Of a stretch of DNA of 64,000 bases, positions 1 through 64,000 are shown piece after piece. The stretch comes from Cephalotus follicularis (Eukaryota > Streptophyta > Magnoliopsida > Oxalidales > Cephalotaceae), in contig BDDD01002369.1 of the NCBI GenBank assembly GCA_001972305.1, positions 1-64,000 on the forward strand. Direction: 5' to 3'. The notes below the pieces were generated by a model, which was given only the letters and a program-made list of their open reading frames with translations, was not told the DNA's origin and did not search any database. Position numbers and translations under genes: made by a program. How positions within the stretch are numbered: the first letter of the stretch is position 1; each line of letters opens with the position of its first letter.

Positions 1-122
1 CAGATGGCATTTAGACTTTGATATTCAACTTGTAATTCCTTGCACATAAATCAACTTAGTTAGATGCAAATATGTTATCATCAAAACAAGGATTGAGACT
101 TAAACGTCAACAAATGTCAACA
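1..122 (-). repeat. Cop1 3' LTR, first 122 bases only
   Basis: On the minus strand the segment starts TGTTGACATTT directly after a polypurine tract and matches the start of the Cop1 5' LTR (8512 downward) and of the Cop3 LTR (55950 upward). The rest lies left of the window. Confidence 0.85.
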
Positions 123-137
123 TTCTCCCCCTTTTTG
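123..137 (-). promoter_or_regulatory. Polypurine tract of Cop1
   Basis: The minus strand reads CAAAAAGGGGGAGAA and abuts the TG start of the 3' LTR, the position at which plus-strand DNA synthesis is primed. Similar purine runs recur at about 241-270 and 320-336. Confidence 0.8.
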
Positions 138-399
138 ATGATGACAAAATTTGCTTCATTTTAAACACAAATTGTATAACTTTAAGCAATATGATAATAA
201 TGCACAAGTACGTACAAATAAGACATGTTCATGTACACATGCTCCCCCTTAATTCAATATCTCCCCCTTAGTTAAATAAGGGGTGTTTACTTGTCATTAT
301 TTCCCATCTTTTCCTATACTTTCTCCCCCTTTTTGTTATCATTTCAAAAAGGATTTAACTTGTTATAATCAAAACCATTTATAGTTATAAAGCAATGTT

Positions 400-592
400 A
401 TTCACATTAGATACCAAAACTATAACTTTGAATCATTCACATTGCACACCAAGCATTCATTGAACCAATACAAAACATTAACACAATATCATTCACATTA
501 GATACCAAAACTATAACCTTGAATCATTCACATTGCACACCAAGCATTCATTGAAGCAATACAATACATTAACCGAATATCATTCACATTAA
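400..592. repeat. 91-bp tandem repeat, two copies and a partial third
   Basis: Two near-identical 91-bp units at about 400-490 and 491-581 start ATTCACATTAGATACC and are followed by a short third start at 582. They lie in the non-coding stretch between the extra reading frame and the polypurine tract of Cop1. The rest of 138-738 is AT-rich and shows nothing else. Confidence 0.75.
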
Positions 593-738
593 ATAAAATG
601 CATAATGAAATATTACAAAGTTGTTGATCACATCACAATTTCACATTACAAACTTTAGTAGCACAAACCATAAAATGTTTTCCACAAGAAAACACTACAT
701 CATCATAAAATGCATAATGAATCATGATATGCATGAGC

Positions 739-1989
739 TCAATCGTCCATTGGAGTGTCTTCATTATCTCCAGCCATATCTCCCTCCAAGTCATCTGTCG
801 CTGCATCATCTCGGTGAATGTCATCGTCATCTTGGCTCGAAGAGGAGGAGATAAGGCCTTCGTTGCCAATTATCCCTATTTCTGCAAACCTCTTTGCCAT
901 CCTCTTTTGCCTTCGTTTAATGGTTTGAACATTCACCTTCATTTCTTGGACACCTTGCTGTAGGCCTTTAATTGCTTCCAAGATTTCTTCGAGTTTGGTG
1001 CTTGGCAGGTTGATATTTGGTATGGGCTCCTCTTGGGGCTCTCTTTCTTCAGTTTGAGCTTCATCACCCATTTCCTCTTCTCCTTCTTCTTCAATGACTC
1101 TATTCGAGTCCTCCTCCCTAGGGATCCACGTCCCAAGTCTTTTATGTTTCTTGAATCCCATTCGTCCGAGGGTTCCCTTCCGTAGCTTGTCTATACTCTG
1201 GAGTGGGAAATGTATCTCTCCAGTTAGTTATATTTCAAAATATAGAAGGATTTTGGTGATGATGTTGCTGTAGCCTAGTCTGGCATTTTCTCGATCATGG
1301 ATTGCGTGCATATGGTTGATTATAAGGTAGGGGACATTGATCTTTTTTCCAGTGATGAGGTGATACATAGTGTACGCCTCCATGTGAGTTACCTTATCGA
1401 ACCCCCCAGCCTTAGGCAAAATGTGTGTGCAGACAGCATGATGTAGGAACCTATGATGTAGGCTAAGGTTCCTAGTGTACATTCGTTGCATAAAGTCGGC
1501 ATTTTCTCCGAATAGCAACTTGACACATTCTTCTTTGTCAAAATTTTCATTTATCAACCAATTCCTTTGATTCCAACCTCTTGGACCTTCATGTGGGATT
1601 CCTAGGATATTTGCTAAGGTTGGTACATCAAATGCTATTTCCAAATTCTTGACTTTTGTGGTTAAATCTACCCTAGAGGTAGCTAGTATATGAACATAAA
1701 ATTCCTTGATTAGCTCTGGATAGCTAGGCAAATTAATTGAAAATAAGGGTTCTAACCCTTGTGCACGTAACCACTCAACAACAGGGAAACCCTCATTGTT
1801 GTAAAAATCAAAGTCTAATACTTTGCCTACTAGTATTTTGTGATTGAAGTAGGCTTCGGGATACCTTGAGAGTGAAGGAGTTGCCTCTGGTGTGGCTGGC
1901 AGTGAAGTTCCACCCTTGCTTTTGTGTCCAAACGACTTCCTCTTCTTTCTAGACCCTTCCCCAGCTTCAATGTTCTTGGTATTAGGCAT
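739..1989 (-). pseudogene. Extra reading frame between pol and 3' LTR of Cop1, one internal stop
   Basis: This 416-codon frame runs in the same sense as pol, starts at ATG 1989 and is interrupted once by TAA near 1230; the segment from 1161 to 739 continues in the same frame. The N-terminal 30 residues are basic. Residues about 60-200 hold a segment (PELIKEFYVHI, then a region with LANILGIP) that from memory resembles the 'putative plant transposon protein' family found with plant LTR elements. The C-terminal part has an acidic stretch, a heptad-like helix (LEEILEAIKGLQQGVQEM) likely to form a coiled coil, and an acidic tail. No membrane segment is evident, so an envelope-like role is not supported. 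The position matches additional or env-like frames of some copia lineages. Function unknown. The near-intact frame contrasts with the more damaged pol. Confidence 0.65.
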
Positions 1990-2094
1990 CTTTGGTGAGT
2001 GTTTGAGGTTTAAAAATGATTTTCGGTAGTGAGATGGTTCGAAATCGCCAGAGACAAAGTTTGCGAGTTAGGGATTTGAGATTTTAGGGTGAAA

Positions 2095-2260
2095 ATGTGC
2101 TGACAGACGACGCTTTTAGTTTTAAAATACGACTAAAGCGTCGACGGAGTCGGGTAAAGCGTCGGCGCTTTGATCAATTTCCCTAATTCGAACCCTAATT
2201 TTTGTGTAAAGCGCTGAGGCTTTAATTCCAAGCGTTGGCGCTTTGCTCTGTTTTTCTGCC
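2095..2260. repeat. GTCGAC-type palindrome cluster inside Cop1
   Basis: Several copies of the GCGTCGACGCTTT-type motif lie between the end of pol (2357) and the extra frame (ATG 1989), for example GTCGAC at 2140-2145, GCGTCGGCGCTTTG shortly after, and decayed copies near 2210-2250. The same motif fills the U3 part of this element's LTR. No TATA box is evident between the cluster and ATG 1989. Confidence 0.7.
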
Positions 2261-2356
2261 GATTTTTCGAAAATGCGTATGAATGAATGAAAATGATGCA
2301 ATACTCAACATATAAGCAATTTAAGCAAAGAACATATAAGCATACAATCATATTAA

Positions 2357-2870
2357 TCATTCAATTTCACACAAACCTAGTTCCATTCTAAATTTGGAGA
2401 ATGTTTGTTCGTCTAAAGGTTTTGTGAAAATGTCTGCGTCTTGTTCTTGAGTCGGGACGAAGACTAACTCAATGTCACCTTTTTCTATGTGATCTTTTAT
2501 GAAGTGATATCTTATGTCAATGTGTTTAGTCCTAGAGCGATGAACCAGGTTTTACCCTAAACATATTGCACCAGTGTTATCACAACTAATTGGCACTTTC
2601 TCGAAATTAAAGCCATAGTCAAGAAGTTGTTGTTTCATCCACATGATTTGGGCGCAACAACTTCCCGCGACAATATATTCAGCTTCGGTAGTAGAAAGTG
2701 CTACCGAATTTTGTTTTTTGCTAAACCAAGAAATAAGCATATTGCCTAAAAATTGACAAGTGCCACTTGTACTTTTTCTGTCTACTTTGTATCCTCCGAA
2801 GTCGACATCGGAGTATGTATGTAGGTCAAATGATGAGTTCTTAGGATACCATAAACCTAAAGAGGGTTTA
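2357..2870 (-). pseudogene. Cop1 RNase H and C-terminus of pol
   Basis: The minus strand shows the copia RNase H landmarks in order: YSDVDFGG, then DRKSTSG, SKKQNSVALSTTEAEY, a CDNT segment and a final ADIFTKPL segment near 2400, ending at a TGA at 2359-2357. A stop at about 2552 interrupts the frame, and a frame change lies at the boundary with the RT near 2868. The enzyme would degrade the RNA of the RNA/DNA hybrid during reverse transcription in the cytoplasmic particle. Confidence 0.85.
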
Positions 2871-3885
2871 TTCTAGATACTTAAAAATTCTTTTTACCGC
2901 ATGCAAGTGAGATTCCTTAGGACATGCTTGAAATCTCGCACATAAGCACACACTAAACAAAATGTTCGGCCTACTAGCCGTTAAGTAAAGCAATGAACCT
3001 ATCATGGTTGTATAAATTTTTTGGTCTATAGGTTTACCTTGTTCGTCCTTGTCTAGTTTAGTGGCAGTGCTCATGGGGGTCTTACTCTTTTTGGCGTTCT
3101 CCATCCCAAATCTTTTAAGTAGGTCTTTGACATACTTTGATTGGTTGATGAATATTCTTTCTTTTAGTTGTTTGACTTGAAGTCCAAGGAAATAGTTGAG
3201 CTCACCCATCATGCTTATTTCAAATTCATCATGCATGATCTTAGAAAAACTCTTGCACAAATTTTTATTAGTAGACCCAAAAATTATATCATCAACATAG
3301 ACTTGGACAATTAAGATTTCTTTATTAAAAGTTTTTGTGAAAAGAGTAATATAGATTGTTCCTCTTTTAAAGCCATTTTCAAGTAAATAACCACTTAACT
3401 TTTCGTACCAAGCTCTAGGAGCTTGTTTCAAACCATATAACGCTTTTGAGAGTTTAAAGACATGGTTAGGCAAATGAGGGTTTCAAACCGGGGAGGTTGT
3501 TCCAAATAAACTTCCTCCTTTATTACATCATTTAACAATGCACTCTTAACATCCATTTGAAAAAGGGTGAAATCCTTAAACGATGGATATGGAAGTAACA
3601 TACGTATAGATTCTAGTCTAGCTACGGGTGCATACGACTCATCAAAGTCAATTCCCTCTTCTTGGGAATATCCCTTAGCAACTAGCCTAGCTTTATTTGT
3701 AATAACAGTTCCTTGATCATCTACGTTGTTACGAAATACCCATTTAGTGCCGATTATGTTTTGGTTACTCGGTCTAGGAACTAGATTCCATAATTTATTT
3801 CTTTCGAATTGGTTTAATTCCCCTTGCATAGCATTAATCCAATTTTTGTCCTTTTCGGCCTCATCTACATTTATAGGTTCTATTT
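2868..3885 (-). pseudogene. Cop1 reverse transcriptase
   Basis: Two overlapping frames (3919-3428 and 3473-2868) cover a copia RT. The first holds [18 protein letters not shown] and [11 protein letters not shown], the last carrying the first catalytic aspartate. The second holds [17 protein letters not shown] and the catalytic YVDD (residues 59-62 of that frame). A frameshift near 3475 joins them. Another frame change separates this from the integrase near 3870-3890, beside a run of T. The enzyme would copy element RNA into DNA. Confidence 0.88.
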
Positions 3886-5060
3886 GTAATAAAAAAATCA
3901 ATGTAATTGTGATTAACATTAGACCTAGTAGATACTCCTAATCTAGGATTACCTATTATTGCTTCATGAGGATGTCCTCTTACAACCTTCAAGGTTTTGT
4001 CGTGGAGAGCTTCTTGATAGATTTGTTGAGGGGTTTCTTCTAGTGTTGATTCCTCCTTCTTGGTTTCTTCTAGATTTAGCTTATCAACTCCATTTTCAAC
4101 AAAATCTATACACTTAACATCAATAACTTCTTTTGGAGGTTTAGGGTTAGTTTCATCAAATACAACATGCATTGATTCTTCAACAAGTAATGTTGTTTTA
4201 TTGAAGCATCTATAAGCTCTACTACTAGATGAATAACCAAGAAAGATATCTTCGTCGACTTTGGAGTTGAATTTACCAAGATGCTCTTTTCCATTACTGT
4301 GGATGAAGCACTTGCATCCGAAGGTGTGAAAATAGCTAATGTTAGGGTTTCTCCCCCTCCATAATTCATATGGAGTCTTTTTGAGAATTGGCCTTATTGA
4401 TATGCGATTTAAGATACAACACAAAGTACATATTGCTTTCGCCCAAAAATATTTTGGTAAGTTATTTTCGTTTAAAAATGATCTACACATTTCTTGTAAA
4501 GTTCTATTTTTCCTTTCAACAACCCCATTTTGTTGAGGTGTTTTAGGAGTAGAGAACTCATGTATAAATCCATTTTCATTGCAAAAATTTTCAAACATAT
4601 AATTTTCAAATTCTTTTCCATTATCACTTCTAATTTTAGAAATAGAAGTGTTTTTTTCATTTTGAACAATTTTACAAAAATTTGAAAATTCTTTAAAAGC
4701 TTCATTTTTACGGGCTAGGAAAACAGTCCATGTATATCTAGAATAATCGCCTACTATGACCATGGCATATGATTTACCACCTAAACTTGTAATATCTGTT
4801 GGACCAAACAAATCTATATGCAAAAGTTGCAATGGCCTAGTTGTGGACATAATGTCTTTGCTTTTAAATGATGTTCCAGTTTGTTTCCCATATTGACATG
4901 CGTCACAAACTTTATCCTTTTCAAAGCTAATTTTAGGAAGTCCTTTAACTAGTTCATGTTTTAGAAGCTTCGATATAGTTGACATACCTACATGACCTAA
5001 TCTTCTATGCCATAGCCAACTATCTTCATTTATAGACACTAGACATTTAACATTATTCAA
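3861..5060 (-). pseudogene. Cop1 GAG-pre-integrase and integrase, long intact stretch
   Basis: A 399-residue frame carries the zinc-binding module H18-x4-H23...C52-x2-C55 and then the integrase core. Catalytic residues are D83 (HIDLFGP), D146 (RSDNGKEF) and E182 (VVERKNRT), with D-to-E spacing typical of D,D35E integrases. A GKEHLGKFNSK segment and a phrase of the FLGY type mark the C-terminal region. The final residues run off frame after a frameshift. Integrase joins element DNA to the host chromosome. This is the longest undamaged piece of Cop1, and all catalytic residues are present, but the flanking domains are broken. Confidence 0.88.
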
Positions 5061-5428
5061 GTCACTATATCTACCACATACACATTCCCATGTATATATC
5101 CTACAAACTTAATTTGATTACTATTTATGTCTATCACTTTAGAAGAGTCCTTTTTAAAGGTGACTCTACAATCCTTGTCGCATAATTGACTTATGCTCAA
5201 GAGATTGTGCTTGAGTCCATCAACAAATAGAACATTATGAATAGAGGTTTTATTGTTACCTATGGAGCCAAAGCCTTTGATCTTCCCTTTTGCATTGTCT
5301 CCAAAGGTTCCATCTCCTCCTTCCTTTGATTCAAATTTGACGAAGAGACTCTTGTCGCCCGTCATATGCTTGGAGCACCCATTATCCAAGTACAATTGTG
5401 TCTTCTTGGATAATGCCTTCAAGCACAC
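5057..5428 (-). pseudogene. Cop1 protease
   Basis: The frame opens after a TAG with VCLKALSKKTQ and holds LYLDNGCSKHMTGDKSLF. The aspartic-protease active site reads D-N-G here, while the sister copy Cop3 has the usual D-S-G. The domain would cleave the Gag-Pol polyprotein. It ends in a frame overlap with the integrase piece. Confidence 0.82.
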
Positions 5429-5443
5429 CTACAAACACAATTA

Positions 5444-5942
5444 TCAAATATTTGTTTGAGGTACCCAACAAACCTTGGGTCCTTTGGGGTTAGTCAAGAT
5501 GGTTCCTTTCGGAACCCAAATTTTCTTGACTCTAGAAAAATTTGAATCATTCAATATATTTTCTTTGTAAAAACAAGAGGTAGAAGTATGGCCATTCTTA
5601 CCACAATTGTTGCAAGATACAATTATTCTTCTTTTATAAATAATATTTCTTTTATAAAAACAAGATGAAGATGCATGACCGTATTTACCGCAATGAACAC
5701 ACGAAGCATTTATCCTTTTTTTATATATGGCATTTTTCTTATGATAGCATGATGAAGATGTATGTCCATATTTACCACAAAAATTACAAGAGTTATTCAT
5801 ATTTTTCTTAAACATGGCATTCTTCTTATGAAAGCAAATGAAAGATGTATGTCCAATTTTACCACAATAGTCACATGAAGTTTTTACATTTTTCTTCTTA
5901 ATTTGAACCTTTTCAACCTTTTCTTTTTCTATAATTTCTTTC
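5444..5942 (-). pseudogene. Cop1 gag C-terminal part: four tandem CCHC zinc knuckles
   Basis: Four units of about 26 residues follow one another, each of the form C-x2-C-G-K-x-G-H-x4-C separated by a basic KKNAIYKKR-like linker: CDYCGKIGHTSFIC, CNFCGKYGHTSSSC, CVHCGKYGHASSSC and CNNCGKNGHTSTSC. Zinc knuckles bind RNA and would package the element's transcript. The array comes in addition to the CCHC-like motif in the upstream gag piece (6990-6352). The frame ends at TGA (5446-5444), 15 bases before the protease frame. Confidence 0.82.
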
Positions 5943-5955
5943 CTTTCAAAGAAGG

Positions 5956-6258
5956 TTAGATAAAGTTAACGTTGTTCATCTCCTCATATCCTAGTCCGGC
6001 ATTATCAAAAACACATCTTTGCATGCCAAGAAGATTTTTAAGTTTTTCACTACTATTAGAAAACTTTGAGAATGTTTTCTTTAATGCATCTATTTCTATC
6101 TTAAGGTTTCTATTCTCCTTTTCTAAATATGCTACTTCATTTTCTAGGAGATCTACTTCAATTTTGTTTGAGTTATCTTCCTTAGCCAAATTAATTAATT
6201 TAAGTTCCTCATTTTCATTAACCAAAGTCTTGACCTTTTTCTTTAAAGATGCAATCAT
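5956..6258 (-). pseudogene. Cop1 gag coiled-coil segment
   Basis: About 100 residues are dominated by heptad-like leucine, lysine and glutamate patterns (VNENEELK, LENEVAYLEKENRNLK), predicted to form a coiled coil that could mediate Gag assembly. The frame ends in TAA at a small indel; the Cop3 copy reads through this position into the knuckle array after its own rearrangement. Confidence 0.75.
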
Positions 6259-6351
6259 AGAACTATATTTTTCTACTATTCAGACAAGTTCATCATAGGT
6301 TACCTCATCGCTTTCTTCCTCTTCTTCTTCCTCCAAGGCCATCAACGCTAT

Positions 6352-6990
6352 TTAAGCCACTTCTTCATTTGAATCTTCATCTGAACTAGACTCATCACTA
6401 TCATCCCATGTGGCGATCATAGCTTTCTTCTTCTTCTTCAAGAGATCCTTCTTTTTGAGCTGTGGGCAATCGCTTTTGTAGTACCTTGGTTTGTTGCACT
6501 CAAAACAAATGATCTCTTCTAGCTTACTTGATTCTCCCTTTTGATAGACCTTCTTGTTTGGCTTTCCACCAAACTTCTTCTTGCTAGCTAGGAACTTCTT
6601 GAATTTTCGTGTGATGAGGGCTAGCTCTTCATTATCATCATCATCCTCGGAATCTTCGATTAGAGATGATTTCAAAGCCACTGTCTTCTTTTTCTTTTTC
6701 TCCTTCTCCTCATCATCGTCTTTCTTTTGCATCGAAAGCTCATGGGTCATTAGTGACCCTAGAAGATCCTCTAGCGGAAGAACGTTGAGATTCTTTCCAT
6801 ATTCAGTTGCGGTAACTTTTGGCATCCAAGACCTTGGCAAACACCTAAGGATTTTTCTCACCATTTCACTGTTAGAATAGATTTTATCAAAAGCTTGTAA
6901 TGCATTAATAATATTTGTAAATCTAGAGAACATGGATTTAATATCTTCGTTCTCATTCATAGTGAACATTTCATAGTCATGAACTAACAT
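6352..6990 (-). pseudogene. Cop1 gag middle part with zinc-knuckle remnant
   Basis: The frame holds FTMNENEDIKSMFSRFTNIINAL, a plant copia Gag (UBN2-like) signature, then an acidic/basic linker and a knuckle CFECNKPRYYKSDC. The usual Gly-His is Arg-Tyr here, so this knuckle is damaged; Cop3 has GHYKSDC. An aspartate/serine-rich tail follows. A one-base deletion near 6995 separates it from the N-terminal part. Confidence 0.82.
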
Positions 6991-7052
6991 ACTAATCTTG
7001 CTTCTTTGACTTGATTTGTCCCTTCATAAGTGACCTCAAGTCTATCCCACAT

Positions 7053-7376
7053 TTATTTGGCGGAAATGTAAGAAGAAATCCTATTGAAGTCATTTGCGTT
7101 TATAGCACAAATGATAACGTGTTTAGCTTTTGCATTTACTCGAACTCTTCTTCTATCATTGTCATCATAAAGGTTCCTAGGTTTAGGAATAACATCCCTG
7201 TTTTCAAGTGTGATGGTAGGAAGATTTGGACCATCAACTATGAGGTCCCACAAGTAATAATCAAGGGATTGAATGAAGATAGTCATCTTAGCCTTCCAAT
7301 GGCCATAGTTATTGCCATCGAAGAAAGGAGGTTTTGAGATGTTTTGGCTCTCTCCTACGTTTGTGTTCATTGTCAT
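7053..7376 (-). pseudogene. Cop1 gag N-terminus
   Basis: Starts at ATG 7376, just inside the primer site, with MTMNTNVGESQN, then FFDGNNYGHWKAKMTIFIQ, typical of copia Gag (DUF4219/UBN2 type). TAA at about 7053 replaces the glutamate codon seen in Cop3 (SAKEMWDRL). Gag would form the cytoplasmic particle. Confidence 0.85.
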
Positions 7377-7421
7377 CCTAGATCGTTAAAGGCTCTAGCA
7401 CTTAAGAATTATAAGCCTACC

Positions 7422-7433
7422 ACTCTGATACCA
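7422..7433 (-). promoter_or_regulatory. Primer binding site of Cop1
   Basis: The minus strand reads TGGTATCAGAGT two bases inside the 5' LTR end, matching the 3' end of initiator-Met tRNA, which would prime minus-strand DNA synthesis. Confidence 0.88.
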
Positions 7434-7435
7434 AT

Positions 7436-8512
7436 TGAATAAACTACAATGGGGGGAGGGATTAACTAATTTAAAGAGAGAGAGTTAGAGAATTTACAAA
7501 CACAGTTTTAGAGTGGTTTGGCTTAACTCTTGCCTACATCCACTTTTCCCAAGGATCTCCTTGAGTTTCCACTCGTCTCCGAATAAAATTCTGGGTGCTA
7601 TTCGGTACACCTTTGTGATTGGCCTCAATCACTTACAATTCTCTTTGGGTTCACTCCCAATCTCTCTTAGGGTTCACTCCCCTATTACAATCAAAGTGTA
7701 AAAAGAATAATGTTTGTCCTTAACCTCCCAAAGGTTGGATATTACAAGATAGTATCTCTCAAAAACTAAGTAGCAACAAATATTCGCCAAGATACAAAAC
7801 AAGGGCTTTTGAAAGAAACTTGATGATTTTGAATGCTTGTGGTGTTTTTGCTTGATTTGATCTTTGTATATATGTTCTCTTGTATTCTTGTTGTTTTCTT
7901 TCTTCAAATAATTCTTTGTATATAGCCGTTTCTCGCTTCATAAATCCGTTGGATGTGTCTTGAAACTTGTTGCTTCAAAAACGGCTCATTAAAACTCTGT
8001 CAGAAATTTTTCTAGCCGTACAGAGCGTCGACAGTTTGCCTCAAAGCATCGTCGCTTATATGACCGTTGGGCAGTTCACATTTGAATTGTCTGGTCAAAG
8101 CGCTGACATTCTGGATTTTGGAGTCGACCGTTTCCTCAAAGCGCTGACGCTTTGTGTTGAGCGTCGCCACTTTTGTCAAATTGATTAGCTCCATGAAATC
8201 TCTAGTTTTAACCGCTGACAGATGGCGTCAAAGCGCAGACGCTTTGAGTTAAAGCACTGGCGCTTGCATTTAAGCGTCGACGGTTTGGACACTTACTCCT
8301 TTCCTTGAAACGCTTCAACGGTTGACGCTTTGTTCCTTGCTTCGACTGTTGCACAAAGCGCTAACGCTTACTTCCTGAGTGTCGATGCTTTAAGTTGTTT
8401 CTGCAATTTTCTTGCTGTTTTGTACATTCTATGTTTTTCTTGCACATAAAGTAACTTTGTTAAACACAAATATGTTATCATCAAAACTAGTATTGAGACA
8501 TAAATGTCAACA
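7436..8512 (-). repeat. Cop1 5' LTR (1077 bp)
   Basis: Read on the minus strand, it starts TGTTGACATT at 8512 and ends in CA at 7436 next to the primer site. It is homologous to the Cop3 LTR (55950-57112). Positions 8022-8400 hold a dense palindrome cluster (GTCGAC at 8027-8032; AAGCGTCGACGG at 8272-8283). A TATA-like CTATATAC lies at 7925-7918 and a purine/G run at 7450-7461. Confidence 0.9.
7918..7925 (-). promoter_or_regulatory. TATA box of Cop1 LTR
   Basis: CTATATAC on the minus strand, about 100 bases downstream of the palindrome cluster. The equivalent in Cop3 is CTATAAAC at 56536-56543. Confidence 0.5.
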
Positions 8513-9390
8513 TCATCAATGGCCATTTATTAACTTTGACCTCAAAATTGCATGTATAAATCCCCTACCTTTGATTCCAAGTTAGGAATCCGAAAGTCCA
8601 CCTCTTTAAGTCCTCAGAAGTAGTGTTTGAGCTCCCCCAGTAGCTCCAAGCAGCTTGTTTCCCTTCCTGCTTTGTGCTTTCCAAGCTTGCACAGGTCCAA
8701 CAATGGACAATGGCTCTCCTTTTCTCTCTTTTCTCTTCCTTTCCTCTCACTATTTCTCTCTATTTTCTCTTATGTTTTTCTTTCTGTTCTTTCTTCCTTT
8801 TCTCCTTTCTCCAGGTAACGTGTGAAGGAAGTCACGTTTTATGGTGTTGTGTGTTTCCTCTACCTTCCTTCATTAGCCGCACATGCATGGCGTTTTCCTG
8901 CCTCTCCCTACTCACCTGTGCTTGACCCGCAGGTGTCCACTTCTTCCTTTTCTTCTGGCGTTTCATGTTCTGGCGACATGATGGCATGTCCAACACGTTT
9001 CTACTCACATTTCAAGGCGCCTAAATACCTGCCCTTCATCACATTTATGTCAGTGTTTCACATGTGTTCTGATGTTCGACATTAAGCGTCAACGCTTACT
9101 CGTAAGCATCAGCGCTTATATCATTTTATTCATTGGAGTCGATGCTAACACTTGGCGTCGATGCTTTACGTGCATGTGTTTTATGCCCGTGTTTTGCATC
9201 TTTGGCGTCGACGCTTTGATTCTGGGCGTTGAAGCTTAGGCTAGTTTCCAGCACTTTTCAATTCACATAACACCCTTAGCACTCGTTACTCAATTTTACA
9301 ACATCATCATATTGGAGAATCCATAATTTTATTAATTCATATTCCAATTACAATACGAAATACAATGGATGGAATTTTTTGGCATTATAG
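8513..9390 (-). repeat. Decayed LTR remnant, unit 1
   Basis: This stretch resembles 9960-10733 (shared phrases near 8545-8600 and 9290-9370) and the LTR core of Solo1 near 14170. A pyrimidine-rich block (8700-8815) and GTCGAC-type motifs (9085-9245, for example GTCGAC at 9207-9212) match the layout of minus-sense LTRs elsewhere in the window. The end near 9388 (GGCATTATA) looks like a decayed GGACATTACA terminus. Small frames here are low-complexity and not genes. Confidence 0.5.
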
Positions 9391-10733
9391 AACTTTTCTA
9401 AAATGATAAAACACTTTAGAAATCAATCACATTTCAATTCACATTTCAATCCATAATTTAAAGTGCAAGCAAACATATGCTCAAAATGCAGACAGACCCT
9501 TTTGGTGTCAACACCTAACCTCTAGGCGTCAATGTGTATAGCAGTCCCTTAAGCGTTAACGTGTGCCCCTAGCGCCAACACTTATAGAAGTCTTTCTAGG
9601 TGTCAACTCGCACCCCAGGTGTCAATGTGTATATCGCGAACAATGTTCAGGACAGACTCTCTAGGTGTTGACGTCCTGTCTCTTTGGCGTCGACGCTTCA
9701 AGGCAAGGGCCCTTGAGCGTCAGCGCTTTACCTCTTGGTCGCGACGCTCTAAGGTAAGGAACCTTAGGCGTGAACTTTTTAAGCGTCTTTCTCTCATATA
9801 ATAGGCCAAGGTGTCAACGAGTACCTTTAGGCGTCAACGTCTGTGCAGCCACTAAAATGTCTTTTTCCTATCACAACGCACAATAGTGCCTCGAAATCGC
9901 TGAAACCAAGCAAAACGACGCATGCAAATCAATCCATATTCGTTTCTACCATTTTCTTTCTTGCATCTCATCAATGAACAGTTATTATAACTGAACTCAA
10001 AATTACAGTTATATAATCCCTACCCCTGATTCCAAGTTAGGGATCGAAGTCTACCTCCTCAAGTCTTACCGACTAGTAGCTTTTTGAGCTCCCAGGTCCG
10101 GTGCAGTAGCTCCAAGTTCGAGATTCCAACTCCCAAGCTTCAAGATTTCCAATCTTTTGTCTAGCCCAACAATGGAGGATATGATTTCCTCTCTCTTTTC
10201 TCTCTCTTCCTCCTGTTTCCTTCACTGTTTCTCTCTCTTTCTTATCTGTTTTTTCTTTCTCTTTTCTCTTTCTGTGAAGGTTGGAGAAGACATGAGAGGT
10301 GCGCTTTATGGAGGAGTTTCTCTCTCTTCTCTCCGCCCGCCTGCACACACATGTCCCTTCTTTCTCTTCTCTCTACTATCTCAGAGCTTGGGGAAATGGT
10401 AAAGTGTCTCATACTTCTCTTTCACGCGTCTTCTAACAGTGTTTTAACTTACTTTACCGATAATTTTAGGCATTGACGTCAACCTTTAGGCATTGATGCC
10501 TTGACCATCCATCTTAGAGTTAACAGGCTCCACGAACCGTGTTAACGATTATCTCTTTTGTTCCCAATCGATGGGCATCGACGCTCAAAGCCTCTCTTTT
10601 CGCTTCATTTTTAATCCAACACAACATTGCTTACCACTTTCCGTTCCGAATTCAACATCATAAGTTGAATATCCATAATTCTTATGAATTCATCATTTAA
10701 ATTACAATGAGAAATACAATAATACATTAAATA
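9391..10733 (-). repeat. Decayed LTR remnant, unit 2, split by Gyp1
   Basis: The right end continues after Gyp1 at 29401-29423 and finishes GGGACATTACA, so on the minus strand it would start TGTAATGTCCC, a typical plant gypsy LTR start. Motif clusters at about 9495-9840 (GTCGAC at 9689-9694) and 10470-10590 and a pyrimidine block (10180-10280) match unit 1. No coding capacity is seen. Confidence 0.5.
10729..10733. repeat. Target-site duplication of Gyp1, left
   Basis: AAATA directly before the TG of the 5' LTR; repeated at 29401-29405. Confidence 0.85.
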
Positions 10734-11284
10734 TGTAATAACCACAATTTCAATTAATGTATATTGTAACCTATGATGAATAAAAATATGCATTTTCTTG
10801 AGTTTATATGTTGGGTTATCTTTTGATTAGAATGAAATTTGGAATAAATTATTAAATGAAGATTAAAGAAGTTAATTTTGGTGCTAAACTGCCGACACCT
10901 AACGTCGTACCGTTGACGCTTTGAGCCCAGACACATTTACAAAATGTGTAGTCGAGAGCTGGGTTATGACGCACAAACCGTCAACGCCAGAGAGAAAACC
11001 GTCGACGCTTTGCGCGGTGGTAGGGCTGTGATACACGCCTGTTAGAACAGAGCAGTGGCGCCAAATGGTTTCCATGAGAGCTAAGTGTCCAGAGACGTGG
11101 CAGACATGCAAGGAAAGCCAGACTAAGTGCCTTGCATGTGCTCTCCATCCATGCAAGTCTGCATACCTGCAATCACAGCAGAAAAGTGAGAGAAAGAAAC
11201 AAAGAGTGAACGAATGCATGAGGGACAGAGAAATTGTACAATGAATGTTAAACTAGATGAGGAATTAAAGACACGAAATTGACC

Positions 11285-11292
11285 CTTTATAT
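11285..11292 (+). promoter_or_regulatory. TATA box of Gyp1 5' LTR
   Basis: CTTTATAT follows a purine-rich stretch (11167-11240). It is conserved in the 3' LTR (27458-27465) and, slightly changed, in Solo3 (near 35793). Confidence 0.55.
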
Positions 11293-11428
11293 CAACTGTG
11301 AGAGATTGAATGAGAGTGTTAGAAAACACTGAGCAATAGGGAGAACAATTGGACAGTGGCTGAGATTGCATGTAGAAGGAGCTTGAAGTTCAAAAAGAAT
11401 TGAACTTGGAACATCACCTGGGAAATTG

Positions 11429-11434
11429 GTAAGT
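11429..11434 (+). promoter_or_regulatory. Splice-donor-like site in Gyp1 LTR leader
   Basis: GTAAGT about 140 bases after the TATA box. It is conserved in the 3' LTR (27602-27607), in Solo3 (35935-35940, preceded by CCCAG) and in both Gyp2 LTRs (minus strand, 22878-22873 and 18944-18939). Confidence 0.5.
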
Positions 11435-12345
11435 TAATAATCCGAATTTCCTTGATATAGTTAAGGTTGTTAGTGATGTAGCATACTGATGTTAGCTATA
11501 CATATCCATTGTTAAAAAACAATTATGGAGTAAACCTGGACTTAGAGATTGGATGAGTATAAATTGTAAAAGAGAATTTTGAAGCATTATAAGCTAATGA
11601 TAAGCTATGGTTCCAGCTATAAGTTTATACCATGATTTGATAACAAGATAAACTTACTGGTATTAATGCATAAACCTGTAAACATGCAATTGTTTAGGCT
11701 AATTTCTGCAAATTGGAAGATTGAAAGGAGGGTGAAGAACATTGGACATAAAGAGAGAAATCAATCCAAATTGATTTCGGGATAGCGTTTTAAGGTTGGG
11801 GTTTTGACATGTTTTTGAACATATAACATGTATAATGTGTAGGGATGGTTAAGATTTGATTGCATGTTGAATTGGACTGAGATTGAATCGATTTTGTGCA
11901 TGCCCTATTTTGTTATTGCTCCTGGAAATTTGTAAGAACTCCAGAAGCGCCGACGCTTAGGTTTAGACAGTCGATGCTTTGGTGTGTAAAAATGGCATAT
12001 TAAGGCTTAGAATGTCGATGCTTTACGCTTTGATTATGTGTCAGTGTCAACGCTTAATCGACAACTGTCGACACCTAAATGGAAACTGTCGACGCTTTAG
12101 AACAGTAATTGTGGAAATGCTTATTTGATTGATTGAATTGGTTGAGGTTGAGAATATCCTTGAATTGCTATATTGTATTGCTGCCATTACTGTTTATTAA
12201 AGTAATTACTACTGTTACATATAAACTTCAAGGATTATACAAACTTAATACTTTAAGCATAAATAATGATTTTAAACAACAAATTTCTGACGGAAAATCT
12301 TATTGTTATACAATTGTTATTTTCCTCTATAAGAGGTACTGTATC

Positions 12346-12350
12346 GTTTT
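12346..12350. repeat. Target-site duplication of Solo1, left
   Basis: GTTTT before the element; repeated at 14733-14737. Confidence 0.8.
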
Positions 12351-13327
12351 TGTCACACCCCGTTTCCATAAACATAGACAACATATAAAGTGGTACGGAA
12401 ATCAACATAAAAGTCCGGCTTATGCAAAATTTCCATAAATTTAAAACTTTTCAAATCCATTAACAACTTGCGGAAGCATCAAATATAAGCCGAACACATC
12501 ACGCATCCCATACTACGTGATGCCCGATAATCCAAACGTAACTGTTGATCGCCCAAAACGGGGCGTGAGTTAAAGATACAATACAGATAACAAATATCCA
12601 ACGTACAAAAACCAAATAACATGATAAATGTTCAATAACCCAAAATAAGAGAAAATAACAAGTCTTCTCTTTAAATCTCCGTGCATGCTCCATGTCAAGA
12701 CCACTCCATCAATCTGTTACAGTAGGGGTTAGCCTTTGTCCTCACTCGGCTAAGTGAACAAAACCATAAATACAGTTCAAGTAATAAGACAATGAGTATC
12801 ATGAATGAATGCATGATGATGAGCCATGTCATGAAATTTTCATAGTAAAAATACCTCCGTATATACATATAAAAATATCTGCATGCTCACAGTACAAGTA
12901 TAACTCAAAAGTTATATTAACACAAGCAGTAAATATGTTCCCAAAAAGGAACCAGACAGTCCAGTCGTCATGACCGTCGCCACCTCCTGGCCCCAACGTC
13001 GTGCACTCTAACTCCGTCCCCGTTTGCGAACGGTTTTGGAGCAAATCCTCCGTAAGTTGTTTAGCATGGCGACCAAACCAACAACAAGTTACTAGCACGG
13101 CGGCTAAGTAATCAACAGGTTATTAGCACGGCGGCTAATAATCAACAGGCACAAGCAATCCACAGTACAAGTCAAGCAATTACACATATTTACTTGATCA
13201 AATATATTTGTTTTTAATACTTATATATATAAAAGCTTTACTAACCCCTTCATAAAGGTTTCTGTCTCTATACATAACAAAATTCAAATACTGAATAACG
13301 TTGAACACTTGACTTTTCATATAAAAT

Positions 13328-13862
13328 NNNNNNNNNNNNNNNNNNNNNNNNNNNNNNNNNNNNNNNNNNNNNNNNNNNNNNNNNNNNNNNNNNNNNNNNN
13401 NNNNNNNNNNNNNNNNNNNNNNNNNNNNNNNNNNNNNNNNNNNNNNNNNNNNNNNNNNNNNNNNNNNNNNNNNNNNNNNNNNNNNNNNNNNNNNNNNNNN
13501 NNNNNNNNNNNNNNNNNNNNNNNNNNNNNNNNNNNNNNNNNNNNNNNNNNNNNNNNNNNNNNNNNNNNNNNNNNNNNNNNNNNNNNNNNNNNNNNNNNNN
13601 NNNNNNNNNNNNNNNNNNNNNNNNNNNNNNNNNNNNNNNNNNNNNNNNNNNNNNNNNNNNNNNNNNNNNNNNNNNNNNNNNNNNNNNNNNNNNNNNNNNN
13701 NNNNNNNNNNNNNNNNNNNNNNNNNNNNNNNNNNNNNNNNNNNNNNNNNNNNNNNNNNNNNNNNNNNNNNNNNNNNNNNNNNNNNNNNNNNNNNNNNNNN
13801 NNNNNNNNNNNNNNNNNNNNNNNNNNNNNNNNNNNNNNNNNNNNNNNNNNNNNNNNNNNNNN
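13328..13862. other. Assembly gap (N)
   Basis: 535 undetermined bases within Solo1; their content and true length are unknown. Confidence 0.99.
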
Positions 13863-14345
13863 GAAACCAAACAGATAATTTCAAGTGGCCAAAATGGCCG
13901 TCTGCAATAAATATCACAGTCCAACGATTTTCCCAGAAAAGGAGTCGATGTCTTTATAAAAGACGTCGATGTCTTTTACCTTACAGAATGTGTTTTCCAT
14001 GGTTTCAACACACCAAGCCATTTCTAAACCAATCCTTTACATAAGCTACACACGTATTCATGTATCTATACATACATGATTAACTCAGTACATCACAGTA
14101 ACATTTCAACAAGTCCAGAATTTCAATCCATTCAACAACATGCAATTCATCATGCTAAACATTAACTTTAGAACTCAAAATGCACATATGAATCCATCAC
14201 TTTCCCCTACCTTTGATTTCAAGTTAGAAATCGAAAGTCCACCTCTTTTAGTACTCCAACAGGTCACTTGAGTCCATAGGTACGCTTTGGCAACTCCCTG
14301 GTTCGTCCTGGCAGTTGGTGTGCAAGCTCCAAGCTCCAACAATGG

Positions 14346-14364
14346 CACACACACACACACACAC
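14346..14364. repeat. CA/AC microsatellite
   Basis: About nine AC dinucleotides next to a pyrimidine-rich block in Solo1. Confidence 0.9.
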
Positions 14365-15615
14365 TTTTTCTCTTTCTCTCTTCTCTCTTTCCTTCTGGTG
14401 TTATAAAACGAGAGAAATGGGTTGGGAGGGTTATTTTTATGCAGACACCTCCCACCTAACACATTTCTTCTGCCATCTAACAACCACACTTCTTCCCATG
14501 CATTCACGTGTGCCCTAGCTCACAAAGGAGTCGACGTCTTTCCAAAAGACGTCGATGTCTTTTGGCCAAAACAGCGCCGTTTCAAGCTTGAACACACACA
14601 CTCCATTTCTAAGTCCATAACTAGGGTTTGCAAGCATCTTTTGAGGCCAAAGCTCAACATTCTCATTAAATCAAGATTAATGATTACATCATAAATCAAA
14701 ATATTACATCCAAGAAAATGCCGGGCGTTACAGTTTTGTTCTCCAAGAGAACCACTGACTGAATTGCTATGTTTTCTAAAAATGAAAACTATCGTTATAT
14801 TGCATATTATAGATATATGTAATATTGTCATTGAATTGATTGTCTATGCTATTGTCGTTAGTCGAGTGATGGCAGATGTCACTGGCTACGGAGGTGGTCC
14901 TATGTGCCAGGAGTTGGCTAGAGTATCCACCCAAACTCTCTGCAATACAGATCTCGATTGTTAAACTGCCCGCTAATTCCGGTAGTAACTGACCTGATCT
15001 ATCATCTTCATAGTGAAGGGTGATAGATAGGTGGTGCACAATTGGTGCTAGGAGTTAGCGACATGTGACACCCAAACCACTGTATTGATTGATTGTACCC
15101 TTGTGCGGTATTCATGCATTGTATTGTCTATGGACACTTGGCATGATTGCTCATATATTGAAATACTTATATATATATATGTTATTTCAGATAAACTGTC
15201 AAGCATGTTTGCAATTATATATTCAATTATCATGCATTATTTCCTACTTAGCCAAGTGAGGATAACGGCTAACCCCCTACAATTTCAGATTAAGTGAAGA
15301 CGTTTGAAAAGTGCTGCTGAAGCTTTTGGAGAGCTTCTATTTTGTTAAGGTTGTTATTGTTATGTTTTGTATCAAAATGAACGTTCACACTCCGTTGTTG
15401 CTGTTTTACTTTCCTTTATGTACAAGGATAATTATTAGTATTGTGTAAGCAAGTAGTATGGGCTGCGTGCGGATGTTTTTTATATCCGGCTTTAAATGCT
15501 TCCGCTATTTGTTAATGAGTTCACATTAATATTGAATGTTGGATTATTATTTATATTCTGATATCACCACATATGCTTGTCTCAAATGGAATTGAAAGGC
15601 GGGGTTTGACAGGCA

Positions 15616-15627
15616 TGGTATCAGAGC
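15616..15627 (+). promoter_or_regulatory. Primer binding site of Gyp1
   Basis: TGGTATCAGAGC four bases after the 5' LTR end (GGCA spacer), matching initiator-Met tRNA. Confidence 0.92.
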
Positions 15628-15691
15628 ATATTCCATATATGCTACCTGGGATATGTTTCTCAGAAATTAAGTGAATTGTTTCGTAATGATT

Positions 15692-16977
15692 ATGTCATTT
15701 CATATAGGAGACTGAATGGACCTATGAAGAGGTATGAGAGGAAGGCGTAGAGCCGCTGAAGGAGTCAATGCACCGCTAGTGCATGAACATGATCTGCCAG
15801 CGAATGAAGGAGTGAATATTCCTCCAGTACAAGAAGAGAGGAGTAATTTTGACCGCATGGCTGACCTCTTCCAACAGCAGATGCAAGCCAATGCGGCAAA
15901 CATGGACAGATTCGGCAAATCAACATGCTCCTGAAGCTTGTCATACTGGTGGATTTGGCAGAGATTTGGAGCGGTTCATGAGACAGAATCCTCTGATTTT
16001 CAATGGTGAGCTGAATGCTACTGTGGCCGAGCAGTGGATTAGAGACCTGGAGAAAATATTTGCTGCCTTGGAGTGTACTGATGAGCAGAAACTCAACTTT
16101 GTTGTATACCACTTATGGGGCGAGGCTACCTATTGGTGGGAAAGGATTGAAGTAAGGTGGGAATCTGGTGGACTTGACAGGACTTGGGACAGATTTCAGT
16201 CTGAGTTCCTTGCAACTTATGTGCCACAGATAGAACGTAACCGGTGGGAGACCGAACTGATGGAGTTACGTCAAGGGGATATGACGGTAGCTTAGTACCA
16301 GACTAGATTTGTGGAGCTGGCAAGACATACACCTTATCTTGTGGAGGGTGAATCACGAATGATCCGAAGGTTTCTAAAAGGCCTTCGACCTGACATCAGA
16401 TCTAAACTGTTAATGTTGCAGCTAACTTCTTTTGTAGATATTGCTGAGGGGGCAATGATTCTTGAAGCTGGTACTAATGAAAGAAGAGCGGAGTGGTCTC
16501 GTACTAATCAATCGAGTGCCGCACAGTCACAGGGGCAAGGGAGTAATAATCCTGCTAAGTCGACAAGGTCCGACAACAAGGTTCAAGGAGGTCCTCGACG
16601 CAGAAATTCACGATCAAGAACTCCTAACCGAAGCGGTCAACAGAATGCGGGTGGATGTACTTTTTGTGGTCATCAGAACCATGATGAGACTGAGTGCTGG
16701 AAAATGATGGGGAAATGCCTGAGGTGTGGTTCACAGGAACATATGCTGAATAGTTGTCCAATGATGAGGGATCAAGCACGCGGCCAACAGGGAAGTGCTG
16801 GTGCGAGTGGTAGTGTTGCGGGTGCTCAACTGCGGAAGGATACCAGAAAAGGGATTGTGAAAGGTAGGGTCTACGCCTTATCTAGAGATGATGTGCCAGA
16901 ATCTACTACTGTTGTGGTTGGTACCATTTTTATATCTGACATACTAGCTCATGAATTGATTGACCCTGGTGCGACAC
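15692..16977 (+). pseudogene. Gyp1 gag and start of protease
   Basis: The start ATG at 15692 is placed by homology with Gyp2 gag (20828, minus). Stops TGA at 15713 and about 15734, a frame change near 15930, and TAG at about 16293 (a CAG codon in the relative) break it. From 15930 the frame holds the retrotransposon Gag core (GEATYWWER, DRFQSEFLATYVPQIERNRW, RRFLKGLRPDIRSKL), then two zinc knuckles CTFCGHQNHDETEC and CLRCGSQEHMLNSC, and the start of the protease (GRVYALSRDD...LIDPGAT). The protease motif has Pro in place of Ser/Thr (CCT at 16965-16967). Gyp2 interrupts two codons later, and the frame resumes correctly at 23559. Confidence 0.9.
16973..16977. repeat. Target-site duplication of Gyp2, left
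   Basis: GACAC before Gyp2; repeated at 23559-23563. The duplicated bases are part of the Gyp1 protease codons A-T-H. Confidence 0.9.
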
Positions 16978-19624
16978 TGTCACACCCCGTTTTCAATATA
17001 CGTTATAGACAAGCATATATGGTGATATCAGAAATAAGAATAAATAATATTCCAGCAACAATTAATAAATAAATTTGCGGAAGCATTCGAAAAGCCGGAA
17101 TATAAATACAAGTCATTTGCACGCATCCCATACTACATGCAGGTATAATTCAACAATTATCCTTACATAAGGAAAACAACAACAACGGGATGTGATCCGT
17201 TCAATACAAATACAATACATCATAAATAACAACCTTAAATTGACGATTAGAAGCTCTCCAAGCTTCAGCAGCAATCTCCAAGTCTTCGCTTAATCTGAAA
17301 CTGTAGGGGGTTAGACTTTGTCCTCACTCGGCTAAGTAGGGAACATGTATGAAAACGAATATATAAATGTATCCATGCAAGGTAGTTAAATATAAACAGT
17401 AAAATCATATACATGCCAAAATATATATACGAGCAATCATGCCAACTGGCTAAAATGAATCATTCAATCAAACACGTCGCAAAGGACCAATCAATTCTAC
17501 CTTTAAGGATGCGTACACTCATATGTTTAGCATTCGGATACATAACACTCCGTGATTAGTAACCTCGTTACAACACACTCCTTGATTGTAACTAAAAATT
17601 TTACAATGTAGGGATACGTACACTCATATGTTTAGCATCCGGTTACATAACACTCCGTGATCAGTAACCTTGTTACATCACACTCCATGATTGTAACCAA
17701 GTTAAATTACACTCTATGATTATAACGGACAATCAGCTCAATCAGTCATTGCAAGTAGTTTATAGAAGTAAAATACTTGATTTGTATAGCAACAACATTC
17801 AATCTATCGAAGATATGCACTTCCGTATTATGACTTCATCAAGGATACTTTTCCTCAAAGAAGCAAACAATTCAATAACATTGAGTTTCAATGAAGAAAC
17901 AAAAACGTAGAAGTCTCACTTTGGGAGAAATCTATTCAATAACGCTAAACAATCACACAGCATAACGTATCAATAGCAGTATGAACAACTAAACCGATTT
18001 CAGAGTTATTCGGTCTCGAAATCAGGGTTCCACCACATGGGGTGTATAAGACATTCAATCTCCTGTGTTTCGATTACATGTAGCAGGGACTGATTTTGGA
18101 AATCATCCTCTATGGAAGCTAGTGTAATTACAGGAATTTGTTCCAAATGGTACAATCGAATTACTCTAGGAATCAAACAGCACACTTTGAAGTTCGATTC
18201 GGTATTAACAACAATAGTACACTATTGTCAATTATACAAGAGGAATTGATCCTTAGAAGTATGAATCCAATAATCCCGTATGAATTCACAATTGTCAAGC
18301 TTGAAAAGTAGGATCAAATTCCAGTACTGATCATCCGTAAAACCAGAAAATTTCCTCTAACAGCCCAGAACAGTCGGCTGCCTCCCTGTGGCAGTCGGCT
18401 ATTCATCGTAGCAGTTGACTGCCTACCTTAGCAGTCGACTATTTAGGTTGAGTAGTCAGCTGTTCCTTATGAACAGTCGACTGCTTTTGTCCAGGAGTTC
18501 ATCCCGCAGAACAGAGCATGCAGGCTCTCAATCCAAATCATTCAAACAATAACATGCAATCGGTATAACTATCAAAACATGACATGCATAATATATATTT
18601 CAAGATCATATCATAGCCCCTGCCTTAAAACGCTATCCCAAAATCAATGGAGCTTGATTCCTCTATTTGAGTTCCAACTTTTAGTTCAACCTTCCAACTC
18701 CAGTAATTTCAGTCTATACATTTACATGTTTAAGGACATGCATTAGTATCCGAAGTTCAACTAATTAACTGGTTACAATACCAAATCCAACAGTAGCTTA
18801 TCATCATGTTTATCAATTCCATCTTGGCCCTTTAACCATTCTATCTCAATTCCCAATTATCCACATTGTTCATATTAACAGAAGGTATATCTGACTAACA
18901 TCCTCCTAGTTATAATATTATAACAGGTTCGGATGGTGACTTACCAGGAATTCAAGCTTTGAGGTCTCTTGTTCACTCTCTCTTGGAGTCTCCAACTTCA
19001 AGCATGCAACTCCAAAATTCTCCAGCAAGTTCCTCAATCCTCAGTGTTTGTAACTTACTAACTCCACTCTAACCACTGATATAGGGTTAGGAAATCCTAG
19101 AATTTGTCAGATTACCATTACCCCAACATTTCCTCCATTCTCTCTCTCGCATGCCTTACTCCCTTCATTTTCATTTCTTATATGTCTTGCATGTTGCAGG
19201 TCTTCAAGTCTTGCAGAGCATATGCAAGGGCTTTCCTTGCATGTTATGGCAGCTGGTGGCATGCTCACGACACCTGTTCCTTGCATGCCACGCCCCTGCT
19301 CTATCTCACGCATGCAGAGACACCTGTTCTGCTGCTAATTCCAGTCGACTGTCTTAAGTGGCCAGTCGACTGTCCCTTTTTAATGGCTAACAGTCGACTG
19401 TTCCCTTGTGACAGTCGACTGTCCTACCCAATTCCTGATCCCTTAATTTTTTATTCCTCCAACTTCTTTTCAGTTCTAATTAGTCATTACGACTTGGAAT
19501 TTAAACCTTCAAAACAACAATTTGCTGAATTTAAAGGAAGAATTTAACATCAAACCTTTAACCAATATATATTTTATTCATCAATCCGTACGATATACAT
19601 TCATTAAAATTTGCGGTTGTTACA
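16978..19624 (-). repeat. Gyp2 3' LTR
   Basis: On the minus strand it starts TGTAACAACCGC at 19624 and ends GGGGTGTGACA at 16978. It contains CAGTCGACTG-type palindromes at 19344-19419 (four full GTCGAC cores at 19344, 19365, 19393 and 19414) and 18370-18490 (cores at 18434 and 18476), a TATA-like CCCTATATCA (19087-19078), a GTAAGT donor (18944-18939) and an acceptor-like TTTCAG (AG at 17296-17295). Confidence 0.92.
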
Positions 19625-19638
19625 TTCCCCCCTCCTTA
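19625..19638 (-). promoter_or_regulatory. Polypurine tract of Gyp2
   Basis: The minus strand reads TAAGGAGGGGGGAA directly before the 3' LTR, identical to the Gyp1 tract at 26894-26907. Confidence 0.88.
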
Positions 19639-19706
19639 TAAAAATTCGTCCTCGAATTTATAGATACATATCTATCCAAGAGGGAACGTTTCAAACATTT
19701 CACCGG

Positions 19707-20828
19707 TCAGTTATCCTTTGACCGCGAAGGTCCAGCTGCAGCATCGTGATCACTCGCAGCTCCAGGAAGGATTGTCTTTCGCCGATTCGGACAAGCCATC
19801 AAGAAATGGTCGGTTGCTCCGCACTTCATGCACAACCCATTTTTCAACCAACAATCTTCCAGCCGATGGCTTTTACGGCCACAGTGTGAACAAGCTTCAG
19901 GTTGAGCATCATTCTCCTGAATAGCAATCTTTGATGATCCAGCAGGATTATTACTTCCCTGCCAGTGTGAAGAAGTAGGTCTCGATTGAATAGCACGAGA
20001 TCTTTCTACCCTCCGTTCATTTGCATCAGCCTCCAGAATCATTGCTCTCTCAGCAACCTCAACAAACGAGGTCAGCTGCAACATCAATAGTTTAGATCTG
20101 ATGTCAGGTCGAAGGCCTTTCAGGAACCTCCGGATCATCCGTCACTCACCCTCCACAAGATAAGGTGTGTGCCTCGCTAGCTCCACAAATCTGGTCTGGT
20201 ACTGAGCTACCGTCATATCTCCTTGACATAACTCTATCAACTCTGTCTCCCATCGATCACGCTCAATCTGTGGAACATATGCCTCAAGAAACTCGGACTG
20301 AAATCTGTCTCAAGTCCGGTCAAGTCCACGGGCTTCCCATTTCGCTTCATTTCTCTCCCACCAGTAAGTAGCCTCACCCCATAAGCGGTACACAGCAAAA
20401 TTGAGCTTCTGGTCATCAGTACATTCAAGGACAGCAAATATTTTCTCCAAGTCTCTTATCCACCGCTCGGCAACAGTAGCGTTCAGTTCACCATTGAAAG
20501 TCAGAGGATTCTATCGCATGAACCGCTCCAAATCTCTGCCAAAACCACCGGCATGACAAGCATCGGGTGCTTGCTGATATGCCCGGTTGGCTTCGTACAT
20601 TTGCCGAATTTGTTCCATGTTCGCTGCATTTGCTTGCATCTGCTGTCGGAAAAGATCAGCCAGGTGGTCAAAATTACTCATCTCGTCATTCGCTGGAGGA
20701 ACATTCACTCCTTCATTCATTGGCGAAACATTTTCAGGTACTGGCGGAGCATTGATCCCCTCGTCGGCTCTACGCCTTCCCCTTCTACCACTTCGTAAAT
20801 CCATTCGGTTTCCCATCTGGAATGACAT
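19707..20828 (-). pseudogene. Gyp2 gag with three premature stops
   Basis: Starts at ATG 20828 (MSFQMGNRMDLRSGRRGRRR) and ends at a natural stop at 19707, about 70 bases before the polypurine tract. One frame covers about 373 codons, interrupted by TAG near 20513 (CAG in Gyp1), TGA near 20312 (Trp codon in Gyp1) and TGA near 20141 (Ser codon in Gyp1). The Gag core phrases RRFLKGLRPDIRSKLLMLQL and WGEATYWWER match Gyp1. Two zinc knuckles near the C-terminus read CSHCGRKSHRLEDC and CMKCGATDHFLMAC. The protein would package RNA into particles; no pol follows. Confidence 0.9.
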
Positions 20829-20895
20829 AATTCATTAGGAAACAATTCACTCAAATTTTTGAGAAACTTATCCCAGCTTAGCATATATGGAATAT

Positions 20896-20907
20896 GCTCT
20901 GATACCA
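20896..20907 (-). promoter_or_regulatory. Primer binding site of Gyp2
   Basis: The minus strand reads TGGTATCAGAGC three bases after the 5' LTR end. Confidence 0.92.
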
Positions 20908-20910
20908 TCT

Positions 20911-23558
20911 TGTCACACCCTGTTTTCAATATACGTTATAGACAAGCATATATGGTGATATCAGAAATAAGCATAAATAATATTCCAGCAACAATTCATA
21001 AATAAATTTGCGGAAGCATTCGAAAAGCCGGAATATAAATACAAGTCATCTGCACACATCCCATACTACACGCAGGCATAATTCAACAATTATCCTTACA
21101 TAAGGAAAACAACAACAACGGGATGTGATCCGTTCGATACAAATACAATACATCATAAATAACAACCTTAAATTGACAATTAGAAGCTCTCCAAGCTTCA
21201 GCAGCAATCTCCAAGTATTCGCTTAATCTGAAACTGTAGGTGGGTTAGCCTTTGTCCTCACTCGACTAAGTAGGGAACATGTATGAAAACGAATAAATAA
21301 ATGTATCCATGCAAGGTAGTTAAATCTGAACAGTAAAATCATATACATGCCATAATATATATACGAGCAATCATGCCAACTGGCTAAAATGAATCATTCA
21401 ATCAAACACGTCGCAAAGGACCAATCAATTCTACCTTTAAGGATGCATGCACTCATATGTTTAGCATCCGGTTACATAACACTCCATGATTAGTAACCTC
21501 GTTACAACACACTCCATGATTGTAACTAATAATTTGACAATGTAGGGATGCGTACACTCATATGTTTAGCATCCAGTTACATAACACTTCGTGATTAGTA
21601 ACCTTGTTACATTACACTCCATGATTGTAACCAAGTTAAATTACACTCTATGATTATAACGGACAATCAGCTCAATCAGTCATTTCAAGTAGTTTATAGA
21701 AGTAAAATACTTGATTTGTATAGCAACAACATTCAATCTATCGAGGATATGCACTTCCGTATAATGACTTCATCAAGGATACTTTTCCTCAAAGAAGCAA
21801 ACAATTCAATAACATTGAGTTTCAATGAAGAAACAAAAACGTAGAAGTCTCACTTTGGGAGAAATCTATTCAATAAAGCTAAACAATCACACAGCATAAC
21901 GCATCAGTAGCAGTATGAACAACTAAACCGATTTCAGAGTTATTCGGTCTCGAAATCAGGGTTCCAACACATGGGGTGTATAAGACATTCAATCTCCTGT
22001 GTTTCGATTACATGTAGCAGGGACTGATTTTGGAAATCATCCTCTATGGAAGCTAGTGTAATTACAGGAATTTTGTCCAAATGGTATAATCGAATTACTC
22101 TAGGAATCAAACAGTACACTTTGAAGTTCGATTCGGCATTAACAACAATAGTACACTATTGTCAATTATACAAGAGGAAAGGATCCTTAGAAGTATGAAT
22201 CCAATAATCCCGTATGAATTCACAATTGTCAAGCTTGAAAAGTAGGATCAAATTCCAGTACTGATCGTCCGTAATACCGGATAATTTCCTCTAACAGCCC
22301 AGAACAGTCGGCTGCCTCCCTGTGGCAGTCGGCTGTTCATCCTAGCAGTCGACTGCCTTCCTTAGCAGTCGACTATTTAGGTTGAGTAGTCGGCTGTTCC
22401 TTATGAACAGTCGACTGCTTTTGTCCAGGAGTTCATCCCGCAGAACAGAGCATGTAGGCTCTCAATCCAAATCATTCAAACAATAACATGCAATCGGTAT
22501 AACTATCAAAACATGACATGCATAATATATATTTCCAGATCATATCATAGCCCCTACCTTAAAACGCTATCCCGAAATCAATGGAGCTTGATTCCTATAT
22601 TTGAGTTCCAACTTTTAGTTCAACCTTCCAACTCCAGTAATTTCAGTCTATACATTTACATGTTTAAGGACATGCATTAGTATCAGAAGTTCAACTAATT
22701 AACTGGTTACAATACCAAATCCAACAGTAGCTTATCATCAAGTTTATCAATTCCATCTTGACCCTTTAACCATTCTATCTCAATTCCCAATTATCCACAT
22801 TGTTCATGTTAACAGAAGGTATATCTGACTAACGTCCTCCTAGTTATAATATTATAACAGGTTCGGATGGTGACTTACCAGGATTTCAAGCTTTGAGGTC
22901 TCTTGTTCACTCTCTCTTGGAGTCTCCAACTTCAAGCATGCAACTCCCAAATTCTCCAGTAAGTTCCTCAATCCTCAGTGTTTGTAACCTATTAACTCCA
23001 CTCTAACCACTGATATAGGGTTAGGAAATCCTAGAATTCGTCAGATTAGCATTACCCCAACATTTCCTCCATTCTCTCTCTCACATGCCTTACTTCCTTC
23101 ATTGTCATTTCTCATATGTCTTGCAGGTTGCAGGTCTGCAAGTCTTGTAGAGCACATGCAAGGGCTTTCCTTGCATGTTATGGCAGCTGGTGTCATGCTC
23201 ACGACACCTGTCCCTTGCATGCCACGCCCCTGCTCTGTCTCACGCATGCACAGACACCTGTTCTGCTGCTAATTCCAGTCGACTATCTTAAGTGGCCAGT
23301 CGACTGTCCCTTTTTAATGGCTAACAGTCGACTGTTCCCCTTTGACAGTCGACTGTCCTACCCAATTCCTGATCCCTTAATTTTTTATTCCTCCAACTTA
23401 TTTCCAGTTCTAATTAGTCATTACGACCTGCAATTTAAACTTTCAAAACAATAATTTACTGAATTTAAAGGAAGAATTTAACATCAAATCTTTAACCAAT
23501 ATATATTTTATTCATCAATCCGTACGATATACATTGATTAAAATTTGCGGTTGTTACA
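20911..23558 (-). repeat. Gyp2 5' LTR
   Basis: It has the same elements as the 3' LTR: palindrome clusters at about 23275-23355 and 22310-22425, a TATA-like site near 23020-23011, a GTAAGT donor at 22878-22873 and an acceptor AG at 21229-21228. The donor-acceptor distance is about 1.65 kb. Confidence 0.92.
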
Positions 23559-25137
23559 GACACATTCATTCATTGCATCTGAATTTTCTTGCAACTTACA
23601 CGGTGTTACTTCTAGAATGCCTTATGTATTAGAAGTGAGTACTCCAGTGGGTACTTGTCTTCTATCTGACACTATAATGAAAGATTGTGAGATCATGGTA
23701 GCTGGGATTCAGTTATCTGCTGACTTGATAGTATTACCTATCCGGGATTTTGATGTAATCTTGGGAATGGACTGGTTGTATGCTCATCATGCTTGTGTTG
23801 ATTGCTACAATAAGATGATGACCTTTTACCTTCAAGATGGGGCTGAGTGCAAGTTTATCAGGGAGAAGAAAGTTTCTGCTCCGATCATTTCGTATACTCG
23901 AGCTCAGAAGTATCTCAAGCAAGGATGTGAAGGCTATTTGGCGTATGTGATTGATCATACGAAAGGTACGCCTAGTATTGAACAAGTTCCTGTTGTATGT
24001 GAATTTCCTGATGTATTCTTGGATGATCTCAATTCGTTACCACCGGAGAGAGATATAGAGTTCAGCATTGAACTATTGCTGGGGACTGCTCCTATATCCA
24101 AAGCATCGTACCGAATGGATCCTGTCGAACTGAAGGAGTTGAAGATTCAATTGCAGGATTACCTTGATAAGGGCTTTATCAGACCAAGTGTATCACCATG
24201 GGGAGCACCGGTTCTGTTTGTGAAAAAGAAGGATGGATCAATGCGGCAATGCATCGATTACAGGCTGCAAAATCAGGTAAAAGTGAAGAACAAGTATCCT
24301 CTGCCACATATTGAGGAATTGTTCGACCAATTGCAAGGCTCTACTGTATTCTCCAAACTTGACCTAAGAACAGGTTATCATCAGCTAATGATCCAAGAAT
24401 GTGATGTGGAGAAGACCGCATTTCAAACCAGATATGGGCATTACAAATTTCTGATACTGCCGTTTGGTTTGGCGAATGCTCCTGCAGCCTTTATGTGTTT
24501 GATGAATAGGGTGTTCCAGCCTTATCTTGACCAGTTTGTCATTATATTCCTAGACGACATCCTGATTTATTCAAAGAACATTGAGGAACACATGCAGCAT
24601 TTGAGAATTGTATTGCAGACATTACGGAAGGAACGACTATTCGCCAACTTCAGCAAGTGCGAGTTTTGGCTGGATCATGTGACTTTCCTAGGTCACATTG
24701 TGTCGAGTGAAGGATTTTCGGTGGATCGTTCGAAGATAGAGAGTATTATTGATTGGCCCCAACCGAGGAGCGTTACTGAGGTTCGTAGCTTCTTGGGATT
24801 GGCTGGCTACTACCGAAGGTTCATCAAAGGGTTTTCGAAGCTTGCTACACCACTGACACAGTTGACTCAGAAGAAGTCAAGTTTTGTGTGGGATGATTCT
24901 TGTGAGGCAAGTTTCCAAGTGTTGAAGAGTCGGTTGATTTCGGCTCCAGTGTTGGCATTACCAGAAGGTAATGAGGGTTTTACTGTCTATACCGATGCTT
25001 CTGGGAAAGGATTGGGATGCGTTCTTATGCAACATGGTATGGTGATTGCGTACGCATTGAGGAAGTTAAAGTCGTACGAAGAAAATTATCCCGTACACGA
25101 CCTTGAGTTGGTCGCCATAGTGTTCGCTTTGCAGAAA
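23559..25137 (+). pseudogene. Gyp1 protease remainder, reverse transcriptase and RNase H start
   Basis: Removing Gyp2 restores the frame from the LIDPGAT motif into this 531-codon stretch. It holds the protease end (VILGMDWL), RT motifs ([40 protein letters not shown]) and the catalytic FLDD at residues 335-338 (GAC GAC at 24553-24558), then LGHIVSSEG and [11 protein letters not shown]. RNase H begins with [11 protein letters not shown] and [15 protein letters not shown] at 25138 replaces the Trp codon of the usual W-R-H-Y-L-Y-G. All RT catalytic residues are intact. Confidence 0.92.
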
Positions 25138-26010
25138 TAGAGGCACTACCTCTATGGTGCTCAATTTGAGATCTTCACTGACCATAAAAGTTTAAAGTAC
25201 TTATTTTCCCAGAAGGAGCTCAACATGAGACAGAGTCGATGGGTGGAATTATTTAATGATTACAACTGCAACATTCAATACCACCCAGGAAAGGTGAATA
25301 CAGTGGCAGATGCGCTGAGTCGCAAAGCTATGATTGTTGGAGCAATGGTTTCACAATGGAAGCTATTGGAGGAATTTCAGAGATGGAATCCGTTCATGGT
25401 TTCCTAAGGGGTTATTGTGGCAAGTCTGAGGGCACAACCAAAAATTTTGGAGCGTATTCTGACTGCTCAATATAGTGACACTGAGTTATGGAGTATTCGT
25501 GAGAACCTAGACACTGACTCTGAATTCTCCATCATTACTGATGGCATATTGAGGTTTCGAGGAAGGATATGTGTTTCGGATGACGAGAGCATTAAGGCTG
25601 AACTACTGCAACAAGCCCATAAGTCAAAATACAGTGTTCACCCGGGAAGTTCCAAGATGTGGTAGGACATGAAAAAGAACTACTTGTGGAGTGGTATGAA
25701 AAGAGAGATTGCTGAATACGTGGCAAGCTGTTTGACCTGTCAGAGAGTGAAGGCCGAACATCAGAAACCTGCGGGACTGCTACAATCATTACCAGTAGTT
25801 GAGTGGAAATGGGAACATGTGACCATGGACTTCGTGTCGGGATTGCCGAGATCCCGGAATCAACACGAAGTAGTGTGGGTTGTCGTGGACAGACTCACTA
25901 AGTCTGCTCACTTTCTTCCAATGAACATGACGTATTCTATTGAGAAGCTTGCTCGATTGTATATCCGGGAGATAGTGAGATTGCATGGGTGCCGGTCATA
26001 TTGTTTGTGA
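25138..26010 (+). pseudogene. Gyp1 RNase H end and integrase N-terminal half
   Basis: This continues in frame after TAG 25138 with [20 protein letters not shown] and VNTVADALSR (RNase H end). TAA near 25405 and TAG near 25663 follow. The integrase zinc-binding region ends SCLTCQRVKAEH. The catalytic core starts VTMDFVSGL and VVVDRLTKSAHFLP. Two frameshifts near 25990-26015 disrupt the region holding the second catalytic aspartate. TAG codons replacing Trp or Gln fit CG/CHG-type C-to-T decay. Confidence 0.88.
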
Positions 26011-26866
26011 CCGAGATGCTAGATTCACTTCACGATTCTGAAAGAATTTCCAAGCAGGGATAGGAATGACATTGAACTTTAGTACTGCGTTCCACCCATA
26101 GACTGACGGACAGTCCGAGCGTACCATTTACACTCTGGAGGATATGCTACGGGCTTGCATGATTGATTTTGCTTGGAGTTGGGAGGATCATCTGGCACTG
26201 ATTGAATTCTCTTACAACAATAGTTTCCACACCAGCATTGGAATGGCTCCCTATGAAGCCTTGTATCGGAGAAAGTGCAGATCGCCTATCTACTGGGACG
26301 AGGTAGGTGAGAGACAAGTGCTGGAACCATACTTGGTACAAGAGACTACTGATAAAGTCAAAATAATCCAGAAGAGACTGCTAGCTGCACAAAGTCGGCA
26401 GAAGAGTTACGCCGATAGCAAGATGAGAGAGCTAGAATTCGAGAAGTGAGATCATGTTTTCCTAAAGATCTCGCCTTCGAAAGGGATAGACCATTTTGGC
26501 CTCAAGGGAAAGTTGGCTCCAAGGTATATTGGACCTTATGAGATACTGGAAAGAGTGGGGGACGTGGCATATCAGATTGCACTACCGCCCAGTTTGTCGA
26601 GTGTGCATAACGTCTTTCATGTTTCCATGTTACGGAAATACGTGCCTGACCCATCTCACATATTGAGCTACGACCCTGGATTCATCAGTCCTAGATTGTC
26701 TTATGAAGAAAGGCCGACGAGGATCGTGGATCAAATGGAAAAGGTGTTGAGGAATAAGACTATTCATATGGTAAAAGTACTGTGGCGTTTTCACGGAGCA
26801 GAGGAAGCTACGTGGGAGCGTGAGGACGAAATGATGGAGACATTTCCCCACTTGTTCGAAATGTAA
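26011..26866 (+). pseudogene. Gyp1 integrase C-terminal half and chromodomain
   Basis: In a new frame, DRDARFTSRF carries the second catalytic aspartate and SERTIYTLEDML the glutamate. TGA near 26039 (Trp), TAG near 26101 (Gln) and TGA near 26447 (Gly) interrupt. LIEFSYNNSFHTSIGMAPYE and PRYIGPYEILERVGDVAY are the GPY/F-type integrase tail. The last 60 residues (VKVLWRFHGAEEATWERED) form a chromodomain, which in chromoviruses directs integration to heterochromatin. The natural end is near 26866, just before the polypurine tract. Confidence 0.9.
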
Positions 26867-26893
26867 GGGCTAAATTCGAGGACCAATTTTCTT

Positions 26894-26907
26894 TAAGGAG
26901 GGGGGAA
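26894..26907 (+). promoter_or_regulatory. Polypurine tract of Gyp1
   Basis: TAAGGAGGGGGGAA directly before the 3' LTR start. Confidence 0.92.
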
Positions 26908-29400
26908 TGTAATATGCGCAATTTCAAATAATGTATACTGTAACCTATGATGAATAAAAATATGCATTTTCTTGAGTTTATATGTTGGGTTATCTTTTTA
27001 TTAGAATGAAATTGGAATAAATTCTTAAATGAAGATTAAAGAAGTTAATTCTGGTGCTAAACTGCCAATGCCTAACGCCGTACCGTCGATGCTTTGAGCC
27101 CAGACACGTGTACAAAACACGTAGTCGAGAGCTGGGTTATGACGCACAAACAGTCGACGCCAGAGAGAAAACTGTCGACGCTTTGCGCGGTGTCAGGACT
27201 GTGATACACGCCTGTTAGAACAGAGCAGTGGCGCCAAATGGTTTCCATGCGAGGTAAGTGTCCAGAGACGTGGTAGACATGCAAGGAAATCAAGACTAAG
27301 TGCCTTGCATGTGCTCTCCATCCCTGCAAGTCTGCATACCTGTAATCACAGCAGAAAAGTGAGAGAAAGAAACAAAGAGCGAAGGCATGCATGAGGGAGA
27401 GAGAAATTGTACAATGAAATTTAAACTAGCTGAGGAATTAAAGACATGAAATTGACCCTTTATATCAACTGTGAGAGATTGAATGAGAGTGTTAGAAAAC
27501 ATTGAGCAATGGGGAGAACAATTGGACAGTGGCTGAGATTGCATGTAGAAGGAGCTTGAAGTTCAAAAAGAATTGAACTTGGAACATCACCTGGGAAATT
27601 GGTAAGTTACTAATCCGAATTTCCTTGATATAGTTAAGGTGGTTAGTGATGTAGCATACTGATGTTAGCTATACATATCCATTGTTAACAAACAATTACG
27701 TAGTAAACCTGGAATTAGATATTGGATGGGTATAAATTGTAAAAGAGAATTTTGAAGCATTAGAAGCTAATGATAAGCTATAGTTCAAGTTATAAGTTGT
27801 TACCATGATTTGATAACAAGAAAAACTTACTGGTATTAATGTATAAACCTGTAAACATGCAATTGTTTAGGCTAATTTCTGCAAATTGGAAGATTGAAAG
27901 GAGGGTGAAGAACATTGGACATAAAGAGAGAAATCAATCCAAATTGATTCGGGATAGCGTTTTAAGGTAGGGGTTTTGACATGTTTTTGAACATATAACA
28001 TGTATAATGTGTAGTGATGGTTAAGATTTGATTGCATGTTGAATTGGACTGAGATTGAATCAATTTTGTGCATGCCCTGTTTTGATATTGCTCCTGGAAA
28101 TTTGTAAGAACGTCGGAAGCGCCGACGCTTAGGTTTAGACAGTTGACGCTTTGGTTTGTAAAAATGGCATATTAAGGCTTAGAATGTCGACGCTTTACGC
28201 TTTGATCGTGTGTCAGTGTCAACGCTTAATCAACAACCGTCGACGCCTAAATAGAAACTGTCGATGCTTTAGAACAGTAATTGTGGAAATGCTTATTTGA
28301 TTGATTGAATTGGTTGAGGTTGAGAATATCCTTGAAAGGATATATTGTATTACTGCCATTACTGTTTATTAAAGTAATTACTATTGTTACATATAAACTT
28401 CAAGGATTATACCAACTTAATGCTTTAAGCATAAATAATGATTTTAAACAACAGATTTCTGATGAAAAATCTTATAGTTATACAATTGTTATTTTCCTCT
28501 ACAAGAGGTACTGTATCGTTTAGTTCTCCAAGAGAACCACTGACTGAATTGTTATGTTTTCTAAAAATGAAAACTACCGTTATATTGCATTTCATAGATA
28601 TATATAATATTGTCATTGAATTGATTGAATTAATTGTCTATGCTATTGCCGTTAGTCGAGTGATGGCAGATGTCACTGGCTACAGAGGTGGTCCTATGTG
28701 CCAGGAGTTGATAGAGTATCCACCCAAATTATCTGCAATGCAGATCTTGATTGTTAAAATGGCCGCTAATGCTGGTAGTAACTAACCTAATCTATCATCT
28801 TCGGAGTGGAGGGTGATAGATAGGTGGTGCACAGTTGGTTCTAGAAGTTAGCGACATGTGACACCCAAACAACTGTATTGATTTATTGTACCCTTGTGCT
28901 GTATTCTTGCATTGTACTGTCTATGGCCACTTGGCATGATTGCTCATATATTGAAATACTTATATATATGTTATTTCAGATAAACTGTCATGCATGTTTA
29001 CAATTATATATTCAATTATCATGCAATTATTTCCTACTTAGCCAAGTGAGGACAACGGCTAACCCCTACAATTTCAGATTAAGTGAAGACGTTTGGGAAG
29101 TGCTGCTAAAGCTTTTGGAGAGCTTCTATTTTTTTAAGGTTGTTATTATTATGTTTTGTATCGAAATGAACGTTCACACTCCGTTGTTGCTGTTTTACTT
29201 TCCTTTATGTACAAGGATAATTATTAGTATTGTGTAAGCACGTAGTATGGGCTACGTGCGGAAGTTTTTTATATCCGGCTTTAAATGCTTCCTCTATTTG
29301 TTAATGAGTTCACATTAATATTGAATGCTAGATTATTATTTATATTCTGATATCACCACATATGCTTGTCTCAAATGGTATTGAAAGGCGGGGTGTGACA
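26908..29400 (+). repeat. Gyp1 3' LTR (2493 bp)
   Basis: Starts TGTAATATGCGC and ends GGGGTGTGACA, followed by the AAATA duplication. Order inside: palindrome cluster 1 (GTCGAC at 27153 and 27174), TATA (27458-27465), GTAAGT (27602-27607), cluster 2 (GTCGAC at 28186 and 28239), and TTTCAG acceptor-like site (AG at 29076-29077). Confidence 0.93.
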
Positions 29401-29405
29401 AAATA
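29401..29405. repeat. Target-site duplication of Gyp1, right
   Basis: AAATA, identical to 10729-10733. Confidence 0.85.
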
Positions 29406-31867
29406 GAAATTTGGGACATTACAGTTAATGTATTGGGATTGATCTCGGTGAACTTCAATACTTGAAAAGCACCTAGAGCTGAATCTCGACGCTGAGCCAG
29501 ACTAGTGTCCAGAGGACTTAGAGAGCTCTAGCTCGAAGTCAGACTAGTCCTATGTGTGTCGAGCACACTTGACACGCCCGGAACTAGCCCTGTTGGAATC
29601 CGTCGTGCCCACTACGAGGCCAAACCTCCCATCAGAGACTCACCTTGTAGGTGCAGCAGACCAGAGTTCCAGAAATACATTTTTAAACAGGGAATTTTGT
29701 CAAACCATTAAATAAAAGAAAAGTTTCTTTCAAAAATTGAAAATAATTCTAACTCTCAAATTTTTGCGAAAATCGGGCATGTAGTATCCGTTTATCGGAC
29801 TATGCCCCGTGTAAAGAAAAAGGCAATTTATAAAATGGGCTCAACTTTCAGCAAAATACACTCCCGTAGGAGGAATCTCACAAATAAAACAATCATAGGG
29901 CTTCACCCATCTCATCAAAGATAGAAAACAATTTATATAAGAATACGTGAATGCAGAAATTTAAGTACTCAAACCTGATAAGCATGTCCTTGTGATCTTA
30001 CTTCAGCATACTAACCGACTTAGACAGACAGAACTATACAGAATAGCCTATTCAAACTAAAAACAGAAGGGTTCAACTCACAGGACTACTGAGATGGAAC
30101 AAAAGACTCAGACAGAGTTTTGCTCGCATAAAAAAATGTGCAAAATAGTTATAACCATGAGAAATAAAAAAAAATTAAACAGAATTTTAGAAACAGAATG
30201 AAAATCAGAAATTTGATTTATAAAACATGTTAAAATAGCTTTAACAGAATGTCAGAATTAGAAATAAAATAAAAAATCTGATTTTAAAACAGAAATTAAT
30301 AGAATCAGCAGAAGTTCATATTTTTATCAGAAACAGATCTATAATCAGAAAACTCAAAAATATGTAATAATCAACAAAGTTTAAAACATAAATTTATAAA
30401 TTTATAAAGATGCAATGGGTCTACTAGGTAAGGTTGACCTTTGGGCCCCGTCGAGCCGAACGTCCAGCAGAACAGAAGGGCAATGATACCGTCGTATCAA
30501 AGCATCATAATAGAAAGTCTACCGTGTAGACAGTGCCTCTCATGGGCATCAAATGTATAAGTAATACAATACTGAGATCCCAGAGCATCAAGACATTTTT
30601 AAACAGATTTTAGATATACATAAATCACCAATACTTCAAAACAGATTTCAAAACCATCTTCAGAAAGATTCAAACATATACAGAAATCATTTTTCTTTCA
30701 GAAACCATCAACACTTCAAAACATACTTAAAACAACTTTAAACAGATACGAAAATCATTTTTCTTATCATATACAGATATAACCGAAAATAGCGTTATAC
30801 TATAACTATCATTATGTGCGCATTTCAAAAACATCAAAGAATATATCAGACATTAAAACTTAACCTAATTTCAGAAATGAAAGTTTAAAGAAGGACGTTC
30901 CCCTCACAGAACATACCAATAAGTTGTAATACTGGTCGCCTACAAGGCCGACCTCAACAGCAAAATCTTCGGAAGTAGACAGACAAATAGGCAGACAACA
31001 GACTATCAGAATTCAAATAGAACAGAAAACAGACAGACAGACAGATAGACACACATCAGACTTTCAGAACTCAACAGAACATATAACAGACAGACATATA
31101 TGACCCCCAACGTATACTAACTGTCATATATGCGTATGACAAAAACTAATAACTTTCCGTTTAAACCTCATTAAAACATAATTTCATAAAAACACTAAAA
31201 CAGTCCAAGTGGTTGTCTAGGTTATCCAATTTCGAAATTAATAAACAATTTAAGTTCATTATATCACATAAACATATACAGAAATACAAAATTCATCAGA
31301 AAGCCGAATTAACGGAGCAGAGTTCAGAGTTTACTGAAAGCAGACAGAACGGAGCACAGAGCAAGAATAATGCCGCGAAACGGGAACAGATCACTCCTAC
31401 GCAGAAAACGGAGTCGAAAAGTTGGACGCGTCTGAAATGCTCTGTAGGAGACTGCCAGCATGTGGGCTCACGCGCTGCCGCCAGCAATACGATCAGCAGC
31501 AGAGAAGATCAGATCTGGTGCACCGGAGGTTGGAGATCACAGATCTGAGGCGCGTTTGTCACGGCGCCGCCGCATTTGGTTGGAATGGGCGTGTTGACCG
31601 CGGCTGCCTTCGCCGTTGGTCTGCGCTGCCGGGGTCATCACAAGTCAGGGACTGGTCGCGTTCAAACTGCCACGATGTCAGGATACCGGATCCGGGCTCG
31701 CCTTACTGTGACGGTCACCAGAGACGAAGAAATGACACAAAATAGAGGCGAGGAGAGAGAAACTGTCACTGGGTGCCCATGGCACGGGGGTGGGGTACGG
31801 CATGCTCCAGAGACTGAGGCGGTCCCGTCGGGGTCGTTTCGGCAGTGATGCCGGTTGCAGGAGTAGA

Positions 31868-31950
31868 GAGAGAGAGAGAGAGAACGAGAGAGATGAGGGA
31901 GAAAACCGAGGGGAGAGAGAAAAGCCAAACAATAAAAAAAAGAAAGAGAG
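31868..31950. repeat. GA-rich microsatellite-like tract
   Basis: Runs of GAGAGA interrupted by other purines, followed closely by a TATA-like sequence. Confidence 0.7.
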
Positions 31951-32299
31951 AGAAAACTCAAAATATATATACCCATTCATAACAGACTGGCTTTATGTCC
32001 CGAATTTAACCGATACGAACAGAAATTGGATGTTTAGGGCATACCACTTGGCTTATTTTCTGAATTCAACAATCATTTCAGTAAAACATCATTTAATTTA
32101 AAGCAAAGAAAAACTTATTTGTTATGCAGAAAAGCCATCAGAATGAAATCGCAATGGTAAAATTTTTATTAATACCATGATACATATGTCATGAATGCCA
32201 GAAAAATAGCCTAACCGCTAGATAGACGGAAGCCTCGTAGGCTCCACAGACACAGACCGTACTAGGACACGGATGTCACAACACTTGTCCACTTGGTCA

Positions 32300-32560
32300 C
32301 CGGGCATGACTTACTCCTACGTCCGAGCATAACTTGCTCATACGTATGCTAAGCATAACATGTCCGAGCATGACCTGCTCGTGTGTGCTGAGAGTGACTT
32401 GTCTGAGCATGCCCAGCATGGCCAGTGCCCACATGCCGAGCAGGCCTATCTATAAGGTCTCCGAGCATGACTAGTCCGTACATGCCGAGCATGACTAGTC
32501 CGAACATACTGAGTAGACCATCTTCTCAGACGAATACGAATTTACAAATGGAAGTCAGAC
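32300..32560. repeat. Degenerate tandem array, best unit 24 bp
   Basis: The clearest pair is at 32461-32484 and 32485-32508, both starting CCGAGCATGACTAGTCCG. Weaker versions of GAGCATGAC-x-TG or CCGAGCATAAC are spread from 32300 to 32560. Confidence 0.7.
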
Positions 32561-33221
32561 CAACGCTTTAGAGTGGATCAACCCACGCATGCTGAGTAGA
32601 CCAGTCCGTATGGTTGCCAAGCACATTCATGTGTACCTATCCTGTCACGCCCCGAACCGTGGGATGGGTCCCACAACTCGACACGTGCCAATTCGTACAA
32701 TCATCATCATCATCATAAAAATTTAAAACTTAAATAAATCATAACCATAATCCTTTATTTAATGAGTGGATGTACAGACCCAGTTCGATACATAAAAAAA
32801 TATACACTGCTACATCCAGCAGATAAAATAAAATAAATACATATTATTCCTTGCAAGTCTGATCATAAAGCGTGCTATCGAGGAGGAATTTACGATAATC
32901 TTTTATCCTTGGTGCTGCTGCGATGTGCCTCCACTACCTGTTCCTGTACCTGGCCCATTCAAAGGAATGGGTCAGCAACCCTGGGGGTTGTGTAGTTTAC
33001 CACATATACGGGCACATACCAGAGGAACAACAATAAATGCAGAGGAGAAATAAATATGCATGCCTACCATGAATACAGATCACAACACATAATATAACAT
33101 CCTCACATAGAAACCATCATCCTTTATCCTCGGACTACTCTACTCAAGCCATACATATAATTCAATAATACATAGGAGTCTAGTCCGATCATCCTATGGT
33201 CTGGTCAATATATTAGGTTCA

Positions 33222-33462
33222 CCTTTAGGCTCACCTGCCCGCAGAATTCTCCTCCAGGTTAACCAGTCGAGCAAAATTTTCCCTTTGCTCACCTACTCTG
33301 GCGGTTCACCCTTTGGATCACCATCTTGGGTGGAATTCACCTTTAGGCTCACCATTGGGCGGATTTGCCCAAGGATGACCTGCCTCGCGGTATTTACCCC
33401 TTGGGTTCACCTGCTCAACGGAATTCTCCCTTGTTGGGCTCACTTGCCTGGGGACTTCATTT
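33222..33462. repeat. Degenerate ~30-bp tandem array in Gyp3 LTR
   Basis: About eight variants of GGTTCACCTGC-x-CGGAATTCTCC follow one another. The partner LTR has a matching array at 54545-54775 with its own differences, including the loss of some units. Confidence 0.75.
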
Positions 33463-34199
33463 ATATTTCCTTTCCTATATCCGTTCCATATATGATCTCC
33501 ATTTCCTTAACATTCATATTTCATACATATAGCCTGACCAGGGCCTAAAAGAGTGCATGGAGCCTTCTCATGCAAAAAGCCCACGTCCAATTTACTTGCA
33601 TGGCGCATGCATAGCCATATTCATCACTTAGATACCTGCCCTGGGACGCATGCTCATGCATAAACAATTTCCTTATTCTTTATGGGCGCATGCGGAGCCA
33701 ATTCTCATTATGTAATACTAGCCCGAGGACATAATCCATTTCTTAAGTGCAAGCCGTGGGGACTCCTAATGTTGGGCACTGTTGGGTATGCATTACATGA
33801 AGGACACCTGCATGCTCACTGTTCCTTGCCTTCTCTTCTTGGTGCACGATAGCATGACGTAGTAGGAGACAACGCACTAGGGAGCAACGAATGAAAGGCA
33901 TACAGGCTCAGCTCATGGCAGGGAGGGAGCCTCTAACAGATGGATGGCAGGGAAGAGTTACTGGGCATGCATGGCAAGCAAAGCCAGGGATGGTACCTCT
34001 GGCATAGGCATCCCAGCGTGAGGCTTCCCTGTATCACTACCTCAGCTCCTATCTTCCCTGGCGCCAGTCTTCACAGGCGACCTCATCTCAGTACTAGCTC
34101 CCCTGCCATTCATCATCTTGGCTCCTCTGGTATGGCTACCTAACCCATTTCCACCCCTGCCATTCAACCATGGCATCACTGCTGGACAGGGAAGCTCGG

Positions 34200-34280
34200 T
34201 ATGGCTGCTCGGGTATAGCAGCAGCTCGGGCATGGACACCATGGAAGATCGGGCATGGACACCATGGCAGCTCGGGCATT
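34200..34280. repeat. 23-bp tandem repeat in Gyp3 LTR
   Basis: Units of the type AGCTCGGGCATGGACACCAT recur at about 34223, 34246 and 34269. The partner LTR near 55510-55580 is arranged differently, so the copy number changed after insertion. Confidence 0.75.
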
Positions 34281-34874
34281 AAATCTCCCCTGGTACCCCA
34301 TCTCTTCAGCTCCACACAAGGGTGCCTCTGGCCTTCTTCCCAGGCACATGCATAGTGCATCTCGCCACCTCGGGCGTCATGCGTTTCATGCCTTGGATGC
34401 ATGATATTTACTCGCCGGTGATGGAGAGAGCTCAGCGCCTGCCGCTGAGGGTGCGGTGAGTCACCATGCCTGGACGCATGGCTAGGAGAGGCTCGTTCTC
34501 CATCTCAACACTTCTTATAAGGACGCCAACGTGCGAAGCATAATATTTGTGTAACAGGACGCGCAAAAGAGAAAGAGGGGGTGACCATGTGTTGAGTGCA
34601 TGCTGTCAAGTACGGGCGCAAGCCAAGGAACAAATACTTATGTGTATTCTACTTATTCGATTGCTAATACATTAAGTAACAATAGCACACACATTCATAC
34701 AAACAAACATACAATGAAAAGAGCACATAGCAACCACTTAGCAAAACACACACATGCTGGTAGGCACTCAGACATGGAGCAACCTACCTGGGGTAAAGGT
34801 GGAAAATGGAGATTGCTTCCTTTCTCTTAAATTCTGGACTGCTACACTTCAATTCGCGAATTCCTTCTTCCTTG

Positions 34875-34879
34875 CACAA
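34875..34879. repeat. Target-site duplication of Cop2, left
   Basis: CACAA; repeated at 49268-49272. Confidence 0.88.
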
Positions 34880-34898
34880 TGTTAGAGTAGGGGTGTCC

Positions 34899-34903
34899 CT
34901 GCA
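34899..34903. repeat. Target-site duplication of Solo2, left
   Basis: CTGCA; repeated at 39470-39474. Confidence 0.85.
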
Positions 34904-35192
34904 TGTAACGCCCCAAATCTGAGTTCACTTTATGCACAAAGCGAGCCTCAAGGAATCGAGGTGCGTTACGTGGGGATGTGACTATTAAATCATTTAATCA
35001 TATTTAAGCTATGTCATATTTGAAGCTACATCATCTAAAATATACATACATTTTTAAATTTTAACTTACATTTGATATTATGATACGTCATAGGAAATCA
35101 TTTTTTAACATCGTTACACTTAAAGGTAAGTGGTTATATTACAATTTACAACGGAAAAACATTAACGTAACGAAATTAGTTTATACAACACA

Positions 35193-35197
35193 TTATA
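35193..35197. repeat. Target-site duplication of Solo3, left
   Basis: TTATA; repeated at 37717-37721. Confidence 0.82.
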
Positions 35198-37716
35198 TGT
35201 AATATCTGCAATTTCAATTCATGTATTTTGTACCCAACAATGAATAAAATGTACTTTTTGAGATGTTATGTTGGTTACCTTTTTGAATAGAATGAAGTTG
35301 GAATAAAATTCTTAGATGGAAAACTAAAGAAATAATTTATGGTACCAAATCACCGACGCCTAACTCCTTACCGTCGACGCTTTGAGCATAGACATGTGTG
35401 CAAAACGTGCAGTTGAGGGCTGAGTTAAGGCGCCAAACCGTCGACCTTTAAACTCCCAGCATTAAAGCTTAAAGACGTATAAGCGTCAACGCCCACGATA
35501 AAACCGGCGACGCTTTAGACGTGTTTTGGCGCAAAGATATGTGTCAGTTGGAATGGAATGACAGAGCTTAAATGACGGTAACATGGGCATGTGTCCATAG
35601 ACGTGTTGGCCATGCAAAGAGGCTTCACCAGCTGTTTCCAAGGCAGACTAAGGTGTCTTGCATGTATTCCTTTCACCTGCACAGCCTGCAAAAGAAAAGA
35701 GAAAGAAACAAAAGGAAGATGCATGTATGAGGGAGAGAGAAATGTTCAAATAAAATTTGAAAAGCTGAGGAATTAAAGACACGAATTGGGCCCTTATATC
35801 AGCTGATACATGAGCTAATTGAGTGTTAAAAAAAACACTGGGGAAGAGGAGAACTAGCTGGACAGTTGCTAGGAATTGCTAGAGGTTGCATGTTAATGTT
35901 TGAAGAGTTCAAGTGGTTGAAGCTTTGATCCCAGGTAAGTTACAATTCGAAGCTCACTTACTGTGATTAAGATGGTTATGTAAACATGTTGATGTCAATG
36001 ATATACCTACTGTTGAACATGCAAATCAGTAGTTGGATCGTAGAAGTTATTTGAAAAATGGAGAAGTGATTTAAGGGGATTAGAGGCTTAGAAGTTCTAG
36101 AAATCCTTTTGATTCAAACCGGATAATGAGTATAGTAACTGGCTTGTATATACATACTGATTTCGTGTATATATCTTCTGTTGAACTTGCAAAAATATAG
36201 ACTGAAAACTACTGGGATTGAAGGATTGAAAGGAGGGTGAAGAACATTGGACATAAAGAGAGAAATCAATTCCAATTGATTTCGGGATAGCGATCGAGGT
36301 AGGGGTTTTTGACATATTTTTGAACATATAACATGTATAATGTGTAGTGATGGTTTAAACTTGATTGCATGTTGATTTGGACTGTGATTGAAAGGATTTT
36401 ATGCATGCTCTGTTTTGATGATTGCTCCTGGAATTCGTAAGAACGGCAGAAGTGCCGACGCTTAAGTTAAGACCGTCGACGCTTTGGTGTGGAAAACGCC
36501 TGTTAAGGCTTAGAATGTCGACGCTTAAGCTTTGATCATGCGTGTAGTATCAACGCTTAGTCAACAACCGTCGACGCTTACAAAGAAACTGTCGCCGCTT
36601 TAGAACAGTAAATATAGAAATGTTCAGAGTGATTGATTGACTTGATTGTGGTTGCAATTATCCTTGATCTGCTATATTGTAACTATTATTACTGTTATTT
36701 AATGAAATTACTACTGTTATATATACATATTCAAGAATTTTACCAACCTAATGCTTTAAGCATAAATAATGATTTTTAACAACGGATTTCATACAGAAAA
36801 TCTTATTTTATACAATTGCTATATTCCTCTTCATGAGGTACTGTATCGTTTTGTTCTCCAAGAGAACCACTGACTGAACTGTTATGTTTTCTAAAAATGA
36901 AAACTACCGTTATATTGCATAATATAGATATATATGTAATATTACCACTGAATTGATTGTCTATGCTATTGCCGTTAGTTGAGTGATAGGAGACATCATT
37001 GGATACGGAGGTGGTCCTATGTGCCAGGAGTTGGCTAGAGTATCCACCCAAACTGTCTGCAATGCAGATCTTGATTGTTAAACTGCCCGCTAATGCCTGT
37101 AGTAACTGACCTGATCTATCATCTTCGGAGTGAAGGGTGATAGATAGGTGGTGCATAGTTGGTGGTAGGAGTTAGCGACATGTGACACCCAAACCACTGT
37201 ACTGATCTATTGTACCCTTGTACGATATTCTTGCATTGTGCTGTCTCTGGCCACTTGGCATGATTGCGTATATATTAGAATACTATATATATGTGTGTTA
37301 TTTCATAAACTGTCATGGATATTTACATTTATAGATTCAATTACATGCTTTATCTTCCTACTTAGCCAAGCGAGGACAACGGCTAACCCCCTACAATTTC
37401 AGATTAAGTGAAGGCATTCGGAGGTGCTGTTGGAGCTTTTGGAGAAGTTTTTATTTGCTTAAGGTTGTTATCCTTATGATTTGTATTTGTAATGAACGGT
37501 TCGCACTCCGTTGTTGTTTTACCTTTCCTTATGTATAAGGATAATTTGATGGATTGTATATGCACCTAGTATGGGCTACGTGCGGATGGCTTGTAATCCA
37601 GTTTTAAATGCTTCCGCTTATATTGTTGAATTGTTAATTGGAATGCTGGATTATTTTACTTATTCCTGATATCACCATATATGTTGTCTAATGTAATGGA
37701 ATAACGGGGTGTGCTA
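35198..37716 (+). mobile_element. Solo3: solo LTR of the Gyp1 family inside Solo2
   Basis: Starts TGTAATATCTGC and ends GGGGTGTGCTA (a changed TGACA terminus). It is homologous along its 2519 bp to the Gyp1 LTRs, with no internal region on either side, and has TTATA duplicates. Palindrome clusters lie at 35350-35520 (GTCGAC at 35373) and 36450-36605 (36475, 36517, 36570), a TATA near 35793, GTAAGT at 35935-35940 and TTTCAG ending at 37402. It is more diverged from the two Gyp1 LTRs than they are from each other. Confidence 0.92.
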
Positions 37717-38763
37717 TTATATTATAATACAGATTCCTTCTAAAACTCCTTTCTTAAGTTCCTTTAAAGCTTGAAACTTTTCCATGTTCAGGCATCCCCT
37801 AAAATTTTACAAAAACATTAGAAAGAGTGAGCTCAAAATAGCTCAGTAAGTATATTCGTAATAAAACATTGTTCAAACATATTTTTTTGGTAATATTTAT
37901 AAAACCAGCATTTTCATAAAACACATCATCGCATTCCTTTTCTGTTCATATCTCATGAATCAAAACTTTTCATAAATAACTGAGGGGTTTTATAAATTTA
38001 AATAACCTAATTGAACCAGTCACCGGGGCAAGGTGCACATCCCCGATCACCAACTTACATCACATGCATGTCCGTGAGAACTCTCCACTCATAACATTAA
38101 TCTTTTACTATATTAATCCTCCATGGATCGCAATCGAGTAGTTGTTCATCTCAGCTCATTTCATTTTCACCTTCATAAATCATTTTCTTAAATACTTTGA
38201 GTGATCAGCTCAAAGCATTCATAAAATAAATTCGTACAACATTTGTAAAACTAAATTTACATATAACCACGTAAAACAGTAAAATAATAAAACCATAACT
38301 TTCATGACGAAAAATAAACGACATAAAATAGTAAAATTAGTCAAATGATAAAATCATAACTTCCATAATAGTAGAATATAATTATATAAAAATTGGCAGA
38401 ACTTCGGAATACATAAAGCATGATAAAAAAAATTAACGTCTTAACATTAAGGTAAATATCTCAACGAATTAAAACTCGTAAATAAAGTTAATGTAAATAT
38501 TTAACGAATTCGTAAATTTTAACTGGTAAATAAAACAATAACAAAATATCATAAAATACAATATTTTAAAAAATAAAATACTTTGACAAAAAGAAGATTT
38601 TTCCTTACTTTGTTTTAACGTTCTTTTCTTCTTTGTCTACGCTGGACTATTTCCTATACTAAAAATTTGACAGAATCCTCCTTCTTTCTTCTTTCCTTCT
38701 CCTTCTCTTTTCTTCCTCTTTCTCTCCTCTCTTCCTGTGGTAAAAATGCCGAAACTTACCCCC

Positions 38764-38774
38764 CTATTTATAGG
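38764..38774 (-). promoter_or_regulatory. TATA box of Solo2
   Basis: CTATAAATAG on the minus strand with the palindrome cluster upstream of it, the layout seen in Gyp1 and Gyp2. The exact ends are approximate. Confidence 0.5.
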
Positions 38775-39469
38775 AGAAAACTCAGCCGCCTCACTCAACA
38801 CTTGGAAAAAATTTACCCCAGGCGGCGCCTTGTTCCATCCGTTGCTCACCACGTGTCTTTATTAAAATTATTAGTGCTCTAAATGAAAAAAGACGCCGGC
38901 ATTTTCCAATTTTTTTTCCAAAGCGTCGGAGGTTATGACCCAAGCGTCGCCACTTAAGCCCCAAAGTGCTGCCGCCTAGCCCTCTAAGTGCTGCCTGTTG
39001 ACGCGTAACAAAGGAAAAATAACGCTTGAAATCGTCGTCGCTTTCTCAATTACACTATAACAAACTGTCGACGCTTTAACTCACAAATTTGGTACCCACC
39101 AAAGAAGCCAAACCGTCGACGCCTTAAAATAACTGTCGACGTTTTATGGTATTTCACGAAATTGTCGACGCTTTAAAATAGCCAGTCGACACTTTCAACG
39201 TTCCAAGACGCGCAAACATGCTTACAGCACACAGTACCACTCCTAAAACAACCATTTAACAATGACTTCAACAAAATTCCCAGACCAAAACAAATAGCCA
39301 ATTTCAATTTTCTTCCGAGGGCGCTGCCCCCCGTCCGCTCACCGGGGAGTGGAACCCCCGACCCCCCCGAGTGTCAGGGTTATATTACGGGCCCTATAAC
39401 ATATTCTACAACCTTAACAATGGAAATCATATTTCCATATAACTTTAACAAAATTTTCCAGTCCTTACA

Positions 39470-41885
39470 CTGCATGCCACAAGGTGGCTCTGCACAAATA
39501 TATATGTATGTATGAGATACACTCCTTTACTGGAGATATCTCTTTAAGCTGCGGGGCGGCTGCATGTGTGTATAGTACACTCTCTATTTATACAATATGA
39601 ATTACTTTTTGTGTTTTATAGTGCATATTCAATCAATAATGGCAACCCGCTATATGTATATCCCAAACCATCTTAAATAGATCGGCTGATCACCATGTCA
39701 TCTGAGTACACATATAGTGCCCTGTTGTTCGAGGGATTGGATCTCATGCCTGAGAGGTTATGAGATTGAGATCCTTATTCCCTTTTGATAGAACGTTCCA
39801 AGTCATAGGTTCACTTTCTTAGGGCAATAGATGAACCGTAAAGACTTGTCGTATTATGCTTGCTCCCGGGGTATGTGGAGCATGGACCATCTCATTACCA
39901 TTTGGATTTATCCTAAAGCATAATGCGAGGTTCGTGCTAAGGAGCATGAGACTGAATAGACCCACCATAGGAAACCTATTTTTAAAGTCATACCTATGTC
40001 AATAGGATTCCTATAGTCTCGGTAGTGTATAGTCTATGGTGACTAGTAGACCATTCGTGGAGCTACGTTGTATCATTAGACCTGAGCGGCTGGCATGCAT
40101 TGTGTTGTAACTGCTTGGCTTTGATTTCCGCCTTCCCTAGCACTAGCCACGTGTTGGCAAAAGGGTTGTCTTTGGGCCTTGTGGGAGCTTCATTGAGATG
40201 TATGGGCGAGTTCGCAATAAGGGATCGTCACACCCGTATGAAGGGTGATCGGCTATATATTATTTATGTCTATTGAGATTCTAAAACCCTTATCAGGTAT
40301 AGACAGACTGGAAACGAGGTTTCCGGGGATGTTTGCCAAAAGTCTCAATGCGTACGTAAATTTATAGTTATCGCGACTTTACCTAGGGGTGACATTATTC
40401 CGAACCCTAGGTCGCGGTCGGAGCTATGTATGATGTAGGATACATGAGACATATGTTGATGACTGGATAAAGTATTGGTTTAATGGATGTCGACTTGTAG
40501 ACGTAGTTAATTCTACGAATCCGGGCGGTGATGGGATTCACACCGGGGTTGTTTTAATAGTCGGGGACAATTGGGATAGTCGTACCAGAACTCTTGGGAT
40601 GTTCTGTAAAATTTATAGTCATACCGGATTTAAACCGGGCTTTCGGGTGGCACCTGATTATTAGAAAAGCGATGCATGTTACACACATGCTAGCTTGGCG
40701 GAAAATCTAGTTTTAACTAGTATATGTTAATTTGGCATTAGTGGTTTATTTATTTATTTAAATTTATCACCGTATAGTCAAATTGATATATTAAGAGAAA
40801 CCACAGTGGGAGTATGTTTAACATACGATGTGCGGGGCACATATTTTAAACTAGAGAGAAAATTATGTTATATGTTAATATAATAAGAGAAAGAAAAAAC
40901 AATTTTGACTTGGCCAAAATTTCTTCACACGGGTCCAACCCGTTTTTGCGTATCACAAGTGCGCTTCGGGCGAGAAAACGCATGACTCGTGCGTTGCACG
41001 CTACCAGCGCATTCCGGCCAGAGAAAACGACGTCAGGGGTGTCGATGACCGGGGAAAGAGGCCGACTTTCATCCACGGTAAGCCTCTCTACTTTTCTCTC
41101 CCGTTTTTATTTTCTCTCTCTCTAGTTTGGACCCGACGCTTTGTGCGTCTCCCACTGTCGGCGTCTCTTCTGCCACCGACAGTCTCTGTGGGTGGAGCCA
41201 AGCTTTGACTCTAGCCACCCTGACCCTAGATTAGGCTTTACCCGGTGTTTTCCGTTCGTTTTGTGGCCGGATGCGTTGTTCTGAGTCGACTCTGCCGAGT
41301 CGACTCGCTATGCTCCGTGACTTGGTGTTTCAGCCCGAGTCACGACGAGTCTTGGCCACCAGTGGGCTTCTCGGTGTGTGGGCGTCCATATGTGTCATCG
41401 CCGGTCCATGACAAGTCATCTGAGTCGTACTGAGTCTAAACTCAGTGAGTCGCCGCCACTGTTCACCACCGTCCGGGGCCCTTCTCGCCCTATATCCACC
41501 AGAAAAGAGCTGAGCAAATTTTTTGGAGTCCGTTGGTGTCTTGTGTGAAGTTTTCGTGGACTGGCCGGAAACAGGTAGTGGAGCTGGTAACTGGCAGTTG
41601 TTTCGGCAAGCTTGTAGTGGCAAAGTGATGGAGCCGCCAACGTTGGTATGGTTCATAATCTTATGTATTTGTGTTTTACCGAATTGGTTTCAGTTAAGTG
41701 GATATATGTTTGACTGTTTTGTTTGGTCGATTGAATATTAAACGGGGATCCTAACCGCAAAGATTTTGGTAGTAAGATGTAATTATGAACCTTGACTTAC
41801 AGTTTTGGGGTTTTTGAAAATTTAAAATTTTACACACTGGCATCCTAAACCCAAAATCGATCGGGACCCTTCACGGGTTCCAACA
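39470..41885 (+). repeat. Cop2 5' LTR, second segment
   Basis: Resumes the Cop2 LTR after Solo2 (39470-39474 is the duplicated CTGCA) and ends TTCCAACA beside the primer site. It matches 47050-49267 except for about 200 extra bases (40826-41030) absent from the 3' LTR. GAGTCGACTC palindromes lie at 41283-41306. Confidence 0.9.
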
Positions 41886-41887
41886 AG

Positions 41888-41899
41888 TGGTATCAGAGC
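41888..41899 (+). promoter_or_regulatory. Primer binding site of Cop2
   Basis: TGGTATCAGAGC two bases after the LTR end. Confidence 0.9.
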
Positions 41900-43480
41900 G
41901 ATCCATTTTAATATCAATTGGACTTTAATTTTAATTTTTGGTGACAATTTTGGAATCATTAAAGTAGCTGAGATTCTAATTTAATTCCCTTCCCATTGTT
42001 GTTTTATAAAATTAAGTTTTTTTTAAACCGAGGGAAACTAGATTTTAAATAATTTAGTGGGAGTTTTATTGGAATATCGGCAATCCTGGGATTATTTCGA
42101 TTGGTCATCGGAAATTGAAATTTCTTGTATTTATTTATTTCTATTGTGGATATAGATTTAAATGTCTTATGGATGATGGTAGGCAATGGGATTGAACCTG
42201 GATTTTGGTTTCTTTTGTGGATGGTTTAAATCTGCTTTATTATCATGTACTTTATTTGGTCTGTAATATGGGTTCCTGCGAGCACCATTTTTCTTTATTT
42301 GGGTAATTCTCTCGCTCCCTCCATTTGTATTCTATTCTTTATTTTTAAATGTATTTTGTAAATTTCTTTTTTGTAAATAAAAGAAGAGAAGAATCGCAAA
42401 GGAGCTTGAAGAGGGAGATCAATGAAAATGCAAGACCAAGTGAAGGCCATGTATGCATGGTGCATTTTGTAATAAAGTAGTTTTAAATAGTTTGCCTAGG
42501 AGACCGAGTGATCACATATGCTCGTGCGATCGCTCATAGTTTTAATCCCTAGCCAGGCCATTTTTAATTCTATGTGGATCATAGGATGCATAAGATCGAT
42601 GTTTACTTTTTGCAAACAATCCAAACACGTCAAGCATATTAAGCCGTTCCAAATGGATTGGAAGATTAAAATTGACTTTATAAACGGCTTTGGTAATTTA
42701 AAATTTGATGAGACCTCAAATTCCTCCAATTGAGAAATAATAAGTCCACAAGGGGTGGGACACAACGGTGTTCCATCGTTGGCCTTCCACGCCTTTGTTT
42801 ACTAGTATGGATATATTCGGGATAGCACTACCTCAGCAGAGGTCCCCCATATGACCATTTCTATTAAATTTCAGTGCTGGGGTAGCACTGGAAGGAAATA
42901 CTAAGTTTTGATGTTCTGACTAGCCTCCTAGTGGATATCAAAACTGGTTCATTTCTTTGAGCGTTGTGGGTACGGACTTATACTGAGTTCATACTATTAG
43001 CGCTGCCATAGCGGTGGATTGTATGGGTAGGGAGGCCGAATGATGTATCGGATCTTGCATATCAAGGGCGAGGCCCAAATGTAAATTGGCCTTTAAAGCC
43101 TACCTATTTGCTATTATGGTTTGTTCACTCCAACGGAGACCATAATATGCGAAATAGATTCCGATCCCCACTAGGAAGCGGGTGGTTCCCGGATTTCGCA
43201 TGGAGGCGTGGAATACGATTATAATAGTGGGAGGAGCCATAATTACTAAAGACCAAGAATTATGGTAATAACATGAAATCGAACGATCTACTAAATTACT
43301 CTCTTGTTTCTTCTAATAGGTTGTTAGATAACATATTCTATATACTCAAATGGCAGACAGCACCGTTATTTGTCATGTTTTATATTTTCTTAAGCTAAAA
43401 AATCCACGTTATTTGAATGGTTACGCATAGTACTCACGAGCATGAGAGATGTTCATGTTATGACTGAGATACCTCCATAT
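41900..43480 (+). other. Long leader of Cop2 between primer site and gag
   Basis: About 1.6 kb without a supported reading frame. It aligns along most of its length with 62124-63640 of Cop4, including phrases near 42400-42470 and 43100-43260, so it is a family feature and not random spacer. No other feature is seen. Confidence 0.6.
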
Positions 43481-43830
43481 TAGAGATCAATGCATCTGAT
43501 GGGGTGGCTAAGTGGTGGGACGACGATCATAGACCTCAATACATGGCGAATGTTGCCTTGATGACAAACTGGCAAACGCTATGTATTTCTTCACAGACCT
43601 TATGTGCCGTGTTGATACAACTCGAGAAGTTGTTTGGCACACAGTCGATGACTGATAAGGTAGTTTTGGACCAGTCTGGATCAAAAAAATCTGTGAATAT
43701 ATTCCTCCTTCTGGAACAACCTCAGGGAGAGGTGGATCAAGAGGATCCAATTCCCAGGGGCAAGGAGCCCATAAGGAAAAAAAAGAAAAGGAATCACCTC
43801 ACGTGTTTTGGGGATACCATTCATTAGAGG
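43481..43830 (+). pseudogene. Cop2 gag remnant
   Basis: One 107-codon frame includes LIQLEKLFGTQSMTDKV, matching the Gag phrase of plant copia elements in which an ELE-x-LYG segment is followed by the UBN2-type core. Only the middle survives; the zinc knuckle is not clear (a damaged C-x8-KRNC phrase near 43875). Cop4 has the same phrase at 63810-63860. Confidence 0.6.
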
Positions 43831-43959
43831 ATTAAAAAGCTTATTAAAGGAGAAATCCTGCTTCTGTGTGAGAAGTTAGGATACTGGAAGAGAAATTGCG
43901 AACAATTTCTTGCTTCCATTGCAGATGGTGCCTCGGGGTTAGGTACCGTCATATTTTTC

Positions 43960-44900
43960 ATATTCCATCTAGCTTACAATGTGAGTTCAATTTGGGTATT
44001 GGACTCAAGTTGTGAGACTAACATTTGTAACTCTGTGCAGGATGCTAAGAGGAGATAGGCAACTGGGAGTTGAGGATGCAATGGACCTATGACATGAAGA
44101 TCGAGGATCTACTTTTATGTTGTAGGATATTTTGATTTGTATGTATAAAGCAATGTGGCTTTTGTATATAGACTTAAGCTCTTGTAAACATTGTGAAGAA
44201 CTTTTGTTCTAAACTTTGATTAGCATATCCAATGTATATTTTGTAAAGCTGAGATCTTTTTATTTATTACAAATGGATAGTGGCTATTATTTTCTGGTTG
44301 TGTATCAGTCAGCACTGATTAACTAGATAATGGGTTTTAAGTCATAAATACTAATCAAACAATAGCACCAGCTATTAAGAAAGGAATTAATAATAAAAGA
44401 CTATGAGAGAAATATGATATAAACCCTTCACAACCTTTTGCATTGTTGATTAGGTCATTCTAGCAAGGCTAGATAAACACACTTGGTTAAGGATGGACTT
44501 TTGGACATCCAGGACGGGGAGTCCCTTCCAACGTGTAAATCATGTTTGATTGGTGTAATGGCCGAATTCTCTTTTCTCCAAAGATGGAGATAAGAAAATG
44601 GACATATTGTAATATATCCACACTGACATTTATGGAATAATGTCAGACAATGCACGTGAAGGTTTTCACTACTTCATTACCTTCACCTGTGATTCGTCAC
44701 GATTTCGGTAAGCGTTTCGGGTGAAACACAAATCTGAATCTTTTGAAAGAGTTAAGAGATCTAGATATAAATTAGAAATGCAAACAGGTAAACCCATTAA
44801 AGCATTACGCTCTGATCGGGGAAGCGAATACCTGTTTGCAGAATTCTTGGGTTATCTGAGAGATAACGGAATTCTCTCGCAATGAATCCTTTTTGGAACA
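43960..44900 (+). pseudogene. Cop2 protease and integrase remnants
   Basis: The phrase WVLDSSCETNICNSVQ near 43995-44045 is a decayed protease active-site region (family form: D-x-x-C-G-S-H-I-C). After about 570 unreadable bases, integrase phrases appear: YFITFTCDSSR near 44670, KSESFERVK near 44730 and KPIKALRSDRGSEYL near 44795-44840, the last carrying the second catalytic aspartate. Many stops and indels; nothing functional remains. Confidence 0.7.
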
Positions 44901-45589
44901 CCATACTGTGATGATGTATCCAAATGGAGGAAATTGACATTCGTGAATATATCAAATCCATTTTGTCTTTTATTCATTTTCTTATCTCCTTCTAGGATTA
45001 TGCGTTACAGCGGCAGCGTATATCCTAATCCGGATTCCTATGAAATACGTCCCCTCCATATATTTCAAGATATTAAATAGGAGGAAACCCAGCCTAAACC
45101 AAGATGGTGAATGGTTGTCCAACTTTTGTAAGAAGGCAAAAACCTTCTAAGCTGGAGGCGCGAGCGGATCGTTACAGGTTTTGTGGGATATCCTAAGAAG
45201 TGCTTAGGATTTCATTTCAACCATCCTAGCGAACAAATGGTATTTGTTTCGCGTACTGCAAAATTCCTCGAAAGGGGAATACATGTTTATAGGAAGCAGT
45301 GGGAGTAAAGTATAACTAAGTGAGTTACTAAGTGAGTTACTAACCGGTGAAAACCCACAGGACGATGAGGAATTAGAGATGGAACCCCCTAAAGACAAGA
45401 TTTGGGAAAGGATCATAACATGAGAGGGGATCTCAGTAAGGCACTCCTCGTGAGAGGATATCATGCAAGATTTCAACAGCGTTTGAGAAATGTGGTTTTC
45501 TCACAAAAGGCACTGATAAATCTAAAGTCATCGATGATGGCGAGCCTGTCAGCTACAAAGGAAACAGTGAAGAGCACTATTTTCTAGGC

Positions 45590-46990
45590 ATGGCTGGGAG
45601 TCATGAAATCTGAAATGGATGCCATATACGTCAACCGAGTATGGAACTTGGTTAATGCTCCCATAGGCAGGTTGCCTAATGGTTGCATATATATCTTGAA
45701 GAGGAAGATAAGCGTTAATGTAAAAGGTTCAAACCTTTAAATCATAATGATTAAGTCCATTCGGATAATGCTTGTTATTGCCACTCGTTATGGATATAAC
45801 AAATGGCAAAAGGATATGAAGATACCTTGAAAAAGGACTATCTTGAAGAGGACAGCTTAATGTCCCAAACCCGAGGGGTTTACATCGAAGGAACATTAGC
45901 ACAGAGTGTGTGCAAGCTCCTAAGGTTTGTGTATGACCTTATGCAAGCATCCGTAGCTAAAACATCTGTTTTTGATTTCATCAAAATGATGTTATGCCTT
46001 AAGTCTACCGAAAATAGGATTTCCCAGATATAACTTTCTTAGTATTGTACATAGATGACATTCTACACATTGGTAATGCTGTAGGTATGTTATAGTACAA
46101 TTAACCAAGAACGTCTCTCAAAGGATTTGGGAGAGATTTCCTACGTTTTGAGAATGAAGATCTTCAGAGTAGATCAAGTAGGTTGTTCGGAGTTTCCCAA
46201 AACCAGTATATTAGCAGGGTGCTGATATAGTATGGACTTCTGAATTCCATGTTTGGCTTACTGCCAATTAGCCAAGGAATTCATCTTTCCAAGAGGATGT
46301 TGAAAGAGACGTCAGAGGAAAGTGTTGCATGAATGGACTACGTTAAGCTTCGGCTACAGGCTACATCATGCAATATCATATTTTGTACTAGGCCTGACAT
46401 CGTATAAGCCTAAGGGTCTGGCTAATCGATTATCAGTCCAATCCCTGTGAGAGGCACTGGGAATTGTCAAATATATTTGAGAGTGACTCAGGATTTCTTC
46501 TTGACATCTGGAGAAAATAGTGAATTGAATAAGAGTTTTGTTAACTCTGATTTCATCTGTGATCTAGATGATCACGACATCGTATCAGGATATGTGATTA
46601 TCCTACACAAAGGTGTTGTGTGAGTTGGAGGATTCTACAACAATCGGATACTATTGACTCAACCGTGAATAAGAGTATGTTATAACCTATGATACCAAAA
46701 AGTTGTTTTTTGGTAGTGGAAGTTCATTGCGGAACTTCATGTAGTTTCATCTATCGTTCGTCCATTTGTGTAGAGTGATGACGATAGGGGGCCTTTGCAC
46801 AGGCTATGGAATCTAGTCTCATTACCGCTCTAAACTTAAGCAACGGTGTCATTATATTATATGATTCATGAGATCGTATATAGATGAAACATTATCCTAG
46901 AGAGATTTGTGATGATAGCAAATTTTGGTAGACCCACTAACCAATGCCATGAGCATTAGTAGTACTTAAACGACAGCAGAAGTGCGATTG
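45590..46990 (+). pseudogene. Cop2 RT and RNase H remnants
   Basis: In scattered frames: MKSEMDAIYVNRVWNLV (45605-45655), a remnant of the EDVYM-x-QPEGF phrase (45860-45885), LYIDDILHIGN (46045-46080; YIDD active site kept), LGEISYVLRMKIFRV (46128-46172) and a GIHLSKRM phrase near 46275. The RNase H part after 46500 is hardly readable. This order identifies copia pol. The stretch 44900-45590 shows only weak matches. Confidence 0.7.
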
Positions 46991-47018
46991 GCTTAGGCTA
47001 AATGTCTTTGTGGCTTAT

Positions 47019-47034
47019 GGGCCAAGTGAGAGAT
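47019..47034 (+). promoter_or_regulatory. Polypurine tract region of Cop2
   Basis: GGGCCAAGTGAGAGAT directly before the TGTTAG start of the 3' LTR, close to the AAGTGGGAGAT phrase usual in plant copia elements. Confidence 0.7.
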
Positions 47035-49267
47035 TGTTAGAGTAGGGGTGTCCATGCATGCCACGAGGTGGCTCTGCACAAATATATATGTATGTATGAG
47101 ATACACTCCTTTACTGGAGATATCTCTATAAGCCGCAGGGCGGCTGCATGTGTGTATATTACACTCTCTATTTATACAATATGAATTCCTTTTTGTGTTT
47201 TATAGTGCATATTCAATCAACAATGGCCACCCACTATATGTATATCCCAAACCATCTTAAATGGATAAGATGATCACCATGTCATCCGAGTACACATATA
47301 GTGCCCTGTCGTTCGAGGGGTTGGATCTCATGCCTGGGAGGTTATGAGAATGAGATCCTTAGTCCCTTTTGACAGAACGTTCCAAGTCATAGGTTCACTT
47401 TCTTAGGGCAATAGATGAACCGAAAAGACTTGCCGTATTATGCTTGCTCCCGGGGTATGTGGAGAATGGACCATCTCATTACCATTTGGATTTATCCTAA
47501 ATCATAATGCGGGGTTCGTGCTAAAGACCATGAGACTGAACATACCTACCATAGGAAACCAATTTGGAAAGTCATACCTATGTCAATAGGATTCCTATAG
47601 TGTCGGTAGTGTATAGTCTATGGTGACTAGTAGACCATTCGTGGAGATACGTTGTATCGTTAGACCTGAGCGACTGGCATGCATTATGTTGTAACTGCTT
47701 GGCTTTGATTTCCACCTTCCCCAGCACTAGCCACGTGCTGGCAAAAGGGTTGTCTTTTGGGCCTTGTGGGAGCTTCATTGAGATGTATGGGCGAGTTCGC
47801 AATAAGGGATCGTCACACCCGTATGAAGGGCGATCGACTCTATATAATTTATGTTTGTTGAGATTCTAAAACCCTGATCAGGTATTGGCAAACTGGAAAC
47901 GGGGTTTCCGGGGATGTTTGCCGAAAGTCTCAATGCGTACGTAAATTTATAGTTATCGTGACTTTACCTAAGGGTGACATTATTTCGAACCCTAGGTCGC
48001 GGTCGGAGCTAAGTATGACGTAGGATACATGACACATATACTGATGACTGGATAAAGTATTGGTTTACTGGATGTCGACTTATAGACGTAGTTAATTCTA
48101 TGAATCCGGGCGGTGATAGGATTCACACCGGGGCTGTTTTAATAGTCGGGGACAATTGCGAAAGTTGTACCAGAACTCTTGGGATGTTCTGCGAAATTTA
48201 TAGTTGTACCGGATTCAAACCGAGCTTTCGGCTCCCACCTGATTATTGGAAAAGCGATGCATGTTACACATATGCTAGCTTGGCGGAAAATCTAGTTTTA
48301 ACTAGTATATGTTAATTTGGCATTAGTGGTTTACTTATTTATTTAAAATTACCACCGTATTGTCAAATTGATATATTAACAGAAACCACAGTGGGAGTAT
48401 GTTTAACATACGACGTGGGAGGCGTCGGTGGCCGAGGAAAGAGGCCGGCTTTCATCCACGGTAAGCCTCTCTCCTTTTCTATCCTGTTTTTATCTTCTCT
48501 CTCTCTGGTTTGGACTCGGCGCTTTGTGTGTCTCCCACCGCCGGTGTCTCTTCAGCCACCGACAGTCTCTGTGGGTTAAGCCAAGCTTTGGCTCTACCCA
48601 CCTTGACCCTAGATTAGGATTTTCCCGGCATTTTCCTTTCGTTTTGGGGCCGGATGTGATTTTCTAAGTCGACTCTGCCGAGTCGACTCACTGTGTGCCG
48701 TGACTTGGCATTTCTGCCCAAGTCAGGCGAGTCTTGGCTACCAGTGGGCTTCTCGGCATGTGGGCGTCCACATATGTCGTCGTCGGTCCATGACGAGTCG
48801 TTCGAGTTGCACAGAGTCTGAACTCAGTGAGTCACTACCACTGTTCACCGCCGTCCGGGGCGTTTCTCGCCCTGTCTCCACCAGACATGAGCTGAGCAGA
48901 TTTTTTGGTGTCCGTTGGTGTCTTGTTTGAAGTTTTCATGGACTGGTCAGAAAATGGTAGTGGAGCCGGTAACCAGCAGTTGTTTCGGCAAGCGTGTAAC
49001 GGCAAAGTGATGGAGCCGCCAACGTTGGTATGGTTCCTAATCTTATGTATTTATGTTTTACCGAATTTGTTTCGGTTAAGTGGATGTATGCTTGACTGTT
49101 TTGTCTGTTCGATTGAATATTAAACGGGGATCCTAGACGCATAGATTTTTGTAGTAAAATGTAATTGTGAACCTTGACTTGCAGTCTCGGTGTTTTTGAA
49201 AAATTAAAATTTTACACACTTGCGTTCTAGACCCAAAATCGACCGGGACCCTTCCCGGGTTCCAACA
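47035..49267 (+). repeat. Cop2 3' LTR (2233 bp)
   Basis: Starts TGTTAGAGTAGGGG, ends TTCCAACA, followed by CACAA. GAGTCGACTC-type palindromes lie at 48666-48689, and a polypyrimidine block at 48465-48515. It lacks about 200 bases present in the 5' LTR. Confidence 0.93.
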
Positions 49268-49272
49268 CACAA
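49268..49272. repeat. Target-site duplication of Cop2, right
   Basis: CACAA, identical to 34875-34879. Confidence 0.88.
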
Positions 49273-49770
49273 AGCCTTGCTCCCAGGAAATGGGTATTTA
49301 TACAATTTAAGTGTAGGGGGCATGGGGGCTCCCATGAACAGTGCCTCTCTTGTCCTCATCTCCCACTCTCTCATTCTCCCGAATTTTCTAGAGGAACTGT
49401 GCAAAAAAATGGCCCAAAGTATGTCTGCAGGCCACCACCCACCTTTTATACACGTGAGAGGAAGGATCTAGAATTTTTGAGACAATTCTCAACGGTTCAG
49501 GGCCTTCCCCATGCCTTGGGCCAACCTACTCCAATTGGGCCTACCTCCTCACTTAGGCCAAATTACACTTTCCATTCACCAGCCCAAAAATCCAATTACT
49601 ACATTAAATTCAGCGAAAGGAGAGTAGCACAATCTCTTTAGCCCAAAGTGACAAATTATATTACATTAAGGCCCAAATAAATACTTCATAAAATTCGGGC
49701 CCAACCCAAAAGATGGGAAAATTAATACAAAGCCCAATAATAATTTTTTATAATATTTAGGGCTCTTACA
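49273..49770 (-). repeat. Gyp3 3' LTR, second segment
   Basis: Completes the LTR after Cop2 and ends GGCTCTTACA, so on the minus strand the LTR starts TGTAAGAGCC. Total LTR length without Cop2 is about 2.7 kb. Confidence 0.88.
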
Positions 49771-49789
49771 TCCTCCCCTCCTTAAAGAT
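49771..49789 (-). promoter_or_regulatory. Polypurine tract of Gyp3
   Basis: The minus strand reads ATCTTTAAGGAGGGGAGGA directly before the LTR. Confidence 0.85.
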
Positions 49790-49792
49790 ATC

Positions 49793-50296
49793 TCATCCTG
49801 AGATTTCGTAGGATGAAGATAACTGGGGGTATTTAGCCTGCATATCATCTTCTTTTTCCCAGGTAGCTTCTTCCACTCCGTGGTATTGCAATAATACCTT
49901 TACTAACGGAATGGTTTTATTCCTCAATTGCTTAATTCGTCGATTGAGAATCTGGATAGGTATCTCTTCGAAACTCAAATCCGTTCTCAACTCCAAAGGC
50001 TCCCATCGTAATACATGAGAAGGATCGGGATGGTACTTCCGCAGCATCGAAACATGAAACACATTGTATACATCCGTCAGGTTGGGTGGTAAGTCAATTC
50101 AATAAGCAACAACGCCCACTCTCTCAAGGATCTCAAAAGGTCCTATAAACTGGGGGCTCAACTTCCCTTTCTTGCCGAACCTCATACTTCCTTTAGTCGG
50201 AGAGACTTTAAGAAATACATGATCGCCCACAGAAAACTCCAACTCTCGCCTATGGTGGTCTACATAGCTTTTCTGTTGGCTTTGTGATATGCGGAG
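49793..50296 (-). pseudogene. Gyp3 integrase tail and chromodomain
   Basis: The frame 50062-49793 contains MFHVSMLRKYHPDPSHVL and, near its end, VKVLLQYHGVEEATWEKEDD, the Tekay/Del-type chromodomain. The GPY/F-type module lies upstream (50296-50063) with a break between. It has the same architecture as Gyp1 26513-26866. Chromodomains of this kind are thought to guide integration into heterochromatin. Confidence 0.87.
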
Positions 50297-51070
50297 TCAT
50301 TCCCAGATAACCTTTCCTTTCTTAATTGTGTCTTGCACAAGCTTGGGTCCCACAAGACTCTGTTCACCCACTTCGAACCAACATATCGGAGTTCTACACT
50401 TCGTTCCATAGAGAGCGTCGAATGGCGCCATACCAATACTGGCGTGAAAACTGTTGTTGTACGAGAACTCTACTAAGGGTGGATGGTCTTCCCAGCTACC
50501 TCCCCAATCCAAGACACACGCTCGTAGCATGTCTTCCAGCGTCTGTATGGTCCTCTCAGACTGTCCATCAGTCTTGCGATGAACAGCTATGCTAAAATTC
50601 AACTGAGTACCAAAAGCTTCTTGCAGTTTTCTCCAAAACCGCGATGTAAAACGAGGGTCTCTGTCAGACACCACGCTAATCGGTATTCCATGGGGCCTTA
50701 CAATTTCAGCAATATACAAATTTGCTAGCCGTGTGAGAGAAAAGCTCATCTTGATAGCGAGAAAGTGTGTAGACTTAGTAAAGCGATCGACGATCACCCA
50801 TATAAATTCACGGCCCTTCCTCGTTCCAGGCAGTCCTACCACAAAATCCATCGTTACGTGTTCCTATTTCCACTATGCCACAGGCAATGGCTGCAACAAT
50901 CCTACTGGTCTTTGGTGTTCTTCTTTAATCTGTTGGCATGTCAAATAGGAAGCAACGTACTCTGCTATCTCTCTCTTCATGTTGTTCCACCAATATCTCA
51001 ACTTTAGATCTCGGTACATCTTGGTACTTCCCGGATGTATGGAGAAACTGGAGCGATGCGCTTGTGACAA
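50297..51070 (-). pseudogene. Gyp3 integrase zinc-binding region and catalytic core
   Basis: 51070-50873 is the zinc-binding region, in which the first Cys of the C-x2-C pair is Tyr (ASYLTCQQIK, against SCLTCQ in Gyp1). After a short break the core frame 50851-50297 keeps all three catalytic residues: D2 (MDFVVGL), D63 (VVSDRDPRFTSRFW) and E99 (QSERTIQTLEDM), with D35E spacing. The fragment of 184 residues is unusually intact next to its neighbours. Confidence 0.88.
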
Positions 51071-51239
51071 TAGTTCATCCTTCAGCTCATGTTGTTAGGA
51101 ACACATATTCTACCCTAATATCGGATTAATCTGGCGCCTTGTACAGAGAAATCCGTCTTCAAACCTCCATCTTCGCTCAAAGCTATCTTAAGCAGATCTC
51201 CATCGTTTGCTCTGAGCTTCACGGATTCAGTCCATTAAC

Positions 51240-51680
51240 CATGGACGTGTCTGAATATGAGTAATGGTTAAGCAAGCCAATCAACGATTAAGGGCGTCTG
51301 CAACAACATTAGCCTTGCCTAGATGGTACTGTATTTCATAGTTATAGTCATTGAACAACTCCATCCATATTCATTGTCTCATATTCAGGTCCTTCTGTGA
51401 AAACAGGTACTTTAAGCTCTTGTGATCGGTGTACACCTCGAACTTTGTACCATATAGGTAATGCCTCCATTTACGTAGAGCAAACACTATCGCCGCTATC
51501 TCAAGATCATGAGTTGGATAGTTCTCTTCATGGGGCTTTATCTCTCTTGAGGCATAAGCGATCACTCTTCCATTCTACATAAGGACACACCCCAGCCCAC
51601 TGCCTGATGTGTCACTGTATACCACAAAGCCTTCGTTGCCCTCTGGTAAGGCTAGGATTGGCGCAATAGTTAGACGATGC
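51240..51680 (-). pseudogene. Gyp3 RNase H
   Basis: [23 protein letters not shown], then [20 protein letters not shown] and [14 protein letters not shown] on the minus strand are gypsy RNase H phrases. A stop near 51371 and others around it break the frame. Confidence 0.85.
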
Positions 51681-51769
51681 TTTGACTCTTAGAAACTCTT
51701 CTCACAAACATCATCCCAAATAAAAGCCACATTCTTCTGCGTCAATTGGGTCAGAGGTGTAGCTATTTT

Positions 51770-52698
51770 TTAGAACCCTTCTACAAACCGATGGCAGTAT
51801 CCTGCCAAGCCGAGAAAGCTTCGGACTTCCATCGCATTTGTTGGTCGTTTCCAGCTCTTCACCGCCTCAATCTTTGTAGGATCTACTGACAATTCTGCGC
51901 TGGATATAACATGACCAAAGAATGTCACCTCTGACAACCAGAACTCACACTTGCTAAACTTGTCATACAACCAGTGGTCTCTGAGAGTCCGTAATGCCAA
52001 GTGCAGGTGTTCACCATGTTCTTACATGGACTTCGAATATATTAGGATGTCATAAATGAACACCATAATAAACTGATCAAGATATGGACTGAATATCCTA
52101 TTCATCAAGCTCATAAATGTTGCAGGGGCGTTGTTCACCCCGAAAGGCATTAATATGAATTCATAGTGTCCATATCGTGATCTGAAAGCAGTCTTGGGAA
52201 TATGTTCCGCTCTACCTCGGAGCTGGTGATATACTAAGCTCATATCCAACTTAGAAAACACTGAAGATCCCTTTAGCTGATTGAAGAAATCGTCGATATG
52301 CGGCAGTGGATACTTGTTCTTAACTGTCACTTTATTCAACTACTGGTAATCGATACACATTCGTAAGGATCCGTCTTTCTTCTTCACAAACAAGACCGGT
52401 GCTCCCTATGGGGATACACTGGGTCCTGTAGTTATACTTTCAATTCCTTTAACTCAGGAGGGGCCATCCGGTAAGGAGTTGTCGATACTAGAGCTGCTCC
52501 TGGTAGGAGATCTATAGAAAACTCCACATCTCCCTTAGGAGGTAAGGATGTCAGTTCTTCCGGAAATACATTCGGGTATTCGCAAACCACAGTAACATCC
52601 TCCAACTTCGTTGTCCATTTATTGTCATCCGTAACATGCGCCAGGTAAGCAGCACAACCCTGTCTCAAGAGTCTGTTAGCCTGCAAAGCAGATATCAT
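51770..52698 (-). pseudogene. Gyp3 reverse transcriptase with altered active site
   Basis: Pieces at 52698-52432, 52339-52022 and 52000-51770 hold ELKELKV, the [12 protein letters not shown] region (stops within 52340-52431), [39 protein letters not shown] and [11 protein letters not shown]. The catalytic motif reads FIYD instead of FLDD: the first Asp codon is TAT at 52054-52052, which should abolish polymerase activity. Several stops fit Trp or Gln codons changed to TAG. Confidence 0.88.
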
Positions 52699-52743
52699 GG
52701 AAACTGGCTGATGCTCTAACGTCCTGATAAACTGGAATGGAGA

Positions 52744-53160
52744 CTATCCTGGCAAATGGAAGGTTACAACCTTCCGATTACAATCCCCATATGTATAATG
52801 TTTTGATAGCCAATCCATACCGAGAATCATATCAAGTTCGCCCATCAACAGCACTATAAGGTCTGCTGGAAAAACATGTCCCAAAATCTCAATGGCACAA
52901 GATCTACACACCCACTGGGAGGTAGCCAACTCTCATACCGGTGTGCTGACCTCTATCACAAAAGGTAAAGGCTCGGGCTCCACATTCATATGACTTATAA
53001 AACGAGAAACAACATATGAATGGGAGGAGCCTGAATCAATCAATCTCCATGCCAAGTGCTGAGATACATAAACCGTACCTCCAATCACTGAGGCTGATCT
53101 AGCTGCAGCTTGTTGATCCATAGCATATACTCTTCCTTGTACCGTAGGTACGGGTCCCAT
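52744..53160 (-). pseudogene. Gyp3 protease
   Basis: VQGRVYAMDQQAA leads into GTVYVSQHLAWRLIDSGSSH, with an intact D-S-G active site, then VIEVSTPV and a stop; 52929-52744 continues with DLIVLLMGELDMILGMDW. It is homologous to the Gyp1 protease. Confidence 0.86.
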
Positions 53161-53194
53161 CGGTTGTATGCCATGGTGTCCTCATGAATTGGTA

Positions 53195-53950
53195 CTAGGG
53201 AGGCCTTGCTGGAACTTCCCTGTGATCAGTTTGAACCTTGTCCTTCTTGGTTTCTTGTGTTGGACTGGTTCTGAGGACATTGAGCAGTGATGTGGTATGG
53301 AGCTCTACAACTCTAACACCGACAATCTTTCCACCAAAAATCATCCGAAACATGGTCAGAGCGACCACAATATACACAGGGTTCAGCAGACTCCTGTTCA
53401 CCATCGATAGGTTTAGAAGAACCTCCTTGCGAAGCCGTCCTCCGCTGACTCCTCCGTCATGTATCACGACCGGGTCATCTCTGCTGAGATTGCCTTCCCA
53501 ACCTCGAAGGTCCTGCTGGGCTACCAACACTACGGGGAGATTCTTCCTATGTCAGCCCTAGAAATTCAGCTTCTCTTTTATCAATCTCTACTTTAAAAGC
53601 ATCCAAGAGTATGTGTCACTGGAAGACTCAATCATCTTCCACCAGTGTTCTGCTTCACCTTTTTAACATATATGTTGCATGACTAATACATTTAACTTAT
53701 CATCGCCCGTATTCTCCTCATAAGTCCGCTGGGTTCCTGTCATGTAGGAGCAGCAGTTTCGGCTCCATGAGCCACATTTACTTCCTCTTATCTTTCCTTA
53801 TTTCTACGGGTATGTCTCATTGACGGCTCAGACCTCTCTCCTCGTACGTTCTTACTTCCATTCTGATTTATATAAAAGAACGGGTCAATATCCACACATG
53901 TATCTTAATTCCACTTGCCAAGGTTCCTATCCCGGCATATCCAGAATAGT
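53195..53950 (-). pseudogene. Gyp3 gag remnant, body largely deleted
   Basis: Only about 750 bases separate the primer site from the protease. Near 53400-53270 the minus strand shows two zinc-knuckle remnants (CVYCGRSDHVSDDFW with a lost Cys, and CRAPYHITAQCP). Between 53660 and 53540 short Gag phrases (EAEHWWK-like, then REAEFLGLT-like) appear in quick succession although they normally lie far apart. The central Gag core is missing, so this copy could not have made a particle after that deletion. Confidence 0.7.
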
Positions 53951-53953
53951 ACG

Positions 53954-53965
53954 ACTCTGATACCA
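53954..53965 (-). promoter_or_regulatory. Primer binding site of Gyp3
   Basis: The minus strand reads TGGTATCAGAGT five bases inside the 5' LTR end. Confidence 0.88.
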
Positions 53966-53970
53966 AAACC

Positions 53971-55949
53971 TGTCACACCCCAAACCGTGGGATGGGCCCC
54001 ATGACTCAACACGCGGTAATCCGTACAATCATCATCATCATCATAAAAATTTAAAACTTAAATAAATCATAACCATAATCCTTTATTTAATGTGTGAATG
54101 TATAGACCCAGTTCGATACATAAAAAAATATACACTGCTACAACCAGTAGATAAAATAAAATAAATACATATTATTCCTTACATGTCTGATCATAAAGTG
54201 TATTGTTGAGAAGGAATTTACGATAATCTTTTATCCTTGGTGCTGTTGCGATGTGCCTCCACTACCTGTTCCTGTTCATGGCCCATTCAAAGGAATGGGT
54301 CAGCAACCCTGGGGGTTGTTTAGTTTACCACATATACGGGCACATACCAGAGGAACAACAATAAATGCAGAGGAGAAATAAATATGCATGCCTACCATGA
54401 ATGCAGATCGCAATACATAATATAACATCCTCACATAGAAACCATCATCCTTTATCCTCGGACTACTCTACTCAAGCCATACATATCAATCAATAATACA
54501 GAGGAGTCTAGTCCGGTCATCCTATGGTCTGGTCAATATATCAGGTTCACCTGCCCGCGGAATTCTCCTCCAGCTTAACCTGCCGAGCAGAATTCTCCCT
54601 TTGCTCACCTGCTCTGGCGGTTCACCCTTTGGATCACCAGCTTGGGGGAAATTCACCTTTAGGTTCAACATTAGGCAGATTTGCCCGAGGATCACCTGCC
54701 TCGCGGTATTTACTCCTTAGGTTCACCTGCTCGGCGAAATTCTCCCCTGTTGGCCTCACCTGTCTGGGGACTTCAGTTATATTTCCTTTCCTATGTTCGT
54801 TCCATATATCATCTTCATTTCCTTAACATTCATATTTCATACATATAGGCTGACCAGGGCCTAAAAGAGTGCATGGAGCCTTCTCATGCACAACGCCCAC
54901 ATCAAATTTACTTGCATGGCGCATGCATAGCCATATTCATCACTTAGATACCTGCCCTGGGATGCATGCTCATGCATAAACAATTTCCTTATTCTTTATG
55001 GGCGCATGTGGAGCCAATTCTCATTATGTAATACTAGCCCGAGGACATAATCCATTTCTTAAGTGCATGCCATGGGGACACCTAATTTTGGGCACTATTG
55101 GGTATGCATTACACGAACGACACCTGCATGCTCACTGCCCCTTGCCTTCTCTTCTTGGTGCACGATAGCATGACAAAGCAAGAGACAACGCACCAGGGAG
55201 CAATGTATGAATGGCATGCAGGCTCAGCTCATGGCAGGGAGGGCGCCTCTAATGGATGCATGGCAGGGAAGAGTTACTGGGCATGCATGTCAAGGAAAGC
55301 CATGGATGGTACCTCTGACGTAGGCATCCTAGCACGAGGATTCCCCGTATCACTACCTCGGCTCCTATCTTCCCTGGCGCCAGTCTTCACAGGCGACCTC
55401 ATCTCAGTACTAGCTCCCCTGGCATTCATCATCTTGGCACCTATGGTATGGCTACCTAATCCATTGCCACCCCTGAAATCACTACTGGACAGGGAATCTC
55501 GGTATGGCTGCTCGGGCATAGCAACAGCTCGGGCATGGTGGAGCTTAGGCATGGACACCATGGCAGCTCGGGCATTAAGTCTCCCCTGGTACCCCATATC
55601 TTCAGATCCGCACATGGGCACCTCTGGCCTTTTTCCCAGGCACATGCATAATGCGTCTTGACACCTCGGGCGTCATGCGTTTCATGCCTTGGACGCATGA
55701 CCTTTACTCACCGGCGATGGAGGGAGCTCAGCGCTTACCGGTGAGGGTGCGGCGAGTCGCCATGCCTGGACGCATGGCGAGGAGAGGTTCGTTCTCCATC
55801 TCAACACCTCTTATAAAGGCGCCAGTGTGCAAAGCGTAATGTTGGTGTAACAGGACACGCAAAAGAGAAAGAGGAAGCGACCACGTGCTGAGTGCATGCT
55901 GTCAAGTACGGGCGCAAGCCACGGAACAAATACTTATTTGTATTTTGCT
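53971..55949 (-). repeat. Gyp3 5' LTR, segment up to the Cop3 insertion
   Basis: Starts TGTCACACCCCAAACC on the plus strand and follows 32643-34650 closely. The tandem array is at 54545-54775, and a TATA-like CTTTATAAG near 55812 on the minus strand. The LTR stops at 55949, where Cop3 begins; the rest lies beyond the window. A 187-codon antisense frame (55098-55661) is not kept in the partner LTR and is not a gene. Confidence 0.9.
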
Positions 55950-56535
55950 TGTTGACATTTATGTCTCAATCCTAGTTTTGATGATAACATATTTGTGTTT
56001 AACAAAGTTACTTTATGTGCAAGAAAAACATAGAATGTGTAAAACAACAAGAAAATTTGCAGAAATAGCTTAAAGCGTCTTCGCTCAGGAAGCAAGTGTT
56101 AGCGCTTTGTGCAACAGTCGAAGCAAGGAACAAAGCATCAACCGTTACAGCGTTTCAAAGAAAGGAATAAGTGTCCAAACCGGCGACGTCTAAATGAAAC
56201 CGCCAGCGCTTTAAATCAAAGCGTTTGCGCTTTGACACCATTTGTCAGCGGTTAAAACCAGAGATTTCTGGGAGCCAATCAATTTGACAAAAGTGGCGAC
56301 GCTCAACACAAAGCGTCAGCGCTTTGAGGAAACGGTCGACTCCAAATTCCAGAACGCCAGCGCTTTGACCAGAATTCAAATTTGAACTGCCCAACAGAAA
56401 TATAAGCGGCGACGCTTTAAGGCAAACTGTCAACGCTTTGAACGGCTGGAAAAATTTCTGACAGAGTTTTAATGAGCTGTTTTTGAAGCAACAAGTTGCA
56501 AGACACATCCAACGGATTTATGAAGCAAGAAACGG

Positions 56536-56543
56536 CTATAAAC
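56536..56543 (+). promoter_or_regulatory. TATA box of Cop3 LTR
   Basis: CTATAAAC about 100 bases downstream of the palindrome cluster; same place as in Cop1. Confidence 0.55.
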
Positions 56544-57079
56544 AAGGAGTTTTGAAGAGAGAACAAAACAAGGATACAAGTGAACATAGATACAAAGATC
56601 AATCAAGCAAAAACACTACAAGCATTCAAAATCATCAAGTCTATTTAAAAATCCCTTATTTTGTATATTAGCCTATATTTGTTCCCACTTAGATTGAGAG
56701 AAATTATCTTGTAAAATCCAACCTTTGAGAGGTTAAGAACAAACATTATTTACACTTTGATTGTAATAGGGGGAGTGAACCCTAAGAGAGATTAGGGAGT
56801 AAACCCAAAGAGAATTGTAAGTGATTGAGGTCAATCACAAAGGTGTACCGAATAGCACCCGAAATTTTATTCGGAGACTAGTGGAAACTCAAGGAGATCC
56901 TTGGGAAAAGTGGACGTAGTTAAGAGTTAAGCCGAACCACTCTAAAACCGTGTTTCCAAATTCTCTAACTCTCTCTCTTTAAATTAGTTTACTTATTTAT
57001 TTTTTATTGCACATATATTGTTCATTGTTTTTTTTAACTTAGATTTGCAAAAAGTTAATTAAATTTTAGAAACTAAAAT

Positions 57080-57096
57080 CCCCCCCCCCCCCCCCC
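57080..57096. repeat. Run of 17 C
   Basis: Homopolymer at the end of the Cop3 LTR; its length may be uncertain in the assembly. Confidence 0.95.
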
Positions 57097-57114
57097 GCTT
57101 GTAGTTTTTTCAAT

Positions 57115-57126
57115 TGGTATCAGAGC
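57115..57126 (+). promoter_or_regulatory. Primer binding site of Cop3
   Basis: TGGTATCAGAGC two bases after the LTR end. Confidence 0.92.
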
Positions 57127-57171
57127 GGTAGGCTTATAATTGTTTAGTGCTAGAGCCTTTAATGATCTAGG

Positions 57172-58110
57172 ATGACAATGAACACAAACGTAGGAGAGAG
57201 CCAAAATATCTTAAAACCCCCTTTCTTCGATGGCAATAACTATGGCCATTGGAAGGCTAAGATGACCATTTTCATTCAATCCCTTGATTATAACTTATGG
57301 GACCTCATAGTTGATGGTCCAAATCTCCCTACCGTCACACTTGCAAATGGGGATGTTGTTCCTAAGCCTATAAATCTTTATGATGATAATGATAGAAGAA
57401 GAGTTCAAATAAATGCTAAAGCTAAACACATTATCATTTGTGCTATAAAATCAAACGACTTCAATAGGATTTCGTCTGGCATTTCCGCCAAGGAAATGTG
57501 GGATAGACTTGAGGTCACTTATGAAGGGACAAATCAAGTTAAAGAAGCTAAGATTAGTATGCTAGTCCATGAGTATGAAATGTTCACTATGAATGAGAAC
57601 GAAGATATTAAATCCATGTTCTCTAGATTTACAAATATTATTAATGCATTACAAGCTTTGGATAAAACTTATTCTAATAGTGAAATGGTGAGAAAAATTC
57701 TTAGGTTTTTGCCAAGGTCTTGGATGCCGAAAGTTACAGCAATTGAAGAAGAAAAGAATCTCAACGTTCTTCCGCTACATGACCTTCTAGGGTCACTAAT
57801 GACCCATGAGCTTTCGATGCAAAAGAAAGATGATGATGAGGAGAAGGAGAAAAAGAAAAAGAAGATAGTGGCATTGAAATAATCTCTAATCGAAGATTCC
57901 GAGGACCAAGATGATAATGAAGAGCTAGCCCTCATCACACGAAAGTTCAAGAAGTTCCTAGCTAACAAGAAAAAGTTTGGTGGAAAGCCAAACAAGAAGG
58001 TCTATCAAAAGGGAGAATCAAGTAAGCTAGAAGAGATCATTTGTTTCGAGTGCAACAAACCGGGGCACTACAAAAGCGATTGTCCACAGCTCAAAAAGAA
58101 GGATCTCTCT
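57172..58110 (+). pseudogene. Cop3 gag, N-terminal and middle parts
   Basis: ATG 57172 opens a 236-codon frame with FFDGNNYGHWKAKMTIFIQ and FTMNENEDIKSMFSRF, ending in TAA at 57880 where Cop1 has a serine codon. The same frame continues to a complete CCHC knuckle (CFECNKPGHYKSDC, about 58041-58082). A short indel near 58105 then changes frame. This gag is better preserved than in Cop1: the knuckle's Gly-His is kept, and the glutamate codon that is TAA in Cop1 is intact. Confidence 0.88.
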
Positions 58111-58111
58111 C

Positions 58112-58525
58112 TTGAAGAAGAAAGCTATGATCTCCACATGGGATGATAGTGATGAGTCTAGTTCGGATGAAGACTCAAATGAAGAAGTGGCTCAAATAGC
58201 GTTGATGGCCTTTGAGGAAGAAGAAGAGGAAGAAAGCGATGAGGTAACCTATGATGAACTTGTCTCCATAGTAGAAAAATATAGTTCTATGATTGCATCT
58301 TTAAATAAAAAGGTCAAGACTTTGGTTAATGAAAATGAGGAACTTAAATCAATTAATTTGGCTAAGGAAGATAACTCAAACGAAATTGAAGTAGATCTCC
58401 TAGAAAATGAAGTAGCATATTTAGAGAAGGAAAATAGAAGACTTAAGGAAAAAATAGACGCATTAAAGAAAACCTTCTCAAAGTTTTCTAATAGTAGTGA
58501 AAAGCTTGAAAACCTTAGGATATGA
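58112..58525 (+). pseudogene. Cop3 gag coiled-coil segment
   Basis: The frame starts with an acidic stretch (DDSDESSSDEDSNEE) followed by VNENEELKSINL and VAYLEKENRRLKEK heptads, likely a coiled coil. It ends in TGA at 58523, caused by a deletion of about 38 bases compared with Cop1, which carries a CVFDNAGLGYEE phrase here. Confidence 0.78.
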
Positions 58526-58529
58526 GGAG

Positions 58530-59065
58530 ATGAAGAATGTTAAGCTTTATCAAAACTTCTTTGAGAGGAAAGAGAGGATAGAAAAAGAGAAGGTTGAAAA
58601 ACTCATATTAAGAAAAAAGGTGTACAAATTTCATGTGACTATTGTGGTAAAAATGGACATACATCTTTTACGTGCTTTCATAAGAAAAATGCCATGTTTA
58701 AGAAAAATATAAATAACTCTTGTAATTTTTGGGGCAAACATGGACACACATCTTCATCATGCTATCATAAGAAAGATGCCATATATAAGAAAAGGATAAA
58801 TGCTTCGTGTGTTCATTGTGGTAAATACGGTTATGCATTTTCATCTTGTTTTTATAAAAGAAATATTATGTATAAAAGAAGAATAATTGTATCTTGCAAC
58901 AATTGTGGTAAGAATGGCCATACTTCTACCTCTTGTTTTTATAAAGAAAATATATTAAATGATTCAAATTTTTCTAGAGTAAAGAAAATTTGGGTTCCCA
59001 AAAGAACCATCTTGACTAACCCCAAAGAACCCAAAATTTGTTGGGTACCTCAAACAAATATTTGA
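58530..59065 (+). pseudogene. Cop3 zinc-knuckle array
   Basis: This is the counterpart of the four-knuckle array of Cop1. The first knuckle (near 58634-58680) is out of frame with the rest. Knuckle 2 reads CNFWGKHGH (second Cys lost), knuckle 3 CVHCGKYGYAFSSC (His lost), and knuckle 4 CNNCGKNGHTSTSC is intact. The frame ends with WVPQTNI and TGA (59063-59065), as in Cop1. Confidence 0.8.
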
Positions 59066-59081
59066 AAATTATGTTATGTAG

Positions 59082-59530
59082 GTGTGCTTGAAGGCATTAT
59101 CCAAGAAGACACAATGGTACTTGGATAGTGGGTGCTCCAAGCATATGACGGGCGACAAGAGTCTCTTCGTCAAATTTGAATCAAAGGAAGAAGGAGATGT
59201 AACCTTTGGAGACAATGCAAAAGGAAAGATCAAAGGTTTTGGCCCCATAGGTAACAATAAAACCTCTATTCATAATGTTCTATTTGTTGATGGACTCAAG
59301 CACAATCTCTTGAGCATAAGTGAATTATGCGACAAGGATTGTACAGTCACCTTTGAAAAGGACTCTCGTAAAGTGATAGACATAAATAGTAATCAAATTA
59401 AGTTTATAGGATATAGACATAGGAATGTGTATGTGGTAGATATACATGACATGAATAATGTTAAATGCCTAGTGTCTATAAAAGAAGATAGTTGGCTATG
59501 GCATAGAAGATTAGGTCATGTAGGTATGTC
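59082..59530 (+). pseudogene. Cop3 protease and GAG-pre-integrase start, cut by Cop4
   Basis: After TAG the frame runs VCLKALSKKTQWYLDSGCSK, with an intact D-S-G protease motif, through LVSIKEDSWLWHRRLGHVGMS, the start of the integrase zinc-binding module (H-x4-H). Cop4's LTR begins at 59531; codons read beyond it belong to that LTR. Confidence 0.87.
59526..59530. repeat. Probable left target-site duplicate of Cop4
   Basis: ATGTC before the TGTTAG start; the partner is outside the window. Confidence 0.5.
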
Positions 59531-62109
59531 TGTTAGATTAGGGTGTCCCTGCAAGCCACGAGAAGGCTGCAGACATATGTACTTTACATATGACACAATC
59601 TTGAATCGTACATTCTTAGTTCCATTAGTGTTCTATTGTGCATATTCAATAAAGATTGGCATTTGGCTATATGTATTATCCCAAACCGTCTCAACAGATC
59701 AGTTGATCACCATGTCAACTGAATACACATATAGCGCCCTGTCCGTAAAGGGTTGGATCTCGTGCCTGAGAGGTTATGAGAATGATATCCTTACTCCCTT
59801 GTGACAAAAGTTACAAGTCATAGGTTCACTCTCTTATGGCAATTGATGAACCGCAAAGACTTGTCGTGTTATGCTTGCTCCCGATGTTAGGGAGGATGGA
59901 TTATCTCATTGCCATTTGGGTTTTACCCTAAAGCTGATACGGGGTGCGTGCAGGGGCACGACACTGAACCGACCCACCATAGGTTATCTAGTTGGAGAGT
60001 CAACACCTCTGTCAACAGAATTCCTATTGTCTCGGTAGTGTTTAGTCAAAGAGGACTAGAAGATCATACATGATTTACGTTGTATCGTTAGACCTGAGCG
60101 ACTGGCATGCGTTGTGTAGTAACTGCCTGGCTTTGATTTTTACCTTCCCCAGCACTAGCCACGTGCTGGCAAAAGGGTTGTCTTTGGGCCTTGTGGGAGC
60201 TGCATTGAGATGTATGGGCAAGTTTGCAAGATGGGATCGTCACACCCGTGTTGAGGGTTATAGGCTCTATAACATCTGTGACCGTTGAAGACTTAAATTT
60301 CCGGCCGGGTACTGGGAGATTGGGAACAAGAGGTTTCCTGGGATATCTCCCATAGTCTGAGTGCATTCATAGACGAATGATAGACGTGGTTTAATCCTAT
60401 CTTGACATTGACATTGACAAAGTACTGGGGAACCGGTTAACGAATGATAGACGTGGAACTTTTTGGTCCATGAATCTGGGGGGTGATTGTAGATCACACC
60501 GGGGCTATTAGCTGGGTAGTCGTACCATAACTTCGGGATGTTCTGGGAAATTTATCATCGTATCGAAAATCCACCGGGCTTTAGGGTCCCGCCTGATTAT
60601 TGGAAAAGTGACGCATGCTGCACACATGCTCGCTTGGTGGTAAATCTAGTTTTTGAACTAGTATATATTATTTTGACATTAGTGGTTTGTTTTTCGTTCC
60701 ACTAATTGTCATCTTGATATATAAAGAGACTTCAAACCCGGAGCATGATTTAATTTTTAATTCAATTAATTAAAGTGAGAGCCTTTAATTATTTAAAGTG
60801 GGAGACCTTAATTGAATCATAAAAGAGAGAAACATGTTTAATTAATTGAGACAATTATTAAACATGTGGGAGAAACAAATTAATTTTGAAAGAGAAATTT
60901 AATTTAAATTGAAAGAGATTTTTTAAAAGGAGAAAAGAGAAATAAGAGAGAGAGAGAGAGAGAGAGGGGAGGGGGAGAGAGAGAGAGAGACTTATTTTAT
61001 TAAGTCAAAAATGCATTTTAAAAACTAATTTTTAAAATTATCTCCCTCTTAATCTCTCTCACAATCTCTCCCTCACATTCTCTCCCAGCACATTCGTGCG
61101 CCATAAGCCGAGGGCGGGACAGAAGCGTTTAACGCGTCTGCACGCAGAGGCGCGCTCCTACCGGCGTCCTTGCATGGTATGCCTCTTCCTCTTCTCTCTC
61201 CCGATTTCTCCTTTCTTTCTCTCTCTTTCTCTCTGTGGTGGCAGATCGTGTTTCTGTCGCCTCCCTGCTCTGACGTCCCTTTCCACCCCCGATCGTCACT
61301 GGTAGGTGGAGCCAACCTTTGGCTCTACCTATCTTGACCTTAGTTGAGGCGTTCCCAGCGTTCTTGGCCGATGTTTGTGCGTGGTGAGTCGAGTTGACCC
61401 GTCGGGCTACTTTGACTTGGCGTTCCGCGCTGAGTCACGACGAGTCTTGGGTTGAGGTGTGTCGGGCTGGTGTCGCTGAGCCGTTTGGTGGCTCTGCGGC
61501 CGCTAGTGACGAACAAGGAGTCAACCCCGTGACTCACCGCCGGTCGTTCATGGCGTTCATGGCCGAGTCTTGCCGAGTCTCGGCCACCGGTGCGTTCATC
61601 GGGGTGTTAGCGTCCACATATGTCAAGGCCGGTCAATGACGAGTTGACCGAGACTCACTGAGTCTGAACTCAGTGAGTCGCTGCCTCTGGCCGCCGTGTT
61701 CCGACGCGGTTCCGGGCATGTCTCCTCCAGATTCGGGTTGAGCAGATTTTTTGGTGTCCGTTGGTATCAACATCGGACGATACGAGGACTGTCCAAAATT
61801 TGGCGGTGTTACCGATGACCGGCAGTTGCTGCTGCAGGCGTGCAGCGGCAAAGTGGTGGAGCCCCCAACGTTGGTATGGTTGCTTCACTTATGCTTTTAT
61901 GTTTTCCGCCGTGCTTAAACTTTATGGTTTTGCGTGCATGCTTGATTTCGTAATTGTTCGATTGAACATCAAACGGAGATCCTAGGCATATTGATTTTGG
62001 TAGCAAGATGTTCGTGTGAACCTTGACTTGTTGTCTTTTGAAAAATTAAAATTATACACACTAGCATCCTAGACCCAAAATTGACCGGGAGACCCCTGGG
62101 TTTCCAACA
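59531..62109 (+). repeat. Cop4 5' LTR (2579 bp)
   Basis: Starts TGTTAGATTAGGG and ends GGTTTCCAACA. It includes a GA microsatellite (60945-60990), a pyrimidine block (61165-61235), and GAGTCGAG with GACTCACTGAGT-type motifs (61386-61680), a decayed form of the Cop2 palindromes. Confidence 0.88.
60945..60990. repeat. GA microsatellite
   Basis: About 46 bases of AG repeats interrupted by a G-rich stretch, within the Cop4 LTR. Confidence 0.92.
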
Positions 62110-62111
62110 AG

Positions 62112-62123
62112 TGGTATCAGAGC
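62112..62123 (+). promoter_or_regulatory. Primer binding site of Cop4
   Basis: TGGTATCAGAGC two bases after the LTR end. Confidence 0.92.
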
Positions 62124-63640
62124 GATCCGTTTAATTTCAATTGGACTTTAATTTCGGTTTTGGTGGCTATTTTGAAATAATTAAAGTACCTGAAATAATC
62201 TAGTGGGAGGTTTTACTGGAATGACGACGAACTTGTGGAATTGTTTTGATTGGCCATCGGAAATTGAAATTGCTAGTGTTTATTTAAAGTCTATAGTAGA
62301 TGTAGATTTTAAATGTCTTATGCAAGATGGTAGGCTATGGAATTGAACCTAGCTTTTTGGTTTCTTTTATGGATGGTTTAATTCGCTTTATTGTCATGTA
62401 CTTTATTTGGTCTGTAATAAGGTTGCCTGCGAGCACCTTTTATTTCCTTATTTTTTTTATTTCCCCTCCATTTTGTATTCTATTCTTTATTTTTAAATGT
62501 ATTTTGGTAATTTCATTTTGTAAACAAAGAAGAGAAGAATTACAAAGGAGCTTGAAGAGGAATATCAAGGAAGTTACAAGACCAAGTGAAGGCCATGTAT
62601 GCATGGTGCATTTTGTAATAAAGTAATATTGAATAGTTCACCTAGGAGACCGAGGGATCACATACGCTCGTGTGATCTCTCATAGATTTAATCCCTGGCC
62701 AGACCATATTTATTTCTAAGAGGGAAATAGGTTGCATGAGATGGATGTTTTCGTTTTGCAAACAAATCTTAACACGTCAAGCATGCTAAGCCGTCCAAAT
62801 GGATTGGAAGATAATTAAAATTATCTAAAATGGCTTTTTGGTAATATTTAAAATTTGATGAGACCAAATTCCTCCAACTCGTGAAATAATAAGTCCATAA
62901 GCGGTGGGACATAAGGCTGTCCCGTCGTTGGCCTTCCACGATTTTCGTTGAATGGTGTGGACACATTGGGGATGGCACTGCCCACCGCAGAGGTCCCCCA
63001 TATGACCATTTCTATTCAATTTCAGTGTGCGGTACACTAGAAGGAAATAACCATGTTGTGAAACTTTGACAATCTCCCTTGTGGGTAACAAAATAGGTTC
63101 ATTTCTCTGAGGATTGTGGGTTCGGACTTATACCGAGTTCATATTATTGGCACAGCCCAACGCTGTGGATTATATGGGTCGTGAGGCCGGAACTTGTATT
63201 GGATCTTGTATTTTGGGCAAGAGGCCCTAATGCAAATATGATGATTTAATCCTAACTATTCGCTATTGTGGTTTGTCGTGCCCACCACTGAGACCATGAT
63301 AGGGCGGGATAGATTTCGATCCCCACTAGGAAGCAAGAGGCTTCTCGAATTCCACATGGAGGTGTGAAATACGATTAGAATAGTGGGATGAGCCATAATT
63401 ACAAAAGACCAAGGATTATGGTAATAAAATAAATGGACTGATCTGTTAATATTCTCTTTCTTTTTCCTCATATAGGTTGCTAGTTTTTTTTTTTACATAC
63501 TTGATAATGTACTCAAATTGGCAAACAGCACAAACAATTTTCAAACACGTTTAAAACTCAAAAACTTGAAAATCTGTATTTCACTGAATGGAAACGCGTT
63601 TAACGCAACATTCTCACGAGCATGAGAGTTGCTCATGTCA
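62124..63640 (+). other. Long leader of Cop4
   Basis: Non-coding, homologous to Cop2 41900-43480, with the same order of short conserved phrases. Nothing else is seen here. Confidence 0.6.
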
Positions 63641-64000
63641 TAACTGAGATTACCCCGAGCTAGTGAACGATGTATCCGACCATCACAAGGCCAGTTGGGC
63701 TAAATGGTGAAACGATGATTATCGAACTCGTACCCTATCAATTGTTGGCATATCGCCACAATTTCGCATGATCAGGCTATGCACTCACAGACCTTGTCTG
63801 TCATGCTTACACAACTTGAGGAGTTGTATGGCACCAAGTCGAGGACTTTAAAGGTAGATTTTGACCAAGAGAGGTCATGATCGTTTGTGATGTCTCGATT
63901 TCCTACTTGAATAATCTCAAGGGAAGACAGATCAAGTGAATCTAAGTTCCAAGGGTGAAAACCCAAGGAAGAGGTAGCTAGTGCAAAGGGAATTCCATTT
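63641..64000 (+). pseudogene. Cop4 gag remnant, cut by window end
   Basis: The phrase LTQLEELYGTKSRT near 63808-63850 matches Cop2 gag (LIQLEKLFGTQSMT). No open frame of useful length remains. Confidence 0.55.

Follow-up and report, generated by a model that had tools for sequence, protein, structure and literature searches.

Why should the LTRs of copia and of gypsy retrotransposons lying side by side in one plant locus carry the same palindromic core, GTCGAC, and what might read it? In the 64-kb stretch of DNA analysed here (the window), GTCGAC occurs 47 times, a count inflated by LTR pairs, against 5.8 (sd 2.3) in shuffled sequences, with none of 100 shuffles reaching 47. The window holds 53 AAGCGTCGACGCTT sites at up to 3 mismatches and 16 ACAGTCGACTGT sites at up to 2 mismatches, versus 1 in each case for the reversed control. 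The exact 14-mer AAGCGTCGACGCTT is absent from the window, where the best sites have 1 mismatch, and occurs in 18,108 copies across the 1.577 Gb assembly versus 15 for the reversed pattern. In a 200-kb genome sample (20 pieces of 10 kb, taken at regular steps along contigs), GTCGAC was counted 108 times versus 17.4 expected, was present in 16 of the 20 pieces, and exceeded in its observed/expected ratio every other 6-base palindrome present in 3 or more copies. The first-pass annotation, which had described a core motif common to copia and gypsy elements and proposed its enrichment as a check, was mostly right, and the observation reaches far beyond the window: the excess over shuffled and reversed controls is very large. 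A literature search of titles and abstracts returned no plant-retrotransposon paper on the motif itself.

Site classes, their positions and their spacing

The palindromes form classes distinguished by their outer bases: class A is AAGCG-N4-CGCTT, class B CAGTCGACTG, class C GACGTCGACGTC and class D, newly recognised in this analysis, GCGTYRACGC. The earlier claim that the outer bases differ by family and change as a set was borne out. The gypsy elements, insertions and remnants of the window, with one array in uncharacterised sequence, are the following:

8513-10732, unstranded: remnants; class A sites lie at 9084-9216 and 9685-9728
10733-12349, plus strand: first part of the Gyp1 5' LTR, class A arrays at 10908-11010 and 11945-12097; 94% identical to 26907-28521
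12350-14732, unstranded: insertion in the Gyp1 LTR, holding Solo1; class C sites at 13962 and 14527-14559
14733-15611, plus strand: second part of the Gyp1 5' LTR
16978-19624, minus strand: Gyp2 LTR, class B arrays at 18370-18484 and 19341-19422; 96% identical to 20911-23558
20911-23558, minus strand: the other Gyp2 LTR, class B arrays at 22304-22418 and 23275-23356
23542-26866, plus strand: Gyp1 pol, with protease, RT, RNase H, integrase, SH3_Tf2-1 and a weak chromodomain
26907-29400, plus strand: Gyp1 3' LTR, class A arrays at 27081-27183 and 28117-28269 (LTR +175-277 and +1211-1363)
35187-37713, plus strand: Solo2, a relative of the Gyp1 LTR; class A arrays at 35369-35515 and 36450-36600
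38921-39173, unstranded: class A array in sequence of uncharacterised type

The Gyp2 motif CAGTCGACTG was found where it had been reported, at 19344-19419, and again in the other Gyp2 LTR; likewise, the Solo1 motif GACGTCGATGTC is present at 14548 and 13962. In Gyp1, as in the class C element of locus L011, a Ty3/gypsy pol and SH3_Tf2-1 are clear, with chromodomain scores under the Pfam cut-off of 25.1 bits (Gyp1, 20.3 bits, E 0.0005; L011, 19.2 bits). The LTRs of Gyp1 and Gyp2 are homologous, a relationship that had previously gone unremarked, and the class A arrays of the one stand at the same two places as the class B arrays of the other. Another LTR, chromovirus-like and barely alignable with these, has class C at those two positions.

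Class C is weak in the window alone, with 5 sites versus 2 for the control. It also scores in hAT transposon loci (29 and 5 matches), owing to its overlap with class D when 2 mismatches are allowed. Reversed controls gave 2 matches for class A in L025, L037 and L043, and 2 for class C in L011. Class D cores are mildly enriched in the 200-kb sample (18 versus 8), and most have lost the central CpG. The GAGTCGACTC motif attributed to Cop2 proved exact at both sites in the left LTR but, of the pair reported for the right LTR, at one only; as a genome-wide class it was dropped, the 12-mer giving 2 matches versus 7 for the control in the 200-kb sample.

Site variants had been read as the decay of methylated CG, and within class A sites the CpG bases have indeed mostly undergone transitions. 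Nevertheless, decay accounts for only part of the variants, since GTCAAC, GTTGAC and GTTAAC forms recur in copies of whole families, and two of the class A changes are not transitions, namely G3 to C, which accounts for 27 of 46 changes, and C12 to G, with 19 of 33.

Neighbouring palindromes favour a spacing of 20-21 bp with unrelated sequence in between; together with further spacings of 31-32 and 42 bp, these lie close to multiples of the helical repeat. The spacing result draws on the 200-kb sample and the window, and the P values for site pairs assume uniform spread and independent pairs, while the copies share ancestry. Between class A sites spaced 21 bp apart, the intervening sequences all differ (34 of 34). 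This regularity, too, was missing from the first-pass annotation.

The PF20167 gene and its carriers

Arrays also stand directly upstream of a gene coding for a PF20167 ('Transposase_32') protein in two kinds of carrier, namely the copia element Cop1, where it is the third ORF, and a hAT DNA transposon. The features of the window annotated as copia are:

742-1989, minus strand: Cop1 third ORF, PF20167; 416 codons with one in-frame stop (TAA)
2136-2243, unstranded: array of four class A sites that form two pairs, 21 bp apart
2868-7023, minus strand: remains of Cop1 gag and pol (copia), with RVT_2, rve, gag_pre-integrs and Retrotran_gag_2
7464-8512, minus strand: Cop1 5' LTR, class A sites at 8023-8390; 90% identical to 55950-56989
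41282-41307, unstranded: Cop2 LTR, two GAGTCGACTC sites 14 bp apart, unsupported as a genome-wide class
48666-48690, unstranded: the other Cop2 LTR, same GAGTCGACTC pair with one site altered
55950-56989, plus strand: Cop3 5' LTR, class A sites at 56073-56438; copia gag next, at 57166

The Cop1 third ORF has 88% identity to protein P0001 over 416 aa, and its piece 1228-2067 matches PF20167 with E 4e-23. The array at 2136-2243, a cluster not recorded earlier, is located 147-254 bp upstream of its ATG (at 1989).

Sirevirus repeated motifs have been described as palindromic, family-specific and present in many copies, occupying the upper LTR half and the sequence that precedes the third (ENV-like) ORF, and specific to Sireviruses, with a CGG-CCG signature to which Tnd-1 is a listed exception (Bousios et al. 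2010, PMC2829016). Cop1 has a copia pol (RVT_2, integrase) followed by the PF20167 ORF, matching the Sirevirus order of a third ORF between pol and the 3' LTR, and Cop1-type elements carry class A palindromes in the LTR and again ahead of the third ORF. The 3' LTR of Cop1 itself lies outside the window, and the polypurine tracts were read by eye in two relatives (L051, L060), where several AAGGGGGAGA-like tracts precede the 3' LTR, and the last runs GGGGGAG-AT-TG into it, giving the AT/TG attachment site of Sireviruses. The class A motif is without the CGG-CCG signature, which, Tnd-1 being a listed exception (PMC2829016), lowers only the claim to a standard repeated motif. Cop1-type elements look Sirevirus-like. 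One listed Vitis repeated motif, CGGTCGACCG, has the same GTCGAC core as the sites studied here (PMC2829016). Unlike the published motifs, the present sites are not confined to Sireviruses, being found in a hAT transposon and in the LTRs of chromovirus-like gypsy elements as well. Their outer bases differ from those published, and neighbouring sites keep a distance of 20-21 bp, of which the consulted sections of PMC2829016 make no mention.

The hAT carrier of clade-2 PF20167 is known from two loci, L053, pieces of which encode a hAT transposase (Dimer_Tnp_hAT, E 2.5e-24; hAT-like RNase-H, E 3.2e-9), and L054, 90% identical to it over 2.2 kb. In the two PF20167 clades compared, motif class tracks protein clade: clade 1 goes with class A and clade 2 with class D. 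Among 35 PF20167 promoters, L027 and L073 are counted as misses (33 of 35). An initial reading had assigned class A/C arrays to 20 PF20167 loci, and class B to L027. It was abandoned: these loci are nearer to L045 than to the Cop1 protein, their supposed class A/C arrays are the separate class D, and the class B cluster of L027 belongs to an inserted Gyp2-like LTR, L073 being of the same kind.

An envelope function for PF20167 was likewise set aside, a simple hydropathy scan showing no membrane-like stretch in any of 28 proteins of at least 390 aa. Transposase_32 has been reported in an ORF of sunflower Athila (PMC11728184, PMC7264820), Retand TRP28 ORFs are predicted to be DNA-binding (PMC11963269), and, of the additional ORFs of plant LTR retrotransposons, antisense ones have been proposed to act in regulation (PMC11728184, PMC7264820, PMC11963269). 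The PF20167 ORF resembles these in standing outside gag-pol; the portions of these reports that we consulted make no link of PF20167 to palindrome arrays, motif class or VANC. The open-licence PMC literature searched likewise yielded no paper tying PF20167 to VANC or to palindrome arrays. New here are the spacing, the occurrence of classes A, B and C at the same LTR positions, the arrays before PF20167 genes, the link of class to clade, and a weak structural match to VANC21.

A predicted element-encoded binder and its rivals

That match was the top one for the PF20167 model, to VANC21 bound to DNA, and is weak; the model of a full-length PF20167 protein gave only poor matches in a fold search, and a PF20167 profile search of PDB sequences did not retrieve VANC21. 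VANC of the Arabidopsis VANDAL elements is a transposon-encoded anti-silencing protein, whose short, family-specific target motifs are dense in the non-coding parts of the element itself, and the VANC6 motif is also found in the unrelated element AT9TSD1 (PMC5735166, PMC10398659). The present motifs are similarly short, family-specific and common to unrelated elements. However, VANC motifs are non-palindromic (YAGTATTAY, AGTTGTNC) and lie in tandem repeats, whereas the sites here are palindromic; VANC carriers are Mu-like elements, whereas those here are Sireviruses and hAT; and VANC has DUF1985 and DUF287, neither of which was found by sequence in the PF20167 proteins (DUF1985 was not among the 25 families listed of 44 when 85 PF20167 members were scanned at E <= 10). 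Both parallels named by the first-pass annotation, Sirevirus repeated motifs and VANDAL/VANC, proved the useful ones.

We posit, as a proposition standing at about an even chance, that the arrays are predicted binding sites of an element-encoded, VANC-like nuclear DNA-binding PF20167 protein, and that chromoviruses without the gene acquired such sites. The protein, encoded by Sirevirus-like copia elements (as the third, so-called envelope-like ORF) and by the hAT transposon, would sit as a dimer on each palindrome, and dimers at neighbouring sites, two helical turns apart, would occupy one face of the DNA. The regions so occupied would be the LTR and the front of the PF20167 gene itself, and occupancy might keep them active or unmethylated, as VANC does for VANDAL. 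Sites and protein apparently diverged together, class A pairing with clade 1 and class D with clade 2. Chromovirus-like gypsy elements whose A, B or C arrays occupy fixed places in the LTR, and in which domain searches detected no PF20167 gene, would use PF20167 proteins in trans. More tentatively, and at somewhat less than even probability, the third ORF of plant Sireviruses could encode, instead of an envelope, a DNA-binding anti-silencing protein of VANC fold with the helix-phased arrays in the LTR and before its own gene as targets, the module of gene and array being present also in hAT; chromoviruses without the gene would have repeatedly acquired and switched binding codes, leaving a genome of competing anti-silencing 'languages' across Class I and Class II elements.

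Such a function would give a role to a plant retrotransposon ORF called envelope-like, explain the Sirevirus repeated motifs, for which the portions of PMC2829016 consulted name no binding protein and which would have been without one since 2010, and carry transposon anti-silencing beyond Mu-like elements, to hAT elements and LTR retrotransposons. It would also let the array class predict the binding PF20167 clade, with gene-less elements depending on gene carriers.

It is well known that LTR enhancers are recognised by host factors. The main rival, which we consider unlikely, is a host transcription factor family that binds the GTCGAC core, unrelated elements having each gained sites as LTR enhancers; the outer bases would reflect paralogous factors or tissue preferences, and the PF20167 gene would merely have such a promoter. 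It is favoured by the array-bearing chromovirus-like elements in which no PF20167 gene was detected, by classes B and C having no known PF20167 partner, and by the general statement in PMC2829016 that host factors read LTR enhancers. Nevertheless, it fails to explain why class follows PF20167 clade in a copia-type locus and a hAT element alike, or why class switches at the same positions of the homologous Gyp1 and Gyp2 LTRs. The host protein suggested earlier keeps its place as the main rival, while the evidence leans to an element-encoded factor, since arrays lie upstream of the PF20167 gene and their class follows the clade of the protein. Even with another binder, helix-phased, family-coded palindromes with more than 18,000 exact sites in unrelated elements would offer a strong handle on it.

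A structural or epigenetic role for the arrays, for instance as CpG-rich blocks excluding nucleosomes or methylation, with the two-turn period arising from DNA bending, seems to us quite improbable. It would suit the spacings near helical-repeat multiples and the CpG islands formed by Sirevirus repeated motifs (PMC2829016), but requires no set-wise change of exact outer bases between families, and the central CpG is gone from most class D cores.

Exchange of LTR segments, the motif-bearing parts of copia and gypsy LTRs being one fragment and the spacing a trace of tandem repeats, is very improbable. Nested insertions do place these LTRs side by side, and 2 of the 35 PF20167 promoters contain a chromovirus-type LTR with class B sites. 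However, the copia and gypsy LTRs of the window have no similarity outside the motif at E <= 1e-3, which speaks against the exchange suggested earlier, and the differing sequences between class A sites 21 bp apart contradict a tandem-repeat trace. One short exception, of 37 bp, joins Gyp1 to the uncharacterised stretch near 38.6-39.5 kb.

All LTR copies are in principle transcribed, and each site is an inverted repeat of 10-18 bases, perfect or nearly so, yet hairpins or similar RNA/DNA strand structures, serving packaging or small-RNA production, are hardly to be expected, given that separate hairpins would have no evident use for a constant spacing of 20-21 bp and that sites occur also at non-transcribed-looking positions of the hAT transposon. 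The copies of this transposon have a common 5' boundary, and 6 of the 13 copies listed begin with TAGGGTTG.

Genome-wide abundance of the palindromes

The GTCGAC-centred palindromes are a real, strong and genome-wide feature. The clusters with this core described in the first-pass annotation are borne out by counts both in the window (47 observed versus 5.8 in shuffles) and in a sample of 20 pieces, each of 10 kb, from across the genome (L005-L024), where GTCGAC has the highest observed/expected ratio of the 6-base palindromes (108 versus 17.4, in 16 of the 20 pieces). The same sample holds 36 copies of CGTCGACG (0.3 expected), 39 of AGTCGACT (1.6), 11 of GCGTCGACGC (0.01), 14 of CAGTCGACTG (0.09) and 5 of ACGTCGACGT (0.02). 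The exact 14-mer is present in 18,108 copies in the 1.577 Gb assembly, versus 15 for its reverse.

The sites, with cores of the GTCGAC type, were sorted into class A (AAGCG-N4-CGCTT), classes B and C with other outer bases, and class D (GCGTYRACGC). Near matches in the sample number 91, 45 and 61 for classes A, B and C, against 1, 5 and 6, respectively, for the motif read backwards (the reversed control); class D cores are mildly enriched (18 versus 8). The form in the copia element Cop2, previously grouped with the others, has 2 near matches versus 7 in the control and is thus not enriched in the sample; hence, as far as seen, it lies outside the genome-wide system. The G-box-like palindrome GACACGTGTC is also strongly over-represented in the sample (5 versus 0.07, in 4 pieces) and may be another such motif family.

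Placement and spacing of sites in gypsy LTRs

The LTRs of the two gypsy elements of the window are the following:

10733-12349 and 14733-15611, Gyp1, one LTR split by an insertion
26907-29400, Gyp1, the other LTR
16978-19624, Gyp2, strand opposite to Gyp1, LTR
20911-23558, Gyp2, strand opposite to Gyp1, LTR, with only 1.3 kb between the two

Gyp1 is probably a chromovirus, judging from the SH3_Tf2-1 domain and weak chromodomain at the end of its pol. The LTRs of Gyp1 and Gyp2 show homology: their last 480 bp match at 73%, a central stretch of about 150-180 bp matches at 72%, and there is a further match at the very start. The Gyp1 LTR has class A sites at +175 to +264 and +1211 to +1350, the Gyp2 LTR class B sites at +203 to +273 and +1141 to +1244, and the LTR of an intact-looking gypsy element at another locus, L011, which is barely alignable with either, class C sites at +207 to +295 and +1135 to +1471. 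Across these LTRs the places of the arrays are kept while the code changes. The L011 element also carries a 750-bp stretch of its pol region twice in tandem at 100% identity (L011:3059-4555; sense 5446-6942). Elsewhere in the window, a seven-site class A array lies at 38921-39173 in sequence without an assigned element type.

Adjacent sites 14 to 45 bp apart were compared after merging pairs with near-identical gap sequence. By far the commonest distance, absent from the first-pass annotation, is 20-21 bp (34 of 53 pairs in class A, 17 of 34 in class B and 11 of 20 in class C). Additional peaks are at about 31-32, 42 and 50-53 bp. If a 21-bp unit had been duplicated in tandem, the gaps would have stayed alike; instead, gap sequences differ in all 34 of the 21-bp gaps of class A, in 10 of 11 of class B, and in 9 of 11 of the 20-bp gaps of class C, where the gap is T-rich and then A-rich because the palindrome extends to AAAGACGTCGACGTCTTT. 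Hence, the distance itself, two helix turns, seems to be under selection.

Arrays ahead of PF20167 genes

In the copia element Cop1, pol is followed by a third ORF (minus strand, 1989 to 742, with one in-frame stop) coding for a PF20167 (Pfam 'Transposase_32') domain, and a class A array lies 147-254 bp upstream of the ATG of this ORF. Class A sites precede the third ORF at six loci (15 sites) and at five loci of the type of protein P0063 (6 sites), and lie in LTRs at four loci (25 sites) and two loci (4 sites); the reversed controls of all these counts are 0. In the relatives L051 and L060, the 3' LTR is preceded by several polypurine tracts and a GGGGGAG-AT-TG junction, as in the Sireviruses described in the available text of PMC2829016.

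The genome holds 13,073 candidate places for PF20167, of which 150 were scored, all above the cut-off. Upstream DNA was fetched for 35 of these 150, 20 picked for long frames and 15 for absence from the close-relative list. At least three class D cores lie upstream in 33 of the 35 (194 cores in total, reversed control 0). In the remaining two (L027, L073), a chromovirus-type gypsy LTR carrying class B sites has inserted near the array, a possible sign that array chromatin is preferred.

Two clades of PF20167 proteins were compared, clade 1 of the Cop1 type and clade 2 typified by the protein of locus L045, with mean identities of 60% and 73% within clades and 28%, at most 36%, between them. 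At loci L053 (C696) and L054 (C1400), a further class D array (21 cores) lies beyond the PF20167 gene, and beyond that array comes a hAT transposase on the opposite strand. A 5' boundary some 700 bp ahead of the PF20167 domain is common to many copies, and TAGGGTTG starts 6 of 13 listed copies. Given this neighbour and the common boundary and start, clade 2 is carried by a hAT DNA transposon, as seen at these two loci. The two genes there are convergent, with class D arrays both ahead of the PF20167 gene and between the genes, and a second stretch beside the transposase translates to a sequence resembling the PF20167 C-terminal tail.

Locus L010 also encodes a PF20167 protein of clade 2 (identity of 72% with L045 and 31% with P0001, a relative of the Cop1 third ORF). 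Its gene comes with 8 class D cores and has a copia gag about 2 kb upstream, in the same orientation; no pol was seen between them. This suggests that the motif class follows the protein clade, not the element type, in a comparison of two clades and two classes. A copia gag or zinc-knuckle stretch shortly precedes the clade-2 gene in L010, L025 and L043, which are perhaps non-autonomous Sirevirus-like elements keeping gag and the third ORF.

A candidate mechanism and known systems

The arrays, their spacing, places and classes, and the gene neighbourhood are the observed parts of a mechanism in which dimers of an element-encoded nuclear protein would bind the palindromes. With a distance of two turns between sites, neighbouring dimers would line up along the same face of the DNA, and occupied arrays in the LTR and before the gene for the protein itself would protect both from silencing or activate them. 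Gypsy elements that lack this gene would have gained sites and would rely on the proteins in trans, comparable to AT9TSD1 with VANC6 as described in the available text of PMC5735166. The main rival to an element-encoded binder is a core-binding host factor. Exchange of LTR segments, proposed in the first-pass annotation, is opposed by the copia and gypsy LTRs of the window, which show no similarity at E <= 1e-3 outside the motif.

The known kinds here are the Sirevirus motifs and VANC-type systems; the gene link, the further element types as hosts and the spacing rule are new. In the available text of PMC2829016, the repeated motifs of Sireviruses are palindromic, lie in the upper LTR and ahead of the ENV-like ORF, and are called Sirevirus-specific, with the binder unnamed; one of them, from a Vitis element, is CGGTCGACCG. 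A sunflower Athila ORF carries PF20167, with its function not known in the accessible part of that report (PMC11728184). We found no published link of PF20167 to VANC or palindrome arrays in the open-licence PMC literature. VANC proteins bind short family-specific motifs, according to the accessible portions of PMC5735166 and PMC10398659, and unpublished VANC-DNA structures are mentioned in the available text of a Japanese meeting report of 2026 (PMC12859917).
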